Below the pieces are notes generated by a model, which saw only the letters and a list, made by a program, of their open reading frames with translations, had not been told where the DNA came from and made no database searches. A stretch of 64,000 nt of DNA from Thermoplasmata archaeon (GTDB taxonomy: Archaea; Thermoplasmatota; Thermoplasmata; Lutacidiplasmatales; UBA184). Positions 1-64,000 of the stretch are shown in pieces (within the stretch, counting starts at the first letter, position 1; every line of letters begins with the position of its first letter). The position numbers and the translations under genes are program-made. The stretch is taken from NCBI GenBank assembly GCA_035622275.1, contig DASPVQ010000029.1, positions 1-64,000 on the forward strand, written 5' to 3'.

Positions 1-528
1 GTGCTGGTCGGCAACGCCGCCCACCGTCGCTGGCAGGAGCTCGCAGGCAACCCGGCGTTCGCTCGGTTCGTCGGCGAGGAGCTCGTTCCGCTGCTGCGTC
101 GAGAGTACGACAAACGGGTCCCCGCTCGGAGAATCGTGCTCGCGGGCTCGAGCCTCGGCGCGCTGACGTCGTGCTTCGTCGCGCTGTGGTATCCACGGCT
201 CTTTGGGAACGTCCTGGCCCAGTCCGGCGCGTTCCCGTGGGAATGTTCCGATCCCGGTGGCGGAAAGTCGACGCTGATGGAGCAGTACGCCCGAGCACCC
301 CGGCACGCCGTGCGGTTCTACCTCGACGCGGGGACCCACGAGCGCTTCCCCGACCCCGTCATGGGCGTGTCGCTGCTCTGGTCGGTCATGCACATGCGCG
401 ACGTGCTCGAGGCTCGCGGATATCGCGTCCACTGCGCGGAGTTCGAAGGGGGTCACGACTACGCCTGCTGGAAGGGGACACTCGCCGACGGCCTGATCCA
501 CCTGCTGGGCCGACGGGCCGGCGACTGA
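1..528 (+). CDS. Fes/IroE-like alpha/beta-hydrolase esterase, 5' truncated
   Basis: This is the C-terminal 175 residues of a serine esterase of the enterochelin esterase-like (Fes/IroE, esterase D) group. The nucleophile elbow GSSLG sits at about residues 49-53, and the catalytic His lies in the motif GGHDYACWKGTLADGL near the end, which is typical of this group. The reading frame is open from the first base of the window, so the gene almost certainly starts upstream; the GTG at position 1 is only the window edge. Members hydrolyse ester bonds in siderophores, sugar esters or small acyl esters. The substrate cannot be told from the sequence. The next gene, an MFS exporter, is co-directional but 134 bases away. 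Confidence 0.8.
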   Translation: MLVGNAAHRRWQELAGNPAFARFVGEELVPLLRREYDKRVPARRIVLAGSSLGALTSCFVALWYPRLFGNVLAQSGAFPWECSDPGGGKSTLMEQYARAPRHAVRFYLDAGTHERFPDPVMGVSLLWSVMHMRDVLEARGYRVHCAEFEGGHDYACWKGTLADGLIHLLGRRAGD

Positions 529-662
529 CCGACCGACGAGCGTCGGCCCGGCGGCGGAAGGCGACCCATTCGTCGACCACGGCGGGGGCCATCTCCCTCA
601 GCACTGGCGATGTGCGCCGGCAGTGCGCAAGCTAGTTAGCGACCCCCCTGTGGTGCGACGCC

Positions 663-1907
663 GTGGACCGCAACGTGCGAGTTCTCGCCGTCGGCATGGC
701 GATCCGAACGTTCGGCTCCGCCCTCTACAGCCCGTTCCTCGCCCTGTTCCTGTTCTCCGTGATGCAGATCAGTTACGTCGAGATCGGCGTGATCTTTGTC
801 GCGATCGGCGGAGTCCAGCTGCCGTTCGGCTTTGCTGGCGGACTCTGGGCCGATCGGATCGGGCGGCGCCGTCTGATCATCGTCGCGTTGGCCACGGAGT
901 CGATCCTCGTCGCGGCACTCGCCTACGCCTTCGACATACGCTCGCTCGCGCTGTCGATCGCCGTCGCCACGGTCGGGGGCTCGTTGCTCGCGGCCAGCAG
1001 CGCGGCCTTCTCCGCGTACATCGCCGACTGGGGCTCGGGGAGCGAGCGGACGCGCGCGTTCACCTGGTACCGGATCAGCTTCAACGCGGGCTTCGCGGTC
1101 GGAGCGGCCCTGGGGGGGACGCTCGTGGAGGTGATCGGGTTCGTCGACGCCCTGCTGGTCGCCTCCGGCGTCGTCGCGGTCGCCACCGGGTTCGTCGTCG
1201 CGACCCTCGCGCCGTCGCCGGTCGACCTGCGACTGCGCCATCAGGGTCCCGTCCGCGAGCCCGCGCCGGCGGCGCCGAAACCCGAGCGGTCCCTGCGCCA
1301 GAGCCTGGCGCTCCTCTCCCGCGACAGGACCGCGCTCGTCGTCGCGACCGGCTTCGCGCTCGCCTACCTTGCGGTCGGGCAGTGGAACGTCACGTTCTCC
1401 CTCTTCGTCCACAACAAGCTCGGGATCAGCTACTTCCTGCTGGGGATCGGTCTCGCGATGAACGGCGTCCTGGTGGTCGTGGCCCAGTCGTTCACCACCG
1501 AGCGCTTGCTCGGCCGGCGGCACACGAGCATCGCGATCGGAGGCGTTGTGTTGTATGTGATCGCCTACCTCCTGCTCGGCGTCGCGGCGCTCTGGGCGCT
1601 CCTGCCCGCGATCCTGTTCCTCGTCGCGGTGGTCATCCTGACGATGGGGGAGAACGTCGTCTCGATCCCGTCGACCACGCTGCCATCGAACCTGGCCCCC
1701 GCCGGCGAGGTCGGCGCCTACAACGGGGCCTTCAACACGTTCCTCGGCGCGGCCGGCCTCGCGTCGATCTTCTTCGGGGGGGCCGTGCTCACCGCTGTCG
1801 CCAACCCGCTGCTCGAGTGGGTGCTGCTCGTACTGCCGGCGATCCCCGCGATCGCGATCCTCCGCTATGCCTCGCGCCGGATACCGATCTCGATGGATCG
1901 TGCGTGA
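663..1907 (+). CDS. MFS transporter, 12 predicted membrane segments
   Basis: The 414-residue protein has the hydrophobic profile of a major facilitator: two bundles of six helices separated by a charged loop at about residues 180-215, rich in Pro, Arg and Glu. The loop between helices 2 and 3 carries the family motif A version GLWADRIGRRR (about residues 60-70). It probably exports or imports a small solute by proton exchange; no substrate can be assigned. The start is a GTG; no better ATG is available before the first helix. The closest genes do not point to a pathway. The gene converges with the thermopsin gene, with a 50-base gap. Confidence 0.85.
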   Translation: MDRNVRVLAVGMAIRTFGSALYSPFLALFLFSVMQISYVEIGVIFVAIGGVQLPFGFAGGLWADRIGRRRLIIVALATESILVAALAYAFDIRSLALSIAVATVGGSLLAASSAAFSAYIADWGSGSERTRAFTWYRISFNAGFAVGAALGGTLVEVIGFVDALLVASGVVAVATGFVVATLAPSPVDLRLRHQGPVREPAPAAPKPERSLRQSLALLSRDRTALVVATGFALAYLAVGQWNVTFSLFVHNKLGISYFLLGIGLAMNGVLVVVAQSFTTERLLGRRHTSIAIGGVVLYVIAYLLLGVAALWALLPAILFLVAVVILTMGENVVSIPSTTLPSNLAPAGEVGAYNGAFNTFLGAAGLASIFFGGAVLTAVANPLLEWVLLVLPAIPAIAILRYASRRIPISMDRA

Positions 1908-1957
1908 ACGCCGGCTGAGCCGGTGCCGCCGGGGCAGGCGCCGAGCCTTCGCGGTCC

Positions 1958-4900
1958 CTAGCGGCGGGCCGGCGGCCTCGCCGGAGCTCGCACCGCGCGA
2001 GTGGGCGGCGGTCGCGAAGCCCGAGGCGCTCGACCTCGGCGGACGGCGTGGGCGAGCAGGGCGAGCGAGGCGGCGGCGAGCGCCAGCAGGCCGCCGAAGA
2101 GAGCGTACCCCTCGAGTCCCGTGAGCGGAGCGCCGCCCGTGGGAGCGCTCGAAACCTCGTAGGTGAGACCCGCGCTGACCGCCGAGACTCCGTCCGAGTC
2201 GGTCACCGTTACCGAAACCGCGTAGCGGCCCGCGGCGCTTGGAGAGCAGCTGATGTACGACGCGTTCGCGGCCGCGCACCCCGGCGGCAGGCCCGCCCAG
2301 GCGAACTCAAGGGAGCCGGAGCCCGAGGTCGTCGCGGCGGAGAAGGTGACCGATTCCCCCACCGCCCCGGTCGTCGGCGAGGCGGTCGGAGCGGAGACGG
2401 TAGGGTCCTCGTACGCCGTGAAGGGGACCGACGCGGAGACCGTGAAGTTGTCGGCGTCCGTCACGTAGACCGAGACGACTCCGGCCGACGGACCGCTGGG
2501 CACGCAGTCGATGTCGGGCATATCGGAGACCGCGCAGCCCGGCGGTAGGCCGGTCCAGTCGTAGCGGTACGGAGCCTGCCCGCCTCCGGCGCCTTGAACG
2601 TCGAACGTGACCGCCTGGCCGACGTCGGCACTCGCCCGAGACCCCACGAGGGCGGCGACCGAGGGGTCGGAATAGACCGAGTAGCCCACCGTGCCGTTGA
2701 CGCTGAGCCCGTTGGAGTCGGTGACGGTGACGCTAGCGGTGCCGTCCCCCGGAGCGCTCGGGTCGCAGGAGATGGTGGAGACGTCGCTGGCGCTGCATCC
2801 GGTCGGAAGGCCGGTCCAGTCAAAGTCGAACGGGGCGGCCCCGCCGCTGAGTCCCGAGACGTTCAGCTCGATCTCCTGGCCGACGTCCACGGCGGAGGGG
2901 ATCGCCCGCACGCTGGCGATCGAGGGATCCGCGTCCACCGGGTAGGGCAGCGGCCCGCTGGCCGCTCTGCCGCCGTCCGAGTCCGTCACGTTCACGCTCA
3001 CCGACGCGGCACCGGCGTCGGACGGGACGCAGCGGACTTCGGGCGCGGATACCGAGAGACAGCCGATCGGCAGACCCGACCAGGCGTAGGTGTAGTCGCC
3101 GGAGCCGCCGGAGGCGTTCGACCAGAAGGTCACCGCCTGCCCGACATCGATCGAATCGGCGGGGCTCGCGGACGGGACGGGGGCGTACGGGCCGGAGAGG
3201 ACGGTGAACGAGAGGCTCGCGCTGACCACGCGGAAGTCGTTCGCGTCGGTCACGGCGACCGAGATCGAGTAGCTGCCCGCGGTGGCGGGGGTGCAGGTGG
3301 GGCTCGCCGTCCCGGCCCCCGTGCAGGGCCCGGGGAGGCCGCTCCAGCTATAGTTGTACGGGGTGGCGCCGCCCTTCGGCGCGGCCGTGAAGGTGACCGG
3401 TTGGCCGGTTTCGGCGCTCGCACGGCTCGGGCTCGGCGTCGCGACGCTCGGGTCGGAGTCGACGGAGAAGGAGAGGCTGGCGCTCGTGGCGGACTGGCCG
3501 CCGGAGTCGGTGACGGTGACGTTCACCGAGTAGCTGCCCGAATCGCTCGGAGTGCAGGAGAGCGAGAGCGAGGAGGAGGCGGTGCATCCGAGCCCCGATG
3601 GGGCGGTCTTCCAGGCGTAGGTGTCTCCGCCGGTGCCCGACGCGACGAGCGTCGAGTGGAACGTGACGGACTGGGCGACATCCACGCCCGACGGCGAGGC
3701 GGTGGGGGTGCTGACCTCCGGGCCGCAGGAGCCGGTGTCGGTCACGTTGAGCGTCGCCTTCGCCTTGATCTCGCACTCGCCGAGATCGTGGCTGGCGCTG
3801 CTCGAGTTCACCCAGACGTGGTAGGTGCCCGGCACGAGGGTGAGCGTCGCCGAGTCGTTGACGAACGCCCAAGTGTCCCCGGGGATGGCGACTGTCCCGG
3901 CGGCGATCCCCGGCGCCGAGATCGCCAGGGTCCCGACCCGGTTCTGGGTATACGCCTGCTCAGGCGTCGCGTTGCGGGCGGTGCCGTTGAGCTGGAGCGT
4001 CAGCGGGAGACCGGCGGCGTCGCTGGTGAAGATCGACTGGATGTTGCTGACCGCCTCCGCCGTGTTCGCCCCGAAGTTCCAGACCGCGGGTGGCGCCTCG
4101 AAGTTGTGGCCGTTCCAGTAGAGCAGCCGGGACGTCGCGTGGGTCGCGTTCTCGGCCTGCGTCGCCGCGCCGTTGCCGGGACCGCCGAGGGAGAACTCCG
4201 CGTCGTAGAACAGACCGATCGGATTGTAGAGGTTCCCGTCGACCAGGAAGTTGTTGTCAGCCGAGACGGTCTTCGCCCAGGGCCACACCACGTTGTCGTA
4301 GGTGACGTAGTGGTTCGTCACCATGTCCCAGTACTCGAAGGCGACCTCGGGCTCGGCGTGGGCTCCCCGGTAGGAGCGCACGAGCAGGCCGTAGTCGCCG
4401 GGGCTCGGCAGGGTTCGGTAGGCTCCCGGCTGGGTGGTCGCGCTCACTGCGTAGTAGCCCTCGCAGCCGCTGTAGGGATAGACAGTCCCGTTGCCGCTGA
4501 CCCCGGTGTTGTTGAGGCAGGACGTGGTGAAGTTCCAGATGTTGTCCTCGAAGCCGATCTCCATCGTCGACGAGTCGACGATGGCGACGTCCTGGATCCA
4601 GTACGCGTAGTTGTGGCCGTTCTGCACGAACTCCAGGACGACGTTGAGCTGGTCGCTGTACTGGTAGTTGCTGTCCGCCTCGAGGTCGAGCGATCGATAG
4701 GAGAAGTTGCCGAGGAACTCGGTGGAGTTGTACTCGTAGGGCTGGCCGTTCGCCCCGACGCCGAAGTCCGCGATTCCCATCGGCGCGGGCTCGCTCGAGT
4801 AGTAGCCGCTGGGGTCGACCGTGGCGGGCGCGGCCAGACCGATGGGATGGACGCGGACCGGCAGGAAGGGGATCGGCGCCCGACCCCCCTCGCTCGCGGG

Positions 4901-5056
4901 TGCGACCCCGGCCCGCGGGGCGGCCGGGTGCTCGGAGGTGGGGGGCGCGGGTGCGCCGAGCGCTCCGAGCGGCACCACGAGCGCGCCGGCGGTCACGAGG
5001 ATCGCCACCAGCGACGCGAACGATCGAGAATGCGTGCGGTTCCGCTGCCCAGACAT
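1958..5056 (-). CDS. Membrane-anchored thermopsin-family protease with Ig-like repeats
   Basis: This 1032-residue secreted protein begins with a signal/anchor helix (residues 13-34). Residues 85-430 resemble thermopsin (peptidase family A5), an acid protease of archaea. Supporting blocks are EPAPMGIADFGV (89-100), the N-rich block around EYNSTEFLGNFSY, DQLNVVLEF (135-143), YWIQDVAIVDSS and DNIWNFTT. There follow six tandem repeats of about 87 residues with paired cysteines and the phrase GLPxGC...CxPS...VTVTDS. A C-terminal membrane helix (about 983-1005) and a basic tail end the protein. Classic thermopsin lacks the repeats and the anchor, so this one is probably held on the cell surface. 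The ATG at 5056 is preferred over an in-frame TTG 12 bases upstream. Confidence 0.85.
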   Translation of the reverse strand: MSGQRNRTHSRSFASLVAILVTAGALVVPLGALGAPAPPTSEHPAAPRAGVAPASEGGRAPIPFLPVRVHPIGLAAPATVDPSGYYSSEPAPMGIADFGVGANGQPYEYNSTEFLGNFSYRSLDLEADSNYQYSDQLNVVLEFVQNGHNYAYWIQDVAIVDSSTMEIGFEDNIWNFTTSCLNNTGVSGNGTVYPYSGCEGYYAVSATTQPGAYRTLPSPGDYGLLVRSYRGAHAEPEVAFEYWDMVTNHYVTYDNVVWPWAKTVSADNNFLVDGNLYNPIGLFYDAEFSLGGPGNGAATQAENATHATSRLLYWNGHNFEAPPAVWNFGANTAEAVSNIQSIFTSDAAGLPLTLQLNGTARNATPEQAYTQNRVGTLAISAPGIAAGTVAIPGDTWAFVNDSATLTLVPGTYHVWVNSSSASHDLGECEIKAKATLNVTDTGSCGPEVSTPTASPSGVDVAQSVTFHSTLVASGTGGDTYAWKTAPSGLGCTASSSLSLSCTPSDSGSYSVNVTVTDSGGQSATSASLSFSVDSDPSVATPSPSRASAETGQPVTFTAAPKGGATPYNYSWSGLPGPCTGAGTASPTCTPATAGSYSISVAVTDANDFRVVSASLSFTVLSGPYAPVPSASPADSIDVGQAVTFWSNASGGSGDYTYAWSGLPIGCLSVSAPEVRCVPSDAGAASVSVNVTDSDGGRAASGPLPYPVDADPSIASVRAIPSAVDVGQEIELNVSGLSGGAAPFDFDWTGLPTGCSASDVSTISCDPSAPGDGTASVTVTDSNGLSVNGTVGYSVYSDPSVAALVGSRASADVGQAVTFDVQGAGGGQAPYRYDWTGLPPGCAVSDMPDIDCVPSGPSAGVVSVYVTDADNFTVSASVPFTAYEDPTVSAPTASPTTGAVGESVTFSAATTSGSGSLEFAWAGLPPGCAAANASYISCSPSAAGRYAVSVTVTDSDGVSAVSAGLTYEVSSAPTGGAPLTGLEGYALFGGLLALAAASLALLAHAVRRGRAPRASRPPPTRAVRAPARPPARR
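2144..3718 (-). repeat. Six tandem Ig/PKD-like repeats inside the thermopsin gene
   Basis: The encoded residues 447-971 divide into six units of about 87 residues. Each begins PSVxxPxASP...DVGQxVTF, continues with a Tyr-Trp-Gly-Leu-Pro core and two Cys, and ends near VTVTDSxG...FxV. The same unit type occurs twice in the beta-propeller surface protein at 17000-19795, so it is a shared extracellular module of this genome. Confidence 0.75.
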
Positions 5057-5097
5057 GATGTGTATCAATACGCACCATGCACTGGCGCGCTCCTCCG

Positions 5098-5105
5098 CTA
5101 TAAGG
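5098..5105 (-). promoter_or_regulatory. TATA-like element for the thermopsin gene
   Basis: On the minus strand this reads CCTTATAG, an AT-rich island in very GC-rich DNA. It would place transcription start about 20 bases before the ATG at 5056. Confidence 0.45.
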
Positions 5106-5175
5106 CTTCACTTTACGGCCGTCTCGGCGCCGGCGACGTCCCGCCGGCGCCCCGTCCGGCCGGGCCGGCGCCGCC

Positions 5176-7128
5176 CTAGACGAGTCGGTTCGGGATCGGG
5201 TCGGTCGGCAGCCCGTAGCGCCGGAGGAGGGCGACGAACCGGGGGTCCCGACGGATCGGATCGAAGAAGAGACCCCGGTACCAGAGCCAGAAGACCCGCT
5301 CGCCGTCGACGTAGTCCGCCTCGAGCAGATCGAGCGCCGTCGGTGCCTCGCCGAGGACCGAGAGGAGCATGGCGAGGTAGGTTCGGGACATGTACGACTT
5401 CCACTCGCGGCGGGCGACCTCGGCCAGGATGTCGCGGGCGTCCTTGGGCCGACCGATCAGCGCGTTGAGGAGCGCGCGATCGAAGCGCTGCTCTTCCGTC
5501 GCGCCCGGCATCGGGGAGTCGGCCTCGGCGACCGCCTCCGCGCGGTGGCCCGTCGCGAGGTAGATCAGCCCGAGAAAGTTGTGGTGACCGGCGGCGTCGG
5601 CGGGATCGGTGCGCTCGTCGCGCAACAGGCGGATCGCCTCGTCGCCGTTGCCCGACTCGAACTCCGCCCACGCGAGGGAGGTCGCGGCGCCGCCGCTCGG
5701 GTCGAGGCGAACGACCTGCCGGAAGTTCTCCTTCGCGAGGTCCCAGCGCGCGAGCGCCATGTTAAGCAGCGCGTAGAAGCGGTAGGCGGCCACGTTGCTC
5801 GGGTTCAGCGCGATCGCGGTCTGGAACTCCGCCTCCGCGCGGGACCAGTCGTGGTCGGACTGGAAGATCAAGTTCGCGAGGGCCGCATGGGCGTCGGAGG
5901 AGTTCGGGTCGAGCGCCAGCGCCCGGTCGACGAGCTCGCGCGCCCGAGGGATGACTTTACGCATCGCCACCACGTCGCCGGCGACGGTCACGTACAGCTG
6001 CGCCCACGCCGCGTAGGCCTCGGCGAAGGTCGGATCGAGCTCGGTCGCGCGCTCGAAGAAACGGACCGCCTCCTCGTAGCTGTGCTTGTGCCGCTCGCTC
6101 GAGGCGACGAGCCCTCGCAGGTAGAGGTCGTAGGCCGCCGGGTTCTGGGTGCCCCGGCGCGCCGCCGACGGTCGTTCCGACGGGGCGAGCTGGAGCCGGA
6201 GCGCCTCGGCGGTCCGCCCCGCGATATCCGCCTGAACGGCGAAGACGTCGTCGACCTCGCGGTTGTAGCTGCTCGCCCAGATGTGCCGCTGGCTCGCGAC
6301 ATCGATCAACTGCAGCGTGATCCGGATGCGGGTCCCGGCCTTGCGAACGCTGCCCTCGAGCACCGTGTCGACCCCCAGCTCGCGGCCGACCTCGGCGATC
6401 GACTTCGGCGCGTTCTTGTACGGCGTGACGGAGGTCCGTGCGATGACGCTGAGCCCGCGCACCTGGGACAGGACCGAGATGAGCTCCTCCGTGAGTCCGT
6501 CCGCGAAGTAGCCGTCGCCGGGGTCGGGGCTGATGTTCGCGAGCGGGAGGACCGCGAGGTGTCGCGTGTCCCCGTCCGCGGGGGCCGCGGCCCCCGCGCC
6601 GCGGTCTCCGCCGGGGAGGATCCGCCAGACGCTGAGCGGGAGCCGGATGTTCTTCAGCCGCGCCGGCGGCAGCTTCTCGAACGCGACGTCGAGCTTGTTC
6701 TCCACCTGATCGTACACCTGTTGCGAGAGGCAGATGCCGCCCGGCTCGGCCAGCGGTTGGATCCGCGACGCGATGTTCACGGCGTCGCCGAGGACATCCC
6801 CATGCGTGGGCACGACCTCCCCGACGTGGATTCCGATCCGGATCCGGATGCGCCAGTCCTCGGTGGCGGAAGCGTTGTACTCGGCGAGCGCGCCTTGGAT
6901 CGCCACCGCACAGCGCGTCGCTTCGAGCGCGCTGTCGAACTCGACGAGGAAGGCGTCGCCGACGGTCTTGACCTCCCGCCCCGCGAACGTGGCGAAGATC
7001 GGGCGGAGCAGACGGTTGTGACGGTCGAGGACCGCGAGCGCGGTCGCCTCGTTCGCCTGCGCGAGGGCGGAGTAGCCGACCATGTCCGTGAACATGATCG
7101 CGGCGAGCCGACGGCGCCCTTCGCTCAT
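5176..7128 (-). CDS. Class III adenylate cyclase domain fused to TolB-like and TPR domains
   Basis: The 650-residue protein has three parts. Residues 5-170 form a class III nucleotide cyclase: metal-binding Asp15 (FTDMVGY) and Asp58 (TVGDAF), Lys54, which fits adenine selection, and Asn118 and Arg122 in GDAVNIASR. All catalytic positions I can check are present, so it should make cyclic AMP. Residues 188-315 resemble the TolB/FlgO-like domain (LAVLPLANIS...YFADGLTEELI). From about residue 330 to the end are tetratricopeptide repeats. No membrane helix is visible, so it is probably cytoplasmic. This architecture is common in soil bacteria such as rhizobia, so transfer from bacteria is possible. 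Its gene stands alone; the downstream target is unknown. Confidence 0.88.
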   Translation of the reverse strand: MSEGRRRLAAIMFTDMVGYSALAQANEATALAVLDRHNRLLRPIFATFAGREVKTVGDAFLVEFDSALEATRCAVAIQGALAEYNASATEDWRIRIRIGIHVGEVVPTHGDVLGDAVNIASRIQPLAEPGGICLSQQVYDQVENKLDVAFEKLPPARLKNIRLPLSVWRILPGGDRGAGAAAPADGDTRHLAVLPLANISPDPGDGYFADGLTEELISVLSQVRGLSVIARTSVTPYKNAPKSIAEVGRELGVDTVLEGSVRKAGTRIRITLQLIDVASQRHIWASSYNREVDDVFAVQADIAGRTAEALRLQLAPSERPSAARRGTQNPAAYDLYLRGLVASSERHKHSYEEAVRFFERATELDPTFAEAYAAWAQLYVTVAGDVVAMRKVIPRARELVDRALALDPNSSDAHAALANLIFQSDHDWSRAEAEFQTAIALNPSNVAAYRFYALLNMALARWDLAKENFRQVVRLDPSGGAATSLAWAEFESGNGDEAIRLLRDERTDPADAAGHHNFLGLIYLATGHRAEAVAEADSPMPGATEEQRFDRALLNALIGRPKDARDILAEVARREWKSYMSRTYLAMLLSVLGEAPTALDLLEADYVDGERVFWLWYRGLFFDPIRRDPRFVALLRRYGLPTDPIPNRLV

Positions 7129-7208
7129 GCCTCCGAACTCCCCCGTGCGGAGTTAAGCGCTCCGAGCAGGGTCGCGGAACGCGGTCGGGGCGAGGGGGTT
7201 TCGGGCGT

Positions 7209-8309
7209 TCAGCGCCCGCCCACCGCCGCGGGCTGCTGCTGGGTCAGGCAGTGGATCGTCCCGAGCCCCCAGACCAGATCCCGCGATCGGATCCCGACCA
7301 CCTCGCGGTCCGGGAAGGCGCCCCGCAGGACGTCCATCGCCGCGCCGTCGTGGGGGTCATCGAAGGTCGGGACGAGGACGGAACCGTTGGCCACGTAGAA
7401 GTTCGCATAGCTCGCCGGCAGTCGCTGCCCCCGATAGACGACCGGACGGGGGCTGGGCAGCTCGCGCACCACGAGCCGCCGGCCGTGACGGGTGCGGAAG
7501 CGCTCCAGCCGGTCCCGGTTCTGCTCGAGCACCCCGCGGTTCTCGTCGTCTTCGCCGTACGGACTGACCACGAGCACCGAGGCCGGTCCCACGAACCGCG
7601 CGAGATCGTCGATATGGCCCTGGGTGTCGTCGCCGTCGATCCCCTCTCCGAGCCAGACGACCTCCTCGATCCCGAGGTTCGCGCGAAGGGCCGACTCGGT
7701 CGCCGCGCGTCCGAGACCGGGGTTGCGCACGTTCGGTCCGCCGAGCAGGCACGCCTCGGTCGCGAGCAAGAGCCCGGCGCCGTCCACGTCGATCGCTCCC
7801 CCCTCGAGGGTCACCCATCGGCCCCGCCACCGCGCCCGATAGAGGGGCCGGCCGAGGTGCCGCCCGATCCACGGGGGCACCCGACGGTCGCGGTGCCAGT
7901 CGGGGTACTTGGCCCAGGCGTTGAACTTCCACTGGATCAGGGCGACGGACGCGCGATCCGCGGGCGCCGAGCCCGACCGCCGGACGAACGTGGGCCCCGA
8001 GTCCCGCATCCAGCTCCGGTCGGTGGGCAGGAGGTGGGCGCGCACCCGATCGAGCTCGACGTGACTGTGCTCGAGCCGCCGCATCGCGTGCCGGGCCTGG
8101 CGCCGATCGGGGAAGAGAATCTCGACGGTCTCACCGCGGGCGAGCTGCCGGACGATCTCCACGAACGTCCAGCGGACCACGCCGAGACGGCCGGGCCAGT
8201 CGTCGCCCTGGTGGGGCCAGGCGATCCACGTCGCCTCGTGCGGCTCCCACTCGGCGGGCATACGGTAGCCGAGCCGCGCAGGGCTCGGAGCGGCCTTCCG
8301 CGGGCTCAT
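7209..8309 (-). CDS. aguA: Agmatine deiminase
   Basis: The 366-residue protein belongs to the agmatine deiminase branch of the guanidino-modifying enzymes and converts agmatine to N-carbamoylputrescine plus ammonia. The family residues are in place: Asp103 in WMRDSGP, Glu169 in LEGG, Asp227 and His232 in GDDTQGHIDD, and the nucleophile Cys354 in GTIHCLTQQ. Length matches the family (about 350-370). Its ATG overlaps the stop of aguB by four bases (ATGA), so the two are one operon and translation is probably coupled. With AguB it completes the route from agmatine to putrescine without an agmatinase. Confidence 0.93.
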   Translation of the reverse strand: MSPRKAAPSPARLGYRMPAEWEPHEATWIAWPHQGDDWPGRLGVVRWTFVEIVRQLARGETVEILFPDRRQARHAMRRLEHSHVELDRVRAHLLPTDRSWMRDSGPTFVRRSGSAPADRASVALIQWKFNAWAKYPDWHRDRRVPPWIGRHLGRPLYRARWRGRWVTLEGGAIDVDGAGLLLATEACLLGGPNVRNPGLGRAATESALRANLGIEEVVWLGEGIDGDDTQGHIDDLARFVGPASVLVVSPYGEDDENRGVLEQNRDRLERFRTRHGRRLVVRELPSPRPVVYRGQRLPASYANFYVANGSVLVPTFDDPHDGAAMDVLRGAFPDREVVGIRSRDLVWGLGTIHCLTQQQPAAVGGR

Positions 8310-9241
8310 CCGGGCCCGCCGGACTCGTCCAGGAACCGGCGGGTGAGGGCGCCGTAGGCGTCGACCCGACGGTCCCGCAGGAACGGCCAGTGCTGACGCG
8401 TCCGCTCCACCACCCGCGGGTCCACGTCCGCGACCAGGACCTCCTCTCGGTCGTGGGATCCCTCGACGAGCACCCGTCCGAACGGGTCGGCGACGAACGA
8501 GCCGCCCCAGAACTCGATCCCCGGGCCGGCGGCGCGGTCCCCGCGCACGTCCCCGTGCTCGAGGCCGACCCGGTTCGCCACCGCGACGTACACGCCGTTC
8601 GCGATCGCGTGGGCCCGCTGGACCGTCCGCCAGGCGTCATGCTGGGCCTCCCCGAATTCCGCCTTCTCGCCCGGGTGCCAGCCGATCGCGGTCGGATACG
8701 CGAGCAGCTCGGCGCCCGTGAGCGCGGTCAGGCGCGCCGCCTCCGGATACCACTGGTCCCAGCAGATGAGCACCCCGACCCGACCGACGGTCAGCGGGAA
8801 CGAACGGAAGCCGAGGTCGCCCGGCGCGAAGTAGAACTTCTCGAAGTAGAGCGGGTCATCGGGAATGTGCATCTTGCGGTAGATCCCCGCGAGGCGGCCG
8901 TCGCGATCGATCACCGCCACCGCGTTGTGGTAGACGCCGGGCGCCCGGCGCTCGAACACGGGGGCGAGCACCGCGACCGAGAGGCGTTTCGCCTCTTCCG
9001 TGAGCCGCTCGACCGTCGGTCCCGGGATCGGTTCGGCGAGCGCGAACATCGCGTGATCCTCCCGCTGGCAGAAGTACTGCGATCGAAACAGCTCGGGGAG
9101 CGCGACGAGGTCGGCGCTCCGCTCCTTAGCAACGCGCAGGTGCTGGACCGCACGCTCGAGGTTCTCGTCCGGATCCGGCGTCTCCGACATCTGGACGAGC
9201 GCGACCCGGAAGGATCCCGGTCCCGACCCCGCCGGCGCCAT
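8306..9241 (-). CDS. aguB: N-carbamoylputrescine amidohydrolase (nitrilase superfamily)
   Basis: This is a carbon-nitrogen hydrolase of 311 residues from the preferred ATG at 9241. The catalytic triad is visible: Glu50 (ALPELF), Lys123 (YRKMHIP) and Cys160 (LICWDQWYPE). The WDQWYPE context and the phrase DAWRTVQRAHAIANG fit N-carbamoylputrescine amidase, which releases putrescine, CO2 and ammonia. It is the first gene of the aguB-aguA operon. An upstream in-frame ATG at 9289 would add 16 poorly conserved residues; it lies inside an AT-rich spot (minus-strand CATTATGT, 9282-9290) that is better read as the TATA element. The frame stays open further upstream, over the divergent acetyltransferase gene, without family similarity. 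Confidence 0.92.
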   Translation of the reverse strand: MAPAGSGPGSFRVALVQMSETPDPDENLERAVQHLRVAKERSADLVALPELFRSQYFCQREDHAMFALAEPIPGPTVERLTEEAKRLSVAVLAPVFERRAPGVYHNAVAVIDRDGRLAGIYRKMHIPDDPLYFEKFYFAPGDLGFRSFPLTVGRVGVLICWDQWYPEAARLTALTGAELLAYPTAIGWHPGEKAEFGEAQHDAWRTVQRAHAIANGVYVAVANRVGLEHGDVRGDRAAGPGIEFWGGSFVADPFGRVLVEGSHDREEVLVADVDPRVVERTRQHWPFLRDRRVDAYGALTRRFLDESGGPG

Positions 9242-9452
9242 CGGCTGTGCTGAGCCCTCCGCCGGGCGCACGGAGGCACGGGCACACATAATGGCCCGGG
9301 AGGCGGACGCCCGGTGCCCGGGTCCGGGGCCGGGGGTCGCGGCCGCCGTCCGGGGCCCCGGGCCCTCCGCCGGTTCCGGGGTCCCAGTGCCCGGGCGCCC
9401 CGCCCCCGGGAACCCGAGCCGTTTTCCGCGCGAGCTCGGTCGGGAGCGGCCG

Positions 9453-9917
9453 ATGGCGTTCGAGTTCCTCAGCCCGGACCGCCTGACCGACGGGGTCGTC
9501 GACCTCGTGATCGAGTCGCGCGAGCCGGCGGACCCCGAGAAAGGGCACGCGCCGATGTACCGGTACCGCATCGAACTGCACGGGAGCGGCGATCCGGTCG
9601 GCCAGCTTCGTTTTCGAGTCGGACACACGCCGCTCCTGGAAATGGCCGGACATCTCGGTTACCAGGTCGAGGAGGCCCACCGGGGCCATGGCTACGCCGA
9701 GCGCGCCTGCCGTCTGGTGCGCTCCGTGGCGCTCGCCCACGGATTCGATCGCCTGCGGATCACGCTGGAACCGAGCAACGCCGCTTCGCGCCGCACGGTG
9801 GAGAAGCTCGGGGCGGAGTACCGGGACACCGTCGAGCTCCCGGCGGACCACCCGATGTTCCGCGAGGATCGGCAGCGGCTGCGGCGCTACGACTGGACGA
9901 TCCGTTCGTCCCGCTGA
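9453..9917 (+). CDS. GNAT-family N-acetyltransferase
   Basis: The 154-residue protein has the acetyl-CoA binding motif A of GNAT enzymes: the beta-strand GHLGYQV followed by the pyrophosphate loop HRGHGYAERA (residues 69-85). Then come a helix and the motif B phrase LEPSNAASRRTVEKLGA, typical of the RimJ/RimL-like group that acetylates small amines or protein N-termini. The ATG at 9453 is chosen because the 54 codons upstream in frame are Gly/Pro/Arg-rich with no similarity to the fold. It is divergent from the putrescine operon; a role in polyamine acetylation is possible but only suggested by position. Confidence 0.85.
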   Translation: MAFEFLSPDRLTDGVVDLVIESREPADPEKGHAPMYRYRIELHGSGDPVGQLRFRVGHTPLLEMAGHLGYQVEEAHRGHGYAERACRLVRSVALAHGFDRLRITLEPSNAASRRTVEKLGAEYRDTVELPADHPMFREDRQRLRRYDWTIRSSR

Positions 9918-9953
9918 GCCACCGCTGACCCCGCGCGGGCCGCGCGATCTCCA

Positions 9954-12900
9954 TCAGGGCTCGTCGGTCGGCACCTCGGGGTTCTGAGTGTCCCCGAGCT
10001 CGTGGGGCTTCTTCTTGAACATCCGCTCGCTCATGCGCTGGAGCCGCGCCATCTGGGCATCGATGTCCTCGACCGGCGGCTCGACCGGGGGTGGCGGGGC
10101 GGGGGCGGACGGTGCTGGCCGGGAGAATCCGTCGGCCGGCCCGCGCGGCGCGGGGGGTGCGGAGGCCGTCGGACCCGACGGGTGGACCCCGGCCGCCGGG
10201 GCCGCCTCCTCCCACGGCGCGACGGGGCGAGCGCGCGACGCCGCCCGGGACGGGCGCGTCCCGCGGCGGCGCCGGTCGAACACCATCAGGAGGACGAACA
10301 GGAGTCCGATCACGACCGCCGCGACCACGACGATCCACCACGGGAAGCTGCCGGTCGACGCCGGCGGCGGAACGGTCGAGCCGGTGACCGTGAACTCGAC
10401 CGTCAGGGTGTGGTTGCCCTCGGCGATCGTCACGGGATGGACCCCGGCCGGAGCGCCGCCGGGCACGACGAACGAGCAGGCGAAGGCCCCGGTCGCGCTC
10501 GTGGTGCCGCTACACAGCACCTTCGAGGCGTTCCAGCTGACCGTGTAGGTCTGATCGGCGTCGAACCCGCTACCGGAAAGCTGGGCGAGCGCGCCGGCGG
10601 CGCCGCTCCCAGGGGAGAGCGCGGCGCCGGGGATGAGGGAGAATGACGCCGACGCGGAGAGTCCACCCTCCGCAGCTACGATCCCGTAGACGTCGGCCAC
10701 GGCCGCCGGCGTCGTGAACGTGCACGAGAAACCGCCGACGGCCGAGGTGAGGTTCGCGCACAGGACCGGCCCGAGCCCCCAGGAGACGTTCACCGCGACG
10801 TTCGCGGCGAACCCGGCGCCCGTCGCGACGACCGTCGCTCCCACGACTCCGGAGGTCAGCGAGAGGCCGAGCGACGGCTGGATGTCGAAGTTCGTGCCCG
10901 CTTCGTCCGTCCCGGAGCCCGCGAGCACGCCGGCGGGCCCGGCCGGCGTGGCCGGGACCGTGAACGCGCAACTGAAGCCTCCGAAGCTGTTGGTCACTCC
11001 GGCGCAGACGACCGCGCCCGAGCTCCAGCTCACCGAGTAGCTCGTCCCGGCGGCGAATCCCGTGCCCGCACCGGTCACCGAGGTGCCGACGCTCCCCGAG
11101 CTCGGGATCAGGATCAGGTCGGAGCTGACCACGAACGTGGCGCTCGGAGCGTAGGCGCCTTCGACCGCCGTGATCGTGTGGTCGCCGCCGATCGACTCGG
11201 GCACGACGAACGTGCAGCCGAAACCACCGGAACCGTTCGTCGTCCCCGAGCAGAGCAGCACCTCGGAGTCCCAGAGCAGCGAGATCGCCTGGTCGGCGTC
11301 GAAACCGGTGCCCGCGACATTCACGGTGGCACCGGAGACCCCGCTCGACGCGGAGAGCGCGACGGCGGGGGTGATCGCGAACGAGGTGACCGCCGTGTGG
11401 GTGTGGTCGGTCACGCTCACGACGTAGGGTCCGGCGGGCGCGTAGGGGATCGTCGCGACGCACGTGATGATGCCGATGTCGCTGACCTCTCCGCCGCAGA
11501 GCGTGACCGTGGTGTTCCACGTGACCGAGAAGGCAGCGTTGGCGGCAAACCCGCCGCCCTCGACCGAGACCGAGGATCCGACCGGGCCCGAGTTGGGAAC
11601 GATCGAGACGCCCGGAACGATGGTGAACGTCGCCGTCGCGCTGAAGGCGCCGACGGTCGCGCTGACGGTCGCCGGCCCGGCGGGGACCACGGGGGCGAGG
11701 AACGGGCAGGAAAGGCTACCGTTCGTCGCCGTCGTGCCCGAGCAGACGGGGGTGGTCCCGTTCCACTCGATCGCGAAGGCCGACTGCGCGGCGAAGCCGG
11801 TCGCGTTCGCCGTGACGGTCGAGCCGACGGGGCCGCTCACGGGGCTCAGCCCGAGCGACGCCTCGACGTCGAACGAGCCGGTCGCACCGTTGATGCCGTC
11901 GCCCGCGCCGATCGCCTCGGCGCCTCCCGGCACCTCGGGGACCGTGAAGCTGCAGCGGAAGCCGCCCGTCGAATTCACGGTGAGCGAACCGGACGAGCAG
12001 GCAGCGATCCCCGCGCCCGAGAACGTCAGCGCGATCGTTCGACCGGGACCGAAACCGGTGCCCGAGACCGTGGTGGTGGACCCGACGGTCCCTTCGGACG
12101 GCGCGACGTTCAGTGTCGGAGACTCGACCAGGAACGTGGCGGACGCCGAGTTGTTCTTGTCCGCGGCGGCCAGGGTCTGGGTACCGGCGGGCACCGCGGG
12201 CACGCTGAAGTCGCAGTCGTAATCCCCCGAGCTGCTCGTCTTGTTGCTGGTCGCGTCGGCACACTGGGTGATCGGGACGGCGTCGAACGCCACGGTGAGC
12301 ACCGTATCCGGCGCGAACCCGCTGCCGGTCGCGGTGACCGCGGAGGCGACGTACCCGGTCGTCGGAGCGATCGAGAGCGTGGGCTCCCCGACCGTGAAGT
12401 CGGCCAGGGCGTGGTTCGTCCCGTCCGACGCGTTGACGACGACCGACCCGGCGAGTATGCCCGGAACCGTGAACGTGCAGTCGAAGAACCCGGTGCTGCT
12501 GTTGGTCTCGTTGCTGCCCGCGGTGCACTGCTTGATGCTGACGGTGCCGAACTTGAGGTCGAGCACCTTGCTTCGGGCGTAGCCCTGCCCCGTCGCCTCC
12601 ACGCTCGAACCGATCTGCCCCGAAGTGGGGGTCAGCAGGAGCGTGGGGGCGTTCACCGTGAACGCCGTCGTGGCGTTGTGGACCGAGTCGTCGGCGCTGA
12701 CCGTGGCCGCGCCGGCGGGCACCACGGGGATGGTGAACTTGCAGTCCAGGTCGCCGCTCGCGTCCGTGGTGAGCGAGCCGGACTTGCAGCTCGAGACCGT
12801 CTTCGTGTCGACCTTGAGGGTGAGGGCGGTCGACGGCGAGTAGCCGACCCCGGTCGCCTTGGTGGTGTTGGAGACGTACTCGGAATCGGGCGACAGCGTC

Positions 12901-13409
12901 AGCGTCGCGTTCTTGATCGTGAAGTCGGCGAACGACATGTTCGTGGACTCGTTGGCGAACACCGGATAGGCGCCCGCCGGGAACGCCAGGGGGACCGGGA
13001 AGTGGCACCAGAACGCGCCGCTCGAGTTCGAGACGTTCGTGGTGCTGTCCCCGCAGGTGATGACCTGGTCGGCGAAGGTGATGTTGACCGCGCTCTCGTT
13101 GCCGAAGCCGGTCCCCGAGAAGTTGACGAGGGCGCCGGGGTAGGCCGCCGTCGGCTCGATCTCGACGGACGCAGGATCGCCGAGCATGGGAACGAAATGC
13201 CCGGGAGCGTGGGCCGCCCCGGCCGCCGAGAGATCGCGCGCCGCCGGCGTCGCGACCCCTACGAGGCTGATCGTACCGACGGACAGGGCGAACGCCAGGA
13301 GGACCAGCACGAGCGGGCGGGTCGCCTGCGACGGAGCGCCGGGGCGGAGTCGATCGGTCGTCCGTCCGGGCCGAACGGTCGCGGAGCGGGCTCGTCGCGG
13401 GGCGCTCAC
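9954..13409 (-). CDS. Giant surface protein with 11 TIG-like repeats and C-terminal anchor
   Basis: The 1151-residue protein has an N-terminal signal/anchor helix (about residues 31-54) after a basic leader. Eleven tandem repeats of about 85 residues then fill residues 80 to about 1010. Each has the shape PxLxLxPxSGxVGSxVxATGxGFA...C...GxFxCxFxVPxxPAGxxxV, the pattern of IPT/TIG Ig-like domains, with one Cys pair per repeat and many Asn-X-Ser/Thr sites. A membrane helix (SFPWWIVVVAAVVIGLLFV) precedes a basic stop and a Pro/Ala-rich cytoplasmic tail of roughly 110 residues ending in a charged segment. It is probably a glycosylated stalk or adhesin on the cell surface. No enzymatic domain was seen. 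The start is GTG; an upstream TATA-like element supports it. Confidence 0.8.
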   Translation of the reverse strand: MSAPRRARSATVRPGRTTDRLRPGAPSQATRPLVLVLLAFALSVGTISLVGVATPAARDLSAAGAAHAPGHFVPMLGDPASVEIEPTAAYPGALVNFSGTGFGNESAVNITFADQVITCGDSTTNVSNSSGAFWCHFPVPLAFPAGAYPVFANESTNMSFADFTIKNATLTLSPDSEYVSNTTKATGVGYSPSTALTLKVDTKTVSSCKSGSLTTDASGDLDCKFTIPVVPAGAATVSADDSVHNATTAFTVNAPTLLLTPTSGQIGSSVEATGQGYARSKVLDLKFGTVSIKQCTAGSNETNSSTGFFDCTFTVPGILAGSVVVNASDGTNHALADFTVGEPTLSIAPTTGYVASAVTATGSGFAPDTVLTVAFDAVPITQCADATSNKTSSSGDYDCDFSVPAVPAGTQTLAAADKNNSASATFLVESPTLNVAPSEGTVGSTTTVSGTGFGPGRTIALTFSGAGIAACSSGSLTVNSTGGFRCSFTVPEVPGGAEAIGAGDGINGATGSFDVEASLGLSPVSGPVGSTVTANATGFAAQSAFAIEWNGTTPVCSGTTATNGSLSCPFLAPVVPAGPATVSATVGAFSATATFTIVPGVSIVPNSGPVGSSVSVEGGGFAANAAFSVTWNTTVTLCGGEVSDIGIITCVATIPYAPAGPYVVSVTDHTHTAVTSFAITPAVALSASSGVSGATVNVAGTGFDADQAISLLWDSEVLLCSGTTNGSGGFGCTFVVPESIGGDHTITAVEGAYAPSATFVVSSDLILIPSSGSVGTSVTGAGTGFAAGTSYSVSWSSGAVVCAGVTNSFGGFSCAFTVPATPAGPAGVLAGSGTDEAGTNFDIQPSLGLSLTSGVVGATVVATGAGFAANVAVNVSWGLGPVLCANLTSAVGGFSCTFTTPAAVADVYGIVAAEGGLSASASFSLIPGAALSPGSGAAGALAQLSGSGFDADQTYTVSWNASKVLCSGTTSATGAFACSFVVPGGAPAGVHPVTIAEGNHTLTVEFTVTGSTVPPPASTGSFPWWIVVVAAVVIGLLFVLLMVFDRRRRGTRPSRAASRARPVAPWEEAAPAAGVHPSGPTASAPPAPRGPADGFSRPAPSAPAPPPPVEPPVEDIDAQMARLQRMSERMFKKKPHELGDTQNPEVPTDEP
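10380..13172 (-). repeat. Eleven tandem TIG/IPT-like repeats
   Basis: The encoded units are 82-88 residues each, and each holds two cysteines about 15-20 residues apart. Repeats 2-5 are more alike (with Asp/Asn-rich turns) and repeats 6-11 share a Trp after the GFA motif, which suggests two rounds of duplication. Confidence 0.75.
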
Positions 13410-13447
13410 TCGGCTTCGCTCCCGGGGCCGACCGCCCCGTCAGGCAG

Positions 13448-13457
13448 GATAAAAAGG
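13448..13457 (-). promoter_or_regulatory. TATA-like element for the TIG-repeat protein
   Basis: The minus strand reads CCTTTTTATC, about 40 bases before the GTG at 13409. A second AT-rich patch (GATTTATT) lies at 13470-13480. Confidence 0.5.
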
Positions 13458-13543
13458 GCCGCGACGCGGCAATAAATCCTGCGGGCACGCTCCGGGCGGC
13501 ACTCCCGCGGGGCCGGGGGAGGCCGCCCGCCCGCGGGCTCGCC

Positions 13544-13550
13544 GTTATAG
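13544..13550 (+). promoter_or_regulatory. TATA-like element, leaderless spacing
   Basis: The sequence GTTATAG is centred about 26 bases before the ATG at 13573. Transcription would then begin at or next to the start codon. Confidence 0.5.
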
Positions 13551-13572
13551 ACCGGACGGAGTTCGCGCGACC

Positions 13573-14217
13573 ATGAACTCGACCTCGGCGCCGATTGGGC
13601 CGGCCTCCACCCCCCCACCCGCCGCAGGACCACAGCCGACGTGGCATCGCGCGCTGGAGATCTTTGCCGGAGTTCTCGCCATTGGGCTGGCGGCGATCGC
13701 GCTCGCCGACCCGGGCCTCGGCCTCGCGCTCGCGGTCTTCCTGTTCGCCCTCGCGCTCCTGTGGCTCGGACTCTGGCGTCTGACGCGCGCGTGGGCCCGG
13801 CCGGATCGCAAGGGCTGGCAGCGGGGGCTGGATGGCGCCGCCGGCACGATAGCGATCGTGCTCGCCTTCCTCGTGATCGCAGTGCCGTTCTTCGCCGTCG
13901 TCGCCCTGCTGGTGCTCATTGTCCTCCTGTGCGTGGGCTTCATGCTGATCGGGTTCAGCTGGCTCGGCGTGGCCGCCGGCCATGCGGGAGAGCCCGGATG
14001 GTACCGGGGCATGGGTGCGGTGCTGGGCGCGGTGGGGATCCTCGCCGCGGTCGTGGTGCTGTTCGACACGGTCGCGGCGTTGCTGACGCTCGTGCTGCTG
14101 CTCGCCGTCGGCCTGATCCTGCTCGGACTCGCCGACCTCGTCTCGGGCATCACCGGTCGGCCGTTCCGATCGCCGTTCACGATCCCGACCGCTTTCCGAC
14201 CGCCGCCGAGCGCCTAG
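13573..14217 (+). CDS. HdeD/DUF308-like membrane protein
   Basis: The 214-residue protein has six predicted membrane helices arranged as three pairs, with a short Pro-rich N-terminus. The pattern of paired helices rich in Leu, Ala and Val, with Asp-Pro after the first pair and a Trp-rich loop, fits the HdeD (DUF308) family, whose E. coli member is linked to acid resistance. The function here is unknown; in a possibly acid-tolerant archaeon an envelope stress role is an inference. The TATA-like element 26 bases upstream indicates its own leaderless promoter. The DUF1015 gene follows on the same strand after a 62-base gap. Confidence 0.7.
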   Translation: MNSTSAPIGPASTPPPAAGPQPTWHRALEIFAGVLAIGLAAIALADPGLGLALAVFLFALALLWLGLWRLTRAWARPDRKGWQRGLDGAAGTIAIVLAFLVIAVPFFAVVALLVLIVLLCVGFMLIGFSWLGVAAGHAGEPGWYRGMGAVLGAVGILAAVVVLFDTVAALLTLVLLLAVGLILLGLADLVSGITGRPFRSPFTIPTAFRPPPSA

Positions 14218-14279
14218 GGCGGCGGGCGCGGCAAGCGCCCTTATCCGCCCCACGGGCTCGCTCGGCGGGGTTACGGAAA

Positions 14280-15608
14280 TTGGTCGAGTTGCGCCCGTTC
14301 CGTGCCTTCCACCCGGACCCCGCCAGCGGCGATCCGCGACGGCTCGTCTGCCCGGTCTACGACACGATGACCGACGACGAGCTTGCCCGCTACGCCTCGG
14401 CCGACCCGAACAACGCGGCGGGCTTCGTGCCCCGGCCGCGATCGCTGTCGCTGGCGGACTTCCTCGAGCGCGCGAGCGGGAACCTCCGACGGGCGCTCGC
14501 CTCGGGAGCCTTCCGGCAGGATCCGACGCCGGCCTTCTACGTCTACGGCATCCGGTACGTGCCGCCCGACGACATCCGGGAAGCACTACCGGCGGACGAG
14601 CGGCGTCCGGAGTACCTGCTGCTCGGGCTGGTCGGCGCGCTGCCGTTCGAGCGGCTCGCGCACGGCCTGGTCGCGCTCCACGAACGGACGTTCGCCGACC
14701 GCGTCGCGGAGCGCGTCGCCCTCACGGAGGCGACCGGCATGTCGTTCGCGCCGATCCTCGCCGGCTATCATGCAGCCGACCACCGGCTCAACGACCGGCT
14801 CGAGGGCCTCCTCGGCATCGACCGGCGGCGCCTCGCCTTCGAGGGCGCCCGACCCCCGGTCGTCGAGGCGACGCTCGGCGAGACGACCCACCGACTCTGG
14901 CGCATCGACGATCCGTCCGAGCTCGAGGCGCTCGCCGCGGCGACCGCTCCCCTGCGTCTACTGATCCTGGACGGGCACCACCGCTTCACCGCCGCGGCCC
15001 GACGCTTCTACGACGGCCGCCCGAGCGCGCCGCTCGTGATGCTCGTCGACGGGGAGGATCGCGCGCTCCGGCTCCTCCCCTGGCATCGGGTGCTGCCGGC
15101 CCGGGCGCGAGCCTTCCCGGCGCTGATCGAGGCTGCTCGGCTGCACTTCGACGCCGTGCTCTCGATGCCGGGCCCGCTCACCGCGGAGGCTGCGATCGAG
15201 AGGCTGCACCGCATGCGGGCTTCGGGAGTCCGGGGCTTCGTGGCCGCATCGCGAGACGCCGCGTATGAGGTCCACGGTCCGGCAAGCGAGGACGCCGGCG
15301 CCGACTTCGACCTCCTGCACGGATTCCTGGACGACATCCTCGAGCTCGACCCCGAGGACCTGCAGTTCGTGCGCTCCCCCCGCCGAGCCCTCGAGCTCGC
15401 GCGAGGGTCCGGGCCGGACGACGCGGGGACGGCGATCCTGCTGCCGGGGCTGAGCGCCCGGGGCGTGGAACAGCGCGCGTTCGAGCGCGGCCAGGTGATG
15501 GCCGAGAAGTCGACGATGTTCCTACCGAAAGTAGCGGAAGGGGTGCTGTTCGCCTCGGCCGGCGAGGCGGCTCGAGGGCCCCCCTCCAGGGCCGGCCCGA
15601 CCGGCTGA
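14280..15608 (+). CDS. DUF1015 family protein
   Basis: The 442-residue protein matches the DUF1015 family (uncharacterised, sometimes called SerC-like): N-terminal LRPFRAFHPDPASGDPRRLVCPVYDTM, then ADPNNAAGFVPRP, a central ILDGHHRFTAA motif (residues 224-234) and PWHRVL. The biochemical role is not known; the GHHR motif is the hallmark. The start is not obvious. The TTG at 14280 gives the N-terminus conserved in the family and follows the TATA-like CCCTTATCCG at 14238-14247 by about 38 bases. No ATG or GTG lies nearby in frame. Upstream in-frame codons overlap the HdeD-like gene and are ignored. Confidence 0.8.
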   Translation: MVELRPFRAFHPDPASGDPRRLVCPVYDTMTDDELARYASADPNNAAGFVPRPRSLSLADFLERASGNLRRALASGAFRQDPTPAFYVYGIRYVPPDDIREALPADERRPEYLLLGLVGALPFERLAHGLVALHERTFADRVAERVALTEATGMSFAPILAGYHAADHRLNDRLEGLLGIDRRRLAFEGARPPVVEATLGETTHRLWRIDDPSELEALAAATAPLRLLILDGHHRFTAAARRFYDGRPSAPLVMLVDGEDRALRLLPWHRVLPARARAFPALIEAARLHFDAVLSMPGPLTAEAAIERLHRMRASGVRGFVAASRDAAYEVHGPASEDAGADFDLLHGFLDDILELDPEDLQFVRSPRRALELARGSGPDDAGTAILLPGLSARGVEQRAFERGQVMAEKSTMFLPKVAEGVLFASAGEAARGPPSRAGPTG

Positions 15609-15643
15609 GCGTGCCGCGCTAGGGCGACACGCGCGGCCAATCA

Positions 15644-15653
15644 GCCTATAAGC
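15644..15653 (+). promoter_or_regulatory. TATA-like element before the DEAD-box helicase
   Basis: The sequence GCCTATAAGC lies about 75 bases before the preferred ATG at 15724 and about 42 bases before an alternative TTG start at 15691. It therefore implies a short 5' leader. Confidence 0.5.
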
Positions 15654-15723
15654 CAGCCCCTCGTGGAACGCGCGACCCGGAACCCCCCGTTTGCTCCGGC
15701 CGATTGGGGCGCCCGAGACCCAG

Positions 15724-16992
15724 ATGACCGACGCCCCATCGAAGAATAGCCGCCCGAGCCCGGCCCGAACGTTCGACGATCTGCCGCTCGATGCCGCCCT
15801 GCGGCGGGGCGTGCAGGAGATGGGTTACCGGGAGCCCACGCCGATCCAGCAGGGCACGATCCCCCATGCGGTGGAGGGACGCGACCTCATCGGCACCGCG
15901 CAGACCGGCACCGGCAAGACCGCCGCCTTCCTCCTTCCGATCCTGGAGCGTCTGCTCGACCGGCCGCGCGGGGCGATCTACGCGCTGGTCCTCACGCCCA
16001 CCCGAGAGCTCGCGCTGCAGGCCGAGGGGTTCCTCCGGCAGCTCGGCCGCCACACCCGCCTGCGGGGCGCGGCCGTCTACGGCGGCGTCGGGATGGCCGA
16101 CCAGGAGAAGGCGCTCCGAGGCGGCGCGGAGATCATCGTGGCGACCCCGGGCCGCCTGCTCGACCACCTGCAGCGCGGGTACGTGCACTTCGACCGCCTC
16201 GAGATCCTCGTCCTGGACGAGGCCGACCGGATGCTCGACATGGGCTTCCTGCCCGACGTGCGCCGGATCCTCGGCCGGCTGCCGCGCCGCCGCCAGACGA
16301 TGCTGTTCAGCGCGACCATGCCGGCCGAGGTCGTTCGGCTCGCCCAGGAGTTCCTGCACGATCCGCACATCATCCGGGCGGACGCGCCGACGGTCGCGGC
16401 GGTCGGAGTGACCCACCGCGCGATCGAGGTCGCGCCGGACCAGAAGACCAGCGCGCTGGTCGCGGCCCTGCGCGACCCGAGCCGCGCGAGCGTCCTCGTC
16501 TTCACGCGGACCAAGCACCGCGCCGACCGCCTGGCGCGCCAGCTCTCGCAGGCGGGCGTGCCGGCGAGCGTCATCCACGGCAACCGCAGCCAGGCCCAGC
16601 GGATCCGGGCGCTCGAAGGGTTCCGGCAGGGCCGGGCGCGCGTCCTGGTGGCGACGGACATCGCCGCGCGCGGGATCGACGTCGAGGGCGTCACGGACGT
16701 CGTGAACTACGACGTGCCGCACGAGCCCGAGATCTACGTCCACCGGGTGGGCCGCACCGCGCGGGCCCAGCGGCGGGGCGACGCCCTCACGCTCGCCTCG
16801 CGCGAGGAGCTCCCGGACCTCGCCCGCATCGAGAGGCTCCTCGGCTTCCCGATCCCCCGCGAGACCAGCACGGGCGCTCCGCTGCCGCGATCCCGGCCCG
16901 AACCGTCGCCCCGACGGACCCAGCCCCGGTTCGAGCGAAGGTCGGGTCCCCGCGCCGAGTCGCGCGATCCTTCCCGCTACCAGCGCTGGTGA
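15724..16992 (+). CDS. DEAD-box ATP-dependent RNA helicase
   Basis: The 422-residue protein carries the full set of DEAD-box motifs in order: Q motif (GYREPTPIQQ), motif I AQTGTGKT, Ia PTRELALQ, Ib TPGRLLDH, II VLDEADRM, III SATMP, IV VLVFTRTK, V ATDIAARGIDVEG and VI HRVGRTARAQ. It should unwind short RNA duplexes in ribosome assembly or RNA turnover. After the helicase core (ends about residue 375) comes a basic, Pro/Arg/Ser-rich tail of about 45 residues, likely RNA-binding and disordered. The motif II version is DEAD. An alternative TTG start at 15691 adds 11 residues and fits the TATA-like element better; the choice is uncertain. Confidence 0.93.
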   Translation: MTDAPSKNSRPSPARTFDDLPLDAALRRGVQEMGYREPTPIQQGTIPHAVEGRDLIGTAQTGTGKTAAFLLPILERLLDRPRGAIYALVLTPTRELALQAEGFLRQLGRHTRLRGAAVYGGVGMADQEKALRGGAEIIVATPGRLLDHLQRGYVHFDRLEILVLDEADRMLDMGFLPDVRRILGRLPRRRQTMLFSATMPAEVVRLAQEFLHDPHIIRADAPTVAAVGVTHRAIEVAPDQKTSALVAALRDPSRASVLVFTRTKHRADRLARQLSQAGVPASVIHGNRSQAQRIRALEGFRQGRARVLVATDIAARGIDVEGVTDVVNYDVPHEPEIYVHRVGRTARAQRRGDALTLASREELPDLARIERLLGFPIPRETSTGAPLPRSRPEPSPRRTQPRFERRSGPRAESRDPSRYQRW

Positions 16993-16999
16993 TCCGGTT

Positions 17000-19795
17000 T
17001 CAGCCCGCCGGCGGCGGGGGCGGAGGTCCCGGTGGCGGGGACGGGGCGACGGGGGGCGGCGCCGCAGGCGTCCCCCTCCGCCGGCGTCGGAGGACGAGGA
17101 GGATGAGGACGATCGCCAGGACGACGACCGCTCCGATGGCGATCCACCCCACGAGCGCAAGCCCCGCCGGGGCCGGCCCCGCCGGGCTCGTGACCGTCAG
17201 GGTGGCCGACGCGTTGCCGCTCTGCCCGGCGGAGGTCGTGACGTCGACCTTGAGCGTGTAGGTCCCCGCGGCGGAGGGGTCGCACGGGAACGAGCTCACG
17301 TTGCCGGCCGAGCAGCCGCCGGGGAGGTCGAGGTACGCGTACGAGACCGTTCCGACCGCACCCGAGACCCCGGTCGAGACGATCGACGTGGCGCCGAGCC
17401 CGAGCGACGCCGGGTCGAGCTCCAGCGACACGTGGAGGCCCCCGCTGAGGCTCGAGGCGGTGACGTTGAGCAGCGCCGTCGCGCTCGCGGTCTCGGCGTC
17501 GGAGCCGGTCACGTTCACGCCGATCACGTAGAGCCCGACCCGCGCCGGCGTGCACGCGAACGACGCCTCGTCCACGTACGGGCAACCGCTCGGGAGCGTC
17601 GAGTACGCGTAGGAGAACGGTCCGGTCCCGCCGAAGGTGGCGGTGCGGATCGTGGTCGAGCTCCCGATGAGCACGGGATCCGGCGTCGCGCCCAGCGTCG
17701 CCGAGAGGGGCGTCGTCGGCGAGGAGACGTTGCCGAGCGCGACCGCATACACGGCGCCGGGGTAGGCGCCGACCGCGAACAGCTCCTGCGCCACCGGATC
17801 GTAGGAGACGCCGGCGTCGATGTCGCCCAAGGCGATCGATCCGTAGAACGTGGCGTTCGTGGCGTTGACCAGGCTCACCCCGGCGATGCCCGGGGCGCTG
17901 AGCGCGGACGACGCGATGATCGTCTCGTTCACGGGATCCCAGGTGAGGAAGTACGGCGAACCGATCAGGCCCAGCGGGATGTTCTGAACGGTGGTGTTCG
18001 TGGCGCCCGAGATCGCCGTGAGGTTGTTGCTCAGCGAGTTGGCGACGTAGACGAGGCCGTTCGCGGGATCGACGACGAGACCGGCCGGGCCCCCGCCGAC
18101 GCTGACCGTCGCGACGACCACGGACGCGGCGACGTCGAGGACGCTGACCGTGTCGTCGAAGTTGTTGGAGACATACAGCCCGTCGTTCGCCGGATCGAAG
18201 ACCACGCCGGTCGGGCGGTCTCCGACGGGAATCCAGCGAACCTCCGACGCGCCGAGCGTGGAGAGCTCCGTCACGGTCTCGTTGTAATAGTTGGCCACGA
18301 AGACCGCGTGGTCCGTCGGGTCGTAGGCGATGCCGCTGGGCCCGTCGAAATCGGTCGCCGGCAGGTAGGTCACCGCGAAGGTCGTGGCGTTCACCACGGC
18401 CACGCCGCTGAGCCCGGGCGTCGGATCGAAGAAGCCCACGTAGAGCGTGTCGTTGACCGGGTCGTAGGCGACCGAGCCCGAGAGGTAGAGGATGTCGTGG
18501 CCGGTGTAGCCAACGAAGGCGCTGCGGACGACCGTGTCCGAAGCGGGGTCGAGCTGGTAGAGTCGCCCGGTCCCGCCATCGTAGACGTACTCCGCGTTGT
18601 GCGCCGCGCTGTAGGCGATCCCCGTCGGGAGCCGCTCGACGCCGACGGAACCGGTCAGGCGGCCGGTGGCCACGGAGATCTCGGTGACGTTCGAGGAGGC
18701 GTAGAGGAAGCCGTCGGTGTCGGTCGCGAGGACCAGGTCATCGACGGGATCGAACGCCAGCCCCTGCGGGAAGGAGTAGGCCCCCGTCCCGACCGAGCCG
18801 AGCTCGATGGTCGAGTTCGCGGCGAACCAGGACACGTTCCATAGCTGCTCCTCGGCAACGAACAGTTCGTCGTTCGCTAGATCCAGCGCCAGGCCGTCGG
18901 CGGGGTCGTAGCCGGGTCCGCTGACGTTCCCGTCGAGGTACGGTACGCTCAGGTTCACGATCCCGACCCCACCCTGGGAGCCGGCGACGTAGACCCTCCC
19001 GTTCTCGGGATCGTAGAGCTCGGTCCCGGGATAGTTCGCGGCGCCGAATCCGATGCTGCCGCTCACGTCGAGATCGGCGGCGTCGATGACGGTGAGGTTG
19101 TGCGATTCCTTGTTCGCGACGATCGCCGCGTTGAGCCCGGTGTCGACGGCCACGCCGTCCGGAAAGCTACCGACGGCCACGGTGCCGGCCAGGGCGTAGT
19201 CGGTGGCATCGAGCACGGTCACGTTGGCGCTATCGTAGTTCGCGACGAACATGTCGCCCGAGCGCCAATCGAAGGCGATGGCGTCCGGGTCGTAGCCGAC
19301 CGGGATCGTCCGCTCGATCGCGTAGGTGGAGGCGTCGTAGACGGTGACGTTCGCGTAGACCGAGTCGTCCGTGACCCACATCGTGTTCGAGACGTTGTCG
19401 TAGACGATGGCGTCCGGGTCGATCGCGGGGATCAGCCGGACGCCGCTGTCGGAGGCCGCGTCCAGGACGTCGATCGCCTGGACGGAGGTCGCCCACGCCG
19501 TCCCGTTCGCCGGATCGTACGCGACGGCTCCAGGACTGCTCGTGAAGTCGGCCCAGACGTTCCCCGGTACGCTCGACTGATTGTAGAGGATCAGCGTTCG
19601 CTGCACTGCTCCGAAGGACTCCGTCAGAGGGTGCGGGCCGGGGAGGGCACCCGAGGACCCCGGGCTCCGCGCGAGCCCCGTCGGCGGCGCCCCGGCGGCC
19701 CCACCGACGCTGACCGATGGAACGCTCGCTGCCAGCAGCAGGGTGACCCCCACGAGCACCAGCAGCGAGAGCGCGAAGTGGGGGGGCCTGTGCAT
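17000..19795 (-). CDS. YncE-like beta-propeller surface protein with Ig-like repeats and anchor
   Basis: The 931-residue protein starts with a signal helix (residues 9-27). Residues 60-700 contain some 13-14 blades of the YVTN/YncE beta-propeller type, recognisable by repeats such as GxxPxGIAxDPxNxxVYVANxxxNxVTVID. Two Ig-like repeats of the kind found in the thermopsin gene follow (SYAYSTLPSGC... and SYAYLDLPGGC...). It ends with a membrane helix (about residues 870-895), an Arg cluster and a Pro-rich tail. It is probably displayed outside the cell, binding ligand or mediating contact; no catalytic residues are known for this type. Many N-glycosylation sites support secretion. The stop is 8 bases from the helicase stop on the other strand. 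Confidence 0.82.
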   Translation of the reverse strand: MHRPPHFALSLLVLVGVTLLLAASVPSVSVGGAAGAPPTGLARSPGSSGALPGPHPLTESFGAVQRTLILYNQSSVPGNVWADFTSSPGAVAYDPANGTAWATSVQAIDVLDAASDSGVRLIPAIDPDAIVYDNVSNTMWVTDDSVYANVTVYDASTYAIERTIPVGYDPDAIAFDWRSGDMFVANYDSANVTVLDATDYALAGTVAVGSFPDGVAVDTGLNAAIVANKESHNLTVIDAADLDVSGSIGFGAANYPGTELYDPENGRVYVAGSQGGVGIVNLSVPYLDGNVSGPGYDPADGLALDLANDELFVAEEQLWNVSWFAANSTIELGSVGTGAYSFPQGLAFDPVDDLVLATDTDGFLYASSNVTEISVATGRLTGSVGVERLPTGIAYSAAHNAEYVYDGGTGRLYQLDPASDTVVRSAFVGYTGHDILYLSGSVAYDPVNDTLYVGFFDPTPGLSGVAVVNATTFAVTYLPATDFDGPSGIAYDPTDHAVFVANYYNETVTELSTLGASEVRWIPVGDRPTGVVFDPANDGLYVSNNFDDTVSVLDVAASVVVATVSVGGGPAGLVVDPANGLVYVANSLSNNLTAISGATNTTVQNIPLGLIGSPYFLTWDPVNETIIASSALSAPGIAGVSLVNATNATFYGSIALGDIDAGVSYDPVAQELFAVGAYPGAVYAVALGNVSSPTTPLSATLGATPDPVLIGSSTTIRTATFGGTGPFSYAYSTLPSGCPYVDEASFACTPARVGLYVIGVNVTGSDAETASATALLNVTASSLSGGLHVSLELDPASLGLGATSIVSTGVSGAVGTVSYAYLDLPGGCSAGNVSSFPCDPSAAGTYTLKVDVTTSAGQSGNASATLTVTSPAGPAPAGLALVGWIAIGAVVVLAIVLILLVLRRRRRGTPAAPPPVAPSPPPGPPPPPPAG

Positions 19796-19834
19796 CGATC
19801 GGCGCCTCCGGCCCGGGTCGGCTACGGTCGCCGA

Positions 19835-19844
19835 CCATAAAGTC
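19835..19844 (-). promoter_or_regulatory. TATA-like element for the beta-propeller protein
   Basis: The minus strand reads GACTTTATGG, about 43 bases before the ATG at 19795, implying a leader of roughly 15 bases. Confidence 0.5.
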
Positions 19845-19915
19845 TCGTCCCGCCACCGAGGGCGCGAACCGGGGGACTACCCCCACTAGGATCGCTCCGG
19901 AGCCCCCGACGCGCC

Positions 19916-21046
19916 CTAGGCCGTTCCCAGCGAATCCCCGAGCCGATCGGGGAGGAACGGCCGAGGATCGAGGGGGGGCAAACGCCCGTCGATCAGGTCG
20001 GCCACGATCCTTCCGGTGGCGATCGACGTCGTGATGCCGATGCCCTCGTGGGCGGCGGCGAGGAACAGCCAGGGACGCGCCGGCACCCGACCGAGGATCG
20101 GGATCGAGTCCGGACCGGCCGGCCGCAGTCCGGCCCAGGTGCGCTCGACCGTCAGACGGTCGAATTCCGGCAGGAACTCCCGAGCCCGGGCCAGCAGGCG
20201 CTCGATCACACGCGGATCGACCTCGAGCGATTCGCCGACGTACTGGCGAGTCGCGCCCAGCAGGTATCGGCCGCTCGTGCGGGGTTGGAAGCTGAACGAG
20301 ATGACGTCGTCCCGCGACGCTTCGGTGTCGCGCACGTACCCGATCTCGGAGAGCTGGTGACGGACGAAGCCCGGCCGGGGCGCGATCAGGGCGATGTGCC
20401 CCTTGCGCGGTCGGATTGGCAGCTGGGGCATCAGCCGCGGTGCCTGCCATCCGGCGGCGAGGACAATCCGATCCGACGCCACCCGCGTTCCGTCGTCGAG
20501 AACGACTCCCTCCGGCCCCAGCGAGCGAACGTGCGCACCGCCGCGGAGCTCGGCCCCGGCGGACACGGCCTCCCGCAGCAGGTAGTGCGTGGCTTCGGCC
20601 GCGTCGAGCACGACGTCCCCGGCGACCCAGCAGGCACCTGGCAGGTCGGCCCGGAGGTTCGGCTCGAGCTCGTGCAGTCGTGCCCCGTCGATCGACTCGG
20701 CCTCGACTCCGTGGGCGCGGAACCGCGCTTCCTTCGCGGCAACCTCGGCCATCTCCTCTTCGGAGGTCGCGATCCAGAGCGATCCCCGACGCACGTACTC
20801 GACCTCGGGGGGCAGCCGGGGCGCCTCCTTCGCCCACAGCTCGAGCGCGAGCCGGGTGAGCGCTAGCTGCGCCGGGTTGTCGTCATAGACGCCCACGTGG
20901 CCCATCGCGCGACAGCTGGTCTCCCGCCCGGGCTCTCCCGCCTCGAGCAGCACGACCGATCGCCCGGCCCGCGCGATCTCCCTCGCGCACGCTCCGCCGA
21001 CGATCCCGGCCCCGACGACGGCCACGTCGTAGCGCGGGGAGGCCAC
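19916..21046 (-). CDS. FAD-dependent amine/amino-acid oxidoreductase (DAO family)
   Basis: The 376-residue protein opens with the dinucleotide-binding motif VVGAGIVGGACAREIARAG (residues 9-27) and an acidic residue after the second strand (LLEAG). The C-terminal block RTWAGLRPAGPDSIPILGRVP followed by HEGIGITTSIATG is the FAD-contacting signature of the D-amino-acid oxidase/glycine oxidase/sarcosine oxidase superfamily. It should oxidise a secondary amine or amino acid, such as glycine, sarcosine or proline, passing electrons to oxygen or a carrier; the substrate is not clear. The start is taken as the GTG at 21046, just before the first beta strand. The open frame continues upstream over the divergent universal stress protein gene and is not coding there. 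Confidence 0.85.
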   Translation of the reverse strand: MASPRYDVAVVGAGIVGGACAREIARAGRSVVLLEAGEPGRETSCRAMGHVGVYDDNPAQLALTRLALELWAKEAPRLPPEVEYVRRGSLWIATSEEEMAEVAAKEARFRAHGVEAESIDGARLHELEPNLRADLPGACWVAGDVVLDAAEATHYLLREAVSAGAELRGGAHVRSLGPEGVVLDDGTRVASDRIVLAAGWQAPRLMPQLPIRPRKGHIALIAPRPGFVRHQLSEIGYVRDTEASRDDVISFSFQPRTSGRYLLGATRQYVGESLEVDPRVIERLLARAREFLPEFDRLTVERTWAGLRPAGPDSIPILGRVPARPWLFLAAAHEGIGITTSIATGRIVADLIDGRLPPLDPRPFLPDRLGDSLGTA

Positions 21047-21163
21047 GGCCGCCCCACGTCCCAGCCCCTCTAAACGTCTCAGCCGCGTTACGGCCGGACG
21101 CGTCGCGAGCGACCGGGACGCTCCCTTAAGCCGAGGAGCCCCGTGCCCGGCCCAGCGCGCCCA

Positions 21164-21646
21164 ATGTTCGATCGGATCCTCGTCGCGTTCGACGCGTCCC
21201 CGGAATCTCGCCGCGCGTTCCAGGTGGCCCTGGAGGTCGCCGCGAGATTCCGCTCGGCCCTCACGGTCGCCACCGTCCATCCGCCCTCGCGTACCGCCGC
21301 CGATGCCGAGTTGGACAGCCTCGTCCCGATCGATGCGGACGGTCAGTCGCTTTCGGTACTGATCGAACAGATGCGCACGGCCGCGACCGCTCGCGGCGTC
21401 CCGTCGCTCGAGTCGGTCGCGCTGAGAGGCGAGACCGTGCCGTCGCTGATCGAGTACCTGAACCACCACCCCCACGACCTCGCGGTCGCCGGCACGCGGG
21501 GGCTCACGCGAGGTCGACGCCTTCTGCTCGGCAGCGTCTCCTCCGGGCTGGCGACCGATGCCCCGTGCCCGGTCCTGGTCGTGCGGCCGGTCCGCCGCGC
21601 GAAGGGGGCCGCCGAGGGCGGCGCCTTGCCGCCCCACAAGAGCTGA
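21164..21646 (+). CDS. Universal stress protein (UspA family)
   Basis: The 160-residue protein has the USP fold: first strand FDRILVAFDASPESRRA and the ATP-binding signature G-x2-G-x9-G-[ST] realised as GTRGLTRGRRLLLGSVS near residues 116-132. It then has the closing strand CPVLVVRPV. The motif suggests that it binds ATP. The residues after it form a short Ala/Gly/Lys tail. The ATG at 21164 begins the first strand; an upstream GTG (21143) would add seven residues. A TATA-like CCCTTAAG at 21123-21130 precedes it. Its stop is one base from the coxE stop on the opposite strand. Confidence 0.88.
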   Translation: MFDRILVAFDASPESRRAFQVALEVAARFRSALTVATVHPPSRTAADAELDSLVPIDADGQSLSVLIEQMRTAATARGVPSLESVALRGETVPSLIEYLNHHPHDLAVAGTRGLTRGRRLLLGSVSSGLATDAPCPVLVVRPVRRAKGAAEGGALPPHKS

Positions 21647-21647
21647 G

Positions 21648-22784
21648 CTAGATCGGGAACGCCCGCAGCGGCCAGCGGGACTCGAAGTCCTCGGGACCCA
21701 GCAACCGGTCGATCTGGGGGAGGGCGGCCTCGAGCGCCCCCACGCGAGGTTCGAAGCCGGCCCGCCGGGTGTAGGGAGCGACCCAGACGATCGACCCGAC
21801 CCGCGGGCGGAGACGGGCCAGCTCTCGGGCGACCTCGTCGGTCTCCCCCAGGTCCCAGCCGTCGCTCAGGATGACGAGCGTGGTCTGCTCGCGCAGGGTC
21901 CCGCCGAAGCGCCGCACGAACTCCCCGAGGGAGCGGCCGATCCGGGTCCCGCCGTCCGCGCCGTCGATCCGCCGGCTCACGGTCTCGAGCGCGCGTCGGT
22001 AGCCGAAGCGGCGCACGTCGGCGGTGATCTCCTCGACCCGCGTGCTGAACGCGAAGACCCGTCCTCGTCGCGACGTCCGTTCGAGCGCGTGGACCAGGCC
22101 GAAGAATCGGCTCTCGTGCTCGCGCATGGACCCGCTGACGTCCCAGAGCAGGACGAACTCCGCGCGCGTCGGCCGGGGGCGGGCCCGACGCAGCTCGAGC
22201 AGCTCCCCGCTGTGATGGATGCTCAAGCGGATCGTGTCGCCCAGCTCGACGCGGCCGTGACGCGAACGGGTGCGGCGACGGCCCGGTAGCCGCGCCGATT
22301 CGCGGCGAAACCGGCGCGCGCCGCGTCGCAGGGCCCGCAGCTCGCGGTCGGCGAGCGCGGACAGCGCGTGCGGCCGTCGCGGCGCGCTCATGCTGTAGGT
22401 CCCCAGTGGCACCGCGACCAGGACCGGCTCGTCGCGCTCGAAACGACGCCGGGCAGCGGTCCCGGCCGGAGGGCGCGGGGCCTTCGGCCGGAGCGCGCGG
22501 ACCTCCGAGCCCGGCCGCGGCCGCGCACCGGCCGCACCGCCCTCCCGGAAGAACGCGTCGAACTCCGCGGCGACGGCGGCGGCCTCGGTCGGCGACTTCG
22601 CCAGCGTGACCGTCGCGGCCTCGCGCCACTGCCGTCGGTCGAATGGGTCCACGACCGCCGCTGCGGCCGCGAAGTCAAGCTCGGCCCCGGTGCCGACCGG
22701 GATCCCCGCACGCCGCAGGTGGGACCCGAACGCGGCGATCCGATCGATCAGCCGCCGCTCGATCGCGCGAGCGTCGAACGCCAC
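21648..22784 (-). CDS. coxE: CoxE-like VWA-domain protein for CO dehydrogenase maturation
   Basis: The 378-residue protein belongs to the CoxE group of von Willebrand A proteins. The metal-ion-dependent adhesion site DVSGSM is at residues 215-220, with the later Thr and Asp positions in DGGTRIGRSL and LSDGWD. The N-terminal 120 residues match the CoxE type, with a variable basic linker between. In aerobic CO-oxidisers CoxE works with the AAA+ ATPase CoxD to mature the Cu-S-Mo centre of the large subunit. Here it follows coxD with five bases between them, in one transcript. Related VWA-MoxR pairs mature other enzymes, but the coxMSLG genes 3 kb away make this assignment likely. Confidence 0.85.
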   Translation of the reverse strand: MAFDARAIERRLIDRIAAFGSHLRRAGIPVGTGAELDFAAAAAVVDPFDRRQWREAATVTLAKSPTEAAAVAAEFDAFFREGGAAGARPRPGSEVRALRPKAPRPPAGTAARRRFERDEPVLVAVPLGTYSMSAPRRPHALSALADRELRALRRGARRFRRESARLPGRRRTRSRHGRVELGDTIRLSIHHSGELLELRRARPRPTRAEFVLLWDVSGSMREHESRFFGLVHALERTSRRGRVFAFSTRVEEITADVRRFGYRRALETVSRRIDGADGGTRIGRSLGEFVRRFGGTLREQTTLVILSDGWDLGETDEVARELARLRPRVGSIVWVAPYTRRAGFEPRVGALEAALPQIDRLLGPEDFESRWPLRAFPI

Positions 22785-22789
22785 AGAAT

Positions 22790-23701
22790 CTACCCCAGCA
22801 GGGCGGCAATGCGGTCGGGTCCGATCGAACGCAGGTCCTGGGCGTCCTTGACGAGGAACCCGAGCGTCGCCTCGATCGTCTCCGGATCGAGCTGGCGGCG
22901 CCCCAGCGAGAGCAGCGCGGCGGCCCAGTCGAGCGTCTCGGCGACCCCGGGGCGCTTGGCGAGCTCGGGCTCCGAACGCAGCCGCTGCACGAAGCCCACC
23001 AGGCTCCGGGCGAGCGCCGGTGCGAGGTCCGGAAGGCGACGCCGGACGATGGCGACCTCCTTCTCGACGTCCGGGTAGTCGAGGTAGACGTACAGGCAGC
23101 GGCGCTTTAGCGCGTCGCTCAGCTCGCGGGTGCGGTTGGAGGTGATCACGACGAGCGGGATCCGCTTCGCTCGGATCGTGCCCAGCTCGGGGATCGTCAC
23201 CTGGAATTCGGAAAGGAACTCGAGCAGCAGACCCTCGAACTCCTCGTCCGCGCGGTCGATCTCGTCGATGAGGAGGACCGGGCGGTGCGCGCCGTCCCCT
23301 TCGAGCGCCCGGACGAGGGGTCGCTTGAGCAGGAAGCGCTCGCTGAAGACCTCCTTTTCTAGGCGGGCATCGGCGCCATCGCGCTCGTGCAGGCGGATCG
23401 TCAGGAGCTGGCGCGGGTAGTCCCAGTCATAGAGCGCCGAGCGGGCGTCCAGGCCCTCAAAGCACTGGAGCCGCAGGAGCTCGACGCCGGTGGCCGCGGC
23501 GAGCGCCTTGGCGATCTCGGTCTTGCCGCAGCCCGGCTCGCCCTCGACGAGGAGCGGCTTCCCGAGCCGCGCGCTCAGGAAGACGGCCATCGACAGCGGC
23601 GCGTCCGCGAGATAGTTCTGCGCGAGCAGCAACGCGGACACCCCGGGCGCATCGACCCAGGACGACGCATCGCTCGCGCCGGCCCCGTTCGCGGTCGCCA
23701 T
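22790..23701 (-). CDS. coxD: CoxD-like MoxR family AAA+ ATPase
   Basis: The 303-residue MoxR-type ATPase has Walker A GEPGCGKTE (residues 54-62), Walker B LLIDEID (143-149), sensor 1 TSNRTRELSDAL and the arginine-finger phrase LKRRC. CoxD uses ATP to act on apo-CO dehydrogenase, helping to insert sulfur and copper into the active site. It is the first gene of coxD-coxE. The ATG at 23701 is preferred; another in-frame ATG at 23734 would add a basic segment of 11 residues. The upstream region is shared with the divergent moaA. Confidence 0.87.
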   Translation of the reverse strand: MATANGAGASDASSWVDAPGVSALLLAQNYLADAPLSMAVFLSARLGKPLLVEGEPGCGKTEIAKALAAATGVELLRLQCFEGLDARSALYDWDYPRQLLTIRLHERDGADARLEKEVFSERFLLKRPLVRALEGDGAHRPVLLIDEIDRADEEFEGLLLEFLSEFQVTIPELGTIRAKRIPLVVITSNRTRELSDALKRRCLYVYLDYPDVEKEVAIVRRRLPDLAPALARSLVGFVQRLRSEPELAKRPGVAETLDWAAALLSLGRRQLDPETIEATLGFLVKDAQDLRSIGPDRIAALLG

Positions 23702-23774
23702 CGGCCTCCAAAGCCGCCGTCGGCGAATGAACATTTCCCCGCGACCGATCGGCGGCCTCCGAGCCGTCGCGCAA

Positions 23775-23783
23775 GCCTATACC
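23775..23783 (+). promoter_or_regulatory. TATA-like element for moaA, leaderless spacing
   Basis: GCCTATACC is centred 27 bases before the GTG at 23806. This supports the GTG as start codon and a leaderless transcript. Confidence 0.55.
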
Positions 23784-23805
23784 CTCTCTGGACGTCCGGT
23801 CCGGC

Positions 23806-24777
23806 GTGCTGGTCGACCGCTTCGGCCGAGGGGTCACGGACCTGCGGGTCAGTGTGACCAAGCGCTGCAACTTCGGCTGCATCTACTGCCACGACGAGGG
23901 CCTCGGGCCGGTCGATCGCCCCCGCGCCCCCCACGCCGAGGAGATGTCGCCGGTCGAGATCGAGCGGATCGTCCGCGTGGCGCGCGAGTTCGACATCCGT
24001 TCGGTGAAGTTCACCGGCGGTGAGCCGCTGGTCCGCCACGACATGGAGGAGATCGTCGACCGCACCGTGCGACACATGGACGACGTCTCTCTGACGACGA
24101 ACGGGTCGATGCTCGCCGCGCGCGCCGAGGCGCTGCGGAACGCCGGCCTGAAGCGGATCAACGTCTCGATCGACTCGCTCGACCCGGCGGCGTTCCGGGA
24201 GATCCGTCGCGGGGCGCTCGCGCCGGTGCTGCGGGGCATCGAGCGGGCGCTGCACGTGGGCCTCAAGCCGGTGAAGCTGAACATGGTCGTCTTCCGCCCC
24301 ACGGTCGAGCATATCCCGGAGATGATCCGGTTCGTCAGCCGGAACGAAGGGCTCAAGCTGCAGCTGATCCAGTTCATGCCCGAGCTCGTGGGACCGAAGG
24401 ATTGGTCCGTCGACATCGATTCCGTCAAGGGCTGGCTCGCGCGCCGCGCCGACCGCGTGCTGGTGCGCGAGATGCACCACCGCCGCATCTACCAGTTCGG
24501 CGGCGCGGAGGTGGAGGTCGTCGACCCGGTCTATAACCGGGAGTTCTGCCAGAACTGCCACCGGATCCGGGTGACGCACCGCGGGGAGCTCAAGGGCTGT
24601 CTCAACCGCAACGACGACCTGATCCCGACGCGGGGCCTGGACGATCGGGAGATCCGGCAGGCGTTCCGGACGTGCGTCGCCGAGCGGGTCCCGTACTACG
24701 GAGCCTACGTCCGGGACCATCCGGTGCGTGATCCGTCCGCCGCGCCCCTGCTCCAGCTGGCGCCCGCGCCGGACTGA
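23806..24777 (+). CDS. moaA: GTP 3',8-cyclase, molybdopterin biosynthesis
   Basis: The 323-residue radical SAM enzyme has the CxxxCxxC cluster at Cys21, Cys25 and Cys28 (VTKRCNFGCIYC) and the GGEP motif (70-73). The second 4Fe-4S site of MoaA is Cys248, Cys251 and Cys265 (CQNCHRIRVTHRGELKGC). It makes 3',8-cyclo-7,8-dihydro-GTP, the first intermediate of molybdopterin. It sits between the coxDE and xdhC-coxMSLG genes, so it probably supplies cofactor for the CO dehydrogenase. The Gly-Gly C-terminus of bacterial MoaA is absent; the end is Pro/Ala-rich. The start is a GTG placed by a TATA-like element. Confidence 0.92.
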   Translation: MLVDRFGRGVTDLRVSVTKRCNFGCIYCHDEGLGPVDRPRAPHAEEMSPVEIERIVRVAREFDIRSVKFTGGEPLVRHDMEEIVDRTVRHMDDVSLTTNGSMLAARAEALRNAGLKRINVSIDSLDPAAFREIRRGALAPVLRGIERALHVGLKPVKLNMVVFRPTVEHIPEMIRFVSRNEGLKLQLIQFMPELVGPKDWSVDIDSVKGWLARRADRVLVREMHHRRIYQFGGAEVEVVDPVYNREFCQNCHRIRVTHRGELKGCLNRNDDLIPTRGLDDREIRQAFRTCVAERVPYYGAYVRDHPVRDPSAAPLLQLAPAPD

Positions 24778-24804
24778 CCCGGCCGCGCGGCGTCCCGGCG
24801 CGGG

Positions 24805-25656
24805 TCAGGCGCCGTCCGTCCGGTCCGTGGACGGGCGACGCCCCGTCGCCTTGTCGTAGTGGGTCTGGATGACCTCCGCGAGGATGGCCACCCCGAGCTC
24901 CTCGGGCGTCTTCGCGCCGATGTCGAGCCCGATCGGCGCGTGCAGGGCCCGAACGAACTCGGGAGGAACACCGCGCCGGACCAGCTCCTCGGTGTCCTGG
25001 CGCAGCCGGTGTCGGCTCGCGAGCAGCCCGACGAACCGCAGCGGAACGTGCGAGAGCGACTCGAGGACGGCGACGTCCCGCTCGCCCTTGGTGAGGACGA
25101 TCACCGAGTCCAGAGCGCCGAGGCCCAGGCGGTGGACGTCCACGGTCGACTCCCGCAGCAGCTCGTGCGGCGCCTCGCTGAGCGACGGGTTCGGATCGAT
25201 CACGATCACTTCGAAGCCGAGCCGCATGCCGAGATGCACCAGCGCCTCCTCGACGTCGTCGCGACCGCCCTGGCCCACGATCACCAGCCGGCGGCTCGGC
25301 AGCATCGGCTCGATGTAGAGCTCGAGCGTCCCGCCGCAGTTCGTCTGGACCCAGATCTCATTGGGATCGGTCCCGCGCGCGGTGCCGGCGAGCGACGCCT
25401 CCGTGTCCACGAGGTGCACCCGCAGGACGCGTGGCTCGCCGAGCTCGAGGGCCTCGAGCGCGCCCGCGACGACGGGTCCTTCCGGACAGCCGCCCCCGAG
25501 CGTCCCCGCGACGATCGCTCCGCTCGGAGCGATCAGGATCTTGAACCCGGGCTTCGCGAGCGTCGAGCCTTCGGTTCGAGTGACGGTCGCGATCGCGAAC
25601 GGCTCGCGTCGCTCCACGAGCTGGCCGACGTGGCGCGCGAACTGCGCGGGCTGCAT
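24805..25656 (-). CDS. XdhC/CoxF-family molybdenum hydroxylase maturation protein
   Basis: The 283-residue protein has both XdhC domains: an N-terminal part with FAIATVTRTEGSTLAKPGFK, GGGCPEGPV and QTNCGGTLELYIEP (Cys about residue 107), and a C-terminal Rossmann-like part with LVIVGQGG and FVGLLASRHR. Proteins of this family bind molybdenum cofactor, help to sulfurate it and hand it to xanthine or CO dehydrogenase-type enzymes. Its gene is divergent from coxM, with a 129-base shared region. A second XdhC unit is part of the fusion protein at 31215-32939, so the locus has two paralogues, perhaps with different steps or partners. Confidence 0.88.
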   Translation of the reverse strand: MQPAQFARHVGQLVERREPFAIATVTRTEGSTLAKPGFKILIAPSGAIVAGTLGGGCPEGPVVAGALEALELGEPRVLRVHLVDTEASLAGTARGTDPNEIWVQTNCGGTLELYIEPMLPSRRLVIVGQGGRDDVEEALVHLGMRLGFEVIVIDPNPSLSEAPHELLRESTVDVHRLGLGALDSVIVLTKGERDVAVLESLSHVPLRFVGLLASRHRLRQDTEELVRRGVPPEFVRALHAPIGLDIGAKTPEELGVAILAEVIQTHYDKATGRRPSTDRTDGA

Positions 25657-25785
25657 CCGGGCGTCGGACCGCCGACGCGTATCTACCGTTTCGGGTGTCC
25701 GACCGGCGGCGCGGCGCCGGCGTCTGAGAAGGGTTCATAACTCTCCGACCCCTCGCCGACGCGCGGCGTGTCGCCGCCCTGAACC

Positions 25786-26661
25786 ATGTATCCACCGAGC
25801 TTCGACTACTACGCGCCGACCAGCCTGGAGGAAGCGATTCGGCTGCTCGACCAGCACCAGGGAGAAGCCAAGGTGCTCGCCGGAGGGCAGAGCCTCATCG
25901 GCATGATGAAGCTCCGCCTGGCGCAACCCGGGGCGCTGATCGACATCAATCGCGTGCCCAACCTTGCCTACGTGCGGGAGGACGGAGCGTTCCTGCGGAT
26001 CGGGGCGCTCACCCGGATCAACGAGCTCCACGCGAGCGACGTCGTCCGGGCCCGCTACGGCGCGCTGTTCGATGCCTCGGGGGAGATCGCCGACCCCACG
26101 GTCCGCAACTGGGGGACGGTCGGCGGCAACGCCTCGCACGGCGACCCGGGCAACGATCTCCCGGCGTGCCTGATGGCGCTGGACGCGCAGTACCAGGTCC
26201 AGGGACCGAAGGGCTCGCGCGCGATACCGGCCCGGCAATTCTACCAGGACTCCTTTGTCACCGCGCTCCAGCCGAACGAGGTGCTCACCGAGGTAAGCGT
26301 GCCGAAGGCCGGCGCCGGCTCGGGCAGCGCCTACTCGAAGATGGAACGCAAGGTCGGCGACTTCGCGACCGCCGCGGTCGCGGTGAGCCTCCGTCTTGGC
26401 GCCGACGGCGCGATCGCCAAGGCCGGCATCGGCCTCACCAACGTGGGGCCCACGGCGATCTACGCCGCGGCGGCCGCGGACGCGCTCGCCGGAAAAAGCG
26501 GCAACGCCGCGGAGGTCGAACGCGCCGCCGGTCTCGCGGCCGACGCGGCCCGGCCGATCGGCGACAACCGGGGTCCGGTCGACTTCAAGAAGGACATGGT
26601 CCGGGTCTGGACCCGTCGCACGGTCGCGAGCGCGATCGCCCGGGCCAAGGGAGGGCACTGA
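25786..26661 (+). CDS. coxM: Aerobic CO dehydrogenase, FAD-binding medium subunit
   Basis: The 291-residue flavoprotein carries the two FAD motifs of CoxM at the family positions: AGGQS at residues 32-36 and TVGG at 111-114 (AGGHS and TIGG in Oligotropha). It carries electrons from the 2Fe-2S subunit through FAD to the quinone pool or another acceptor. It is the first gene of the coxM-coxS-coxL-coxG operon; the order M-S-L is that of form I (true CO-oxidising) enzymes, while form II loci are usually S-L-M. A weak TATA-like GGTTCATAAC lies at 25732-25741. Confidence 0.93.
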   Translation: MYPPSFDYYAPTSLEEAIRLLDQHQGEAKVLAGGQSLIGMMKLRLAQPGALIDINRVPNLAYVREDGAFLRIGALTRINELHASDVVRARYGALFDASGEIADPTVRNWGTVGGNASHGDPGNDLPACLMALDAQYQVQGPKGSRAIPARQFYQDSFVTALQPNEVLTEVSVPKAGAGSGSAYSKMERKVGDFATAAVAVSLRLGADGAIAKAGIGLTNVGPTAIYAAAAADALAGKSGNAAEVERAAGLAADAARPIGDNRGPVDFKKDMVRVWTRRTVASAIARAKGGH

Positions 26662-26663
26662 CG

Positions 26664-27197
26664 ATGGCGATCGACGTCGAGGAGGTCGCGACGGCCGGCA
26701 GCCCCAACGGGCGGCGGACGGTGCACATCAGCGTCAACGGCGTGGCGCATCGCTCCACGATCGACACCCGCATGCTGCTCGTCAGCTACCTTCGCGAGCG
26801 CCTCCGTCTCACCGGCACGCACATCGGCTGCGATACGGCGCACTGCGGCGCCTGCACCGTCCTCGTCGACGGGGTCGCCGCGAAGTCCTGCAACCTGCTC
26901 GCGGTGATGGTCGACGGCCGGAGCGTCACGACCGTCGAGGGGCTCGAGACCGGCGGCAAGCTGCACCCGGTGCAGGAGGGGTTCACGAAGGAGCACGGAC
27001 TGCAGTGCGGCTACTGCACGCCCGGCATGATGCTCGCGAGCGTCGCCCTGCTGTCGAAGAACCCGAATCCGACCGAGGACGAGATCCGCCGGGGCCTGTC
27101 GGGCAACCTGTGCCGCTGCACGGGCTACGTCAACATCGTCAAAGCGGTCCAGTACGCGTCGACCCAGCTCCGCGAGGCCCCGAAGGGAGGGACCTGA
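26664..27197 (+). CDS. coxS: Aerobic CO dehydrogenase, 2Fe-2S small subunit
   Basis: The 177-residue protein binds two 2Fe-2S clusters. The plant-type ferredoxin motif is Cys56, Cys61, Cys64 and Cys76 (GCDTAHCGAC...KSC). The helical-domain motif is Cys115, Cys118, Cys150 and Cys152 (QCGYCTPG...NLCRC). All eight ligands are present. It passes electrons from the Mo centre of CoxL to FAD in CoxM. It begins two bases after the coxM stop and two bases before coxL. An N-terminal extension of about 18 residues before the first strand is slightly longer than usual. Confidence 0.94.
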   Translation: MAIDVEEVATAGSPNGRRTVHISVNGVAHRSTIDTRMLLVSYLRERLRLTGTHIGCDTAHCGACTVLVDGVAAKSCNLLAVMVDGRSVTTVEGLETGGKLHPVQEGFTKEHGLQCGYCTPGMMLASVALLSKNPNPTEDEIRRGLSGNLCRCTGYVNIVKAVQYASTQLREAPKGGT

Positions 27198-27199
27198 GC

Positions 27200-29545
27200 A
27201 TGGCGGACGCCGCGCCGGTCCCCGGCGGCATCGGCCAGTCGTTGGCCCGCAAGGAAGACGTCCGCTTCATCCGAGGCAAGGGCAACTACGTCGACGACGT
27301 GAACCTCCCCGGCATGCTGTTCATGGACCTCGTGCGCAGCCCGTACGCGCACGCGAAGATCACGGCGCTCCGCAAGGAGCCCGCGCTCAAGGTCCCCGGT
27401 GTGCTCGCGGTCATCACCGGCGCGGACCTGGCGGCGGCGAAGCTCGCCTGGATGCCGACGCTGATGTCGGACACCCAGATGGTCCTTCCCACCGACACGG
27501 TCATGTTCCAGGGTCAGGAGGTCGCTGCGGTCGTTGCCACGGACCGCTACGCGGCGGCCGACGGGGTCGCGGCGGTGGAGGTCGACTACGAGCCGCTGCC
27601 GGTCGTTATCGATCCGTTCAAGGCCCTCGAGCCCGGCGCTCCCGTCCTGCGCACGGACAAGGGCAAGAAGGACAACCACATCTGGCACTGGGAGGTCGGC
27701 GACCGGGCCGCCACGGAGGCGGCGCTCAAGTCGAGCGCCGTCGTCGCCCGCGAGCGTCTGTACATCCCGCGGATCCACGTCGCGTCGATCGAGACCTGCG
27801 GCTGCGTCGCCCAGGTCGACGTCAACGGCAAGCTGACCGTGTGGATGACGACCCAGGCCCCGCACGCCATCCGCACCGTCTTCGCGCTCGTCAGCGGCCT
27901 ACCCGAGAACAACATCCGCATCATCTCGCCGGACATCGGCGGGGGCTTCGGCGGCAAGGTGCCGGTCTATCCGGGCTACGTGATCGCGGTCGTCGCCGCG
28001 CTCACCACGGGCAAGCCGGTGAAGTGGATCGAGGACCGGACCGGTAATCTGACCGCCGACTCGTTCGCGCGCGACTACCACATCGAGGCCGAGGTCGGCG
28101 CGACCAAGGACGGGAAGGTCACCGCGCTGCGGGTGAAGACCCTGGCCGACCACGGCTACACCGACGCCGCGGCCAACCCGTCGAAGTTCCCCGCGGGACT
28201 CTTCCACATCATCACCGGCTCGTACCCGTTCCAGCACGCGTTCGTCGAGGTCGATGCGGCGTACACGAACAAGCCGCCCGGGGGCATCGCGTACCGCTGC
28301 TCGTTCCGTGTCACCGAGGCCGTGTTCGCGATCGAGCGGCTGATGGACAGCCTCGCGCACCAGCTCCAGCTCGACCCGGCCGAGCTGCGCTTGAGGAACT
28401 TCATCCCGCCGGAGGCGTTCCCGTTCACGTCGGCGCTCGGCTGGACCTATGACAGCGGCAACTACGCCGGCGCGCTGCGCAAGGCGATGGACATGATCGG
28501 CTACGAGGCGCTGCGCAAGGAACAGGCGGCCAAGCGCGCGAAGGGCGAGCTCATGGGCCTCGGGATCTCGAGCTTCACCGAGATCGTCGGCGCGGGCCCT
28601 TCCAAGACGTTCGACATCCTCGGCATCAAGATGTTCGACTCGGCCGAGGTCCGGATCCACCCGACCGGCAAGGTGCTCGCCCGGTTCGGCACGAAGTCCC
28701 AGGGCCAGGGCCACGAGACCACGTACGCCCAGATCCTGGCCGAGGAGCTCGGCATCCCGGCCGCGGACATCTCGGTCGAGGAGGGCGACACCGACACCGC
28801 GCCCTACGGTCTCGGCACCTACGCGAGCCGCAGCACGCCGACGGCGGGCGCCGCCGCGGCGATCGCGGCCCGGAAGATCCGCGAGAAGGCGGCGAAGATC
28901 GCCGCCCACCTTCTCGAGGTGTCGCCGAACGACATCGAGTGGAAGGACCACAAGTTCCAGGTCAAGGGCGTCCCCGAGAAGTCCAAGACGATGGCCGATG
29001 TCGCGTTCGCGGCCTACACCAACCACCCGCAGGGCATGGAGGCCGGGCTCGAGGCGGTGGACTACTACGACCCGCCGAACATGACCTACCCGTTCGGGAG
29101 CTACATCTGCGCGGTCGACGTCGACAAGGAGACCGGCCAGGTGAAGGTCCGGCGCTTCGTCGCGATCGACGACTGCGGCACGATCATCAACCCGATGATC
29201 GTCGACGGCCAGATCCACGGCGGGCTGACGATGGGCTTCGCGCCCGCGCTCCTCGAGGAGATCCCGTACGACGCGCAGGGCAACAGCCGGGCGCCGTCGT
29301 TCCTGGAGTACCTCCTGCCCACGGCGGTGGAGACGCCGAAGTGGGAGACGGGCAAGACCGTGACGCCGAGCCCCCACCACCCGCTGGGCGCCAAGGGCGT
29401 CGGGGAGTCCGCCACCGTCGGGGCACCCGCCGCGATCGTCAACGCGGTCATCGATGCGCTGCAGCCCTACGGGGTGACGAACATCGACATCCCGATCTCG
29501 CCGTACAAGGTCTGGCAGGCGATCCACTCGAAGGACCCGAAGTAG
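27200..29545 (+). CDS. coxL: Form I aerobic CO dehydrogenase, molybdenum large subunit
   Basis: The 781-residue catalytic subunit oxidises CO with water to CO2 at a Cu-S-Mo centre bound to molybdopterin cytosine dinucleotide. The active-site loop reads AYRCSFR (residues 364-370) with Cys367 as the predicted copper ligand; this AYxCSFR signature defines form I CoxL, in contrast to the AYRGAGR loop of form II. The catalytic Glu736 lies in GAKGVGESATVGAP, and the cofactor-binding stretch IGGGFGGK is near residue 251. Length and domain order match Oligotropha CoxL (about 809 residues). The gene starts two bases after the coxS stop. Confidence 0.95.
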   Translation: MADAAPVPGGIGQSLARKEDVRFIRGKGNYVDDVNLPGMLFMDLVRSPYAHAKITALRKEPALKVPGVLAVITGADLAAAKLAWMPTLMSDTQMVLPTDTVMFQGQEVAAVVATDRYAAADGVAAVEVDYEPLPVVIDPFKALEPGAPVLRTDKGKKDNHIWHWEVGDRAATEAALKSSAVVARERLYIPRIHVASIETCGCVAQVDVNGKLTVWMTTQAPHAIRTVFALVSGLPENNIRIISPDIGGGFGGKVPVYPGYVIAVVAALTTGKPVKWIEDRTGNLTADSFARDYHIEAEVGATKDGKVTALRVKTLADHGYTDAAANPSKFPAGLFHIITGSYPFQHAFVEVDAAYTNKPPGGIAYRCSFRVTEAVFAIERLMDSLAHQLQLDPAELRLRNFIPPEAFPFTSALGWTYDSGNYAGALRKAMDMIGYEALRKEQAAKRAKGELMGLGISSFTEIVGAGPSKTFDILGIKMFDSAEVRIHPTGKVLARFGTKSQGQGHETTYAQILAEELGIPAADISVEEGDTDTAPYGLGTYASRSTPTAGAAAAIAARKIREKAAKIAAHLLEVSPNDIEWKDHKFQVKGVPEKSKTMADVAFAAYTNHPQGMEAGLEAVDYYDPPNMTYPFGSYICAVDVDKETGQVKVRRFVAIDDCGTIINPMIVDGQIHGGLTMGFAPALLEEIPYDAQGNSRAPSFLEYLLPTAVETPKWETGKTVTPSPHHPLGAKGVGESATVGAPAAIVNAVIDALQPYGVTNIDIPISPYKVWQAIHSKDPK

Positions 29546-29559
29546 GCTCCGACCCGGCG

Positions 29560-30000
29560 ATGCACATCGAGGGCGACTTCCGCGTCCGCGCTCCGCCCGA
29601 GAAGGTGTACGCCTTCTTCCTCGATCCGGTCGGGTTCATCGACTGCCTGGACGACCCGCACCAGGTGCACGCGGTCGATACGGACCACTTCGAGGGCACC
29701 GTGACGACCGGCGTCGCCTTCATCCGGGGCACCTTCCGCATCCGCGGCACCTACGGGGAGCGGACCCCACCGACCGCCCTCACCGCCCGGATCAACGGCA
29801 CGGGCCTCGGCAGCGGGATCGACGCTCAGCTCTCGATCGCGATCGCGGCGGCCGAGGGCCAGAGCGCCGTCCACTGGCAGGGCGAGGTCCAGCTGAGCGG
29901 GCCGGTGGCCACGATCGGCGAGCGGATGGTGCGCTCGACCGTCGACAAGAAGGCGGACGGACTCTTCGAGAACGCGCGCAAGCGGCTCGAGGGCGCCTAG
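29560..30000 (+). CDS. coxG: CoxG-like SRPBCC-fold protein
   Basis: The 146-residue protein matches the CoxG (carbon monoxide dehydrogenase subunit G) family of START-like folds: IEGDFRVRAPPEKVYAFFLDP at the N-terminus and a central beta sheet ending in ERMVRSTVDKKADGLFENARKRL. In bacteria CoxG helps to anchor the CO dehydrogenase at the membrane and is needed for electron delivery to the respiratory chain, possibly by carrying quinone. It is the last gene of the coxMSLG operon, 14 bases after coxL. Its stop overlaps the stop of the convergent YbaK-HAD gene by three bases. Confidence 0.88.
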   Translation: MHIEGDFRVRAPPEKVYAFFLDPVGFIDCLDDPHQVHAVDTDHFEGTVTTGVAFIRGTFRIRGTYGERTPPTALTARINGTGLGSGIDAQLSIAIAAAEGQSAVHWQGEVQLSGPVATIGERMVRSTVDKKADGLFENARKRLEGA

Positions 30001-31169
30001 GCCTCGCCGAGGAGCTCGGCCGCGCTCGCGAGATCGGCCAGGCGTCGGTCGACCGGCCGCTCCGCGGGAAGCGGGCCGTAGCGCGCGACGTACGCGGTCC
30101 GGCCGCCGAGGAGGCCGGCGGTCTCGAGGTCGTACTCGTAGCTCGCCGACACGTGGAGCGTGCTCCGGGGATCCGCCCCGGTCGCTCGGAGGAACCGGAT
30201 CCAGTGGGCCGGCGCCGGCTTGTACGACCGCACCTCCTCCGCCGTGACGGTTCGATCGACCTCGAGATCGTGCCGGGCCAGCGTCGCGGCCAGCAGGTCC
30301 CGGTCGATGTTCGACAGGATCGCGACGCGGCGCCCCCGCGCGCGCAGCTCGCGCAGCAGCGGCGCCGCGTCGGCGAACGCGGGCCACTCCGGCACCGAGT
30401 CCACGAACTCCGCCGCGGCGCCGGGAGCGATCCGATGCCCGCGCTGCTCGCCGACCCGCCCCACCGTCGCCGCCACGATCTCGCGATACGGACGGTACGC
30501 TGCGCCCTCGACGGCCGGCTCGGCCGCAAGGTAGGCTGCGAAGAAGGCGTCGCCGGACTCGGCCGAGTCGACCCACCCGCGGCGGCGGGCCGCCTCGATC
30601 AGGCCGGCCCGCCAGTCGATTAGGGTGCCGTAGCAGTCGAAGGTGACCCACCGAGCTCCGGGGGCGGGACCCGGCGGCCGCGCGTCGAGCGGCACCGGGC
30701 GCGCCCGGGTGAGCCGGAGCAGCTCGAGGGGTTTCAGCCGGAACACCGCGTGCGGGTGGCCGGCCGCGGCCCAGAGCTCGCTCTCGGCCAGCAGCTCGTA
30801 GTCGACGTACGCGGGGATCGACCGGGCGTGGCCGGCGGGCGGGACCCCGCCGATGGCGTAGCCGGTCACGGACCGCACGAACTCCGGGTCGGCCCGCTCC
30901 AGTGGAACGCCCACCAACTCGGCCGCACGCGCGGGATCGACCCGGTTCGACCCCGCGACCAGGAACAGGACCGGCGGCCCTTCGGCCCCCGCCCGGAAGA
31001 CGAGCGACTTGACGATCTGGCGGACCTGGCACCCCACCGCCCGCGCCGCGTCGGCCGCGGTGCGTGTCGACTCCGGCAGTTCCAGGACCCGCCGCGTCAG
31101 ACCCTGCGCGGCGAGGTGGGCCGCGAACCGGCGAGCGGAAGGTTCGCGCAGCGGCTCGGGCTCGGTCAC
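29997..31169 (-). CDS. YbaK-type aminoacyl-tRNA deacylase fused to HAD hydrolase
   Basis: The 390-residue protein joins two domains in one uninterrupted frame. Residues 10-155 are a YbaK/ProX-type editing domain with VKSLVFRA (Lys54) and the loop IGGVPPAGH (106-114), a family that removes wrong amino acids such as Cys or Ala from tRNAPro. Residues 172-390 are a haloacid dehalogenase-like hydrolase with the nucleophile Asp178 in FDCYGTLID, motif II ILSNID, motif III Lys in RSYKPAP and an unusual motif IV HVSASYEYDLET. The linker is Pro-rich. I do not know this pairing as a common architecture. A role with the cox genes is not evident; the gene is wedged between coxG and the MocA-XdhC fusion. 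Confidence 0.8.
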   Translation of the reverse strand: MTEPEPLREPSARRFAAHLAAQGLTRRVLELPESTRTAADAARAVGCQVRQIVKSLVFRAGAEGPPVLFLVAGSNRVDPARAAELVGVPLERADPEFVRSVTGYAIGGVPPAGHARSIPAYVDYELLAESELWAAAGHPHAVFRLKPLELLRLTRARPVPLDARPPGPAPGARWVTFDCYGTLIDWRAGLIEAARRRGWVDSAESGDAFFAAYLAAEPAVEGAAYRPYREIVAATVGRVGEQRGHRIAPGAAAEFVDSVPEWPAFADAAPLLRELRARGRRVAILSNIDRDLLAATLARHDLEVDRTVTAEEVRSYKPAPAHWIRFLRATGADPRSTLHVSASYEYDLETAGLLGGRTAYVARYGPLPAERPVDRRLADLASAAELLGEA

Positions 31170-31214
31170 GGGGAAACGACGGGCGCCCTCGGAGGATCGA
31201 CGGCCCGCGCTCGG

Positions 31215-32939
31215 TCAGCCGGAGCGCGGCGCGCGGGCAAGGTAGCGCTTCGGGGCCCGAACGAACTTTCGGCGGCAGCCCTCGGCGCAGAAGTAGTAGG
31301 TGGTTCCGAGGTGCTCGGCGCGCAGCGGTGTCGAGGTCTCCACCGTCATGCCGCAGACCGGGTCGACCGCCGCGCCGGGCGCCGGAGCCGCTGGGGCCGG
31401 ACCGCCCTCCGCAGGGAGGGGCGGAACCGCGGTCCGTCGCACGCGGGTGATCTCGGCCAGCACGCTCAGGGCGATCTCCTCGGGCGTGCTCGCGGCGATG
31501 TCGATCCCGGCCGGATTGCGGATCCGGCCGATCTGCGCCTCCGAGATGCCGTCCTCCCGCAGCGCGTCGAACACCGACCGGGCCCGCGTGCGGCTCGCGA
31601 CGAGCCCCGCGAAGGCGACGGGCGCTCGGGCGATGGGGGCGAGGGCCGACTCGTCGTACTTCCCCATGCTGGCCACGACCGCGTAGGTCGTCGGGGAAAG
31701 GTGGGCGGAGAGCGCCTCGAGCCCGCCGACGACCTCGTCGACCTCGGGCAGCTCGGTCGGGTCCGCGCCGGGGGCGACGAGCACCACCCGGAAGCCGAGG
31801 ACCCCGCCCAGGGTCGCGAGGCTGACCGCGACCGGGGAGTCGCCGACGATCAGGAGTTCGGGCTTGGCGACGTTCGGTTCGATGAAGATCTCCACGGTTC
31901 CTCCGCTCTGACAGACCATGTTGCGTTCGACGACGCCCTCGGGGCTTTCGGACCCGCCCGGTTCCACGCCCGGAGCGACCCGGAGCAGGCGAGGGGACTG
32001 TGCGGCGATCGTCGCGAGGCACTCCGAGACGAGCAGGTGCTCGGTGCAGGCGCCACCGACCCATCCCGTGTGCGAACCGTCGGCTCGGACGACCGCCTTG
32101 TACCCCGGACGCCCCGAGGTGGGGCGGACGACGCGGACCACGGTGGCGAGGGCGAACGGCTGACCCTGGCGGCGCATCTCCGCGGCGATGGCGTCGATGT
32201 CCGGTGCCCGGCGCAGGCGGCGGGTGCGGGGGACCGCACCGGAGGTGGTATGGAGCCGTCGGCGCGGCTCGGAAACCCGGTCGAGCAGGTGACGCAGCGG
32301 CTCGCCGCCCTTCAGCGCGGCGGCGAGACGGGCGAGCTCGTCCTCGGTGTCCACGTCCACGAGTATCCCGGGGTCGTCCACCGGGACCTCGCGGATCTCC
32401 TCGGGATGGCGGGGGAACATCGCGCGACAGCCCACGTCCCCGTCGACACGCTCGAGCTCCGGGGCGAGCCGTAGGTCGAACAGCACCGGGTTGCCGCGGA
32501 CGCCGTCGTAGGTCGGGATGAAGATCGATCCGTCGCCCGCGCGTGCCCGATCGACGAGGGTCCGGATCGTGTCGGCGGCCACGAACGGCTGGTCGGCGAG
32601 CACGATCAGGGCGAGGTCGGAGTCGCTCGCGGCCCGGACCCCCCGCCGCAGCGAACCGCTCATGCCGCGCGTGAACTCCGGATTCTCCACGACGGTGACC
32701 TGGCGCGACCGGATCGCCGCTCGGACCTCCGCCCCGCGGTGGCCTACCACGACGACCGTCCGGTCGACGCCAGCCTCCGCGACCGAGGAGAGGGTGCGAT
32801 CGATCAGTCGGACGCCGCCGATCGAAGCGAGCGGCTTGGAGCGGCCGAACCGCGAGCTCGTGCCCGCGGCCAGGACGACCGCGGTCACCCGGGAGCGGGC
32901 CGTCGCGGCCCCGGCGGTTCGCGCGCGCGCCGCGACCAT
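31215..32939 (-). CDS. MocA-XdhC-YHS fusion, molybdenum cofactor cytidylation/insertion factor
   Basis: This 574-residue protein has three parts. Residues 18-205 are a MobA/MocA-like nucleotidyltransferase with LAAGTSSRFGRSK (23-35) and ADQPF (115-119), expected to attach CMP to molybdopterin. Residues 248-500 are an XdhC/CoxF unit (ALATVVRVVRPTSGRPGYK, GACTEHLL, CQSGGTVEIFIEP with Cys343, FAGLVASR). Residues 525-567 are a YHS domain with DPVCGM and YYFCAEGC, a Cys motif found in copper- and metal-handling proteins. It could join cofactor cytidylation, chaperoning and metal or copper handling for the Cu-S-Mo CO dehydrogenase (inference). The ATG at 32939 lies 27 bases from a TATA-like element. 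Confidence 0.88.
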   Translation of the reverse strand: MVAARARTAGAATARSRVTAVVLAAGTSSRFGRSKPLASIGGVRLIDRTLSSVAEAGVDRTVVVVGHRGAEVRAAIRSRQVTVVENPEFTRGMSGSLRRGVRAASDSDLALIVLADQPFVAADTIRTLVDRARAGDGSIFIPTYDGVRGNPVLFDLRLAPELERVDGDVGCRAMFPRHPEEIREVPVDDPGILVDVDTEDELARLAAALKGGEPLRHLLDRVSEPRRRLHTTSGAVPRTRRLRRAPDIDAIAAEMRRQGQPFALATVVRVVRPTSGRPGYKAVVRADGSHTGWVGGACTEHLLVSECLATIAAQSPRLLRVAPGVEPGGSESPEGVVERNMVCQSGGTVEIFIEPNVAKPELLIVGDSPVAVSLATLGGVLGFRVVLVAPGADPTELPEVDEVVGGLEALSAHLSPTTYAVVASMGKYDESALAPIARAPVAFAGLVASRTRARSVFDALREDGISEAQIGRIRNPAGIDIAASTPEEIALSVLAEITRVRRTAVPPLPAEGGPAPAAPAPGAAVDPVCGMTVETSTPLRAEHLGTTYYFCAEGCRRKFVRAPKRYLARAPRSG

Positions 32940-32960
32940 GGTCGACGGAGCGGGGGCGGG

Positions 32961-32970
32961 ACTGTAAGCT
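32961..32970 (-). promoter_or_regulatory. TATA-like element for the MocA-XdhC-YHS gene
   Basis: The minus strand reads AGCTTACAGT, centred 27 bases before the ATG at 32939, which is leaderless spacing. The same patch may serve the divergent gene at 32986. Confidence 0.4.
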
Positions 32971-32985
32971 CTTCGCGCGAGCGTT

Positions 32986-33621
32986 ATGGCCGCGGCGCGT
33001 GTGCGCGGCCCGGCGATGGCCGATCCACCGGGTACGGACGGGATCCCCGCGGACTGGGTGACGCAGCCGGACCAGATGTCGGCTCCCGCCCGCCGGGTCC
33101 TGGACCTGTTCGACGGCGAGCGCTTGCTCCGGTGCTGGCGCACCGCGCGCGGGTTCCTCGTGCTCACCGATCTTCGGTGCGTCCACGTGCTGCGTCGACC
33201 CGAGATCCTGCGGCGGGGCGAATGGATCGTCGGCCCGGAACTCTTCTTCTACAACTGCCGACCCGCCGGGGTGCTCTTCGGCCGCTTCATCGAGATGGGC
33301 GAGAGGTTCGAGGACGTCGGCGCCGAGATCCGGGTCGCGGTGGACGACCCCCCTGCGGTCGCCGAGGCGATCAACGCCGCCCTCGGTCCCGGCGCGAAGG
33401 CGTGGCAGGCCCGCCGGGAACGCACGCGTCTCCAGATGGAGGCGCGCAAGCGCCAGCGCGACGCGATCACCGCGGCGGTCGCGGAAGGCAAGGCGCCGCC
33501 GGTGCCGATGGTGCCGTGCGACTTCTGCGGGAACCCCGTCCCCGCGTCCGCCCGGCGCTGCCCGTACTGCGGGGCGCCGCGCGGCGGAGCCGTCGCGCGC
33601 GGCGGGAGCGCGCTTCCTTAA
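32986..33621 (+). CDS. PH-like domain protein with C-terminal zinc ribbon
   Basis: The 211-residue protein is not of known function. Residues 30-120 look like a bacterial PH-like domain (DGERLLRCWRTARGFLVLTDLRCVHVLRR). A charged helix follows (about 135-165), then a zinc ribbon with CDFCGNPVPASARRCPYCG. The ribbon could bind zinc and mediate protein or nucleic-acid contacts. An ATG at 33016 is an alternative start that leaves the conserved part intact and fits the upstream AT-rich patch better. It precedes the SufR-like regulator by 48 bases but the latter has its own TATA element. Confidence 0.72.
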   Translation: MAAARVRGPAMADPPGTDGIPADWVTQPDQMSAPARRVLDLFDGERLLRCWRTARGFLVLTDLRCVHVLRRPEILRRGEWIVGPELFFYNCRPAGVLFGRFIEMGERFEDVGAEIRVAVDDPPAVAEAINAALGPGAKAWQARRERTRLQMEARKRQRDAITAAVAEGKAPPVPMVPCDFCGNPVPASARRCPYCGAPRGGAVARGGSALP

Positions 33622-33638
33622 CTTTGTGAACTCATAAG

Positions 33639-33648
33639 TGTATAAACT
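33639..33648 (+). promoter_or_regulatory. TATA element and AT-rich operator-like region of the SufR-like gene
   Basis: TGTATAAACT is centred about 27 bases before the ATG at 33670, giving a leaderless transcript. It lies in an AT-rich island (33618-33648) containing ACTT-N11-AAGT (33621-33639), a possible site for autoregulation. Confidence 0.5.
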
Positions 33649-33669
33649 GCGGTCGGCTGCGGGTCCTCG

Positions 33670-34332
33670 ATGACGGACCCCGAGGCGGATCCGCTGCCGA
33701 CCGGATTCTCGTCCGCGAAGCGAGAGATCCTCCTGTTGCTCAAGCAGCGGCCCGGCCTCTCGCTCGAGGACCTCGCCCGCGCCCGAGCGATCTCCAAGGT
33801 CGCCGCGCTGCACCACCTGACGGCGCTGGAGGACCAGGGGTTCGTCGAGCGAGCGTACGAGCACCGGCCGATCGGTCGACCGTCGGTGCATTTCCGGCTC
33901 AGCGACCGATCCCGCCGTCTGTTCCCGCAGGCCTACTCGCAGATGTCGCTCAGCGCCCTCGGCTTCATCGAGCGCTGGCTGGGTCGGGACGCGGTCGTCC
34001 GCATGCTCCAGGAACGCGCTCACGAGGTGGCGGACGAGAACCGCTCGCGGCTGGGGGCGCCGGAGCTGCGCCGGCGGGTGGAGGCGCTCGCGCGCCTGCG
34101 CTCGGAGGGCGGTTACATGGCCGAGGTCGGCGGGACGAAGGGCTCGACGACCGAGATGCGCGAGCACAACTGCCCGATCCTCGCCATCGCGGGCGTCTAC
34201 CCCGAGGCCTGCGAGGTCGAACGCCGCATGTTCGAGTCGATGCTCCGGGCCCGGGTCGACACCTCGCACCGGGTCGTCGCCGGCGATCCGGTCTGCCGCT
34301 TCCTGGTTCGCCCCCGCGCGGAGGCCGGATGA
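33670..34332 (+). CDS. SufR-like winged-helix regulator with predicted 4Fe-4S cluster
   Basis: The 220-residue protein has an N-terminal winged helix-turn-helix (residues 14-80; LSLEDLARARAISKVAALHHLTALEDQGFVER, wing HRPIGRPSVHF). A C-terminal sensor domain carries Cys168 (HNCPI), Cys181 (EACEVE) and Cys209 (GDPVCRF). The spacing, 12 and 27 residues between the cysteines, equals that recalled for Synechocystis SufR, whose Cys164, Cys177 and Cys205 hold a 4Fe-4S cluster. It would thus sense iron, oxygen or cluster status. It begins an operon with the SDR (ATGA overlap) and QueA-like genes. The adjacent cox genes, full of Fe-S and Mo cofactors, are candidate targets (inference). Confidence 0.82.
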   Translation: MTDPEADPLPTGFSSAKREILLLLKQRPGLSLEDLARARAISKVAALHHLTALEDQGFVERAYEHRPIGRPSVHFRLSDRSRRLFPQAYSQMSLSALGFIERWLGRDAVVRMLQERAHEVADENRSRLGAPELRRRVEALARLRSEGGYMAEVGGTKGSTTEMREHNCPILAIAGVYPEACEVERRMFESMLRARVDTSHRVVAGDPVCRFLVRPRAEAG

Positions 34333-35063
34333 GCCCGGAGGAGCCGCGGCCCCTCGCGCTCGTCACCGGGGCGAGCCGCGGGCTCGGCGAGGTCATCGCC
34401 CGGACGCTGGCCGGCAAGGGATTCGACCGGATCCTGACGGCTCGGGACGGGGCCGCGCTGGAGCGGGTCGGACGGGCGCTCGCCGTCCACGGCGGTCGGA
34501 CCGTGGTGCTGCCGGGCGACGTCACCGACGCCCGGCACCGGGCGCGGCTCGTCGCGGAGGTCGCCGGCACCGGCGGCCTCGACCTGCTCGTGAACAACGC
34601 GGCGATCCTGGGACCGACCCCGCTGCCGGAGCTCGCGCTCGCGCGCCTCGACGATCTCGAGCGGGTCTACCGGACGAACCTCGTGGCGCCGGTGGCCCTC
34701 GTCCAGGCGCTCCTCCCGGCCCTCAAGGCTCGGCACGGCCTCGTCATCAACCTCTCGAGCGACGCCGCGGTCGGGGGATACCCGGGCTGGGGAAACTACG
34801 GCGCGAGCAAGGCCGCGCTCGACCTGGCCTCGCTCACGCTCGCGCATGAGCTCGCCACCGCCGGGGTGGCGGTCGTCGCGGTGGATCCGGGAGACATGAA
34901 GACCCCCGGTGCGGAGCCGGCGTTCCCGCCGTCGGAGTTCGTCCAGCGACCGCCGCCGGACGTGACCCTTCCGTTCTGGGCCTGGCTGCTCGGCCAGCCG
35001 CACGCCGAGATCACCGGGCGCCGCTTCCGGGCACAGGCCGACCATTGGGGGCTTCCCCCGTGA
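34329..35063 (+). CDS. Short-chain dehydrogenase/reductase
   Basis: The 244-residue classical SDR has the nucleotide motif TGASRGLG (residues 13-20), the NNAA motif (about 88-91), the catalytic Ser in INLSSDAA and the YGASKAALD Tyr-Lys pair. It reduces or oxidises a carbonyl/hydroxyl using NAD(P)H; the substrate is unknown. Its ATG overlaps the stop of the SufR-like gene by four bases and its stop overlaps the GTG of the QueA-like gene by four bases. The three are therefore one translational unit. Confidence 0.87.
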   Translation: MSPEEPRPLALVTGASRGLGEVIARTLAGKGFDRILTARDGAALERVGRALAVHGGRTVVLPGDVTDARHRARLVAEVAGTGGLDLLVNNAAILGPTPLPELALARLDDLERVYRTNLVAPVALVQALLPALKARHGLVINLSSDAAVGGYPGWGNYGASKAALDLASLTLAHELATAGVAVVAVDPGDMKTPGAEPAFPPSEFVQRPPPDVTLPFWAWLLGQPHAEITGRRFRAQADHWGLPP

Positions 35064-36103
35064 CGCCCGCGACCTCGCTCGAGTTCGACCGGCCCCGCAC
35101 CCTGGAGGCGACCCTCACGCCCGAGGAGCGAGGGATCGGCCGCGACGGGGTGCGACTGTTGGTGACCGACCCGTCCGGGTCCACGCACAGCACGTTCCGC
35201 GACCTGCCGGCCCTACTTCGGCCGGGCGACCTGCTGGTGGTCAACGAGAGCGCGACCCTGCCCGCCAGCCTTCCCGCGACGCGCGAGGACGGTCCCCCGT
35301 TCCGGCTGAACCTCTCGACCGACTACGGCGACGGGGTCTGGCTGGCCGAGCCCCGCTGGGGGCCGGACCGACCGGGCCCGATCGGTCTACGAGCGGGCGA
35401 GGCGGTCGTCGCGGGCGGGGAGACCCTCCGGGCGATCGGGCCGTATCCGTCCGTGGATCGCCTCTGGTTCTTTCAGGCCCGGGGCAGCCTGGCCCGCGCG
35501 ATGGAGCGGTTCGGCGCCCCGATCCGCTACGGGTACCTCGACCATTCGTACCCGCTCGAGGCGTACCAGACCGTCTTCGGAAGCGTGCCAGGCAGCTCCG
35601 AGATGCCGAGCGCCGGACGACCGTTCACGGACCGGCTCCTTCGCGAGCTCGCGCGACGGGAGGTGGGGGTCGCGCGGCTGTGGCTGCACACGGGCGTCTC
35701 CAGCCTCGAGGCGGACCCGGGACCCCATCCGGTCCCGCCCGTCTACCCCGAGCCGTTCGAGGTCGGGCCCGCGACCGCGGAGCGGGTCAACGCGACCCGG
35801 GAGGCCGGCGGCCGCGTCGTCGCGGTCGGCACGACCGTGGTACGCGCGCTCGAGACCTCTTGCGACGGTCGCCGGGTGCGTCCGGGGCGCGGCTTCAGCC
35901 GGAGGGTGCTGGAGGCGAGCGACCGGATCCGCTCGATCGATGGCCTGATCACCGGCCTCCATGACGCCCGTACGTCGCACCTGGCCCTGCTGATCGCGTT
36001 CGCGGGGGAGGACCGCGTCCGCGAGTCGTATCGGCAGGCCGTCACGCACGGCTACCTCTGGCACGAGTTCGGCGACAGTCACCTGATCTGGACGGGCAGC
36101 TGA
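35060..36103 (+). CDS. Divergent QueA-like SAM:tRNA ribosyltransferase-isomerase homologue
   Basis: The 347-residue protein is homologous to QueA, which transfers the ribose of SAM to queuosine precursor on tRNA. Visible family blocks are PGDLLVVNESATLPASLPA, YQTVFGSVPGSSEMPSAGRPFT, the Val-Gly-Thr-Thr block VVAVGTTVVRALE and the C-terminal HLALLIAFAG. The typical SVAAPTAGLHFT and LHVGxGTF motifs are altered (GSSEMPSAGRPFT, LHTGVSSLE), so the substrate may differ. Archaea normally make archaeosine, not queuosine, and no other queuosine gene lies in the window. The GTG at 35060 overlaps the SDR stop. Confidence 0.78.
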   Translation: MTPATSLEFDRPRTLEATLTPEERGIGRDGVRLLVTDPSGSTHSTFRDLPALLRPGDLLVVNESATLPASLPATREDGPPFRLNLSTDYGDGVWLAEPRWGPDRPGPIGLRAGEAVVAGGETLRAIGPYPSVDRLWFFQARGSLARAMERFGAPIRYGYLDHSYPLEAYQTVFGSVPGSSEMPSAGRPFTDRLLRELARREVGVARLWLHTGVSSLEADPGPHPVPPVYPEPFEVGPATAERVNATREAGGRVVAVGTTVVRALETSCDGRRVRPGRGFSRRVLEASDRIRSIDGLITGLHDARTSHLALLIAFAGEDRVRESYRQAVTHGYLWHEFGDSHLIWTGS

Positions 36104-36152
36104 GGGCCCGCCACGCGGGCCGGTCCCCCGCGAGCGCGTGGGCCCCTTAGGC

Positions 36153-36181
36153 AGGGGAGAGAAAAGAGAAGAAGGAAGGGG
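36153..36181 (-). terminator. Pyrimidine-rich tract after the acetate permease gene
   Basis: The minus strand carries a C/U-only run of about 28 bases with a TTTT core, some 24 bases past the permease stop. Archaeal termination often occurs in such T-rich runs; no hairpin was seen. Confidence 0.35.
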
Positions 36182-36204
36182 TTGGCCACGGACTCTAGAT
36201 ACCC

Positions 36205-36825
36205 TCAGAGTGGCAGTATCTTACGCCCGTAGTTCCAGTTCGTGACGTCCGCCGTCCCGGTCAGCCAGGCGAGGAATCCCGTCAGGATGATCTCGCCGCC
36301 GATGATCTGGGCCTCCTGCGTCGTCAGGGGGTGCCCGCCCGCGGCTGCGTAGAACAGCCAGGTGAGCAGCAGGAAGGCGATCGTCAGCGTCAGGAACACC
36401 AGGAAGACGCCGATCCCGTGCTTGTAGGCGTTGAGCAAGAACGTCAGGGTCACAAGGAACCACACGAACTGGAAGGCCGCGACCGCGTAGTCGTTCGTGA
36501 TCGCGCCGTACTGGACGTTGAACCAGTTAAACGCCCACCAGAACATTCCGTATGACGCGAACGCAGAGCCCGCGAACATGTTCCCCTTCCGGAACGCGAT
36601 GATCCCGGCGAGGAACTGTGCCGTCCCTCCGTAGAACAGGGCCATCGAAAGGACCGGGCCGACCCCGATCCATCCCCCCACGAAGAGCCCGGCCAGGATG
36701 GTGGTCATTCCGAACCCGAACAACCCGAGGGTCGCAGGGCTCGCCCACCATTCCGGCTTCTCCTCCACTCTTGGCGGAGCTTCGGTCATCCCATGCGCTG
36801 TTTCCATCGTCGCGGTGGCCGGCAT
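36205..36825 (-). CDS. Acetate/succinate permease (GPR1/FUN34/YaaH family)
   Basis: The 206-residue protein has six membrane helices and the hallmark phrases of the SatP/YaaH family: SPATLGLFGFG in place of NPAPLGL, YGGTAQFLAGIIAFRKGN, and FASYGMFWWAF. These proteins move acetate and other small monocarboxylates or succinate by proton symport or as channels. The ATG at 36825 is preferred over a GTG at 36840, since the TATA-like element at 36851-36860 would start the RNA near 36830. A supply of acetate to the acetyl-CoA synthetase encoded at 44362-46476 is likely. Confidence 0.88.
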   Translation of the reverse strand: MPATATMETAHGMTEAPPRVEEKPEWWASPATLGLFGFGMTTILAGLFVGGWIGVGPVLSMALFYGGTAQFLAGIIAFRKGNMFAGSAFASYGMFWWAFNWFNVQYGAITNDYAVAAFQFVWFLVTLTFLLNAYKHGIGVFLVFLTLTIAFLLLTWLFYAAAGGHPLTTQEAQIIGGEIILTGFLAWLTGTADVTNWNYGRKILPL

Positions 36826-36850
36826 GTTAGCGCCTCGCACGCCGTCCCGA

Positions 36851-36860
36851 TATTTAGACC
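36851..36860 (-). promoter_or_regulatory. TATA-like element for the acetate permease
   Basis: The minus strand reads GGTCTAAATA, about 30 bases before the ATG at 36825. Confidence 0.55.
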
Positions 36861-36942
36861 CTATTTTCGTCGGTTCTTACGCGTTACACGGCCAGCGACG
36901 GATAACCGACTCCGGAGGCGTCCGGAGCGCGCCCTCCGGCGG

Positions 36943-36953
36943 AGGTTTAATCC
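36943..36953 (+). promoter_or_regulatory. TATA-like element, leaderless spacing
   Basis: AGGTTTAATCC is centred 27 bases before the GTG at 36975 and supports that start. Confidence 0.5.
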
Positions 36954-36974
36954 ACCGACCGGTCTCGGCGAAAC

Positions 36975-37250
36975 GTGGAAGACCGCAACGAGCTCGCCCG
37001 GGTCGTCTTCGGCCACACGCGCGTGATCCTGACGCGAGATCTGTCGGTCATGAACCCCAACCTGGTCGTCGGTTCCCAGGGTCTCGTGATCGGCAAGCTG
37101 GCTAACTACACGCTGAAGGTCGCCTTTCCCCAGGTCACGGTCGGTGTCAACTGGAAGGACTGCGACATCGTCGAGGGGAAAACCGGGATGCCCACGCTGG
37201 CCGAGCAGCCGCGGGTGATCCCGAAGCCGCGCCAGATGGGTGAAGAATAA
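36975..37250 (+). CDS. Small protein of unknown function (91 residues)
   Basis: I do not recognise this protein. It is soluble, with alternating beta-type segments (VVFGHTRVILTRDL, NLVVGSQGLVIGKL, TLKVAFPQVTVGVNW) and one Cys. A beta-sandwich or SH3-like fold is possible. Codon use and a well-placed TATA-like element argue that it is a real gene. It starts with GTG and has its own promoter, opposite the acetate permease. The convergent HAD gene ends 17 bases after it. Confidence 0.65.
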   Translation: MEDRNELARVVFGHTRVILTRDLSVMNPNLVVGSQGLVIGKLANYTLKVAFPQVTVGVNWKDCDIVEGKTGMPTLAEQPRVIPKPRQMGEE

Positions 37251-37266
37251 CCCGGGGCCGGCCGGC

Positions 37267-38049
37267 TCACTCCGCTGGGAGAATCCGGCCGACGAGCGGT
37301 GCCAGGGATCGCAGGTCGTCGAGCTGGAAGTCCGCCGTGCCGCGGTCGAACTCGGGAGCGAAGTTCAGGTCCCGGTATTGCGGAGCGTACTGCTGGAGGC
37401 CGGTAAAGAGGACACCGGCCCGCAGCCCGGCGCGTCGGGCGCCCTCGATGTCGGCCCAGCTGTCGCCGACGTGGACCGCCCGGCTCGCCTCGGAGCCGAG
37501 CCGCGTCAGCGTGGCCCGGAAGATCTCGGGCGACGGCTTGGCCCAGGCCTCCTCGTCGCTGAACACGTAGCGTTCGATGGCCGCGTCGAAGCCGAGCGGG
37601 GCCAGGGCTCGCCGCAGGAACCGGCCCGGCTCGCCGACGGTGTTCGAGATCACCCCGACGGCGTAGCCCTGCGAGCGCAGGCGCTCGATCGCCTCCCGCG
37701 CCCCTGGTGCGGCGATGAACCGAGTCGTCGCGACGATGTGTTCGAGCTCGCGCACGTAGGCCTCTGGTCGCGCGAGACGGCCGGTCGCCTCCGCGGCTCG
37801 GGCTATCTGCTCGGCGGGCGTGACGCTTCGGCCCTCGTGGGAGGCGACGACCGCCGCCCGAAGCTCCCGGGCGAACGCCTCCCGCAGCTCCCCGGTCGAT
37901 CGGGACGGCGCGCCCGGGGCGTCCGGGGCGGCCGCGAGCACCCGTGCGGCCGCGTCGAGCTGGCGCTCGAGATACCGGGCCTCCTCCGACACCTCTAGGT
38001 GGACCAGCGTGTGCCACAGGTCGAACGTTACCGCGGCGCGGGCGACCAT
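37267..38049 (-). CDS. HAD-superfamily hydrolase
   Basis: The 260-residue protein has the haloacid dehalogenase motifs: nucleophile Asp9 in FDLWHTLV, motif II VISNTVG, motif III Lys in AWAKPSPEIF and motif IV HVGDSWADIEGARRAG. A four-helix cap sits between motifs I and II. The position two residues after the nucleophile is Trp rather than the Asp of phosphatases, so it belongs to the DLWxTL-type branch, whose members include dehalogenases and phosphatases. The substrate is unknown. It is unrelated in detail to the HAD part of the fusion protein at 29997-31169. Confidence 0.85.
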   Translation of the reverse strand: MVARAAVTFDLWHTLVHLEVSEEARYLERQLDAAARVLAAAPDAPGAPSRSTGELREAFARELRAAVVASHEGRSVTPAEQIARAAEATGRLARPEAYVRELEHIVATTRFIAAPGAREAIERLRSQGYAVGVISNTVGEPGRFLRRALAPLGFDAAIERYVFSDEEAWAKPSPEIFRATLTRLGSEASRAVHVGDSWADIEGARRAGLRAGVLFTGLQQYAPQYRDLNFAPEFDRGTADFQLDDLRSLAPLVGRILPAE

Positions 38050-38078
38050 GCCGTCGAGGGGAGGACGCGGCGGGCGGA

Positions 38079-38504
38079 TTAGCGGTGGGGTGCTCGAGGG
38101 GAGCTGCGAGGCCGCGCCGGGCGACGGCGCCTCGCCGTCACGGAGGCGAGGAACTCGAGCCGGTTACCGAACGGGTCCCGGACGTAGAATCGGCGCCGAC
38201 CCGGATACGGCTCGTCCTCCCAGGAGGGGACGCCCGACCGCTCGAGTCGGGCTCGGAGAGCGTCGAGATCCTCCACCTCGAAGGCGGGATGTGCCTTCTC
38301 GGCCGGTCGGAACTTTGGATCGACCCCGATGTGCAGCTGCTGCATCCCGAGATCGAGCCAGATCCCGCCCCGGCGAGCGAGACGGTCCGGCTTGGCGACC
38401 TCTCGCATCCCGAGCACCCCCACGAAGAACGCCCGCGCCGTCCCCTCCGAGCCCGGAGGAGCGGCCAGCAACACGTGATGGATCGAGAAGCCGCTCCTCC
38501 GCAC
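38079..38504 (-). CDS. VOC/glyoxalase-superfamily protein
   Basis: The 141-residue protein shows the paired beta-alpha-beta-beta-beta units of the vicinal oxygen chelate fold: FSIHHVLLAAPP (metal-ligand His), FFVGVLGMREV, LHIGVD, HPAFEVEDLDALRARLE and FYVRDPFGNRLEFLAS (C-terminal Glu ligand). Related proteins are glyoxalases, dioxygenases and fosfomycin-resistance enzymes; the reaction here is not clear. The GTG at 38504 gives a normal length; the frame stays open further but runs into the divergent dehydrogenase gene. A Pro/Arg-rich tail of about 20 residues follows the domain. Confidence 0.8.
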   Translation of the reverse strand: MRRSGFSIHHVLLAAPPGSEGTARAFFVGVLGMREVAKPDRLARRGGIWLDLGMQQLHIGVDPKFRPAEKAHPAFEVEDLDALRARLERSGVPSWEDEPYPGRRRFYVRDPFGNRLEFLASVTARRRRPARPRSSPRAPHR

Positions 38505-38568
38505 GGCCCGCGCAGCGATCCGCAGCTCAAGAGGTCGGTGCCCGCGACCCCGATCGGCGGATAGCAGG

Positions 38569-39573
38569 ATGAGGGTCGACGCAGTGGGGAGCGACGTGGA
38601 GAGCGACCGACCCCGGCTCCTCGTCACGCTCCGCCCTCGCGACGACGTCGGAGCGGCGATCGACCGGGCGCTGCCCGAGGTCGCCTGGGCCTATCTCGAT
38701 CGGACGGCGCCGGACGCATGGCGGGACGTGGAGGCCGTCCTGGCGGACTCGCTCGGACGCTCCGATGCGATCTTCGACGATCGGTCGACCCCGCGCCTCC
38801 GGTTCGTCCAGCGGATCTACACGGGGCTCGACGGCTTCCCGTTCGACCGGTTCGGCCCGGCCGTCGCGATCGCGGGCAACGTCGGGGCGTTCGCGCCGTA
38901 CGTCGCCGAGCATGCGATCCTGCTCGCGCTGGCGGCCCTGCGGGACCTCCCGCGCTCGATCGAGATGGTCCGAGAAGGCCGCCTCCGCCCGGTCGCAACG
39001 CAGCGAACCCTCTACGGCGCCATGGGCCTCGTGCTCGGCTACGGGGAGATCGGCACCGAGATCGGAAGGCGACTCGCGGCCTTCGGTGCCCGCGTCGCGG
39101 GATTGAACCGGACCGGCCGCCCCGCTCCGGGCGTCGAGCGGATGTTCTCTTCGGAGCAGCTGTCCGAAGCGTTGTCGGCCGCGGATCTGGTCTTCGACGT
39201 TCGGCCCTTGACCCGTCGGACGACCGGCTCGATCGGCCGCGCGGAGCTCGAGCGCATGCGGCCGGACGCCACCCTGGTCGCCGTCGGGCGAGCCGGCACG
39301 GTCGACGAGGGGGCGCTCTACGGCCACCTCCAGAGTCATCCGGAGTTCCGGGCCGCGTTCGACGTCTGGTGGAACGAGGACTACCGCGCGGGGACCCTGG
39401 GGGCCCGCTTCCCGCTCGCGAGCCTCCCGAACTTCGTCGGAACGCCCCACTGCGCCGGCGCCGTCGCCGGCGCCGAAGGGCGCGCGCTCGACTTCGCGCT
39501 CGAGAACCTCGTCCGGTTCTTCCGGGACGGCCGGCCGAGGTTCGTGGTCGATCGCGCGGAATATCCGGACTAG
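38569..39573 (+). CDS. D-isomer-specific 2-hydroxyacid dehydrogenase family protein
   Basis: The 334-residue protein has the Rossmann motif GYGEIGTEIGRRLAAFG (about residues 154-170), the catalytic Arg in VAVGRAGTVDEGAL, an acidic residue in DVWWNEDY and the catalytic His in TPHCAGAV. This is the D-2-hydroxyacid dehydrogenase layout, which reduces 2-oxoacids with NAD(P)H. The specificity cannot be read; the NWWxxDY-like region and long length resemble phosphonate- or glyoxylate-type branches. The first 15 residues may be extra; later starts are possible. Its stop overlaps that of the convergent KaiC-like gene in the sequence CTAG. Confidence 0.82.
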   Translation: MRVDAVGSDVESDRPRLLVTLRPRDDVGAAIDRALPEVAWAYLDRTAPDAWRDVEAVLADSLGRSDAIFDDRSTPRLRFVQRIYTGLDGFPFDRFGPAVAIAGNVGAFAPYVAEHAILLALAALRDLPRSIEMVREGRLRPVATQRTLYGAMGLVLGYGEIGTEIGRRLAAFGARVAGLNRTGRPAPGVERMFSSEQLSEALSAADLVFDVRPLTRRTTGSIGRAELERMRPDATLVAVGRAGTVDEGALYGHLQSHPEFRAAFDVWWNEDYRAGTLGARFPLASLPNFVGTPHCAGAVAGAEGRALDFALENLVRFFRDGRPRFVVDRAEYPD

Positions 39574-42230
39574 CGGATGCGCTCGAGCGCGAACGACCCG
39601 ACGATCAGGCCGCGGTTCGACGCGCGACACTCGACCCAGTCGCGGGTCTGCACGTCGCCGAGGCCCTTGACGGCGAGGAACGTCTTGTCGCGGTCCTGCC
39701 GGAAGATGATCGCGCCGTCCATGCGGCTGAGCAGGGTCTCGACCTGCGACTCGGAGAGCGCGCCTCCCTCGAGCGTGTAGAGCGCGAGGGCGCTCCTCGG
39801 CTTGAGGATCCCGACCACGTTCTGCAGGAACGAGAAGCTCGCCCGCTCGTCGCCGTGCGCGAGCACGGCCGAGAGGCCCAGGAAGCCGACGCGGAAGGCC
39901 TGGGCGCCGTCGCCCCCGGCCGACTTCGAGGCCTTGACGAGCGCCGAGAGGATGCCGGCGCGATCGTCCGAGCCCTTGGCGGCGAGGCGGTGGCCGTTCG
40001 CCGGCCCGCCCGGCGCGGCGCCCGAGGCGTCGACCCACGTGACCATGCCCATCTGCTCGTACTCCCGGAACTGCGGCAGGACCTGGCCCAGGCTCTCGGT
40101 GACCTCGGCCGGCGGACGGGCCGCCGTCACGAGGATCACCGGCTCGCCGCGCTTCAGCCCCTCGGCGAGGAACCCGTAGACGACCACCTCCTTGCCGACG
40201 AACGCGTCGCCGACGAGCACGACGTGGGAGCGCGGCGGGAGACCGCCGAGCAGGAGGTCGTCGAGTCGGGGCGTGCCGGTCGGCAGCCGGTCCGCGAGCC
40301 GTCGCCCCGTGGGGGGCCGCAGCGTCTCGGCCGGGGCGACGGCCTCGGCGGCCAGGTCGCGGACGGTGCCCGCCCCCTCCCGCGGCACCGCGCGGGCCGC
40401 GCCGGCGCCCGCGCCGGCCCCGGCCGCGCGCTCCGCCCCGCGGGCGAGCTCCTGGCGGCGCAGGCCGACCTCGGACGCCTCGGTCGCGAGCGCGCGCTCG
40501 CGGGCGTTCACGCGGCTCTCGCGCTGCTCGACCTCGGCGATGGCCGCCTTCAGCCGCGCCTCACGCGCGCTGAGCGTGGACTCCCGGTCCGAGAATCCCT
40601 TGCCGAGGCGCTCGAGGTCGGTGGATCGCTGCGCCGCCGTGGCCTCGCTCTTGGCGAGCGCGCTGGATCGCGTCTGGTACTCCTGGGCGGCGTTGTCGTA
40701 GCGGCTCCGGCGGTCCTGGGCGTCCTTGAGCGCGTCCGCCGCCTCCGCCTCCTTCTGGCGGAGCGTGGCCTCGCGGGCCGCCAGGTTCGCCTCCTTGGCG
40801 GCGGCGGCCTTCTGCGCCGCCTCGACCTGCTTGGCCCGGTCGGAGTTGTCGCGGGCCTTGCGGCCGAGCGCGACGTTCTGCTCGTCGAGGACGGCCTTGA
40901 ACTGCTGGAGCTTCGCCTCGCGCGAGGCGAGGTCGGTGGCGGTCGCGGCCGGCAGGGCTCCGCCGGCCGCCATCTCGCGGGCGGAGACCTCGCCCTCGCG
41001 GCGCAGTAGCTCGTTGGTCTTCTGGTCGAGTTCCTTCTTGCGGGCGTCGAGACGGCTCTCGATGTCCGGGAGGCCGCCCGTGCGCCGGTCGAGCTCCTGC
41101 TGGCGCTGGGTGAGCTCGACGTCGCGCTTCGTGAGCTCGCCCTCGCGATCGACGAGTCGCCGCTCCCGCTCGGAGATCTGGGGCTGGACCCGACCGACCT
41201 CCTGCTCGCGCAGGTCGAGCGCCTTGTTCCGGTCCTCGACCTGGCGCTCGCGGTTGTCCATGTCCGCCGATTTGGACGCCCATTCCCGCTCCTTGGCGAC
41301 GACGGCGTCCGAGCGCTTGCGGTAGTCCTCCTCGAGCTGATCGAGCTGGGTGCGCCCCTCGCCGAGGGCGTCGCGCTGGCGCTTGATGGATAGTTCGTCG
41401 CTCTCGGCAGCGGCCTCGCGCTTGACGAGCGCGAGCTCGCGGAAGTGCAGCGCCTCCTCCTTCTCCCGGATCTCGTCCGCGATGCGGAACATCTTGGACT
41501 GGCCCGAGGTGATCAGCTCGCGCTCGTGGGTCCGCGTTCCCGAGGAGATCAGGTGGAGGAACGAGCCGGACGTCTGGTAGAAGATCGCGCTCAGGAACAT
41601 GCCGATCGCGAGCACGTCGTCCACGGAGCTCGCCCCGCTCGGCGGGAAGAGCAACAGCAGGCCTGTCGCGAGCGGCAGCAGCGCGGAGATCGCGCTCGCC
41701 CACTGGCGGGTCGTCCAGCCGCTCCAGGTGAGCACGAGCGAGACCATCGCGAGCGAGATGCCCGCGAGCGCCGCCGGAAATATCCACGGCCACAGCGGGA
41801 GCCCGGCGAACTTCGAATAGCCGGCGAAGTGCGCGAGCGCGGCGACGAGGATCAGGACGTTGACGGCGAGGGCGCCCACGCTCGTCGAGAAATGTGCCTC
41901 CCAGGGCCACAGCGCGTACTCCTCCCACTTGGAGGCAAGTCCCACCGCGGCGAGGGCGACGCCCGCCACGATCGGGAGCAGCACGTAGAACGAGACCGAC
42001 CAGGCGCCCGGCGGCAGCGAGCCCAGGTGGGGCTGGAAGTAGAGCAGCAGGATGCCGTCGAGGCCGAGCAGCGCCGACACCACGATCGCGTAGACGTGGG
42101 CCGACCGGCCGATCCGCAGCTGGAGCAGCGCATCGTCCTTGGCACGCTCCAGGTCCTCCGGCCCCGGCACCGTGACCGAACGGGTCGCGCCGGCCGGTGC
42201 CTTCTTCGCCGGGGTCTGCTCCTTCGCCAC
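39570..42230 (-). CDS. Membrane protein with long coiled coil and KaiC/RecA-like domain
   Basis: The 886-residue protein has three regions. Residues 43-225 hold six membrane helices. Residues 245-600 are an uninterrupted coiled coil with regular heptads rich in RE/RD pairs (for example ERERRLVDREGEL). Residues 645-886 resemble KaiC/GvpD-type RecA folds: TGTPRLDDLLLGGLPPRSHVVLVG, GFLAEGLKRGEPVILVT and a later strand FRVGFLGLSAVL. The P-loop reads GDAFVGKE (674-681), lacking the usual Thr/Ser after Lys, so ATP hydrolysis may be weak or lost. The coiled coil could span tens of nanometres from the membrane. The role is unknown: a scaffold, polarity or signalling device is possible. A TATA-like CTAATGTAAC lies at 42261-42270. 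Confidence 0.8.
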   Translation of the reverse strand: MAKEQTPAKKAPAGATRSVTVPGPEDLERAKDDALLQLRIGRSAHVYAIVVSALLGLDGILLLYFQPHLGSLPPGAWSVSFYVLLPIVAGVALAAVGLASKWEEYALWPWEAHFSTSVGALAVNVLILVAALAHFAGYSKFAGLPLWPWIFPAALAGISLAMVSLVLTWSGWTTRQWASAISALLPLATGLLLLFPPSGASSVDDVLAIGMFLSAIFYQTSGSFLHLISSGTRTHERELITSGQSKMFRIADEIREKEEALHFRELALVKREAAAESDELSIKRQRDALGEGRTQLDQLEEDYRKRSDAVVAKEREWASKSADMDNRERQVEDRNKALDLREQEVGRVQPQISERERRLVDREGELTKRDVELTQRQQELDRRTGGLPDIESRLDARKKELDQKTNELLRREGEVSAREMAAGGALPAATATDLASREAKLQQFKAVLDEQNVALGRKARDNSDRAKQVEAAQKAAAAKEANLAAREATLRQKEAEAADALKDAQDRRSRYDNAAQEYQTRSSALAKSEATAAQRSTDLERLGKGFSDRESTLSAREARLKAAIAEVEQRESRVNARERALATEASEVGLRRQELARGAERAAGAGAGAGAARAVPREGAGTVRDLAAEAVAPAETLRPPTGRRLADRLPTGTPRLDDLLLGGLPPRSHVVLVGDAFVGKEVVVYGFLAEGLKRGEPVILVTAARPPAEVTESLGQVLPQFREYEQMGMVTWVDASGAAPGGPANGHRLAAKGSDDRAGILSALVKASKSAGGDGAQAFRVGFLGLSAVLAHGDERASFSFLQNVVGILKPRSALALYTLEGGALSESQVETLLSRMDGAIIFRQDRDKTFLAVKGLGDVQTRDWVECRASNRGLIVGSFALERIR

Positions 42231-42261
42231 GGCGCCCCCCCTCGAAGATGGGTCGGCCGTG

Positions 42262-43164
42262 TTACATTAGACTTCGCTTGAGCGTCTCGCGGGGACCTCG
42301 CTCGAACGCGAGCAGGACCGCCGCGGCCCGGGGCCACCGCTCGGGGTCGCGACCGAGCGCTTGCTCGAGTTCGAGCAGGCGCGACCAGGCCGTGCGATCG
42401 CCCGCCGCCCTCGCCACGCGCTCGGGTTCGCCTCCGAGTCCGGGCGCGACCGCGAGCGCCTCGCGCCGGACGAAGCCGGCGGCGGCGACCTCGCGCTCGA
42501 CGCTCGCGACGTCGAGGCGATCGAACGTGCGCGGCGTGGCGCGCCGCGCCGGGAGGGCGACGAAGCCCTCGCGGGCGACCCGGGAGAGGATCACGGCGAG
42601 CGGGGAGCGCAGGAGTCGGGCGACCGCACCCGGCGGCAATCGATGCAGATACCGGCTCCGCTCTCCCGGACCCGGCGCGACCTCGAGGATAAGCGTTCCG
42701 CCCGGCCCGACCAGCTCGGCGAGTCGACGGAGCGCGCGTCGGCTGTCCGGGCCGGCGAACCCGAGGAGGTTCCCCATCGCGCCGACGGTGCCGAACCCGC
42801 CGGGAGCGAACGGCGGGTCGACGGCGTCGCCCCGCACCCGCTGGGGAACGGCCGGCGCTCCCACGCCGTTGGGCCAATGCAGCCGAAGCTCCTCCAGAAC
42901 CGATCGACCGATGTCGAGCGCAACCCGGTCGCGAGCGTCCGGGGGTCCGAGCCGGGCGGTGAAGCGACCGGGTCCCGCACCGGCGTCCAGCACCCACGGC
43001 CCCCGGCCGGGGTGGCGGGAGAGGAAGTCCTCGCGCAGCACCCGGAACAGCTCGCGCTGCGGTGTGCCTTCGAGGCGCTGCCACTCGCGGGCGGCCCGGT
43101 AGGCGTCGTTGTCCCGGAAGCGCTCGCGGGAGGAGCCGCTGCCGCCCTCCTCACGGTGGCGCAC
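42262..43164 (-). CDS. Class I SAM-dependent methyltransferase
   Basis: The 300-residue protein has motif I VLDAGAGPGRFTARL (residues 58-72), an acidic residue after strand 2 (VALDIG), the post-I GDAVDPPFAPGGFGTVGAMGNLLGF and motif III GPGGTLILEVAPG. The substrate is unknown; the Arg-rich C-terminal 100 residues do not show a known substrate domain. It starts with GTG, 26 bases after a TATA-like element, so the transcript is probably leaderless. Its 3' end abuts the promoter of the KaiC-like gene downstream on the same strand, 31 bases away. Confidence 0.82.
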   Translation of the reverse strand: MRHREEGGSGSSRERFRDNDAYRAAREWQRLEGTPQRELFRVLREDFLSRHPGRGPWVLDAGAGPGRFTARLGPPDARDRVALDIGRSVLEELRLHWPNGVGAPAVPQRVRGDAVDPPFAPGGFGTVGAMGNLLGFAGPDSRRALRRLAELVGPGGTLILEVAPGPGERSRYLHRLPPGAVARLLRSPLAVILSRVAREGFVALPARRATPRTFDRLDVASVEREVAAAGFVRREALAVAPGLGGEPERVARAAGDRTAWSRLLELEQALGRDPERWPRAAAVLLAFERGPRETLKRSLM

Positions 43165-43183
43165 GCGCGCCCACCGGCGCGCC

Positions 43184-43193
43184 GGGATAAGGG
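43184..43193 (-). promoter_or_regulatory. TATA-like element for the methyltransferase, leaderless spacing
   Basis: The minus strand reads CCCTTATCCC, centred about 25 bases before the GTG at 43164. Confidence 0.5.
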
Positions 43194-43221
43194 CTCGCGC
43201 GGTCCGTGCGGTCCACCGCGG

Positions 43222-43234
43222 CCCTTTATAAGGG
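43222..43234 (+). promoter_or_regulatory. Strong TATA element before the small zinc-ribbon gene
   Basis: CCCTTTATAAGGG is the closest match to the archaeal TATA consensus in the window. It is centred about 35 bases before the ATG at 43263. Confidence 0.6.
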
Positions 43235-43262
43235 ACCGAGCTACCAGTTCCGGAGCACTACC

Positions 43263-43406
43263 ATGCCATACTACGAGTGTCCGAAATGCGGCGGCGGCTA
43301 CGTGATCGACGTGCCCCCGAGCGCGCGGCCCGTCTGCGACCGCGACGGCGCGCGCCTGAAGCGAGCGAGCGACGCCTCCTACGAGCGCAACGCTCGGCAG
43401 GACTGA
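43263..43406 (+). CDS. Small Cys-rich (zinc-ribbon-like) protein, 47 residues
   Basis: The protein starts YYECPKCGGGYVIDV and has one more Cys at residue 25 (RPVCDRDGARL). A zinc knuckle with three cysteines and perhaps an Asp or His is plausible. The short tail is basic and polar. A strong TATA element upstream and the tight link to the DUF998 gene (10-base gap) argue that it is real and highly transcribed. The function is unknown; such small ribbons often bind RNA polymerase, ribosome or DNA. Confidence 0.65.
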   Translation: MPYYECPKCGGGYVIDVPPSARPVCDRDGARLKRASDASYERNARQD

Positions 43407-43416
43407 GGCGCGGGGC

Positions 43417-44154
43417 GTGGGCGGCGACCCCGGGGCCCCTTCGGCGCCGTCGGAGCGCTACGGACCGCTCGTTCACCGCTCCGTGCGGCACGGGGCGATC
43501 CTGTACATCGTGGGGGTTATCGAGTTCATTGTCGGGATGGTCGTCACCCAGCTCGGCTACTCCGGGACGACCTACAGCCTGACGCGCAACTACATCAGCG
43601 ACCTCGGGGCCTACTACTGCGGCGTCTACCACGCGAGCGTCTACCCGCCGAACGGGATCTACGTCTGCTCGCCGCTCCACGAGGTGTTCAACGTCTCGAT
43701 CATCCTGATGGGGCTCCTCCTGGTCGTCGGAACCCTCCTGATCCGGACCGGTTTTCCCGCGCGGGCCACGCGCTCGATCGGGCTCGGCCTGCTCGTCATC
43801 GCCGGTATCGGCGCGATCGGGGTCGGGCTCGCGCCAGAGGACTACAACACGACGGTACACGTGATCTCGGCTGGGATCGCCTTCCTCCTCGGCAACCTGG
43901 CGCTGATCGTCCTCGCCCTCGCGATGTTCCGGGACACGCGCTGGGACGGCTACCGCGCCTACACGCTCCTCAGCGGGGTCGTCGGGCTGATCGCCTTCGG
44001 TCTGTTCTATGCCGGCATCTGGGGACCGCTCGGCGTCGGCGGCATGGAGCGACTGATCGTCGCCCCGCTCCTGCTCTGGGCGCTGCTCGCCGGCATCCAC
44101 CTCGCCCGCATCCCCACGTTCGCCCCCGCGACGATGCGGGGGGCGCGGACCTAA
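43417..44154 (+). CDS. DUF998-like membrane protein
   Basis: The 245-residue protein has six predicted membrane helices. The loop YSLTRNYISDLGAYYCG after helix 1 is the DUF998 hallmark (NYxSDLG), and APEDYNTTVHVISAGIAF is the second typical block. The function of the family is unknown. It starts with GTG ten bases after the zinc-ribbon gene, so both are probably co-transcribed. Its stop overlaps that of the convergent zinc-ribbon gene at 44151. Confidence 0.78.
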   Translation: MGGDPGAPSAPSERYGPLVHRSVRHGAILYIVGVIEFIVGMVVTQLGYSGTTYSLTRNYISDLGAYYCGVYHASVYPPNGIYVCSPLHEVFNVSIILMGLLLVVGTLLIRTGFPARATRSIGLGLLVIAGIGAIGVGLAPEDYNTTVHVISAGIAFLLGNLALIVLALAMFRDTRWDGYRAYTLLSGVVGLIAFGLFYAGIWGPLGVGGMERLIVAPLLLWALLAGIHLARIPTFAPATMRGART

Positions 44155-44351
44155 CGGGCTCCGGCCGGACCGGAACGCGCGATCGCCGGGTCGTCGAGCT
44201 CGAATTCGGCACCGCAGACGGTGCAGGTCACGGTGCAGTGGACGTCGCCGCTCACCGGAGGACCGAGCCGACCGCCGCAGTCCGGGCAGCGCTCGCGGTA
44301 GGCGGTCGAGGGGGCGGGAAGGGGTTCGCCCGGGCGATCGTCCGAGCGCAT
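44151..44351 (-). CDS. Small zinc-ribbon protein, 66 residues
   Basis: The protein carries CPDCGGRL (Cys22, Cys25) and CTVCGAEFELDD (Cys43, Cys46), with an extra Cys39 just before; two CxxC knuckles make a zinc ribbon. The ribbon is followed by a short acidic and then basic tail. It lies 10 bases after the acetyl-CoA synthetase stop on the same strand, so it is probably the second gene of that transcript. No specific function is known. LysW-like amino-group carriers have a similar ribbon with acidic tail, but the conserved terminal EDWGE is absent here. Confidence 0.65.
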   Translation of the reverse strand: MRSDDRPGEPLPAPSTAYRERCPDCGGRLGPPVSGDVHCTVTCTVCGAEFELDDPAIARSGPAGAR

Positions 44352-44361
44352 CGAGCCCGGG

Positions 44362-46476
44362 CTAGACGTCCTTGCCGAACTCCTTGATGTCGGCCGGGCC
44401 CTCCTTCTTCTGGACCGGCCCGGCGCCCTGGACCTGGACGCGGATCTGCTCGACGACCTCGGGGTTCGCGAGCGTCGTGATGTCGCCGTAGTCCATGTGG
44501 TTGGAGATCGAGGCGAGCACGCGGCGCATGATCTTCCCCGACCGGGTCTTCGGCATGTCCGGCACGATCCGCACGGTCTTCGGTCGGGCGATCTTCCCGA
44601 TGACGGTCTCGATCGCGTGGCTGACCTTGTCGGCGATCGCCTGGTCGGCCTTCACGCCCGGCTTGAGCGCGACGTACACCTCGGGGACGCGACCCCGCTC
44701 GGCATCCACGATCGGCACCACCGCGGCCTCGGCGACCTCGGGGACCGTCAGGCACGCCGACTCGATCTCCTTCGTCCCGAGTCGGTGGCCGGCGACGTTG
44801 ATCACGTCGTCGACGCGCCCGAGGATGCGGATGTAGCCGTCCGGCGCCCACATCGCGCCGTCGCCGGCGAAGTAGGGCCAGTCGTGCCAGTCGGTGCTCG
44901 ACTTGTTCCTGTTGTACTTGGCGTAGTAGGTCTTCACGAAGCGGTCCGGGTCGCCCCAGATCGTCTGGAAGATCCCGGGCCACGGGTTGCGGATGCAGAT
45001 GTTCCCGGCCTTGCCCGCGCCCATCGGGATCTCGCGCGCCTGCTCGTCGTAGATGATCGGGTAGATCCCGGGCATTGGCGGCCCCGCGCTGCCCGGCTTC
45101 ATGGCATCGATGCCCGGCTTCGTGGTGCAGAGGAACCCGCCGGTCTCGGTCTGCCACCAGGTGTCGGTGATCGCGGCCTCGCCGCGGCCGACGACCTCGT
45201 AGTACCACTTCCAGGCTTCCGGTTCGATCGGCTCGCCGACCGTGGTCATGCACTTGAAGCTGTGGCGGTATTTCTTCGGCTCGTCCGGACCGAGCTTGCG
45301 CAGCGACCGGATCGCGGTCGGGCTCGTGTGGAAGATGGTGACGCCGAGCCGCTCGGCGATCCGCCACGGCCGCCCCGCGTCCGGGAACGTCGGGACGCCC
45401 TCGTACATCACGGTCGTCGCCGCGTTCGCGAGCGGCCCGTAGACGATGTAGGAGTGGCCGGTGATCCAGCCGATGTCGGCCATGCACCAGTAGACGTCCG
45501 TCGTGTGGATGTCCTGGATGTACCGCGACGTGCCCGTGACGTAGGCGAGGTAGCCGCCGGTCGAGTGCTGGCAGCCCTTGGGCTTGCCGGTCGACCCGCT
45601 CGTGTACATGAGGAACAGCGGGTCCTCCGCGGGGATCGAGACCGGCTCGACGCGCTGGCCCCGGTACTGCTTGAGGACCTCGTCGACGTAGAAGTCGCGG
45701 CCCTCGACCAGGGGGGTCGGCGAGGCGGCCTTGTCGCGCAGGCGCTTCCAGACCAGGACCTTCTCGACCTTGGTACCGTCCTCGGCCGCCTTCTTGCACG
45801 CGATGTCGGCGTTCACCTTGTGGTCGAGCAGCTTGCCGCTGCGGTAGTAGCCGTCCATGGAGATCAGGACGCGGCTGCCGCTGTCGACGATCCGCGTCCC
45901 GCACGCCTCGCCGCTGAAGCCGCCGAAGACGACCGAGTGGATCACGCCGAGCCGGGCGCAGGCGAGCATCGTGATCGGCAGCTCCGGCACCATCGGCATG
46001 TGGATGGTGACCCGGTCGCCTTTCTTGAGGCCGCAGAAGTCGCGCAGGAGCGCGGCCATCTCGTTGACGCGATTGTACAGCTCCTGGTATGTCACGACCA
46101 CCGTCGGCTCGTCCTCGGGCTCGGGCACCCAGACGATCGCCGACTTGTTGCGGTACTTCTCGAGATGGCGGTCGACGCAGTTGTAGCTCGCGTTCAGCTT
46201 GCCGCCGACGAACCACTTCCAGAACGGCGCCTTGCTCGTGTCAAGCGTCGTGTGCCAGTAGCGATCCCAGCTCAGGAGGTCCGCGAACTCTCGCCAGCAC
46301 TCCGGGAAGTGCTTCTCGCTGAACCGCTCGACGACCCCCGGGTCGGTCCAGTTCGCCTGACCGACGAACTTGGGACTCGGATAGTAGAGCGCTTCCTCCT
46401 TCCAGTGAACCGCGATCTCGGCCTCGGACAGGCGGGACTCGTCGTCTTTCGACACCTGGCTTCGAGCTTCTGCCAT
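44362..46476 (-). CDS. acs: Acetyl-CoA synthetase (AMP-forming)
   Basis: The 704-residue adenylating enzyme makes acetyl-CoA from acetate, ATP and CoA. It carries the P-loop-like YTSGSTGKPKG, the motif DTWWQTETGG that shapes the acetate pocket (the Trp blocks longer acids), the hinge region YFAGDGAMW...ILGRVDDVINVAGHRLGT and the C-terminal catalytic Lys in PKTRSGKIMRR, which is also the lysine acetylated in bacterial Acs. Length is normal. The ATG at 46476 is chosen because the TATA-like element would start RNA near 46492; an ATG at 46539 lies upstream of it. It pairs functionally with the acetate permease at 36.2 kb. Confidence 0.94.
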   Translation of the reverse strand: MAEARSQVSKDDESRLSEAEIAVHWKEEALYYPSPKFVGQANWTDPGVVERFSEKHFPECWREFADLLSWDRYWHTTLDTSKAPFWKWFVGGKLNASYNCVDRHLEKYRNKSAIVWVPEPEDEPTVVVTYQELYNRVNEMAALLRDFCGLKKGDRVTIHMPMVPELPITMLACARLGVIHSVVFGGFSGEACGTRIVDSGSRVLISMDGYYRSGKLLDHKVNADIACKKAAEDGTKVEKVLVWKRLRDKAASPTPLVEGRDFYVDEVLKQYRGQRVEPVSIPAEDPLFLMYTSGSTGKPKGCQHSTGGYLAYVTGTSRYIQDIHTTDVYWCMADIGWITGHSYIVYGPLANAATTVMYEGVPTFPDAGRPWRIAERLGVTIFHTSPTAIRSLRKLGPDEPKKYRHSFKCMTTVGEPIEPEAWKWYYEVVGRGEAAITDTWWQTETGGFLCTTKPGIDAMKPGSAGPPMPGIYPIIYDEQAREIPMGAGKAGNICIRNPWPGIFQTIWGDPDRFVKTYYAKYNRNKSSTDWHDWPYFAGDGAMWAPDGYIRILGRVDDVINVAGHRLGTKEIESACLTVPEVAEAAVVPIVDAERGRVPEVYVALKPGVKADQAIADKVSHAIETVIGKIARPKTVRIVPDMPKTRSGKIMRRVLASISNHMDYGDITTLANPEVVEQIRVQVQGAGPVQKKEGPADIKEFGKDV

Positions 46477-46513
46477 GCGGGGGGGCACCTCGTGCGCGCC
46501 CGGAATCGGGCGG

Positions 46514-46525
46514 GGGTTATACGGG
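46514..46525 (-). promoter_or_regulatory. TATA-like element for acs
   Basis: The minus strand reads CCCGTATAACCC, about 43 bases before the ATG at 46476. Confidence 0.5.
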
Positions 46526-46700
46526 TTACTCTTTCGCATGCCATGACGTCACACGCGCCGCGGTCCGGAGCACGCCCAAGGCGATCCCTGGGGCGCCGGA
46601 CGGTCTGCCGCGTCCGGGTTATCCGGCGTGACGGGCCCGTTCGATCTCGGTTGGCATACCTTTAGGCGTTCCTTCCGCTTGCCGGCTACCTCGGTGCGGC

Positions 46701-46910
46701 ATGGTTGGTACGGGTTCCTCGCCCGGACGGCCCGAGAAAACGGTGCACCTCAGGATCGATCCGAATGACGAATCCACGACGCTCGAGGAGGTCCTCACGC
46801 GCATCGCCGAGCTCCAGCGAAAGCACCCGGACCGCGAGGTCTTCTTCGACGGGGACGAGTACGCGATCTGCTCCCGGCCCAAGCGCGCCCGCGCGGCCCC
46901 CGCTCGGTGA
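46701..46910 (+). CDS. Small protein of unknown function upstream of tpiA (69 residues)
   Basis: I do not recognise this protein. After a flexible N-terminus it reads TVHLRIDPNDESTTLEEV, an amphipathic helix, then REVFFDGDEYAICSRP and a basic tail; a ferredoxin-like or beta-alpha-beta fold is possible. The amino-acid makeup is that of a real protein. It lies directly before tpiA: its stop at 46908-46910 is within a few bases of the first plausible tpiA codons. The 224 bases between it and acs hold only the acs promoter and a weak TATA-like CCTTTAGG at 46657-46664. Confidence 0.6.
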   Translation: MVGTGSSPGRPEKTVHLRIDPNDESTTLEEVLTRIAELQRKHPDREVFFDGDEYAICSRPKRARAAPAR

Positions 46911-46920
46911 ACGCCCGCCG

Positions 46921-47589
46921 CTGGGCCGGCCCCTGCTGCTCGTCAACCTCAAGACGTATCCGGGGGCGCTCGGGCCGGGCGCCGTGCGGCTCGCCCGGAC
47001 CCTGGAGGAGCTCGGCCGCGGGGCGGGGGTCGCGGTGGCGATCGCGCCCGCGGCACCCGATCTCGCGCGTGTCGCCGGCGCCGTGGCGATCCCGGTCCTC
47101 GCTCAGCACGTCGACGCGGTGGACACGGGGGCCCACACGGGCTCGATCCCATCGGAAGCGGTCGAGCGGGCCGGGGGCTGGGGCAGCCTCGTGAACCACT
47201 CCGAGCATCCGCTCTCCGTCCCCGTGGCCAGGGAGACCGTGCGTCGGCTCTCGGCCCACGGGCTGACCGCCGTGCTCTGCGCGCGCGACGTGCGGACCGT
47301 GGCGCGGCTCGCGACGTTGAACGCGCCGTATCTCGCGATCGAGCCGCCCGAGCTCATCGGGGGCGACCGCGCGGTGTCGACCGCGCGGCCCCAGGTGGTG
47401 TCGGGAGCGGTCGCCGCCGTGCGAGCGGTCGCGCCGGCGACGGTGGTGCTGTGCGGCGCCGGCGTCCACGACCACCTCGACGTGGCCCGCGCGCTCGAGC
47501 TCGGGGCGGCGGGCGTGCTGGTCGCGAGCGCGGTCGCGCGCGCGAGCGACCCGCGCGCGGCCATCGGCGAGCTGCTCGCCGGTTTCTAG
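46921..47589 (+). CDS. tpiA: Triosephosphate isomerase, archaeal type; start codon unclear
   Basis: The protein of about 222 residues converts glyceraldehyde 3-phosphate and dihydroxyacetone phosphate. Catalytic residues are present: Lys in VNLKTYPGA, His in LVNHSEHPLS and Glu in AIEPPELIGG. The phosphate loop (CGAGVHDH) and the terminal GVLVASAV match the short, archaeal form. No ATG, GTG or TTG is in frame at the expected N-terminus. A CTG at 46921 is used here; a GTG at 46907 that overlaps the previous stop (GTGA) is in another frame. A rare start codon or a one-base sequence error between 46907 and 46935 would explain this. Confidence 0.82.
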   Translation: MGRPLLLVNLKTYPGALGPGAVRLARTLEELGRGAGVAVAIAPAAPDLARVAGAVAIPVLAQHVDAVDTGAHTGSIPSEAVERAGGWGSLVNHSEHPLSVPVARETVRRLSAHGLTAVLCARDVRTVARLATLNAPYLAIEPPELIGGDRAVSTARPQVVSGAVAAVRAVAPATVVLCGAGVHDHLDVARALELGAAGVLVASAVARASDPRAAIGELLAGF

Positions 47590-47683
47590 GAACGGCGGGG
47601 GCCGCGCACGCCGCTCCCTTCAAGTGGGCGCCCGGTCTGGCGCGCCCGTCCCGAGGATCGCGACGGAGTAGCGCGGTACGACG

Positions 47684-49063
47684 ATGCCCGAGTCAGGCCG
47701 TTCCTCCGAGCACCGGCGCGCGCCCTCCGCGAAATCGCCCCGCCGCCGACGCACCGTCCGCTCCCGATCGAAGCCGAGGGTCCGTCGGGACCGCTCGGTC
47801 GGCCGCCCCCGGAACGAGCCGCTCGATGAAATCACGGGCCCCGCGACGTCGGTGCCCGGGCCGTTGCGTAACGGCGGGATCGTCCGGACGGTCGCGGCCG
47901 CGCGGCCCCTCCATCTCGTCTGGGTGGGATGGGAGTGGCCACCCCATCACACCGGTGGGCTTGGGGTGCACTCCTTCGAGATCGCGAGAGAGCTCACGCG
48001 CCTCGGCCACCGCGTCACGTTCCTCACCCCGTTCACCGGGCCGTTCACGCCGGTCGACGGCGTGACGTTCCGCTACCCGGGGCAGCCGGTCGGGGACAAG
48101 CCGGTCCAGTACCCGCCGGCGTACTGGACCGGTGGCACGCCCGACAGCCCGTTCGTCGACGCGACCGACGGCTACAACGCCTGGGTCGGGGCCCTCGACG
48201 GGCTCGGTCCGGTCGACGTGGTCCACGTGCACGACTGGTTCGGGACGATCGGCGCGCGCGCGCTCGCGCGACGCTTGGACCGGCCGCTCGTGATGACGGT
48301 CCACTCGACCGAATACGACCGGTCGCTCGGCCACCCATGGGATCACATCCTCGCACGCGAGCAGGCCGGCATCGATGCTGCCACGCGCATCATCGCGGTG
48401 AGCCGGCACCTGCGCCAGCAACTGATCGACCGCTACCGTGCCGATCCGGCGCGGGTGCGCGTCATCTACAACGCGGTCCGCCCGACCGCGCGCCTGGAAC
48501 GGATCGACCCGCGCAAGCGGGTCGTGCTCTACGTGGGCCGCCTTGCCGTCATGAAGGGCGTCGACACTTTCCTGCGCGCCGCCGCGCGCGTGGTTCCCCG
48601 CTTCCCGGATGTGCTGTTCGTGATCGCCGGCGAGGGCCCGGAGTACGGGCGCCTGATCGAGCTCGCCGCGGGCCTCGGGATCGGCGAGCATGTGATGTTC
48701 CTCGGTAGGATCACGGAGGAGGAGCGCGAGCTCCTGCTCGCGGGGGCGTCCGTCTTTGTCCTGCCCTCGGTGGTCGAGCCGTTCGGCATCGCGGCGCTCG
48801 AGGCGATGGCGGCGGGCGTCCCGACGATCGTTTCGAAGACGAGCGGCGTCGCCGAGATCAGCCAGGGGACCTTCCGCGTCGACTTCTGGGATACGGACGA
48901 GTTCGCGAGCCGGATCGCCGAGCTGCTCGAGTACCCCACCCTGCGCCGGGCGATGGGCGAGCAGGGGCGCTGGGAGGCGCTGCGCGAAGGTTGGCCCGAG
49001 CGCGCCCGCGAGACGGTCGGTGTCTACCTCGAGGCGATGGGGGCCCGGGGCCGGACGCCGTGA
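47684..49063 (+). CDS. GT4/GT5 glycosyltransferase, glycogen synthase-like
   Basis: The glycosyltransferase has the GT-B fold: N-terminal LVWVGWEWPPHHTGGLGVHSFEIARELTRLGH (glycine-rich donor/acceptor loop), VDVVHVHDWFG, and C-terminal LYVGRLAVMKGVDTFL and the EX7E motif in EPFGIAALEAMAAG. This fits ADP- or UDP-glucose-dependent glycogen synthase-like enzymes of archaea. The GH57 gene that follows by a GTGA overlap supports a glucan role. The first 56 residues from the ATG at 47684 are Arg/Ser/Pro-rich and look non-conserved; a GTG at 47852 may be the real start, giving about 403 residues. Confidence 0.87.
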   Translation: MPESGRSSEHRRAPSAKSPRRRRTVRSRSKPRVRRDRSVGRPRNEPLDEITGPATSVPGPLRNGGIVRTVAAARPLHLVWVGWEWPPHHTGGLGVHSFEIARELTRLGHRVTFLTPFTGPFTPVDGVTFRYPGQPVGDKPVQYPPAYWTGGTPDSPFVDATDGYNAWVGALDGLGPVDVVHVHDWFGTIGARALARRLDRPLVMTVHSTEYDRSLGHPWDHILAREQAGIDAATRIIAVSRHLRQQLIDRYRADPARVRVIYNAVRPTARLERIDPRKRVVLYVGRLAVMKGVDTFLRAAARVVPRFPDVLFVIAGEGPEYGRLIELAAGLGIGEHVMFLGRITEEERELLLAGASVFVLPSVVEPFGIAALEAMAAGVPTIVSKTSGVAEISQGTFRVDFWDTDEFASRIAELLEYPTLRRAMGEQGRWEALREGWPERARETVGVYLEAMGARGRTP

Positions 49064-50253
49064 AGATCGTCCTCTACCTGCACCTGCACCAGCCCTGGCG
49101 CCTCGCCCGCTTCCGCTTCCTCGACCTCGGCAGCGGCCGGACGTACTTCGACCTCGATCGCAACCTCGGCATCTTCCGGGGGATCGCGGAGCGATGCTAC
49201 CGGCCCGCGCTCGACCGGCTCCTGGCGAACCTCGAAGGCGACCCCGACTTCCGGCTCAGCCTTTCGATCACCGGCACGTTCGTCGAGCAGGCGAGAGCGG
49301 CGGCCCCGGACGTGCTCGACAAGATCCGGGCCCTGATCGCGACCGAACACGTCGCGATCGTCGCCGAGACCTACTACCACTCGCTCGCCTTCCTCCTGCC
49401 GCCGCCCGAGCTCGCAGAGGAGGTGGCGCTCCACCGGCAGATGCTGCGCGCCGAGTTCGGCGTGGAGCCGAAGGTCCTGCGGATGACCGAGCTCGCCTAC
49501 TCCGACGACCTCGGGCGCTTCGCGGAGAAGGAGCGATTCCACGGGATGCTCGCCGAGGGCTGGGAAGGGGTCCTGCGCGGCGAGCCGCCCACCTACCGCT
49601 ACTGCGCGGCGCCCGCGCCGACGCTGATGCTGCTCCTGCGCCACTATCCGCTCAGCGACGACGTGGGCTTCCGCTTCTCGTCGACGGCCTGGAGCGAGTA
49701 CCCGCTGACCGCCGAGAAGTACGCGCGCTGGCTGGGCGCGACCCCGGGCGAGCTGATCGGCCTGTTCATGGATTTCGAGACGTTCGGCGAGCACCACCCG
49801 GCGCGCTCAGGGATCCTCGAGTTCCTCAGCGCCCTTCCGCGCGCCGTCCGCCAGCAGGGCGGCCTCGAATGGGCGACGGTCGACGAAGCGATCCAGGGCC
49901 CCCCGCGGGCCCCGCTCAGCGTGCCGTACACGATGAGCTGGGCCGACCAGAACCGCGACCTGGGGGCCTGGCTGGGCAACGACCTCCAGCGCTCGGCGTT
50001 CGAGGCCGCGAAGAAGGTCGGGCTCGCGGTGCTCCAGAGCGGCGACGCCGCGATCATCACGGACTGGCGCAAGCTGCTCACGTCGGACCACTTCTACTAC
50101 ATGTACGTGACCGGCCACGGGGCCGACCAGGGAGTGCACCAGTACTTTTCGAGCTACGACAGCCCCTACGACGCCTACGCGAACTACATGAACGCGCTCA
50201 CCGACCTGCGGCGGCGCGCGCTCGAGAAGCTCGGGGTGCCGACGCTGAAGTAG
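49060..50253 (+). CDS. GH57 alpha-amylase-like glycoside hydrolase
   Basis: The 397-residue protein has the GH57 motifs: HQP at residues 10-12, the nucleophile Glu144 in RMTELAY and the acid/base Asp238 in LFMDFETFGEHH. The last motif and the compact length fit the MJ1611-like amylase branch rather than the branching enzymes, which are longer. It would cut or rearrange alpha-1,4-glucans inside the cell. Its GTG overlaps the stop of the glycogen synthase-like gene by four bases, so both act on the same glucan. Confidence 0.88.
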   Translation: MKIVLYLHLHQPWRLARFRFLDLGSGRTYFDLDRNLGIFRGIAERCYRPALDRLLANLEGDPDFRLSLSITGTFVEQARAAAPDVLDKIRALIATEHVAIVAETYYHSLAFLLPPPELAEEVALHRQMLRAEFGVEPKVLRMTELAYSDDLGRFAEKERFHGMLAEGWEGVLRGEPPTYRYCAAPAPTLMLLLRHYPLSDDVGFRFSSTAWSEYPLTAEKYARWLGATPGELIGLFMDFETFGEHHPARSGILEFLSALPRAVRQQGGLEWATVDEAIQGPPRAPLSVPYTMSWADQNRDLGAWLGNDLQRSAFEAAKKVGLAVLQSGDAAIITDWRKLLTSDHFYYMYVTGHGADQGVHQYFSSYDSPYDAYANYMNALTDLRRRALEKLGVPTLK

Positions 50254-50272
50254 CCCGCTCCCACGGGCCTCG

Positions 50273-50283
50273 GGCTTTATCTA
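50273..50283 (+). promoter_or_regulatory. TATA-like element, leaderless spacing
   Basis: GGCTTTATCTA is centred about 28 bases before the ATG at 50306. Confidence 0.55.
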
Positions 50284-50305
50284 GAGGAAGCACGCAGGAT
50301 GGGGC

Positions 50306-52195
50306 ATGGCCCCCCTTGGAGCCCGCCGTTCGCCGGCCCGCACACTGCTGATCGCGCTCGCCGTAGGGATGTTCCTCGCCGCCGGCCTCGCCGCCGCGGT
50401 CGCGGATCCCGGTGTTCCCGCCGGATTCTCCGCGCGGATCACGTCGGTCGGCTCGATCGGGAGCGAGAACCTCGCCTCCGCCCAGGCGTCGATACTGCAC
50501 GGGACCGCCCCCATCGCGGCCCCGGCGCACGACGCCGTTTCCTCGCCCTCGACCCCCTACCGTTGGACCAACGCCTCTTACCTGTTCCCGGTCTCGGGAA
50601 TCCCCTCCGCACGCCTGCTGCCGCTGATGACCTGGGACGCCTCGGACGGCTACGTGCTCCTCTTCGGCGGCGTCAGCTCTGGCTACGAGACGGACACGTG
50701 GACGTACCTCAACGGGACGTGGACGAACATCACGAGCTCGGTCGGTACGCACCCCCCGAGCTTGATCGCCGGAACGATGGCCTTCGACCCGTCCACGAAC
50801 TCGGTCGTCCTGTTCTCGGGCGCGAACCCGAGCGTCGGCATCGTGAACTACACGTGGACCTACCACGACAAGGTCTGGACGAACATCACGTCGAGCGCGG
50901 GCGCTGCCCCGCCGGCCGACGAGTTCGCTTCGCTGGCGACCGACACGGCGGCCGATGAGCTCGTGCTCGTCGAGACGACCGTGAGCGGCCTGCAGACCTG
51001 GACGTTCAAGGACGGCACCTGGACCAACGTGACCGCCGCCTCGGCCCAGCCCGGCTACGCCTACTACCCGCTGGTCGCGGACGACCCGGCCGACTCGGGC
51101 GTGCTGCTCACGGGAGTGGCGTCCAACAGCCCCACCATCACTGCGCCGTTCTACCCCGCGACCTGGCTCTACAAGTCCGGGGTCTGGGAGAACCTGTCGG
51201 CCGCGAACGCCGGCGTGGTCATCCTGTACAGCCAGCTGACGCCGGTGCTGCAGTACCTGCCGGCGGCCGGCGCGGTCGTCGCCTTCCAGTCGTACTGGGT
51301 CACGACGGCCGGCGAGATCACCGAGTTCCCGACGAGCTGGCTGTTCGCGAACGGGGTCTGGACGAACATCACGGCCGCGGTCGGGATCGGCCCCGGCCTG
51401 GACTTCTACTCCGGCGCTACCGCCCTTCCCGACGACAGCGCCGTGATGCTGTTCTCGGGCGAGACGACCGCCGGCCTCGTCAACCAGACCTGGTTCTTCT
51501 CCGCCCCGCCGGTGGTCAGCGCCCGCGCGGCGCCGGCCACGGTCGACGCGGGCGGCTCGGTGACCCTCAGCGCGAGCGTGAGCTACGGGCTCAGCCCGGA
51601 CTCGGTCTCGTGGTCGTACGGCGACGGCGGTACCGGCACGGGCCCCTCGGGCTCGCACACCTACGCGGCGGCGGGCATCTATGCCGCCACCGCCTCGGCC
51701 ACCGACTTCGTCGGGCAGGCCGGTCAGGGAACCGCGCCGGTGCTGGTGAACGCCGCCCCGTCGGCCGCGATCACCGTCGCGCCGTCGTCCCCCTCGGCGG
51801 GTAGCGCCGTGGGCCTCGTTGCGACGGTCACCGGCGGCACCGCGCCGTTCACCTACGCCTGGACGCTCGGGGACGGCAGCACGGCGGCGACCGCCTCCGT
51901 CACGCACACCTACGGCAGCAGCGGGACCTACTCGGTGGGACTCACCGTGACCGACGCGGCCGGCGTGAGCGCGAAGGCGACCGCGACGGTCACCGTCTCG
52001 GCCGCGAGCTCGTCGGTCGACCTGACGAGCGGCACCGGCCTGTACCTGCTGATCGGCATCATCGCGCTCGCCGTCGTGGCCGTGATCCTGGGCGTGATGC
52101 TGGCGCGCAAGGGACGAGGATCCCACCCGCCGCCCCCGATGGCCTACTCGCCGCCGCCCGCGCCCGGTGGTGGGCCTCCGCCCGGCGCGACCTAG
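50306..52195 (+). CDS. Kelch-like and PKD-domain surface protein with C-terminal anchor
   Basis: The 629-residue protein has a signal helix (residues 14-32). Five to six kelch-like blades follow (about 85-400) with the pattern DxxDGYVLLFGG...DTWTYLNGTWTNIT, then two PKD domains (about 405-485 and 486-565) with SWSYGDGGTGTGPSGSHTY and AWTLGDGSTAATASVTHTY. A membrane helix (YLLIGIIALAVVAVILGVML) and a Pro-rich tail end the protein. It is probably a cell-surface binding or adhesion protein, rich in N-glycosylation sites. It has its own leaderless promoter in the middle of the glucan genes. Confidence 0.83.
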   Translation: MAPLGARRSPARTLLIALAVGMFLAAGLAAAVADPGVPAGFSARITSVGSIGSENLASAQASILHGTAPIAAPAHDAVSSPSTPYRWTNASYLFPVSGIPSARLLPLMTWDASDGYVLLFGGVSSGYETDTWTYLNGTWTNITSSVGTHPPSLIAGTMAFDPSTNSVVLFSGANPSVGIVNYTWTYHDKVWTNITSSAGAAPPADEFASLATDTAADELVLVETTVSGLQTWTFKDGTWTNVTAASAQPGYAYYPLVADDPADSGVLLTGVASNSPTITAPFYPATWLYKSGVWENLSAANAGVVILYSQLTPVLQYLPAAGAVVAFQSYWVTTAGEITEFPTSWLFANGVWTNITAAVGIGPGLDFYSGATALPDDSAVMLFSGETTAGLVNQTWFFSAPPVVSARAAPATVDAGGSVTLSASVSYGLSPDSVSWSYGDGGTGTGPSGSHTYAAAGIYAATASATDFVGQAGQGTAPVLVNAAPSAAITVAPSSPSAGSAVGLVATVTGGTAPFTYAWTLGDGSTAATASVTHTYGSSGTYSVGLTVTDAAGVSAKATATVTVSAASSSVDLTSGTGLYLLIGIIALAVVAVILGVMLARKGRGSHPPPPMAYSPPPAPGGGPPPGAT

Positions 52196-52271
52196 GGGCG
52201 CAGCGCTCCCGGACCAACCCCTTTCTCGGGGGCCGGCCCCGCCGGTCCCCGTCCTTTCCTTCCCGGCGAAC

Positions 52272-52682
52272 CTAGGCGAAGTGCCGGCTCACCGCGAGCA
52301 GGTAGACGAACAGCACGAGCGCGAGGATGAACCCGAGCGAGATGAAGTCGCGCGCGAGGCCGTAGACGACCATCTCGAAGGCGAGGAACAGCAGCATCAG
52401 CACGAGCGCCCACAGGCGCAGGTGCCAGAGGCCGACCGCCACGCCGAGGATGATCAGCCCGATGATCGCGACGATGGCCCCGGCGATCACGCCGGTCTGG
52501 CCGAAGACGCTGACGTTGAAGCTGCTGCCGAGCGAGGCGAGGGCGGCCGAGCCGACCGCGATCAAGAGGCCGACGACGAACTCCAGGAACCCGTAGATCC
52601 CGATCAGGATCGCGACGATCGCCACGAGGATCGGTCGGCTCTTGCGTTGCTCGACCGGTTGACCGTAGGCGTTGTAGCTCAT
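52272..52682 (-). CDS. Small four-helix membrane protein
   Basis: The 136-residue protein begins with a polar MSYNAYGQPVEQRKSRP head followed by four membrane helices (about 18-45, 60-82, 86-105 and 112-132). I cannot assign a family with certainty; it resembles small integral proteins with YGFLEFVVGLLIAVG-type first helices that are common in archaeal genomes. A TATA-like element 53 bases upstream gives it its own transcript with a leader of roughly 25 bases. The function is unknown. Confidence 0.7.
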   Translation of the reverse strand: MSYNAYGQPVEQRKSRPILVAIVAILIGIYGFLEFVVGLLIAVGSAALASLGSSFNVSVFGQTGVIAGAIVAIIGLIILGVAVGLWHLRLWALVLMLLFLAFEMVVYGLARDFISLGFILALVLFVYLLAVSRHFA

Positions 52683-52730
52683 TCCGCGCTCTGTCCGGAC
52701 CCGGACCGTCCCCGCGTTCGTGTCCGGACT

Positions 52731-52740
52731 ATTTATCTCT
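52731..52740 (-). promoter_or_regulatory. TATA-like element for the four-helix membrane protein
   Basis: The minus strand reads AGAGATAAAT, about 53 bases before the ATG at 52682. Confidence 0.5.
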
Positions 52741-52795
52741 TGGTGCGACGGCCCGCGATCGAGGACTCCCGCTCGGCCGCCCCGTCCAACCGAGG

Positions 52796-52805
52796 GGTTA
52801 TAGAA
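52796..52805 (+). promoter_or_regulatory. TATA-like element of the glucoamylase operon
   Basis: GGTTATAGAA is centred about 29 bases before an ATG at 52830 that opens a 13-codon frame, not before the glucoamylase GTG at 52868. The RNA is therefore expected to begin at or near the short frame. Confidence 0.55.
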
Positions 52806-52829
52806 GTCCGAGCCAACGTAGAATCCCGG

Positions 52830-52871
52830 ATGGCCCAGTCTGAGGCGCGGCCGCCCGAGGCCCGGACGTGA
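52830..52871 (+). CDS. Putative 13-codon upstream ORF coupled to the glucoamylase gene
   Basis: The frame encodes MAQSEARPPEART and stops at TGA 52869-52871, which overlaps the GTG of the glucoamylase gene as GTGA. Its ATG lies at leaderless distance from the TATA-like element. A ribosome that starts on the leaderless ATG could restart at the overlapping GTG. It may be a leader peptide or only a device for starting translation; no peptide function is claimed. Confidence 0.5.
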   Translation: MAQSEARPPEART

Positions 52872-54733
52872 TCACCCAGGTCACCGGCAACGGTCGGATC
52901 CTGCTCACCGTCAACCAGAACGGCGAGTGGAACGAGCTGTTCTACCCGTTCCCTGGGCAGTTCCAGCACCTGCGCGAGATGCGGGTCGGCCTCTTCGACG
53001 TCCCGGCCTCGCGATTCGCCTGGCTGCGCCAGGGCAACGGCTACGAGATCCGGCAGACGCCCTACGGCGGCGGCCACCTCCCCAACGTCATCTGGACGGG
53101 CCACGGCCTCCAGCTGAGCGTTCGGGACCACGTGCATCCGAACCACGACCTGATCGCCCGGGTCTTCCGGGTCCGGGCGGAGCCGGCGCGACCGGTACGC
53201 CTGTTCGCCTACCACGCGTTCCAGATCGCGGAGTCGATGTACCAGGACACGGCGTTCGTCGACCCGACGACCGCGACCCTCGTGCACTACAAGCGCGGCT
53301 ACTTCTTCGAGTTCTTCTCCGATCCTCCGTACTCGCGCGCCGTCTGCGGCGAGCACACGCTCAAGGGGCTCAAGGGGACGTACGTCGACGCCGAGGACGG
53401 CCGCCTCGAGGGACGGGCCGTGGCGCACGGAGCCGCCGACAGCGTGATGGAGTGGGATCTCGAGCCCGGCCCGGACCGGGACGTCGAGGTCCGCCTCTTC
53501 CTGGCGGCCGGCCGCGGCCTGCCCGCCGTCCACCAGGTCCGCGACTACGTTCGGGCCGGCGGCTCAGCCCGCTTCGTCCGCGAGTCCGAGCGCTTCTGGG
53601 ACACCTGGGTGCAGCGCCGACTGCCCCGCGCCCCCCGCCAGCTCAGCGACCACGCGCGCCAGGTCTACCGCGCGAGCGTGCTGATGATGCGTCACGCCAC
53701 GGGCGCGAACGGAGCCGTGATCGCCTCGCCCGACACGAGCTCGCTCGTGCGGGCCGGCGACACCTACAACTTCTGCTGGTGGCGCGACGGGGGCTACGTG
53801 TCGAAGGCGATGGACGAGGCGGGTCTCTACGAGAACGCCTCGCGCTTCCTCGAGTTCGCCCGCACCTGCCAGGAACCGGACGGCTCGTTCTTCCACCGCC
53901 ACTTCCCCGACGGTGCGATCGGCAGCACGTGGCACCCGCCGCCGTTCCTGCAGATCGACCAGACCGCGACCGTCATCGCGGCCGTCTGGCACCATTTCAA
54001 GCGGGGCGCCGACCCCGACGTACTGCTCGGCTTCTGGCCGCTCGTCAAGGATGCGGCGAGCTTCCTCGCCAGCTTCCGGGACCCCGCGACCGGGCTCCCC
54101 GCCCCCAGTTTCGACCTGTGGGAGGAACGCCTCGGGATCCACGCCTACTCGACCGCCGCGGTGGCGCATGCCCTCGAGCGCGCGGCCAGGGTCGCCGAGG
54201 AGATCGGCAAGGACCCGAGCGCCTGGCGGACCGCGAGCCGCGAGGTCCTCGACGCCGCCCGCCGGGAGTTCTGGGACGCCGAGCGCGGTCGCTTCGTCCG
54301 CTCGGTCGCGCCGCGCGACGAGCGCCTGGACGCCTCGATCCTGCTCGCCCTCAAGCACGGGCTCCTCGGCTGGGAGGAACCGCGCACCCGCGCGGTCGTC
54401 GACGGTATCGAGGCCCGGCTGTGGAATCCCGAGCTCGGCGGGCTCGCCCGCTACGAGGGCGACGAGTACTACGGCAAGGAGAACCCGTGGATCATCTGCA
54501 CGCTGTGGCTCGCCGAGGCCCGCCTGCGCCTCGGCGACCGGCCCCGTTGCCGCGAGCTAATCGAGTGGGCCGCCTCGCACGCGACCCCGACGCTGATGCT
54601 GCCCGAGCAGATCGACCGGGCGAGCGGAGAGCCCAAGAGCGCGACGCCCCTCACCTGGTCGCACTCGACGTTCGTCGACGTCGTCCACAAGTATGCCGAA
54701 GCCGAGACGCGCGGCGAGGTCCCCGAAGAGTAG
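52868..54733 (+). CDS. GH15 glucoamylase-like glycoside hydrolase
   Basis: The 621-residue protein has the two-domain layout of archaeal/bacterial glucoamylases: an N-terminal super-beta-sandwich (residues 1-240) and an (alpha/alpha)6 barrel (260-615). The catalytic acid lies in SFDLWEERLG (Glu419/420) and the catalytic base in LPEQIDR (Glu580). TYNFCWWRDGGY (299-310) is the typical substrate-pocket motif. It releases glucose from the ends of alpha-glucans or related oligosaccharides. No signal peptide is seen, so it acts on stored or imported glucan. It overlaps the ROK kinase gene by 41 bases, which fits glucose release followed by phosphorylation. Confidence 0.9.
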   Translation: MITQVTGNGRILLTVNQNGEWNELFYPFPGQFQHLREMRVGLFDVPASRFAWLRQGNGYEIRQTPYGGGHLPNVIWTGHGLQLSVRDHVHPNHDLIARVFRVRAEPARPVRLFAYHAFQIAESMYQDTAFVDPTTATLVHYKRGYFFEFFSDPPYSRAVCGEHTLKGLKGTYVDAEDGRLEGRAVAHGAADSVMEWDLEPGPDRDVEVRLFLAAGRGLPAVHQVRDYVRAGGSARFVRESERFWDTWVQRRLPRAPRQLSDHARQVYRASVLMMRHATGANGAVIASPDTSSLVRAGDTYNFCWWRDGGYVSKAMDEAGLYENASRFLEFARTCQEPDGSFFHRHFPDGAIGSTWHPPPFLQIDQTATVIAAVWHHFKRGADPDVLLGFWPLVKDAASFLASFRDPATGLPAPSFDLWEERLGIHAYSTAAVAHALERAARVAEEIGKDPSAWRTASREVLDAARREFWDAERGRFVRSVAPRDERLDASILLALKHGLLGWEEPRTRAVVDGIEARLWNPELGGLARYEGDEYYGKENPWIICTLWLAEARLRLGDRPRCRELIEWAASHATPTLMLPEQIDRASGEPKSATPLTWSHSTFVDVVHKYAEAETRGEVPEE

Positions 54734-55697
54734 ACCCGCGACGGGTCGCGTGCTCGGTATCGACCTCGGGGCGACCAAGGTCATCAGCGGCCTCGTCGAC
54801 GAGTCCGGCCGGATCCTCCACCACAGCGGGCGCCACGTCCACGCGAACGACGGACCCGGGGGCGTCATCCGGACGGTCGCCCGCGCGGCGCGGGCCAGCC
54901 TCGGCGACGGGGCCGCCCTCCCGAGCCGCGTGGGAATCGCGGTCGCCGCCCAGGTCGACCCTCGCACCGGGACGGTCGTCCACGCGCCGAACCTCGGATG
55001 GCGCGATGTGCCGCTCGCCCGACGCCTCTCCGAGGAGCTGGGGGCCTCGGTGACCGTCATCAACGACGCCCGCGCGGCGGCGCTCGCCGAGTGGAAGCAC
55101 GGCGCGGGGATCGGGGTCCACGACCTGTTCTGCCTCAGCCTCGGTACGGGTGTCGGAGGGGCGGCCATCGTCGGCGGCCGGCTGCTCGAGGGCGGCAGCC
55201 ACGCCCTCGGCGAGGTCGGCCACATGACGATCGTCGTCGGGGGCCGGCGCTGCCACTGTCCGAACTGGGGCTGCCTCGAGGCGTACGTCGGGGGTTGGGC
55301 GATCGCCGAGCGCGCTCGCGAGACCGTCCGGGCGGAGCCGTCCGCCGGTGCCGGTCTGGTGGCCCGCGCCGGCAGCGCCGACGCGATCACCGCGCAGACC
55401 GTCTTCCAGTCGTACCGGGCCGGCGACGCGCTCGCGGGACGGATCGTCCGCGAGACCGAGCGGTTCCTCGCGGACGGCGTCGTGGGGCTCGTGAACGCCT
55501 TCAATCCATCGCTCCTGATCCTGCAGGGCGGCCTCGTCGCCGGCATGCCCGAGTTCGTTCCCGTCGTCGAGTCGGCGATCCGCGCCCGGTGCCAGCCGCC
55601 GGCCGCCGGCGCGCGGGTCGTCACCGCCCAGCTCGGGGAGGACGCGGCCGTCGTCGGGGCCGCGTGCGTCGCCCGCGACCCGCGCTCGCTCGGTTGA
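54693..55697 (+). CDS. ROK-family glucokinase-like sugar kinase
   Basis: The 334-residue protein has the ATP-binding start LGIDLGATKVISGLVDESG, the catalytic Asp in VINDARAAALAEW, the phosphate loop LGTGVGGAAIVGG and the ROK zinc motif HMTIVVGGRRCHCPNWGCLEAY. It should phosphorylate glucose, or another hexose such as mannose or N-acetylglucosamine. Overlap with the glucoamylase gene argues for glucose. The first 18 residues are basic and may not belong to the fold. Confidence 0.9.
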   Translation: MPKPRRAARSPKSRPATGRVLGIDLGATKVISGLVDESGRILHHSGRHVHANDGPGGVIRTVARAARASLGDGAALPSRVGIAVAAQVDPRTGTVVHAPNLGWRDVPLARRLSEELGASVTVINDARAAALAEWKHGAGIGVHDLFCLSLGTGVGGAAIVGGRLLEGGSHALGEVGHMTIVVGGRRCHCPNWGCLEAYVGGWAIAERARETVRAEPSAGAGLVARAGSADAITAQTVFQSYRAGDALAGRIVRETERFLADGVVGLVNAFNPSLLILQGGLVAGMPEFVPVVESAIRARCQPPAAGARVVTAQLGEDAAVVGAACVARDPRSLG

Positions 55698-55760
55698 ACG
55701 GAATTACACAGCGCGGTGCGACGATATCTTCGGCGGGCGCTCGGATATTTGAGTTTTCAG

Positions 55761-55771
55761 AAGGCTTAAAC
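55761..55771 (+). promoter_or_regulatory. TATA-like element of the sugar ABC importer operon
   Basis: AAGGCTTAAAC is centred about 29 bases before the ATG at 55795, inside an AT-rich patch from 55743 to 55775. Leaderless transcription is expected. Confidence 0.6.
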
Positions 55772-55794
55772 AAGTCAAGGGTCTCCCGTGCGCA

Positions 55795-57249
55795 ATGTCA
55801 GCACAGGCCACGGGAGGCTCGCCGGCTCCGCCGGCGACCACGGCGGGGCAGGACTACACGCGGAGAGCGAAGCGAAGCTCGGCGGTCTGGGCGATCGTGG
55901 TCGTCGTGGTGGCGATCGCGGCCGGCCTGGGGGGGTACTACTATGGGCATAGTACCGCCGCTTCGACCAGCTCGAGCAGTGCGACGGTGACCTACTACGA
56001 CGACCTTTCCAGCAGCGAGGCGACCTTCATGACGCAGGTTCTGATACCTCAGTTCGAGGCCGCCCACCCGAACATCGGGATCAACTACGTGAACATCGAC
56101 GCGAGCGACATGGTCACGAAGGTCGCCGCGCTCGTGCAGGCGAACGACGTCGGGACGACCCTCCTCGCGGAGGACAACCTGGACATCGGCGAGCTGCTCT
56201 ACTCTTCGACCGGTAACGACCTGATGAACCTCACGTCGATCGCCTCGGTGATCCAGCCCACCACGATGATCCCGAGCATGACGGGCGTCACGACCTACGA
56301 GACGCACGCCTTCGGCGGCGAGTACTTCATCCCGTTCCGGGCGAACACGCCGCTCGTCTGGCTCAACACGACGGCGCTCGGCGCCGCGGGCCTGTCCACG
56401 ACGCAGGGCCCCCAGACGTTCGCTGACCTGCTCTCGGACGCGCAGACTCTGTCCTCGAAGGGCGACGCGACGCCCGTGATGTTCCAGGGCGGCGCGGGCG
56501 ACGACACGGCGACCGAGATGTTCCAGTGGGAGGTCCAGTTCGGCGGGAACCCGATGGTCTACAACGACTTCGGGGACCTGCAGGCGATGTCGTACCTGTA
56601 CAACCTGAGCGCGTACATGAACCCCGGGTACAAGCAGGCGATCTACAGCGAGTACGCGGGACTCGCCCAGGGCAAGTACCAGATCCTCGACTACCAGTGG
56701 CCGTACGTCTACTCGCTGCTGACCGGCGGGAACACGTCGATCACCCCGATGAACGCGAACACCCTGCTGGTCTACCCGGGCCCGAACGGCACGGGCGCCC
56801 AGGCCTCGGACCACGTCATCGGCGGCGATGTGCTCGCGATCCCGAAGGGGGCGACGAACCTCTGGGCGATCGAGACGTTCGCGCAGTACCTGCTCTCGGC
56901 TCCGGCGCAACAGTTGCTGATGGTCGACACGGGCAACCCCGCGGTCAACGCGGCGGCCTACATCGGGCTCCCCGGTGACCAGTCGACCGTGGACATCGCG
57001 ATCGAGCAGGCGCTCGAGAACCCGGTGTTCCGGCCTCCGGTGCCCTGGATCGAGACATGGGTCGCGGACTTCTACAACGACATCTTCACGCCGTTCGTCC
57101 TGAACAATTTGGGGACCGGATCCTGGTCGGCCCTCGTCGGGGACGCGGGCACCGCGAACTCGGCGCTCTCGGCCTATCTGACCGCGAACTACGGGTCGTC
57201 GGTTGCCAGCCAGTACGCGGCGGGCGACTTCGGACCCCTGTACGTCTGA
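55795..57249 (+). CDS. Sugar ABC transporter substrate-binding protein (family 1)
   Basis: The 484-residue protein has a single N-terminal membrane helix (residues 30-50) after a basic leader, then a Ser/Thr-rich linker and a periplasmic-binding-type domain: VTYYDDLSSSEATFMTQVLIPQFEAAHPNIGI, ANTPLVWLNTTAL, TFADLLSDAQ and GGDVLAIPKGATN. This is the maltose/oligosaccharide-binding (COG1653-like) pattern. No lipobox Cys is seen; it is probably held by the uncleaved helix or processed as a pilin-type signal. It is the first gene of an importer operon with two permeases and an ATPase. The nearby glucan enzymes suggest maltodextrin, trehalose or glucose. Confidence 0.9.
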   Translation: MSAQATGGSPAPPATTAGQDYTRRAKRSSAVWAIVVVVVAIAAGLGGYYYGHSTAASTSSSSATVTYYDDLSSSEATFMTQVLIPQFEAAHPNIGINYVNIDASDMVTKVAALVQANDVGTTLLAEDNLDIGELLYSSTGNDLMNLTSIASVIQPTTMIPSMTGVTTYETHAFGGEYFIPFRANTPLVWLNTTALGAAGLSTTQGPQTFADLLSDAQTLSSKGDATPVMFQGGAGDDTATEMFQWEVQFGGNPMVYNDFGDLQAMSYLYNLSAYMNPGYKQAIYSEYAGLAQGKYQILDYQWPYVYSLLTGGNTSITPMNANTLLVYPGPNGTGAQASDHVIGGDVLAIPKGATNLWAIETFAQYLLSAPAQQLLMVDTGNPAVNAAAYIGLPGDQSTVDIAIEQALENPVFRPPVPWIETWVADFYNDIFTPFVLNNLGTGSWSALVGDAGTANSALSAYLTANYGSSVASQYAAGDFGPLYV

Positions 57250-57292
57250 GCGGAGGGACGGCGCTCCGAGGTAGAGAGGACCCAACCCGTTC

Positions 57293-58180
57293 ATGGCTAT
57301 CGACCACCAGGGCGGGCGCCCACCCGCCCCGGTGGCCACCTTTTTCCAGCGTCACCAGGACCAGCTGATCCCGTTCCTATTCGTCCTCCCCGCGCTCGCC
57401 TACGTCGGCGCCTTCGCCTTCTACCCGACCGCGCAGACGATCCAGTACAGCTTCCAGACCCGCATCCTCTCCTTCACCTTCTACAACTACCAAGCGAACG
57501 TCCAATCCGGCCTCTACTCGTGGATCGGCAACACGCTGTGGCTGACGGCCGCGGCGCTGACGATCCAGTTCGTCCTCGCGCTCGCGGTCGCCTCAATCCT
57601 GAACCGGACCTTCCGCGGCAAGACCGCCTTCGCGACGATCGCCATCCTGCCGATCGGCATCGCGACCGTGGTCGCCGGCTACACGTTCAACCAGATCTTC
57701 CCCGGCACCGGCGCCGGCTACGCGAACAGCATCCTCAACTCCGTCGGCATCGGCTCGCAGTACTGGCTCAACCAGACCTGGTCGGCGCTGCTCGTGGTCG
57801 CGATCGCCGACAGCTGGAAGAACACCTCGCTCGTGATCATCATCCTCGTCGCCGGCTACGCGACGATCCCCCGGACGCTCTACCAGGCGGCCGCGATCGA
57901 CGGCGCCGGACCGCTGCGGCAGTTCCGCTACGTCACGCTCCCGGGCCTGCGCAGCTTCATCGTGATGGCCCTGCTCATCCGCGGGGCCCAGGAGGTCAAC
58001 ATCTTCCAGCTCGCCTACATCATGATCGGGCAGTACCCGCAGCTGCTTACGGTCCAGATCTACTCGCTGTGGGAGTCGAGCGGCGGGATCCCGTACCTCG
58101 CTTCGGCGGTCTCGACCGTACTGCTCGGGATCGTCTCGATCCTGATCGTGGTCGTCATCATCCTCGGGGGTCGCAAGTGA
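57293..58180 (+). CDS. Sugar ABC transporter permease, MalF/UgpA type
   Basis: The 295-residue protein has six membrane helices and the EAA loop in the form YQAAAIDGAGPLRQFRYVTLPGL (about residues 196-218), which contacts the ATPase. The helix pattern and length fit the MalF/UgpA branch without a large extra loop. It begins 43 bases after the binding-protein gene and overlaps the next permease gene by four bases (GTGA). Confidence 0.92.
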   Translation: MAIDHQGGRPPAPVATFFQRHQDQLIPFLFVLPALAYVGAFAFYPTAQTIQYSFQTRILSFTFYNYQANVQSGLYSWIGNTLWLTAAALTIQFVLALAVASILNRTFRGKTAFATIAILPIGIATVVAGYTFNQIFPGTGAGYANSILNSVGIGSQYWLNQTWSALLVVAIADSWKNTSLVIIILVAGYATIPRTLYQAAAIDGAGPLRQFRYVTLPGLRSFIVMALLIRGAQEVNIFQLAYIMIGQYPQLLTVQIYSLWESSGGIPYLASAVSTVLLGIVSILIVVVIILGGRK

Positions 58181-59103
58181 GCGCCGCGTCCGCGACCGCG
58201 CTCTCCCCGGCCCGTGCTGCCGAGCGGGCGCCGCCTCCGGTCTACCATCCCCCCGTCCTGACGCTCGGGAACGTCCTATTGTACGTCGCGATCTTCGTGA
58301 TCTCGGTCTTCTTCCTCTTCCCGATCTACCTGATCTTCCTCATCGGGTTCACCGACCCGAAGTACACGATCTTCTCCGGTCGGCCCCCGCTGATCCCGCC
58401 GTCGTTCACGCTGTCGAACCTCCAGCAGGGGCTGTTCGGCGCGGGCAGCCCGTTCCTCGGGTCGATGTACCTCAGCCTCGAGGTCGCCTTCTTCGTCGGC
58501 GCGCTCGCCCTGCTGATCGGGATCCCGACGGCCTACGGGCTCAGCCGGCTCGGCAGCCGCCTCGCCTACGGCGTCACGACCGTATTGTTCATCGTCAACA
58601 TGGTCCCGTCGATCACGATCGCGATCCCGATCTCGGTCCAGTTCATCGACCTCGGCCAGGCGATCGGGGTGAACCTGTACGGCTCCTGGATCACGATCGG
58701 CCTCGCCCAGGAGCTGCTCGCGCTCCCGGTCACGATCTTCCTGCTCGTGGGCGCCTTCCAGGGACTGCCGCGGGACCTCGAGAACCAGGCGCGGGTGGAC
58801 GGCGCCGGGCGCTTCAAAGCGATCTACGGCAACCTCGTGCCGCTGATCGTGCCCGCGCTCGTGGCCGCGTTCCTGTTATCCTGGATGCTGAGCTGGGACG
58901 AGTCGACGTTCGCGCTGATCCTGTACAACCCCGCCACGAGCGCGACCCTGCCCGTCAACATCTTCCTGTCGTTCACGGGACGCGGCAGCCCGACGATCGG
59001 GGTCGCCTTCTCCTGCATCGCGACGATCCCCGTCATCGTCCTCACGGTCTTCCTTCAGCGGTTCCTCAAGGGCGAGGACCTCGCCGCGGGGGTGCGCGGA
59101 TGA
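58177..59103 (+). CDS. Sugar ABC transporter permease, MalG/UgpE type
   Basis: The 308-residue protein has a 23-residue cytoplasmic head and six membrane helices. Its EAA-like loop is ENQARVDGAGRFKAIYGNLVPLIVP. The MalG-type block FLFPIYLIFLIGFTDP follows helix 1. The GTG start overlaps the stop of the preceding permease gene, and its own stop overlaps the ATG of the ATPase gene (ATGA), so the three genes are translationally coupled. Confidence 0.92.
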   Translation: MSAASATALSPARAAERAPPPVYHPPVLTLGNVLLYVAIFVISVFFLFPIYLIFLIGFTDPKYTIFSGRPPLIPPSFTLSNLQQGLFGAGSPFLGSMYLSLEVAFFVGALALLIGIPTAYGLSRLGSRLAYGVTTVLFIVNMVPSITIAIPISVQFIDLGQAIGVNLYGSWITIGLAQELLALPVTIFLLVGAFQGLPRDLENQARVDGAGRFKAIYGNLVPLIVPALVAAFLLSWMLSWDESTFALILYNPATSATLPVNIFLSFTGRGSPTIGVAFSCIATIPVIVLTVFLQRFLKGEDLAAGVRG

Positions 59104-60128
59104 CGGCGAAACTACGGTTCGATCGGGTGACGAAGCGCTTCGGCAAGCGAATGGTGGCGGACGACATCGAGCTCGACGTCGACCCGGGCGAGTTCTTCGT
59201 CATCCTGGGCCCCTCCGGCGAGGGGAAGTCGACGCTCCTGCGGATGGTCGCCGGCATCGAGCCGGTCGACGCGGGCCGGATCTGGATCGACGGGCGCGAC
59301 GTCACCCACCTCGCGCCGAACAAGCGGAACATCGCGATGGTGTTCCAGAACTACGCGCTCTATCCCAACATGAACGTCTACCGCAACATCGCCTTCCCGC
59401 TCAAGATGCAGTACTTCCCCTCGAGCGAGATCGAGCCGAAGGTCCAGGAGGTGGCCCGCAAGCTCGGGATCTCCGAGATCCTCGACCGGCGGGTCAACCA
59501 GATCTCGGGCGGCCAGCAGCAGCGGGTCGCGCTCGCGCGGGCGATCGTCCGCAACCCGACGCTCTTCCTGCTCGACGAGCCGCTCTCGAACCTCGACGCC
59601 CGGGTGCGGTTCGCGGCCCGCACGGAGCTCAAGAAGATCCAGAAGGACCTCGGCCAGACGTTCCTGTTCGTGACCCACGACCAGAAGGAGGCCGAGACCC
59701 TCAGCGACCGCACGGGCGTCATCCACACCGGCCGCTTCGAGCAGATCGGACCGTTCAGCGACCTCTACGAGCGGCCGGCCACGCGCTGGATCGGCGACTT
59801 CGTCGGCGACGTGCCGATGAACTACATGCCGGCCAGCGAGTCGGGGGCCTCGGGCGAGCTCGGTTTCCGGCCGGAGTGGGCCGAGATGTCGCCGGAGGGC
59901 GCGCAGAAGGCGACCGTCCAGGTCGCCGAGCGGGTCGGAGACTTCTCCTACCTGTTGTGCACGATGGCGAACGGCTGGCGGATCTACCTGCGCTCGATGC
60001 GCACCGTGGCGGCCGGCAGCGAGGTGCGCTTCAACGTTCTGCGCCACGTCTTCTTCCGCGAGGAGCCGGGGGCCGAGAACGCGCCGCTCGCCGAGGGCGC
60101 TGGGGCCGAGGCGCCCGCCGCGCACTGA
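59100..60128 (+). CDS. Sugar ABC transporter ATPase, MalK/UgpC type
   Basis: The 342-residue protein has Walker A GPSGEGKST (residues 37-45), Q-loop VFQNYALYPNMNVYRNIAFPLK, signature ISGGQ (135-139), Walker B LFLLDE (155-160) and the switch His in FVTHDQKEA. From residue 240 on is the TOBE/regulatory domain typical of the MalK/UgpC branch. The Walker A residue before Gly-Lys is Glu rather than the usual Cys or Ser, a small oddity. It powers import by the two permeases. The C-terminal 25 residues are Ala/Glu-rich. Confidence 0.93.
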   Translation: MTAKLRFDRVTKRFGKRMVADDIELDVDPGEFFVILGPSGEGKSTLLRMVAGIEPVDAGRIWIDGRDVTHLAPNKRNIAMVFQNYALYPNMNVYRNIAFPLKMQYFPSSEIEPKVQEVARKLGISEILDRRVNQISGGQQQRVALARAIVRNPTLFLLDEPLSNLDARVRFAARTELKKIQKDLGQTFLFVTHDQKEAETLSDRTGVIHTGRFEQIGPFSDLYERPATRWIGDFVGDVPMNYMPASESGASGELGFRPEWAEMSPEGAQKATVQVAERVGDFSYLLCTMANGWRIYLRSMRTVAAGSEVRFNVLRHVFFREEPGAENAPLAEGAGAEAPAAH

Positions 60129-60136
60129 GGCCGTCC

Positions 60137-61813
<1,677 letters not shown>

Positions 61814-61840
61814 GCTCGCGCTAGTATCGACGGCCGCTAG

Positions 61841-61850
61841 CTTGTAAGCA
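61841..61850 (-). promoter_or_regulatory. TATA-like element for the TreS-like gene
   Basis: The minus strand reads TGCTTACAAG, centred about 32 bases before the ATG at 61813. Confidence 0.45.
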
Positions 61851-61867
61851 ATTGCCCTCGACCGGCG

Positions 61868-62749
61868 CTAGCTCGGTGCCGAAAGGGGCCCCGCGATCTG
61901 GTCCACTGCCGCGAAGAGACGGCCGCCGGCCTCCGGGTCCCGCGATGCCGGGTCCCCGGGCACGACGCGCTCGTTCGCGAAGTACTCGCCGCTGACCGAG
62001 GCGAGCGACGGGTCCTCCGCGACGAGGACCGGGGTGACGGCCCCCCGGCGCACGCTCTTGGCGAAGAGCCAGCCGAGCACGGTGATCGCGATCTTCGTGC
62101 CGCCCCCGTTGTTCTTGCCGAACCCGGACGCCACGAAGCCCGGGTGCACGGCGTTCACCGACACGCCCGTGCCCGCGAGGCGCCGGGCGAACTCGCGGGT
62201 GAGGAGGATCAGCTCCAGCTTCGACACCCCGTAGGCCCGGAAACCGGCGTACGCGCGGCCGGACTGGAGGTCGGAAAGGTCGAGCTTCTGCCGGAGATGG
62301 GCGTCGGAAGCCATGTTCACGACGCGGGCGGGGGCGCTCTCCTTGAGGCGGTCCTCGAGCAGCGACGTCAGGAGGAAGGGGGCGAGCACGTTCAGCGCGA
62401 ACGTGCGCTCGAGTCCTTCTGCCGTCACTTCGCGCCGACGGAAGAAGGCCCCCGCGTTGTTCACGAGCACGTGGATCCTCGGGTACTTCGCGAGCAGCGT
62501 GGCGGCCAGCCGCCGGACGTCGCCCGGTCGGGCAAGGTCCGTGACCCCCACCGATTCGACCCGCGGGTTGCCGGTCTCCCGCGCGATCGCGGCCGCGGTG
62601 GCCGCCGCGCGCGGCTCCCCGCGGCCGACGACCACGACCGTGTAGCCGTCCGCCGCCAGCCGTCGCGCGATCTCCCGGCCGATCCCCGAGGTCGCGCCGG
62701 TGACCACCGCGACCTGTCCCGTGCCTCGAGTGCCCGGACTCGTCGCCAT
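61868..62749 (-). CDS. Short-chain dehydrogenase, retinol-dehydrogenase-like
   Basis: The 293-residue SDR has the motif VVTGATSGIGREIARRLAADGY (residues 14-35), NNAGAF (about 94-99), VNMASDAH and YGVSKLELILLTREFARRL with the Tyr-Lys pair, then VHPGFVASGFGKN. The length and the late segment (RGAVTPVLVAEDPSLASVSGEYF) resemble the retinol dehydrogenase-type branch acting on lipophilic alcohols or ketones. The substrate is not known. It is distinct from the other SDR at 34329-35063. Confidence 0.86.
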   Translation of the reverse strand: MATSPGTRGTGQVAVVTGATSGIGREIARRLAADGYTVVVVGRGEPRAAATAAAIARETGNPRVESVGVTDLARPGDVRRLAATLLAKYPRIHVLVNNAGAFFRRREVTAEGLERTFALNVLAPFLLTSLLEDRLKESAPARVVNMASDAHLRQKLDLSDLQSGRAYAGFRAYGVSKLELILLTREFARRLAGTGVSVNAVHPGFVASGFGKNNGGGTKIAITVLGWLFAKSVRRGAVTPVLVAEDPSLASVSGEYFANERVVPGDPASRDPEAGGRLFAAVDQIAGPLSAPS

Positions 62750-62803
62750 CGTCAGCCCCGAGCTTCGAGCTCCGGCGCGGCTTGGGGTTTTCGGACCCTC
62801 CGG

Positions 62804-63802
62804 CTAGGCGAGCCGGTACTCTCGGCGGCGCGAGTCGTAGAGCGAGACGGACTCCCGGACGAGGCCCTGCTGGCGGAGCGACTCCAGAGCGCTCTGGACC
62901 GTCCGGCGGGGAAGCCGCGACATCTGGGCGAGCTGGGTCTGGTCGAGCCCGCGGTAGGTCTCGAGCAGGAAGAACAGGAACTTCGCGGCGGGAGGTCCCT
63001 CGACCGACCGCCCGGTCCGGATGGTGCCCAGCGTCTCGCCCCGCAGGCCGAGCCGCTGGGAGGCGAGCGGCAGGACCGAGCGAGGCGCGACGTTCCCGAG
63101 GTTCACGTCGGAGCCGAGCTCCATCAGGAGCTGCACCTGCTGGGACTCCATCGGGGCCTCGAAGATCAGGTCCTCCTTCGGGTGCTCCGCGACGATCGAC
63201 CGGACCCAGTCCCACTTGATCGCCCCGTCGCTGTCGTAGATGCCGACCCCGCGGCCGGACTCCCGGCTCTCGATGATCACCTTGCGCGGTCCGAGCGTGC
63301 GCGCGTGCCCGATCTGCGTGAGGGTCTCCTTGAGCGACAGCTGGTAGTGCGCATCCTTCTTGCCGACCTCGATGAAGAAATCGAGGCTGCGCTCCTTGGC
63401 GGCCTTGGCCAGCCGCTCGATCTGCGGTGGGGCGAGCTCGATGATCCCGCTCGAGATCTCGACGAGATCGAAGCCCAGCTCCCGGGCCTCGTCGAGCAGC
63501 TGGGGCGCCCGGTCGTGGGTCAGGGCGTACTCCAGCAGCGTGCCGCCGGTCGAGACCTCGAGCCCGTGGTCGTGGTAGCGACGCACGCGAGCCCGGACGG
63601 CCTCCCTCGGCAGCAGGAGCGGGAGCCCCCAGCCGATCTTGGCGACGTCGACGTAGGGCGCCAGCAGGTCGATCTCGTCGTCGTGCAGCGCGGCCAGGCG
63701 GTCCAGGACGTGCGTGACACCGGTGCGACGAGGCCGGGAGACGCTGGGCACGCTCGCCGGGAAGAACGTCGCCTTGGCGCGTGAGCTGACGGAACCTGCC
63801 AT
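62804..63802 (-). CDS. ComA-like phosphosulfolactate synthase fused to winged helix
   Basis: The 332-residue protein has residues 20-262 homologous to phosphosulfolactate synthase (ComA): SRPRRTGVTHVLDRL, LLAPYVDVAKIGWG, a TIM-barrel core with VEISSGIIEL, KKDAHYQ and IESRESGRGVGIYDSDG. ComA joins phosphoenolpyruvate and sulfite in coenzyme M synthesis, but homologues occur in non-methanogens. Residues 272-332 form a winged helix-turn-helix (LDQTQLAQMSRLPRRTVQSALESLRQQGLV), an MarR-like recognition region. The fusion could be a metabolite-sensing regulator or an enzyme with a scaffold domain. An AGGAGG site ten bases before the ATG decides the start. Confidence 0.85.
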   Translation of the reverse strand: MAGSVSSRAKATFFPASVPSVSRPRRTGVTHVLDRLAALHDDEIDLLAPYVDVAKIGWGLPLLLPREAVRARVRRYHDHGLEVSTGGTLLEYALTHDRAPQLLDEARELGFDLVEISSGIIELAPPQIERLAKAAKERSLDFFIEVGKKDAHYQLSLKETLTQIGHARTLGPRKVIIESRESGRGVGIYDSDGAIKWDWVRSIVAEHPKEDLIFEAPMESQQVQLLMELGSDVNLGNVAPRSVLPLASQRLGLRGETLGTIRTGRSVEGPPAAKFLFFLLETYRGLDQTQLAQMSRLPRRTVQSALESLRQQGLVRESVSLYDSRRREYRLA

Positions 63803-63812
63803 GATTCGTTAT

Positions 63813-63818
63813 CCTCCT
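63813..63818 (-). promoter_or_regulatory. Shine-Dalgarno site of the ComA-winged-helix gene
   Basis: The minus strand reads AGGAGG, ten bases before the ATG at 63802. It is notable because most genes of the window show no such site and look leaderless. Confidence 0.6.
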
Positions 63819-63850
63819 ACGCAGGAACTGCGAGCGGCCGAGCCACTCGC

Positions 63851-63860
63851 ACGTAAAAGC
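63851..63860 (-). promoter_or_regulatory. TATA-like element of the ComA-winged-helix gene
   Basis: The minus strand reads GCTTTTACGT, about 54 bases before the ATG at 63802, giving a leader of about 30 bases that contains the AGGAGG site. Confidence 0.45.
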
Positions 63861-63922
63861 TTCACGGCGATCCCCGGGTCGAGCTTCGTGGACCCGAGGC
63901 CGGGCGCGGGCCAGCCAGCGTT

Positions 63923-64000
63923 ATGCGCCCTCCTCCGTCCCCGGCCGACGTGGGGCGTGCGCACGGCCGCGTCCTGGTGATCGGGCTCGACTCGGTCTCC
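63923..64000 (+). CDS. Start of a probable alkaline-phosphatase-superfamily protein, 3' truncated
   Basis: Only 26 codons are inside the window. After a polar 15-residue head the protein reads RVLVIGLDSVS, the first strand and metal-binding Asp of type I phosphodiesterase/nucleotide pyrophosphatase or related alkaline-phosphatase-fold hydrolases. The ATG at 63923 gives this frame and stays open to the edge. With so little sequence the call is tentative. Confidence 0.45.
   Translation, partial: MRPPPSPADVGRAHGRVLVIGLDSVS

Follow-up and report, generated by a model that had tools for sequence, protein, structure and literature searches.

A form I aerobic carbon monoxide dehydrogenase locus with its own maturation genes in a soil-type Thermoplasmata archaeon

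A 64-kb stretch of DNA, hereafter the window, carries a gene cluster that we regard, with a probability of roughly 85%, as encoding a genuine form I aerobic (Mo-Cu) carbon monoxide dehydrogenase (CODH) and a maturation set of its own in a soil-type Thermoplasmata archaeon, where it would act as an energy supplement and would probably stem from a single bacterial acquisition. In enzymes of this family, CoxL carries the Mo-S-Cu centre that oxidises CO, and the electrons leave via CoxS and CoxM. If an order of soil archaea possesses a form I enzyme, archaea would have to be counted among the organisms behind the soil CO sink, and the enzyme would hint at how an aerobic heterotroph that has not been cultivated gets through carbon starvation. 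Among archaea, form I CO oxidisers are known mostly from haloarchaea, with a few thermophiles besides (reviewed in PMC13240472), and earlier reports of CODH in Thermoplasmata concern the form II-like enzymes of acid-mine archaea (PMC3750248). The enzyme type is known, and it is the host group in which it seems undescribed in the literature searched, which left out most subscription papers and all preprints and in which CO oxidation by Lutacidiplasmatales was not found. The main text of the paper describing Lutacidiplasmatales, one of whose own genomes (L035) carries the locus, does not mention CO dehydrogenase or coxL, nor does a 2025 survey of Thermoplasmatota mention CO or coxL. Two form I CoxL of Thermoplasmatota (PMC13240472, June 2026), known from one sentence of text, come from the same phylum and likewise fall in clades otherwise dominated by bacteria, but are marine.

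Gene content of the locus and identity of CoxL

Nine genes of the aerobic CODH system, recognised from open reading frames and curated models, lie within positions 21648-32939 of the window. At the core of the locus, coxM, coxS, coxL and coxG follow one another on the forward strand, separated by gaps of 2-14 bases. The first, coxM (25786..26661), encodes the FAD subunit (291 aa, with FAD_binding_5 and CO_deh_flav_C domains); coxS (26664..27197), between coxM and coxL, the subunit with two [2Fe-2S] clusters (177 aa, Fer2_2 and Fer2); coxL (27200..29545) the Mo-Cu catalytic subunit of 781 aa; and coxG (29560..30000) an SRPBCC-type protein of 146 aa that matches PF06240 COXG at 80.6 bits and has no membrane tail. 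To the left, on the opposite strand, coxE (21648..22784; a VWA-domain protein of 378 aa, PF05762 VWA_CoxE, 161 bits) adjoins coxD, as it does in Afipia pHCG3. The coxD gene (22790..23701) encodes an AAA+ maturation ATPase of 303 aa with AAA_5 and AAA matches, whose identity to the CoxD proteins from form I loci of bacteria and haloarchaea is 53-57%. Between coxD and coxM lie moaA (23806..24777, forward), encoding an archaeal-type GTP 3',8-cyclase of molybdopterin synthesis (TIGR02668 moaA_archaeal, 346 bits, cut-off 325), and a gene for an xdhC/coxI-like insertion factor of 283 aa (24805..25656, reverse; XdhC_CoxI and XdhC_C). To the right, the gene following coxG (29997-31169, reverse) has a product that joins a YbaK-type tRNA-editing domain to a HAD dehalogenase-like domain; it is not known to be linked to CODH. 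Beyond it, a single gene (31215..32939, reverse) encodes a triple fusion of 574 aa, in which an N-terminal MocA-like NTP_transf_3 domain is followed by XdhC_CoxI, XdhC_C and a C-terminal YHS domain.

Matches to curated models across these genes are not a matter of chance. A preliminary description of this DNA had proposed the M-S-L-G order and a surrounding set of coxD, coxE, moaA, two xdhC units and a MocA domain. Both the order and the set are borne out by Pfam and NCBIfam models, with the refinement that the two xdhC units and the MocA domain correspond to one free XdhC and the MocA-XdhC-YHS fusion. Upstream of coxM, inspection by eye yielded no clear candidate for an archaeal promoter.

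The translated CoxL contains, exactly as first read, the form I loop AYRCSFR (residues 364-370, encoded at 28289..28309, forward) with Cys367 within GIAYRCSFR, as well as Glu736 within GAKGVGES. This loop fits the general form I pattern (A/S)YRCS(F/L)R, in which the Cys binds copper. Against TIGR02416, the model for the large subunit of aerobic CODH, CoxL scores 1230.1 bits (cut-off 991.15), and no other NCBIfam CoxL-type model exceeds its own cut-off. The top four relatives of solved structure are all CO dehydrogenases (1n5w, 1zxi, 1ffu and 8uem, ~1050 bits), and the next one is quinoline 2-oxidoreductase at 495 bits. CoxL shares ~60% identity with its Oligotropha (Afipia) counterpart, and in the alignment its pocket residues match those of Afipia and Thermomicrobium but differ from those of form II. 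In the collected set of CoxL-like proteins, identity to the window CoxL is at least 57% for form I sequences and at most 46% for those bearing AYRGAGR. The phylogenetic comparison with form I and form II references suggested in the preliminary description took the form of two maximum-likelihood trees of 64-65 CoxL proteins: both place CoxL within the form I clade at 100/100 support, and the form II sequences, including others from the same archaeal class, fall outside it. Consistently, the gene order is M-S-L here and S-L-M in the form II references examined, and the maturation genes coxD, coxE and XdhC/CoxF-like stand near coxL, a hallmark of form I; the marks of form II, an AYRGAGR loop and placement in the form II clade, are absent from CoxL.

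These data bear directly on the idea that a form II-like Mo hydroxylase (an aldehyde, glyceraldehyde or purine oxidoreductase) has been misread as a CODH, as may have happened with form II-like loci in Thermoplasmata from acid mines. Two points speak for it: CoxM and CoxS obtain their best scores with glyceraldehyde dehydrogenase models, and the host genome encodes two further CoxL-like paralogues at ~30% identity. The subunits nevertheless stay below the glyceraldehyde dehydrogenase cut-offs of NF041018, NF041019 and NF041020 (609/790, 274/350 and 232/290 bits). With AYRCSFR instead of AYRGAGR, a TIGR02416 score above cut-off, 100/100 placement in the form I clade and 60% identity to Afipia CoxL, we consider such a misreading highly improbable, and the tree strongly disfavours it. 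A form II or aldehyde-oxidase identity was rejected on the loop, the model cut-off and the tree. Ferroplasma and Iplasma, acid-mine members of the same archaeal class, possess a Mo hydroxylase that likewise has three subunits and is annotated as an aerobic CODH (PMC3750248), but theirs is a form II-like enzyme with an AYRGAGR loop and putative CO activity, and form II sequences lie outside the clade found here.

The host genome and the distribution of the locus

The window covers positions 1 to 64,000 of a contig of 76 kb, in a genome of 1.73 Mb that is 97.4% complete. The host is very probably a Thermoplasmata archaeon of the order Lutacidiplasmatales. The assignment to this order is made because aEF-2, the one marker compared, is closer to that of AcS1-67 (88% identity) than to those of a same-family genome (81%) or a same-order genome (75%). 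The description of Lutacidiplasmatales was based on Scottish acid-soil MAGs that include AcS1-67 (PMC9287336). Members of the order are reported to have a high G+C content (~69% for the type genus) and to carry their complex IV genes next to those of complex III; here, G+C is 66-75% and even along the window, and the genes for cytochrome b, COX1 and CtaA are adjacent in the host genome.

That the closest non-archaeal CoxL are bacterial, at 72-77% identity, could be taken to mean that the contig, or the cox stretch alone, comes from a bacterium and was wrongly binned with an archaeal MAG. Other contigs of the genome encode the archaeal ribosomal protein S3Ae and aEF-2 (above cut-off), and genes for a thermopsin and the archaeal-type MoaA lie on the window contig. 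The cox locus is syntenic in the same-genus Thermoplasmata archaeon MAGs JOPF061 and JOPF143, of which JOPF061 also shares the flanking genes. Indeed, the named archaeal form I loci come from three MAG naming series (JOPF, AcS and EA), which speaks against misbinning, and their CoxL form one 100/100 clade. The even G+C and the lineage-specific MocA-XdhC-YHS fusion argue in the same direction. Misbinning was therefore rejected on the synteny across three naming series, and we give it hardly any credence; the archaeal, non-bacterial nature of the contig put forward in the preliminary description is upheld.

Within the genus, the form I locus is patchy. Form I CoxL was found in 16/78 genomes (at least 77% identity; short fragments counted in two), and in 5/25 of the near-complete ones (completeness of 90% or more, contamination of 5% or less). 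When 390 sampled genomes from the phylum were searched at an E-value of 1e-110, form I came from this genus only; the other matches were 34-43% identical to CoxL, and the best of them (genome G285) has AYRGAGR. Two further CoxL-like genes were noticed in passing. In MAG EA_2, a form II-type cox set (L036:12708-16533), comprising an AYRGAGR CoxL 46% identical to that of the window together with coxS, coxM and xdhC, adjoins the form I locus on the opposite strand. Another CoxL-like sequence (G461:C5:5857-8190) shares 50% identity with CoxL of the window, a value that falls in the gap separating form I from form II sequences here.

Three other features of the window were observed away from the locus: a large, presumably secreted protein combining a thermopsin protease domain with PKD domains (1958-5008, reverse), a guanylate/adenylate cyclase catalytic domain followed by TPR repeats (5176-7128, reverse) in this archaeal genome, and a 91-aa protein without a Pfam match (36975-37250, forward) that is 87% conserved in JOPF061.

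Origin of the archaeal CoxL

The 11 archaeal CoxL form one clade in both trees (100/99 or better), and this clade is sister, again in both, to three Chloroflexota MAGs, CF_9, CF_38 and CF_143 (100/99 and 99/99). Joining the archaeal clade with the haloarchaeal CoxL is rejected by the AU test (p 2e-15), and with it a common origin with the haloarchaeal enzyme. Natronorubrum bangense illustrates the distance: this haloarchaeon shares with the present case an archaeal host, the form I loop, an XdhC-YHS protein and nearby coxD and coxE, but its CoxL is only 57% identical and sits on a separate deep branch, its gene order differs and its MocA is a separate gene. Since the archaeal clade stands beside soil Chloroflexota and far from haloarchaea, inter-domain transfer, with a bacterial origin of the archaeal CoxL, appears likely. 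Form I coxL occurs across many phyla, and its spread by both horizontal and vertical inheritance has been proposed by Cordero et al. (PMC6794299).

Other evidence tempers this reading. Keeping the in-group bacteria together without the archaeal clade is only weakly rejected (AU p 0.037). CoxL of the Chloroflexota sisters, like that of many other bacteria, contains a 3-residue insertion that is missing from the archaea, from Thermomicrobium and from other outer sequences, and in the CoxM tree the archaea form one clade that is not beside the CF Chloroflexota that are sisters in CoxL. With the missing insertion and the discordant CoxM tree taken into account, a bacterial origin is still likely, the Chloroflexota sisters being candidate donors at best and the direction of transfer between the two sister groups tentative. 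Identities to the window genome for CoxL and aEF-2 fall together (93/94% for JOPF349, 88/93% for JOPF061 and 86/88% for AcS1-67), which fits genes that, once acquired, were mostly inherited vertically and sometimes lost. The gene set would then probably have been gained once from a bacterium by an ancestor in the lineage, and subsequently retained along certain branches but lost along the rest.

Among characterised bacteria, Thermomicrobium roseum (Chloroflexota) has a CoxL 70% identical to that of the window, with the AYRCSFR loop, the M-S-L order and an XdhC-YHS gene directly behind coxL; it differs in being a bacterium, in its separate MocA gene and in having no coxD, coxE or coxG within an 18-kb stretch. 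In Afipia (Oligotropha) carboxidovorans pHCG3, CoxL is 60% identical with the same active-site residues, and coxM-S-L is followed by D-E-F-G; unlike the archaeal locus, this is a one-strand operon that includes MHYT sensor genes, a CoxF without YHS or MocA and a CoxG with a hydrophobic tail.

The MocA-XdhC-YHS fusion and the predicted physiology

MocA, XdhC and YHS form one protein in 9/9 distinct archaeal form I loci that reach this gene, whereas the fusion occurs in 0 of ~50 bacterial XdhC-YHS proteins. In bacterial form I loci, a YHS domain with conserved cysteines is common at the C-terminus of the CoxF-like XdhC, and MocA has a gene of its own, so the idea of XdhC-YHS as an archaeal novelty was dropped and only the added MocA domain is specific. 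The XdhC proteins of ~18 non-form I Thermoplasmata loci lack YHS. Across the genus (78 genomes), CoxL is accompanied by the full-length fusion in 15 and stands alone in 1, the fusion stands alone in 2, and both are absent from 60; the three discordant genomes are 59-65% complete. This co-occurrence (Fisher p 5e-13, uncorrected for relatedness of the genomes) ties the fusion to the form I enzyme. By analogy with the protein families involved and with the copper role proposed for CoxF (PMC4240915), the MocA part would produce the cytidylylated cofactor and the YHS part would handle copper. The triple fusion offers a way into the question of how the active site of CODH is supplied with copper and cytidylylated molybdopterin.

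Altogether, family knowledge leads to a model in which CoxL, carrying a molybdenum-cytosine-dinucleotide cofactor S-bridged to copper on Cys367, would convert CO and water to CO2. Electrons would pass from the two [2Fe-2S] clusters of CoxS to the FAD of CoxM, then to the quinone pool, probably with CoxG, and on to a haem-copper oxidase. CoxD would contribute to sulphuration of the Mo site, and copper would be delivered by CoxE and the XdhC-YHS part of the fusion. Activity, affinity, electron path, maturation roles and physiology are all predicted from gene content and homology. A role of CoxG in passing CODH electrons to the quinone pool is cited in PMC13240472. CoxG here lacks the C-terminal extension present in Afipia and Anaeromyxobacter; the CoxG of the sister Chloroflexota and of Armatimonadota is equally short, and the short form was therefore dropped as a special archaeal feature.

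The host genome contains genes for the haem-copper oxidase COX1, cytochrome b and CtaA as well as for the 49-kDa subunit of complex I, and it gave no match to RuBisCO. The presence of oxidase and complex I genes without a RuBisCO match suggests a carboxydovore, which would gain energy from CO without fixing CO2 through the Calvin cycle, in contrast to Afipia carboxidovorans, a carboxydotroph. Gene content is consistent with CO as an energy supplement, used under organic-carbon limitation and not for autotrophy. Alternatively, CO could be oxidised mainly for detoxification, or uncoupled from respiration, since CoxG has no evident membrane anchor, the futalosine-route menaquinone family PF02621 (the one family searched) was not found in the host genome, and both activity and electron path are predictions. 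This is unlikely given that coxG lies directly behind coxL, that the genome has oxidase and complex I genes and that form I relatives feed respiration during starvation (PMC6776052, PMC6794299); Thermomicrobium roseum, when starved, was shown experimentally to oxidise CO down to atmospheric levels (PMC6776052). With use of CO as an energy supplement as the preferred reading, the presence of a complete bacterial-type CO-oxidising gene set in an archaeon implies that some of these archaea, which have relatives in acid soil, may live partly off trace CO, as many soil bacteria do. A bolder and tentative proposal, which we hold to be possible but somewhat doubtful, is that part of the soil order Lutacidiplasmatales consists of aerobic CO oxidisers whose bacterial form I enzyme was gained once and adapted with a lineage-specific MocA-XdhC-YHS protein that would make the cytidylylated cofactor, help to sulphurate and insert it, and load copper, all from one polypeptide.

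The window also encodes a GPR1/FUN34/yaaH-family (acetate-type) transporter (36205-36768, reverse) and, within 10 kb of it, an acetyl-CoA synthetase-like AMP-binding enzyme (44362-46455, reverse), together pointing to possible use of acetate by the host.
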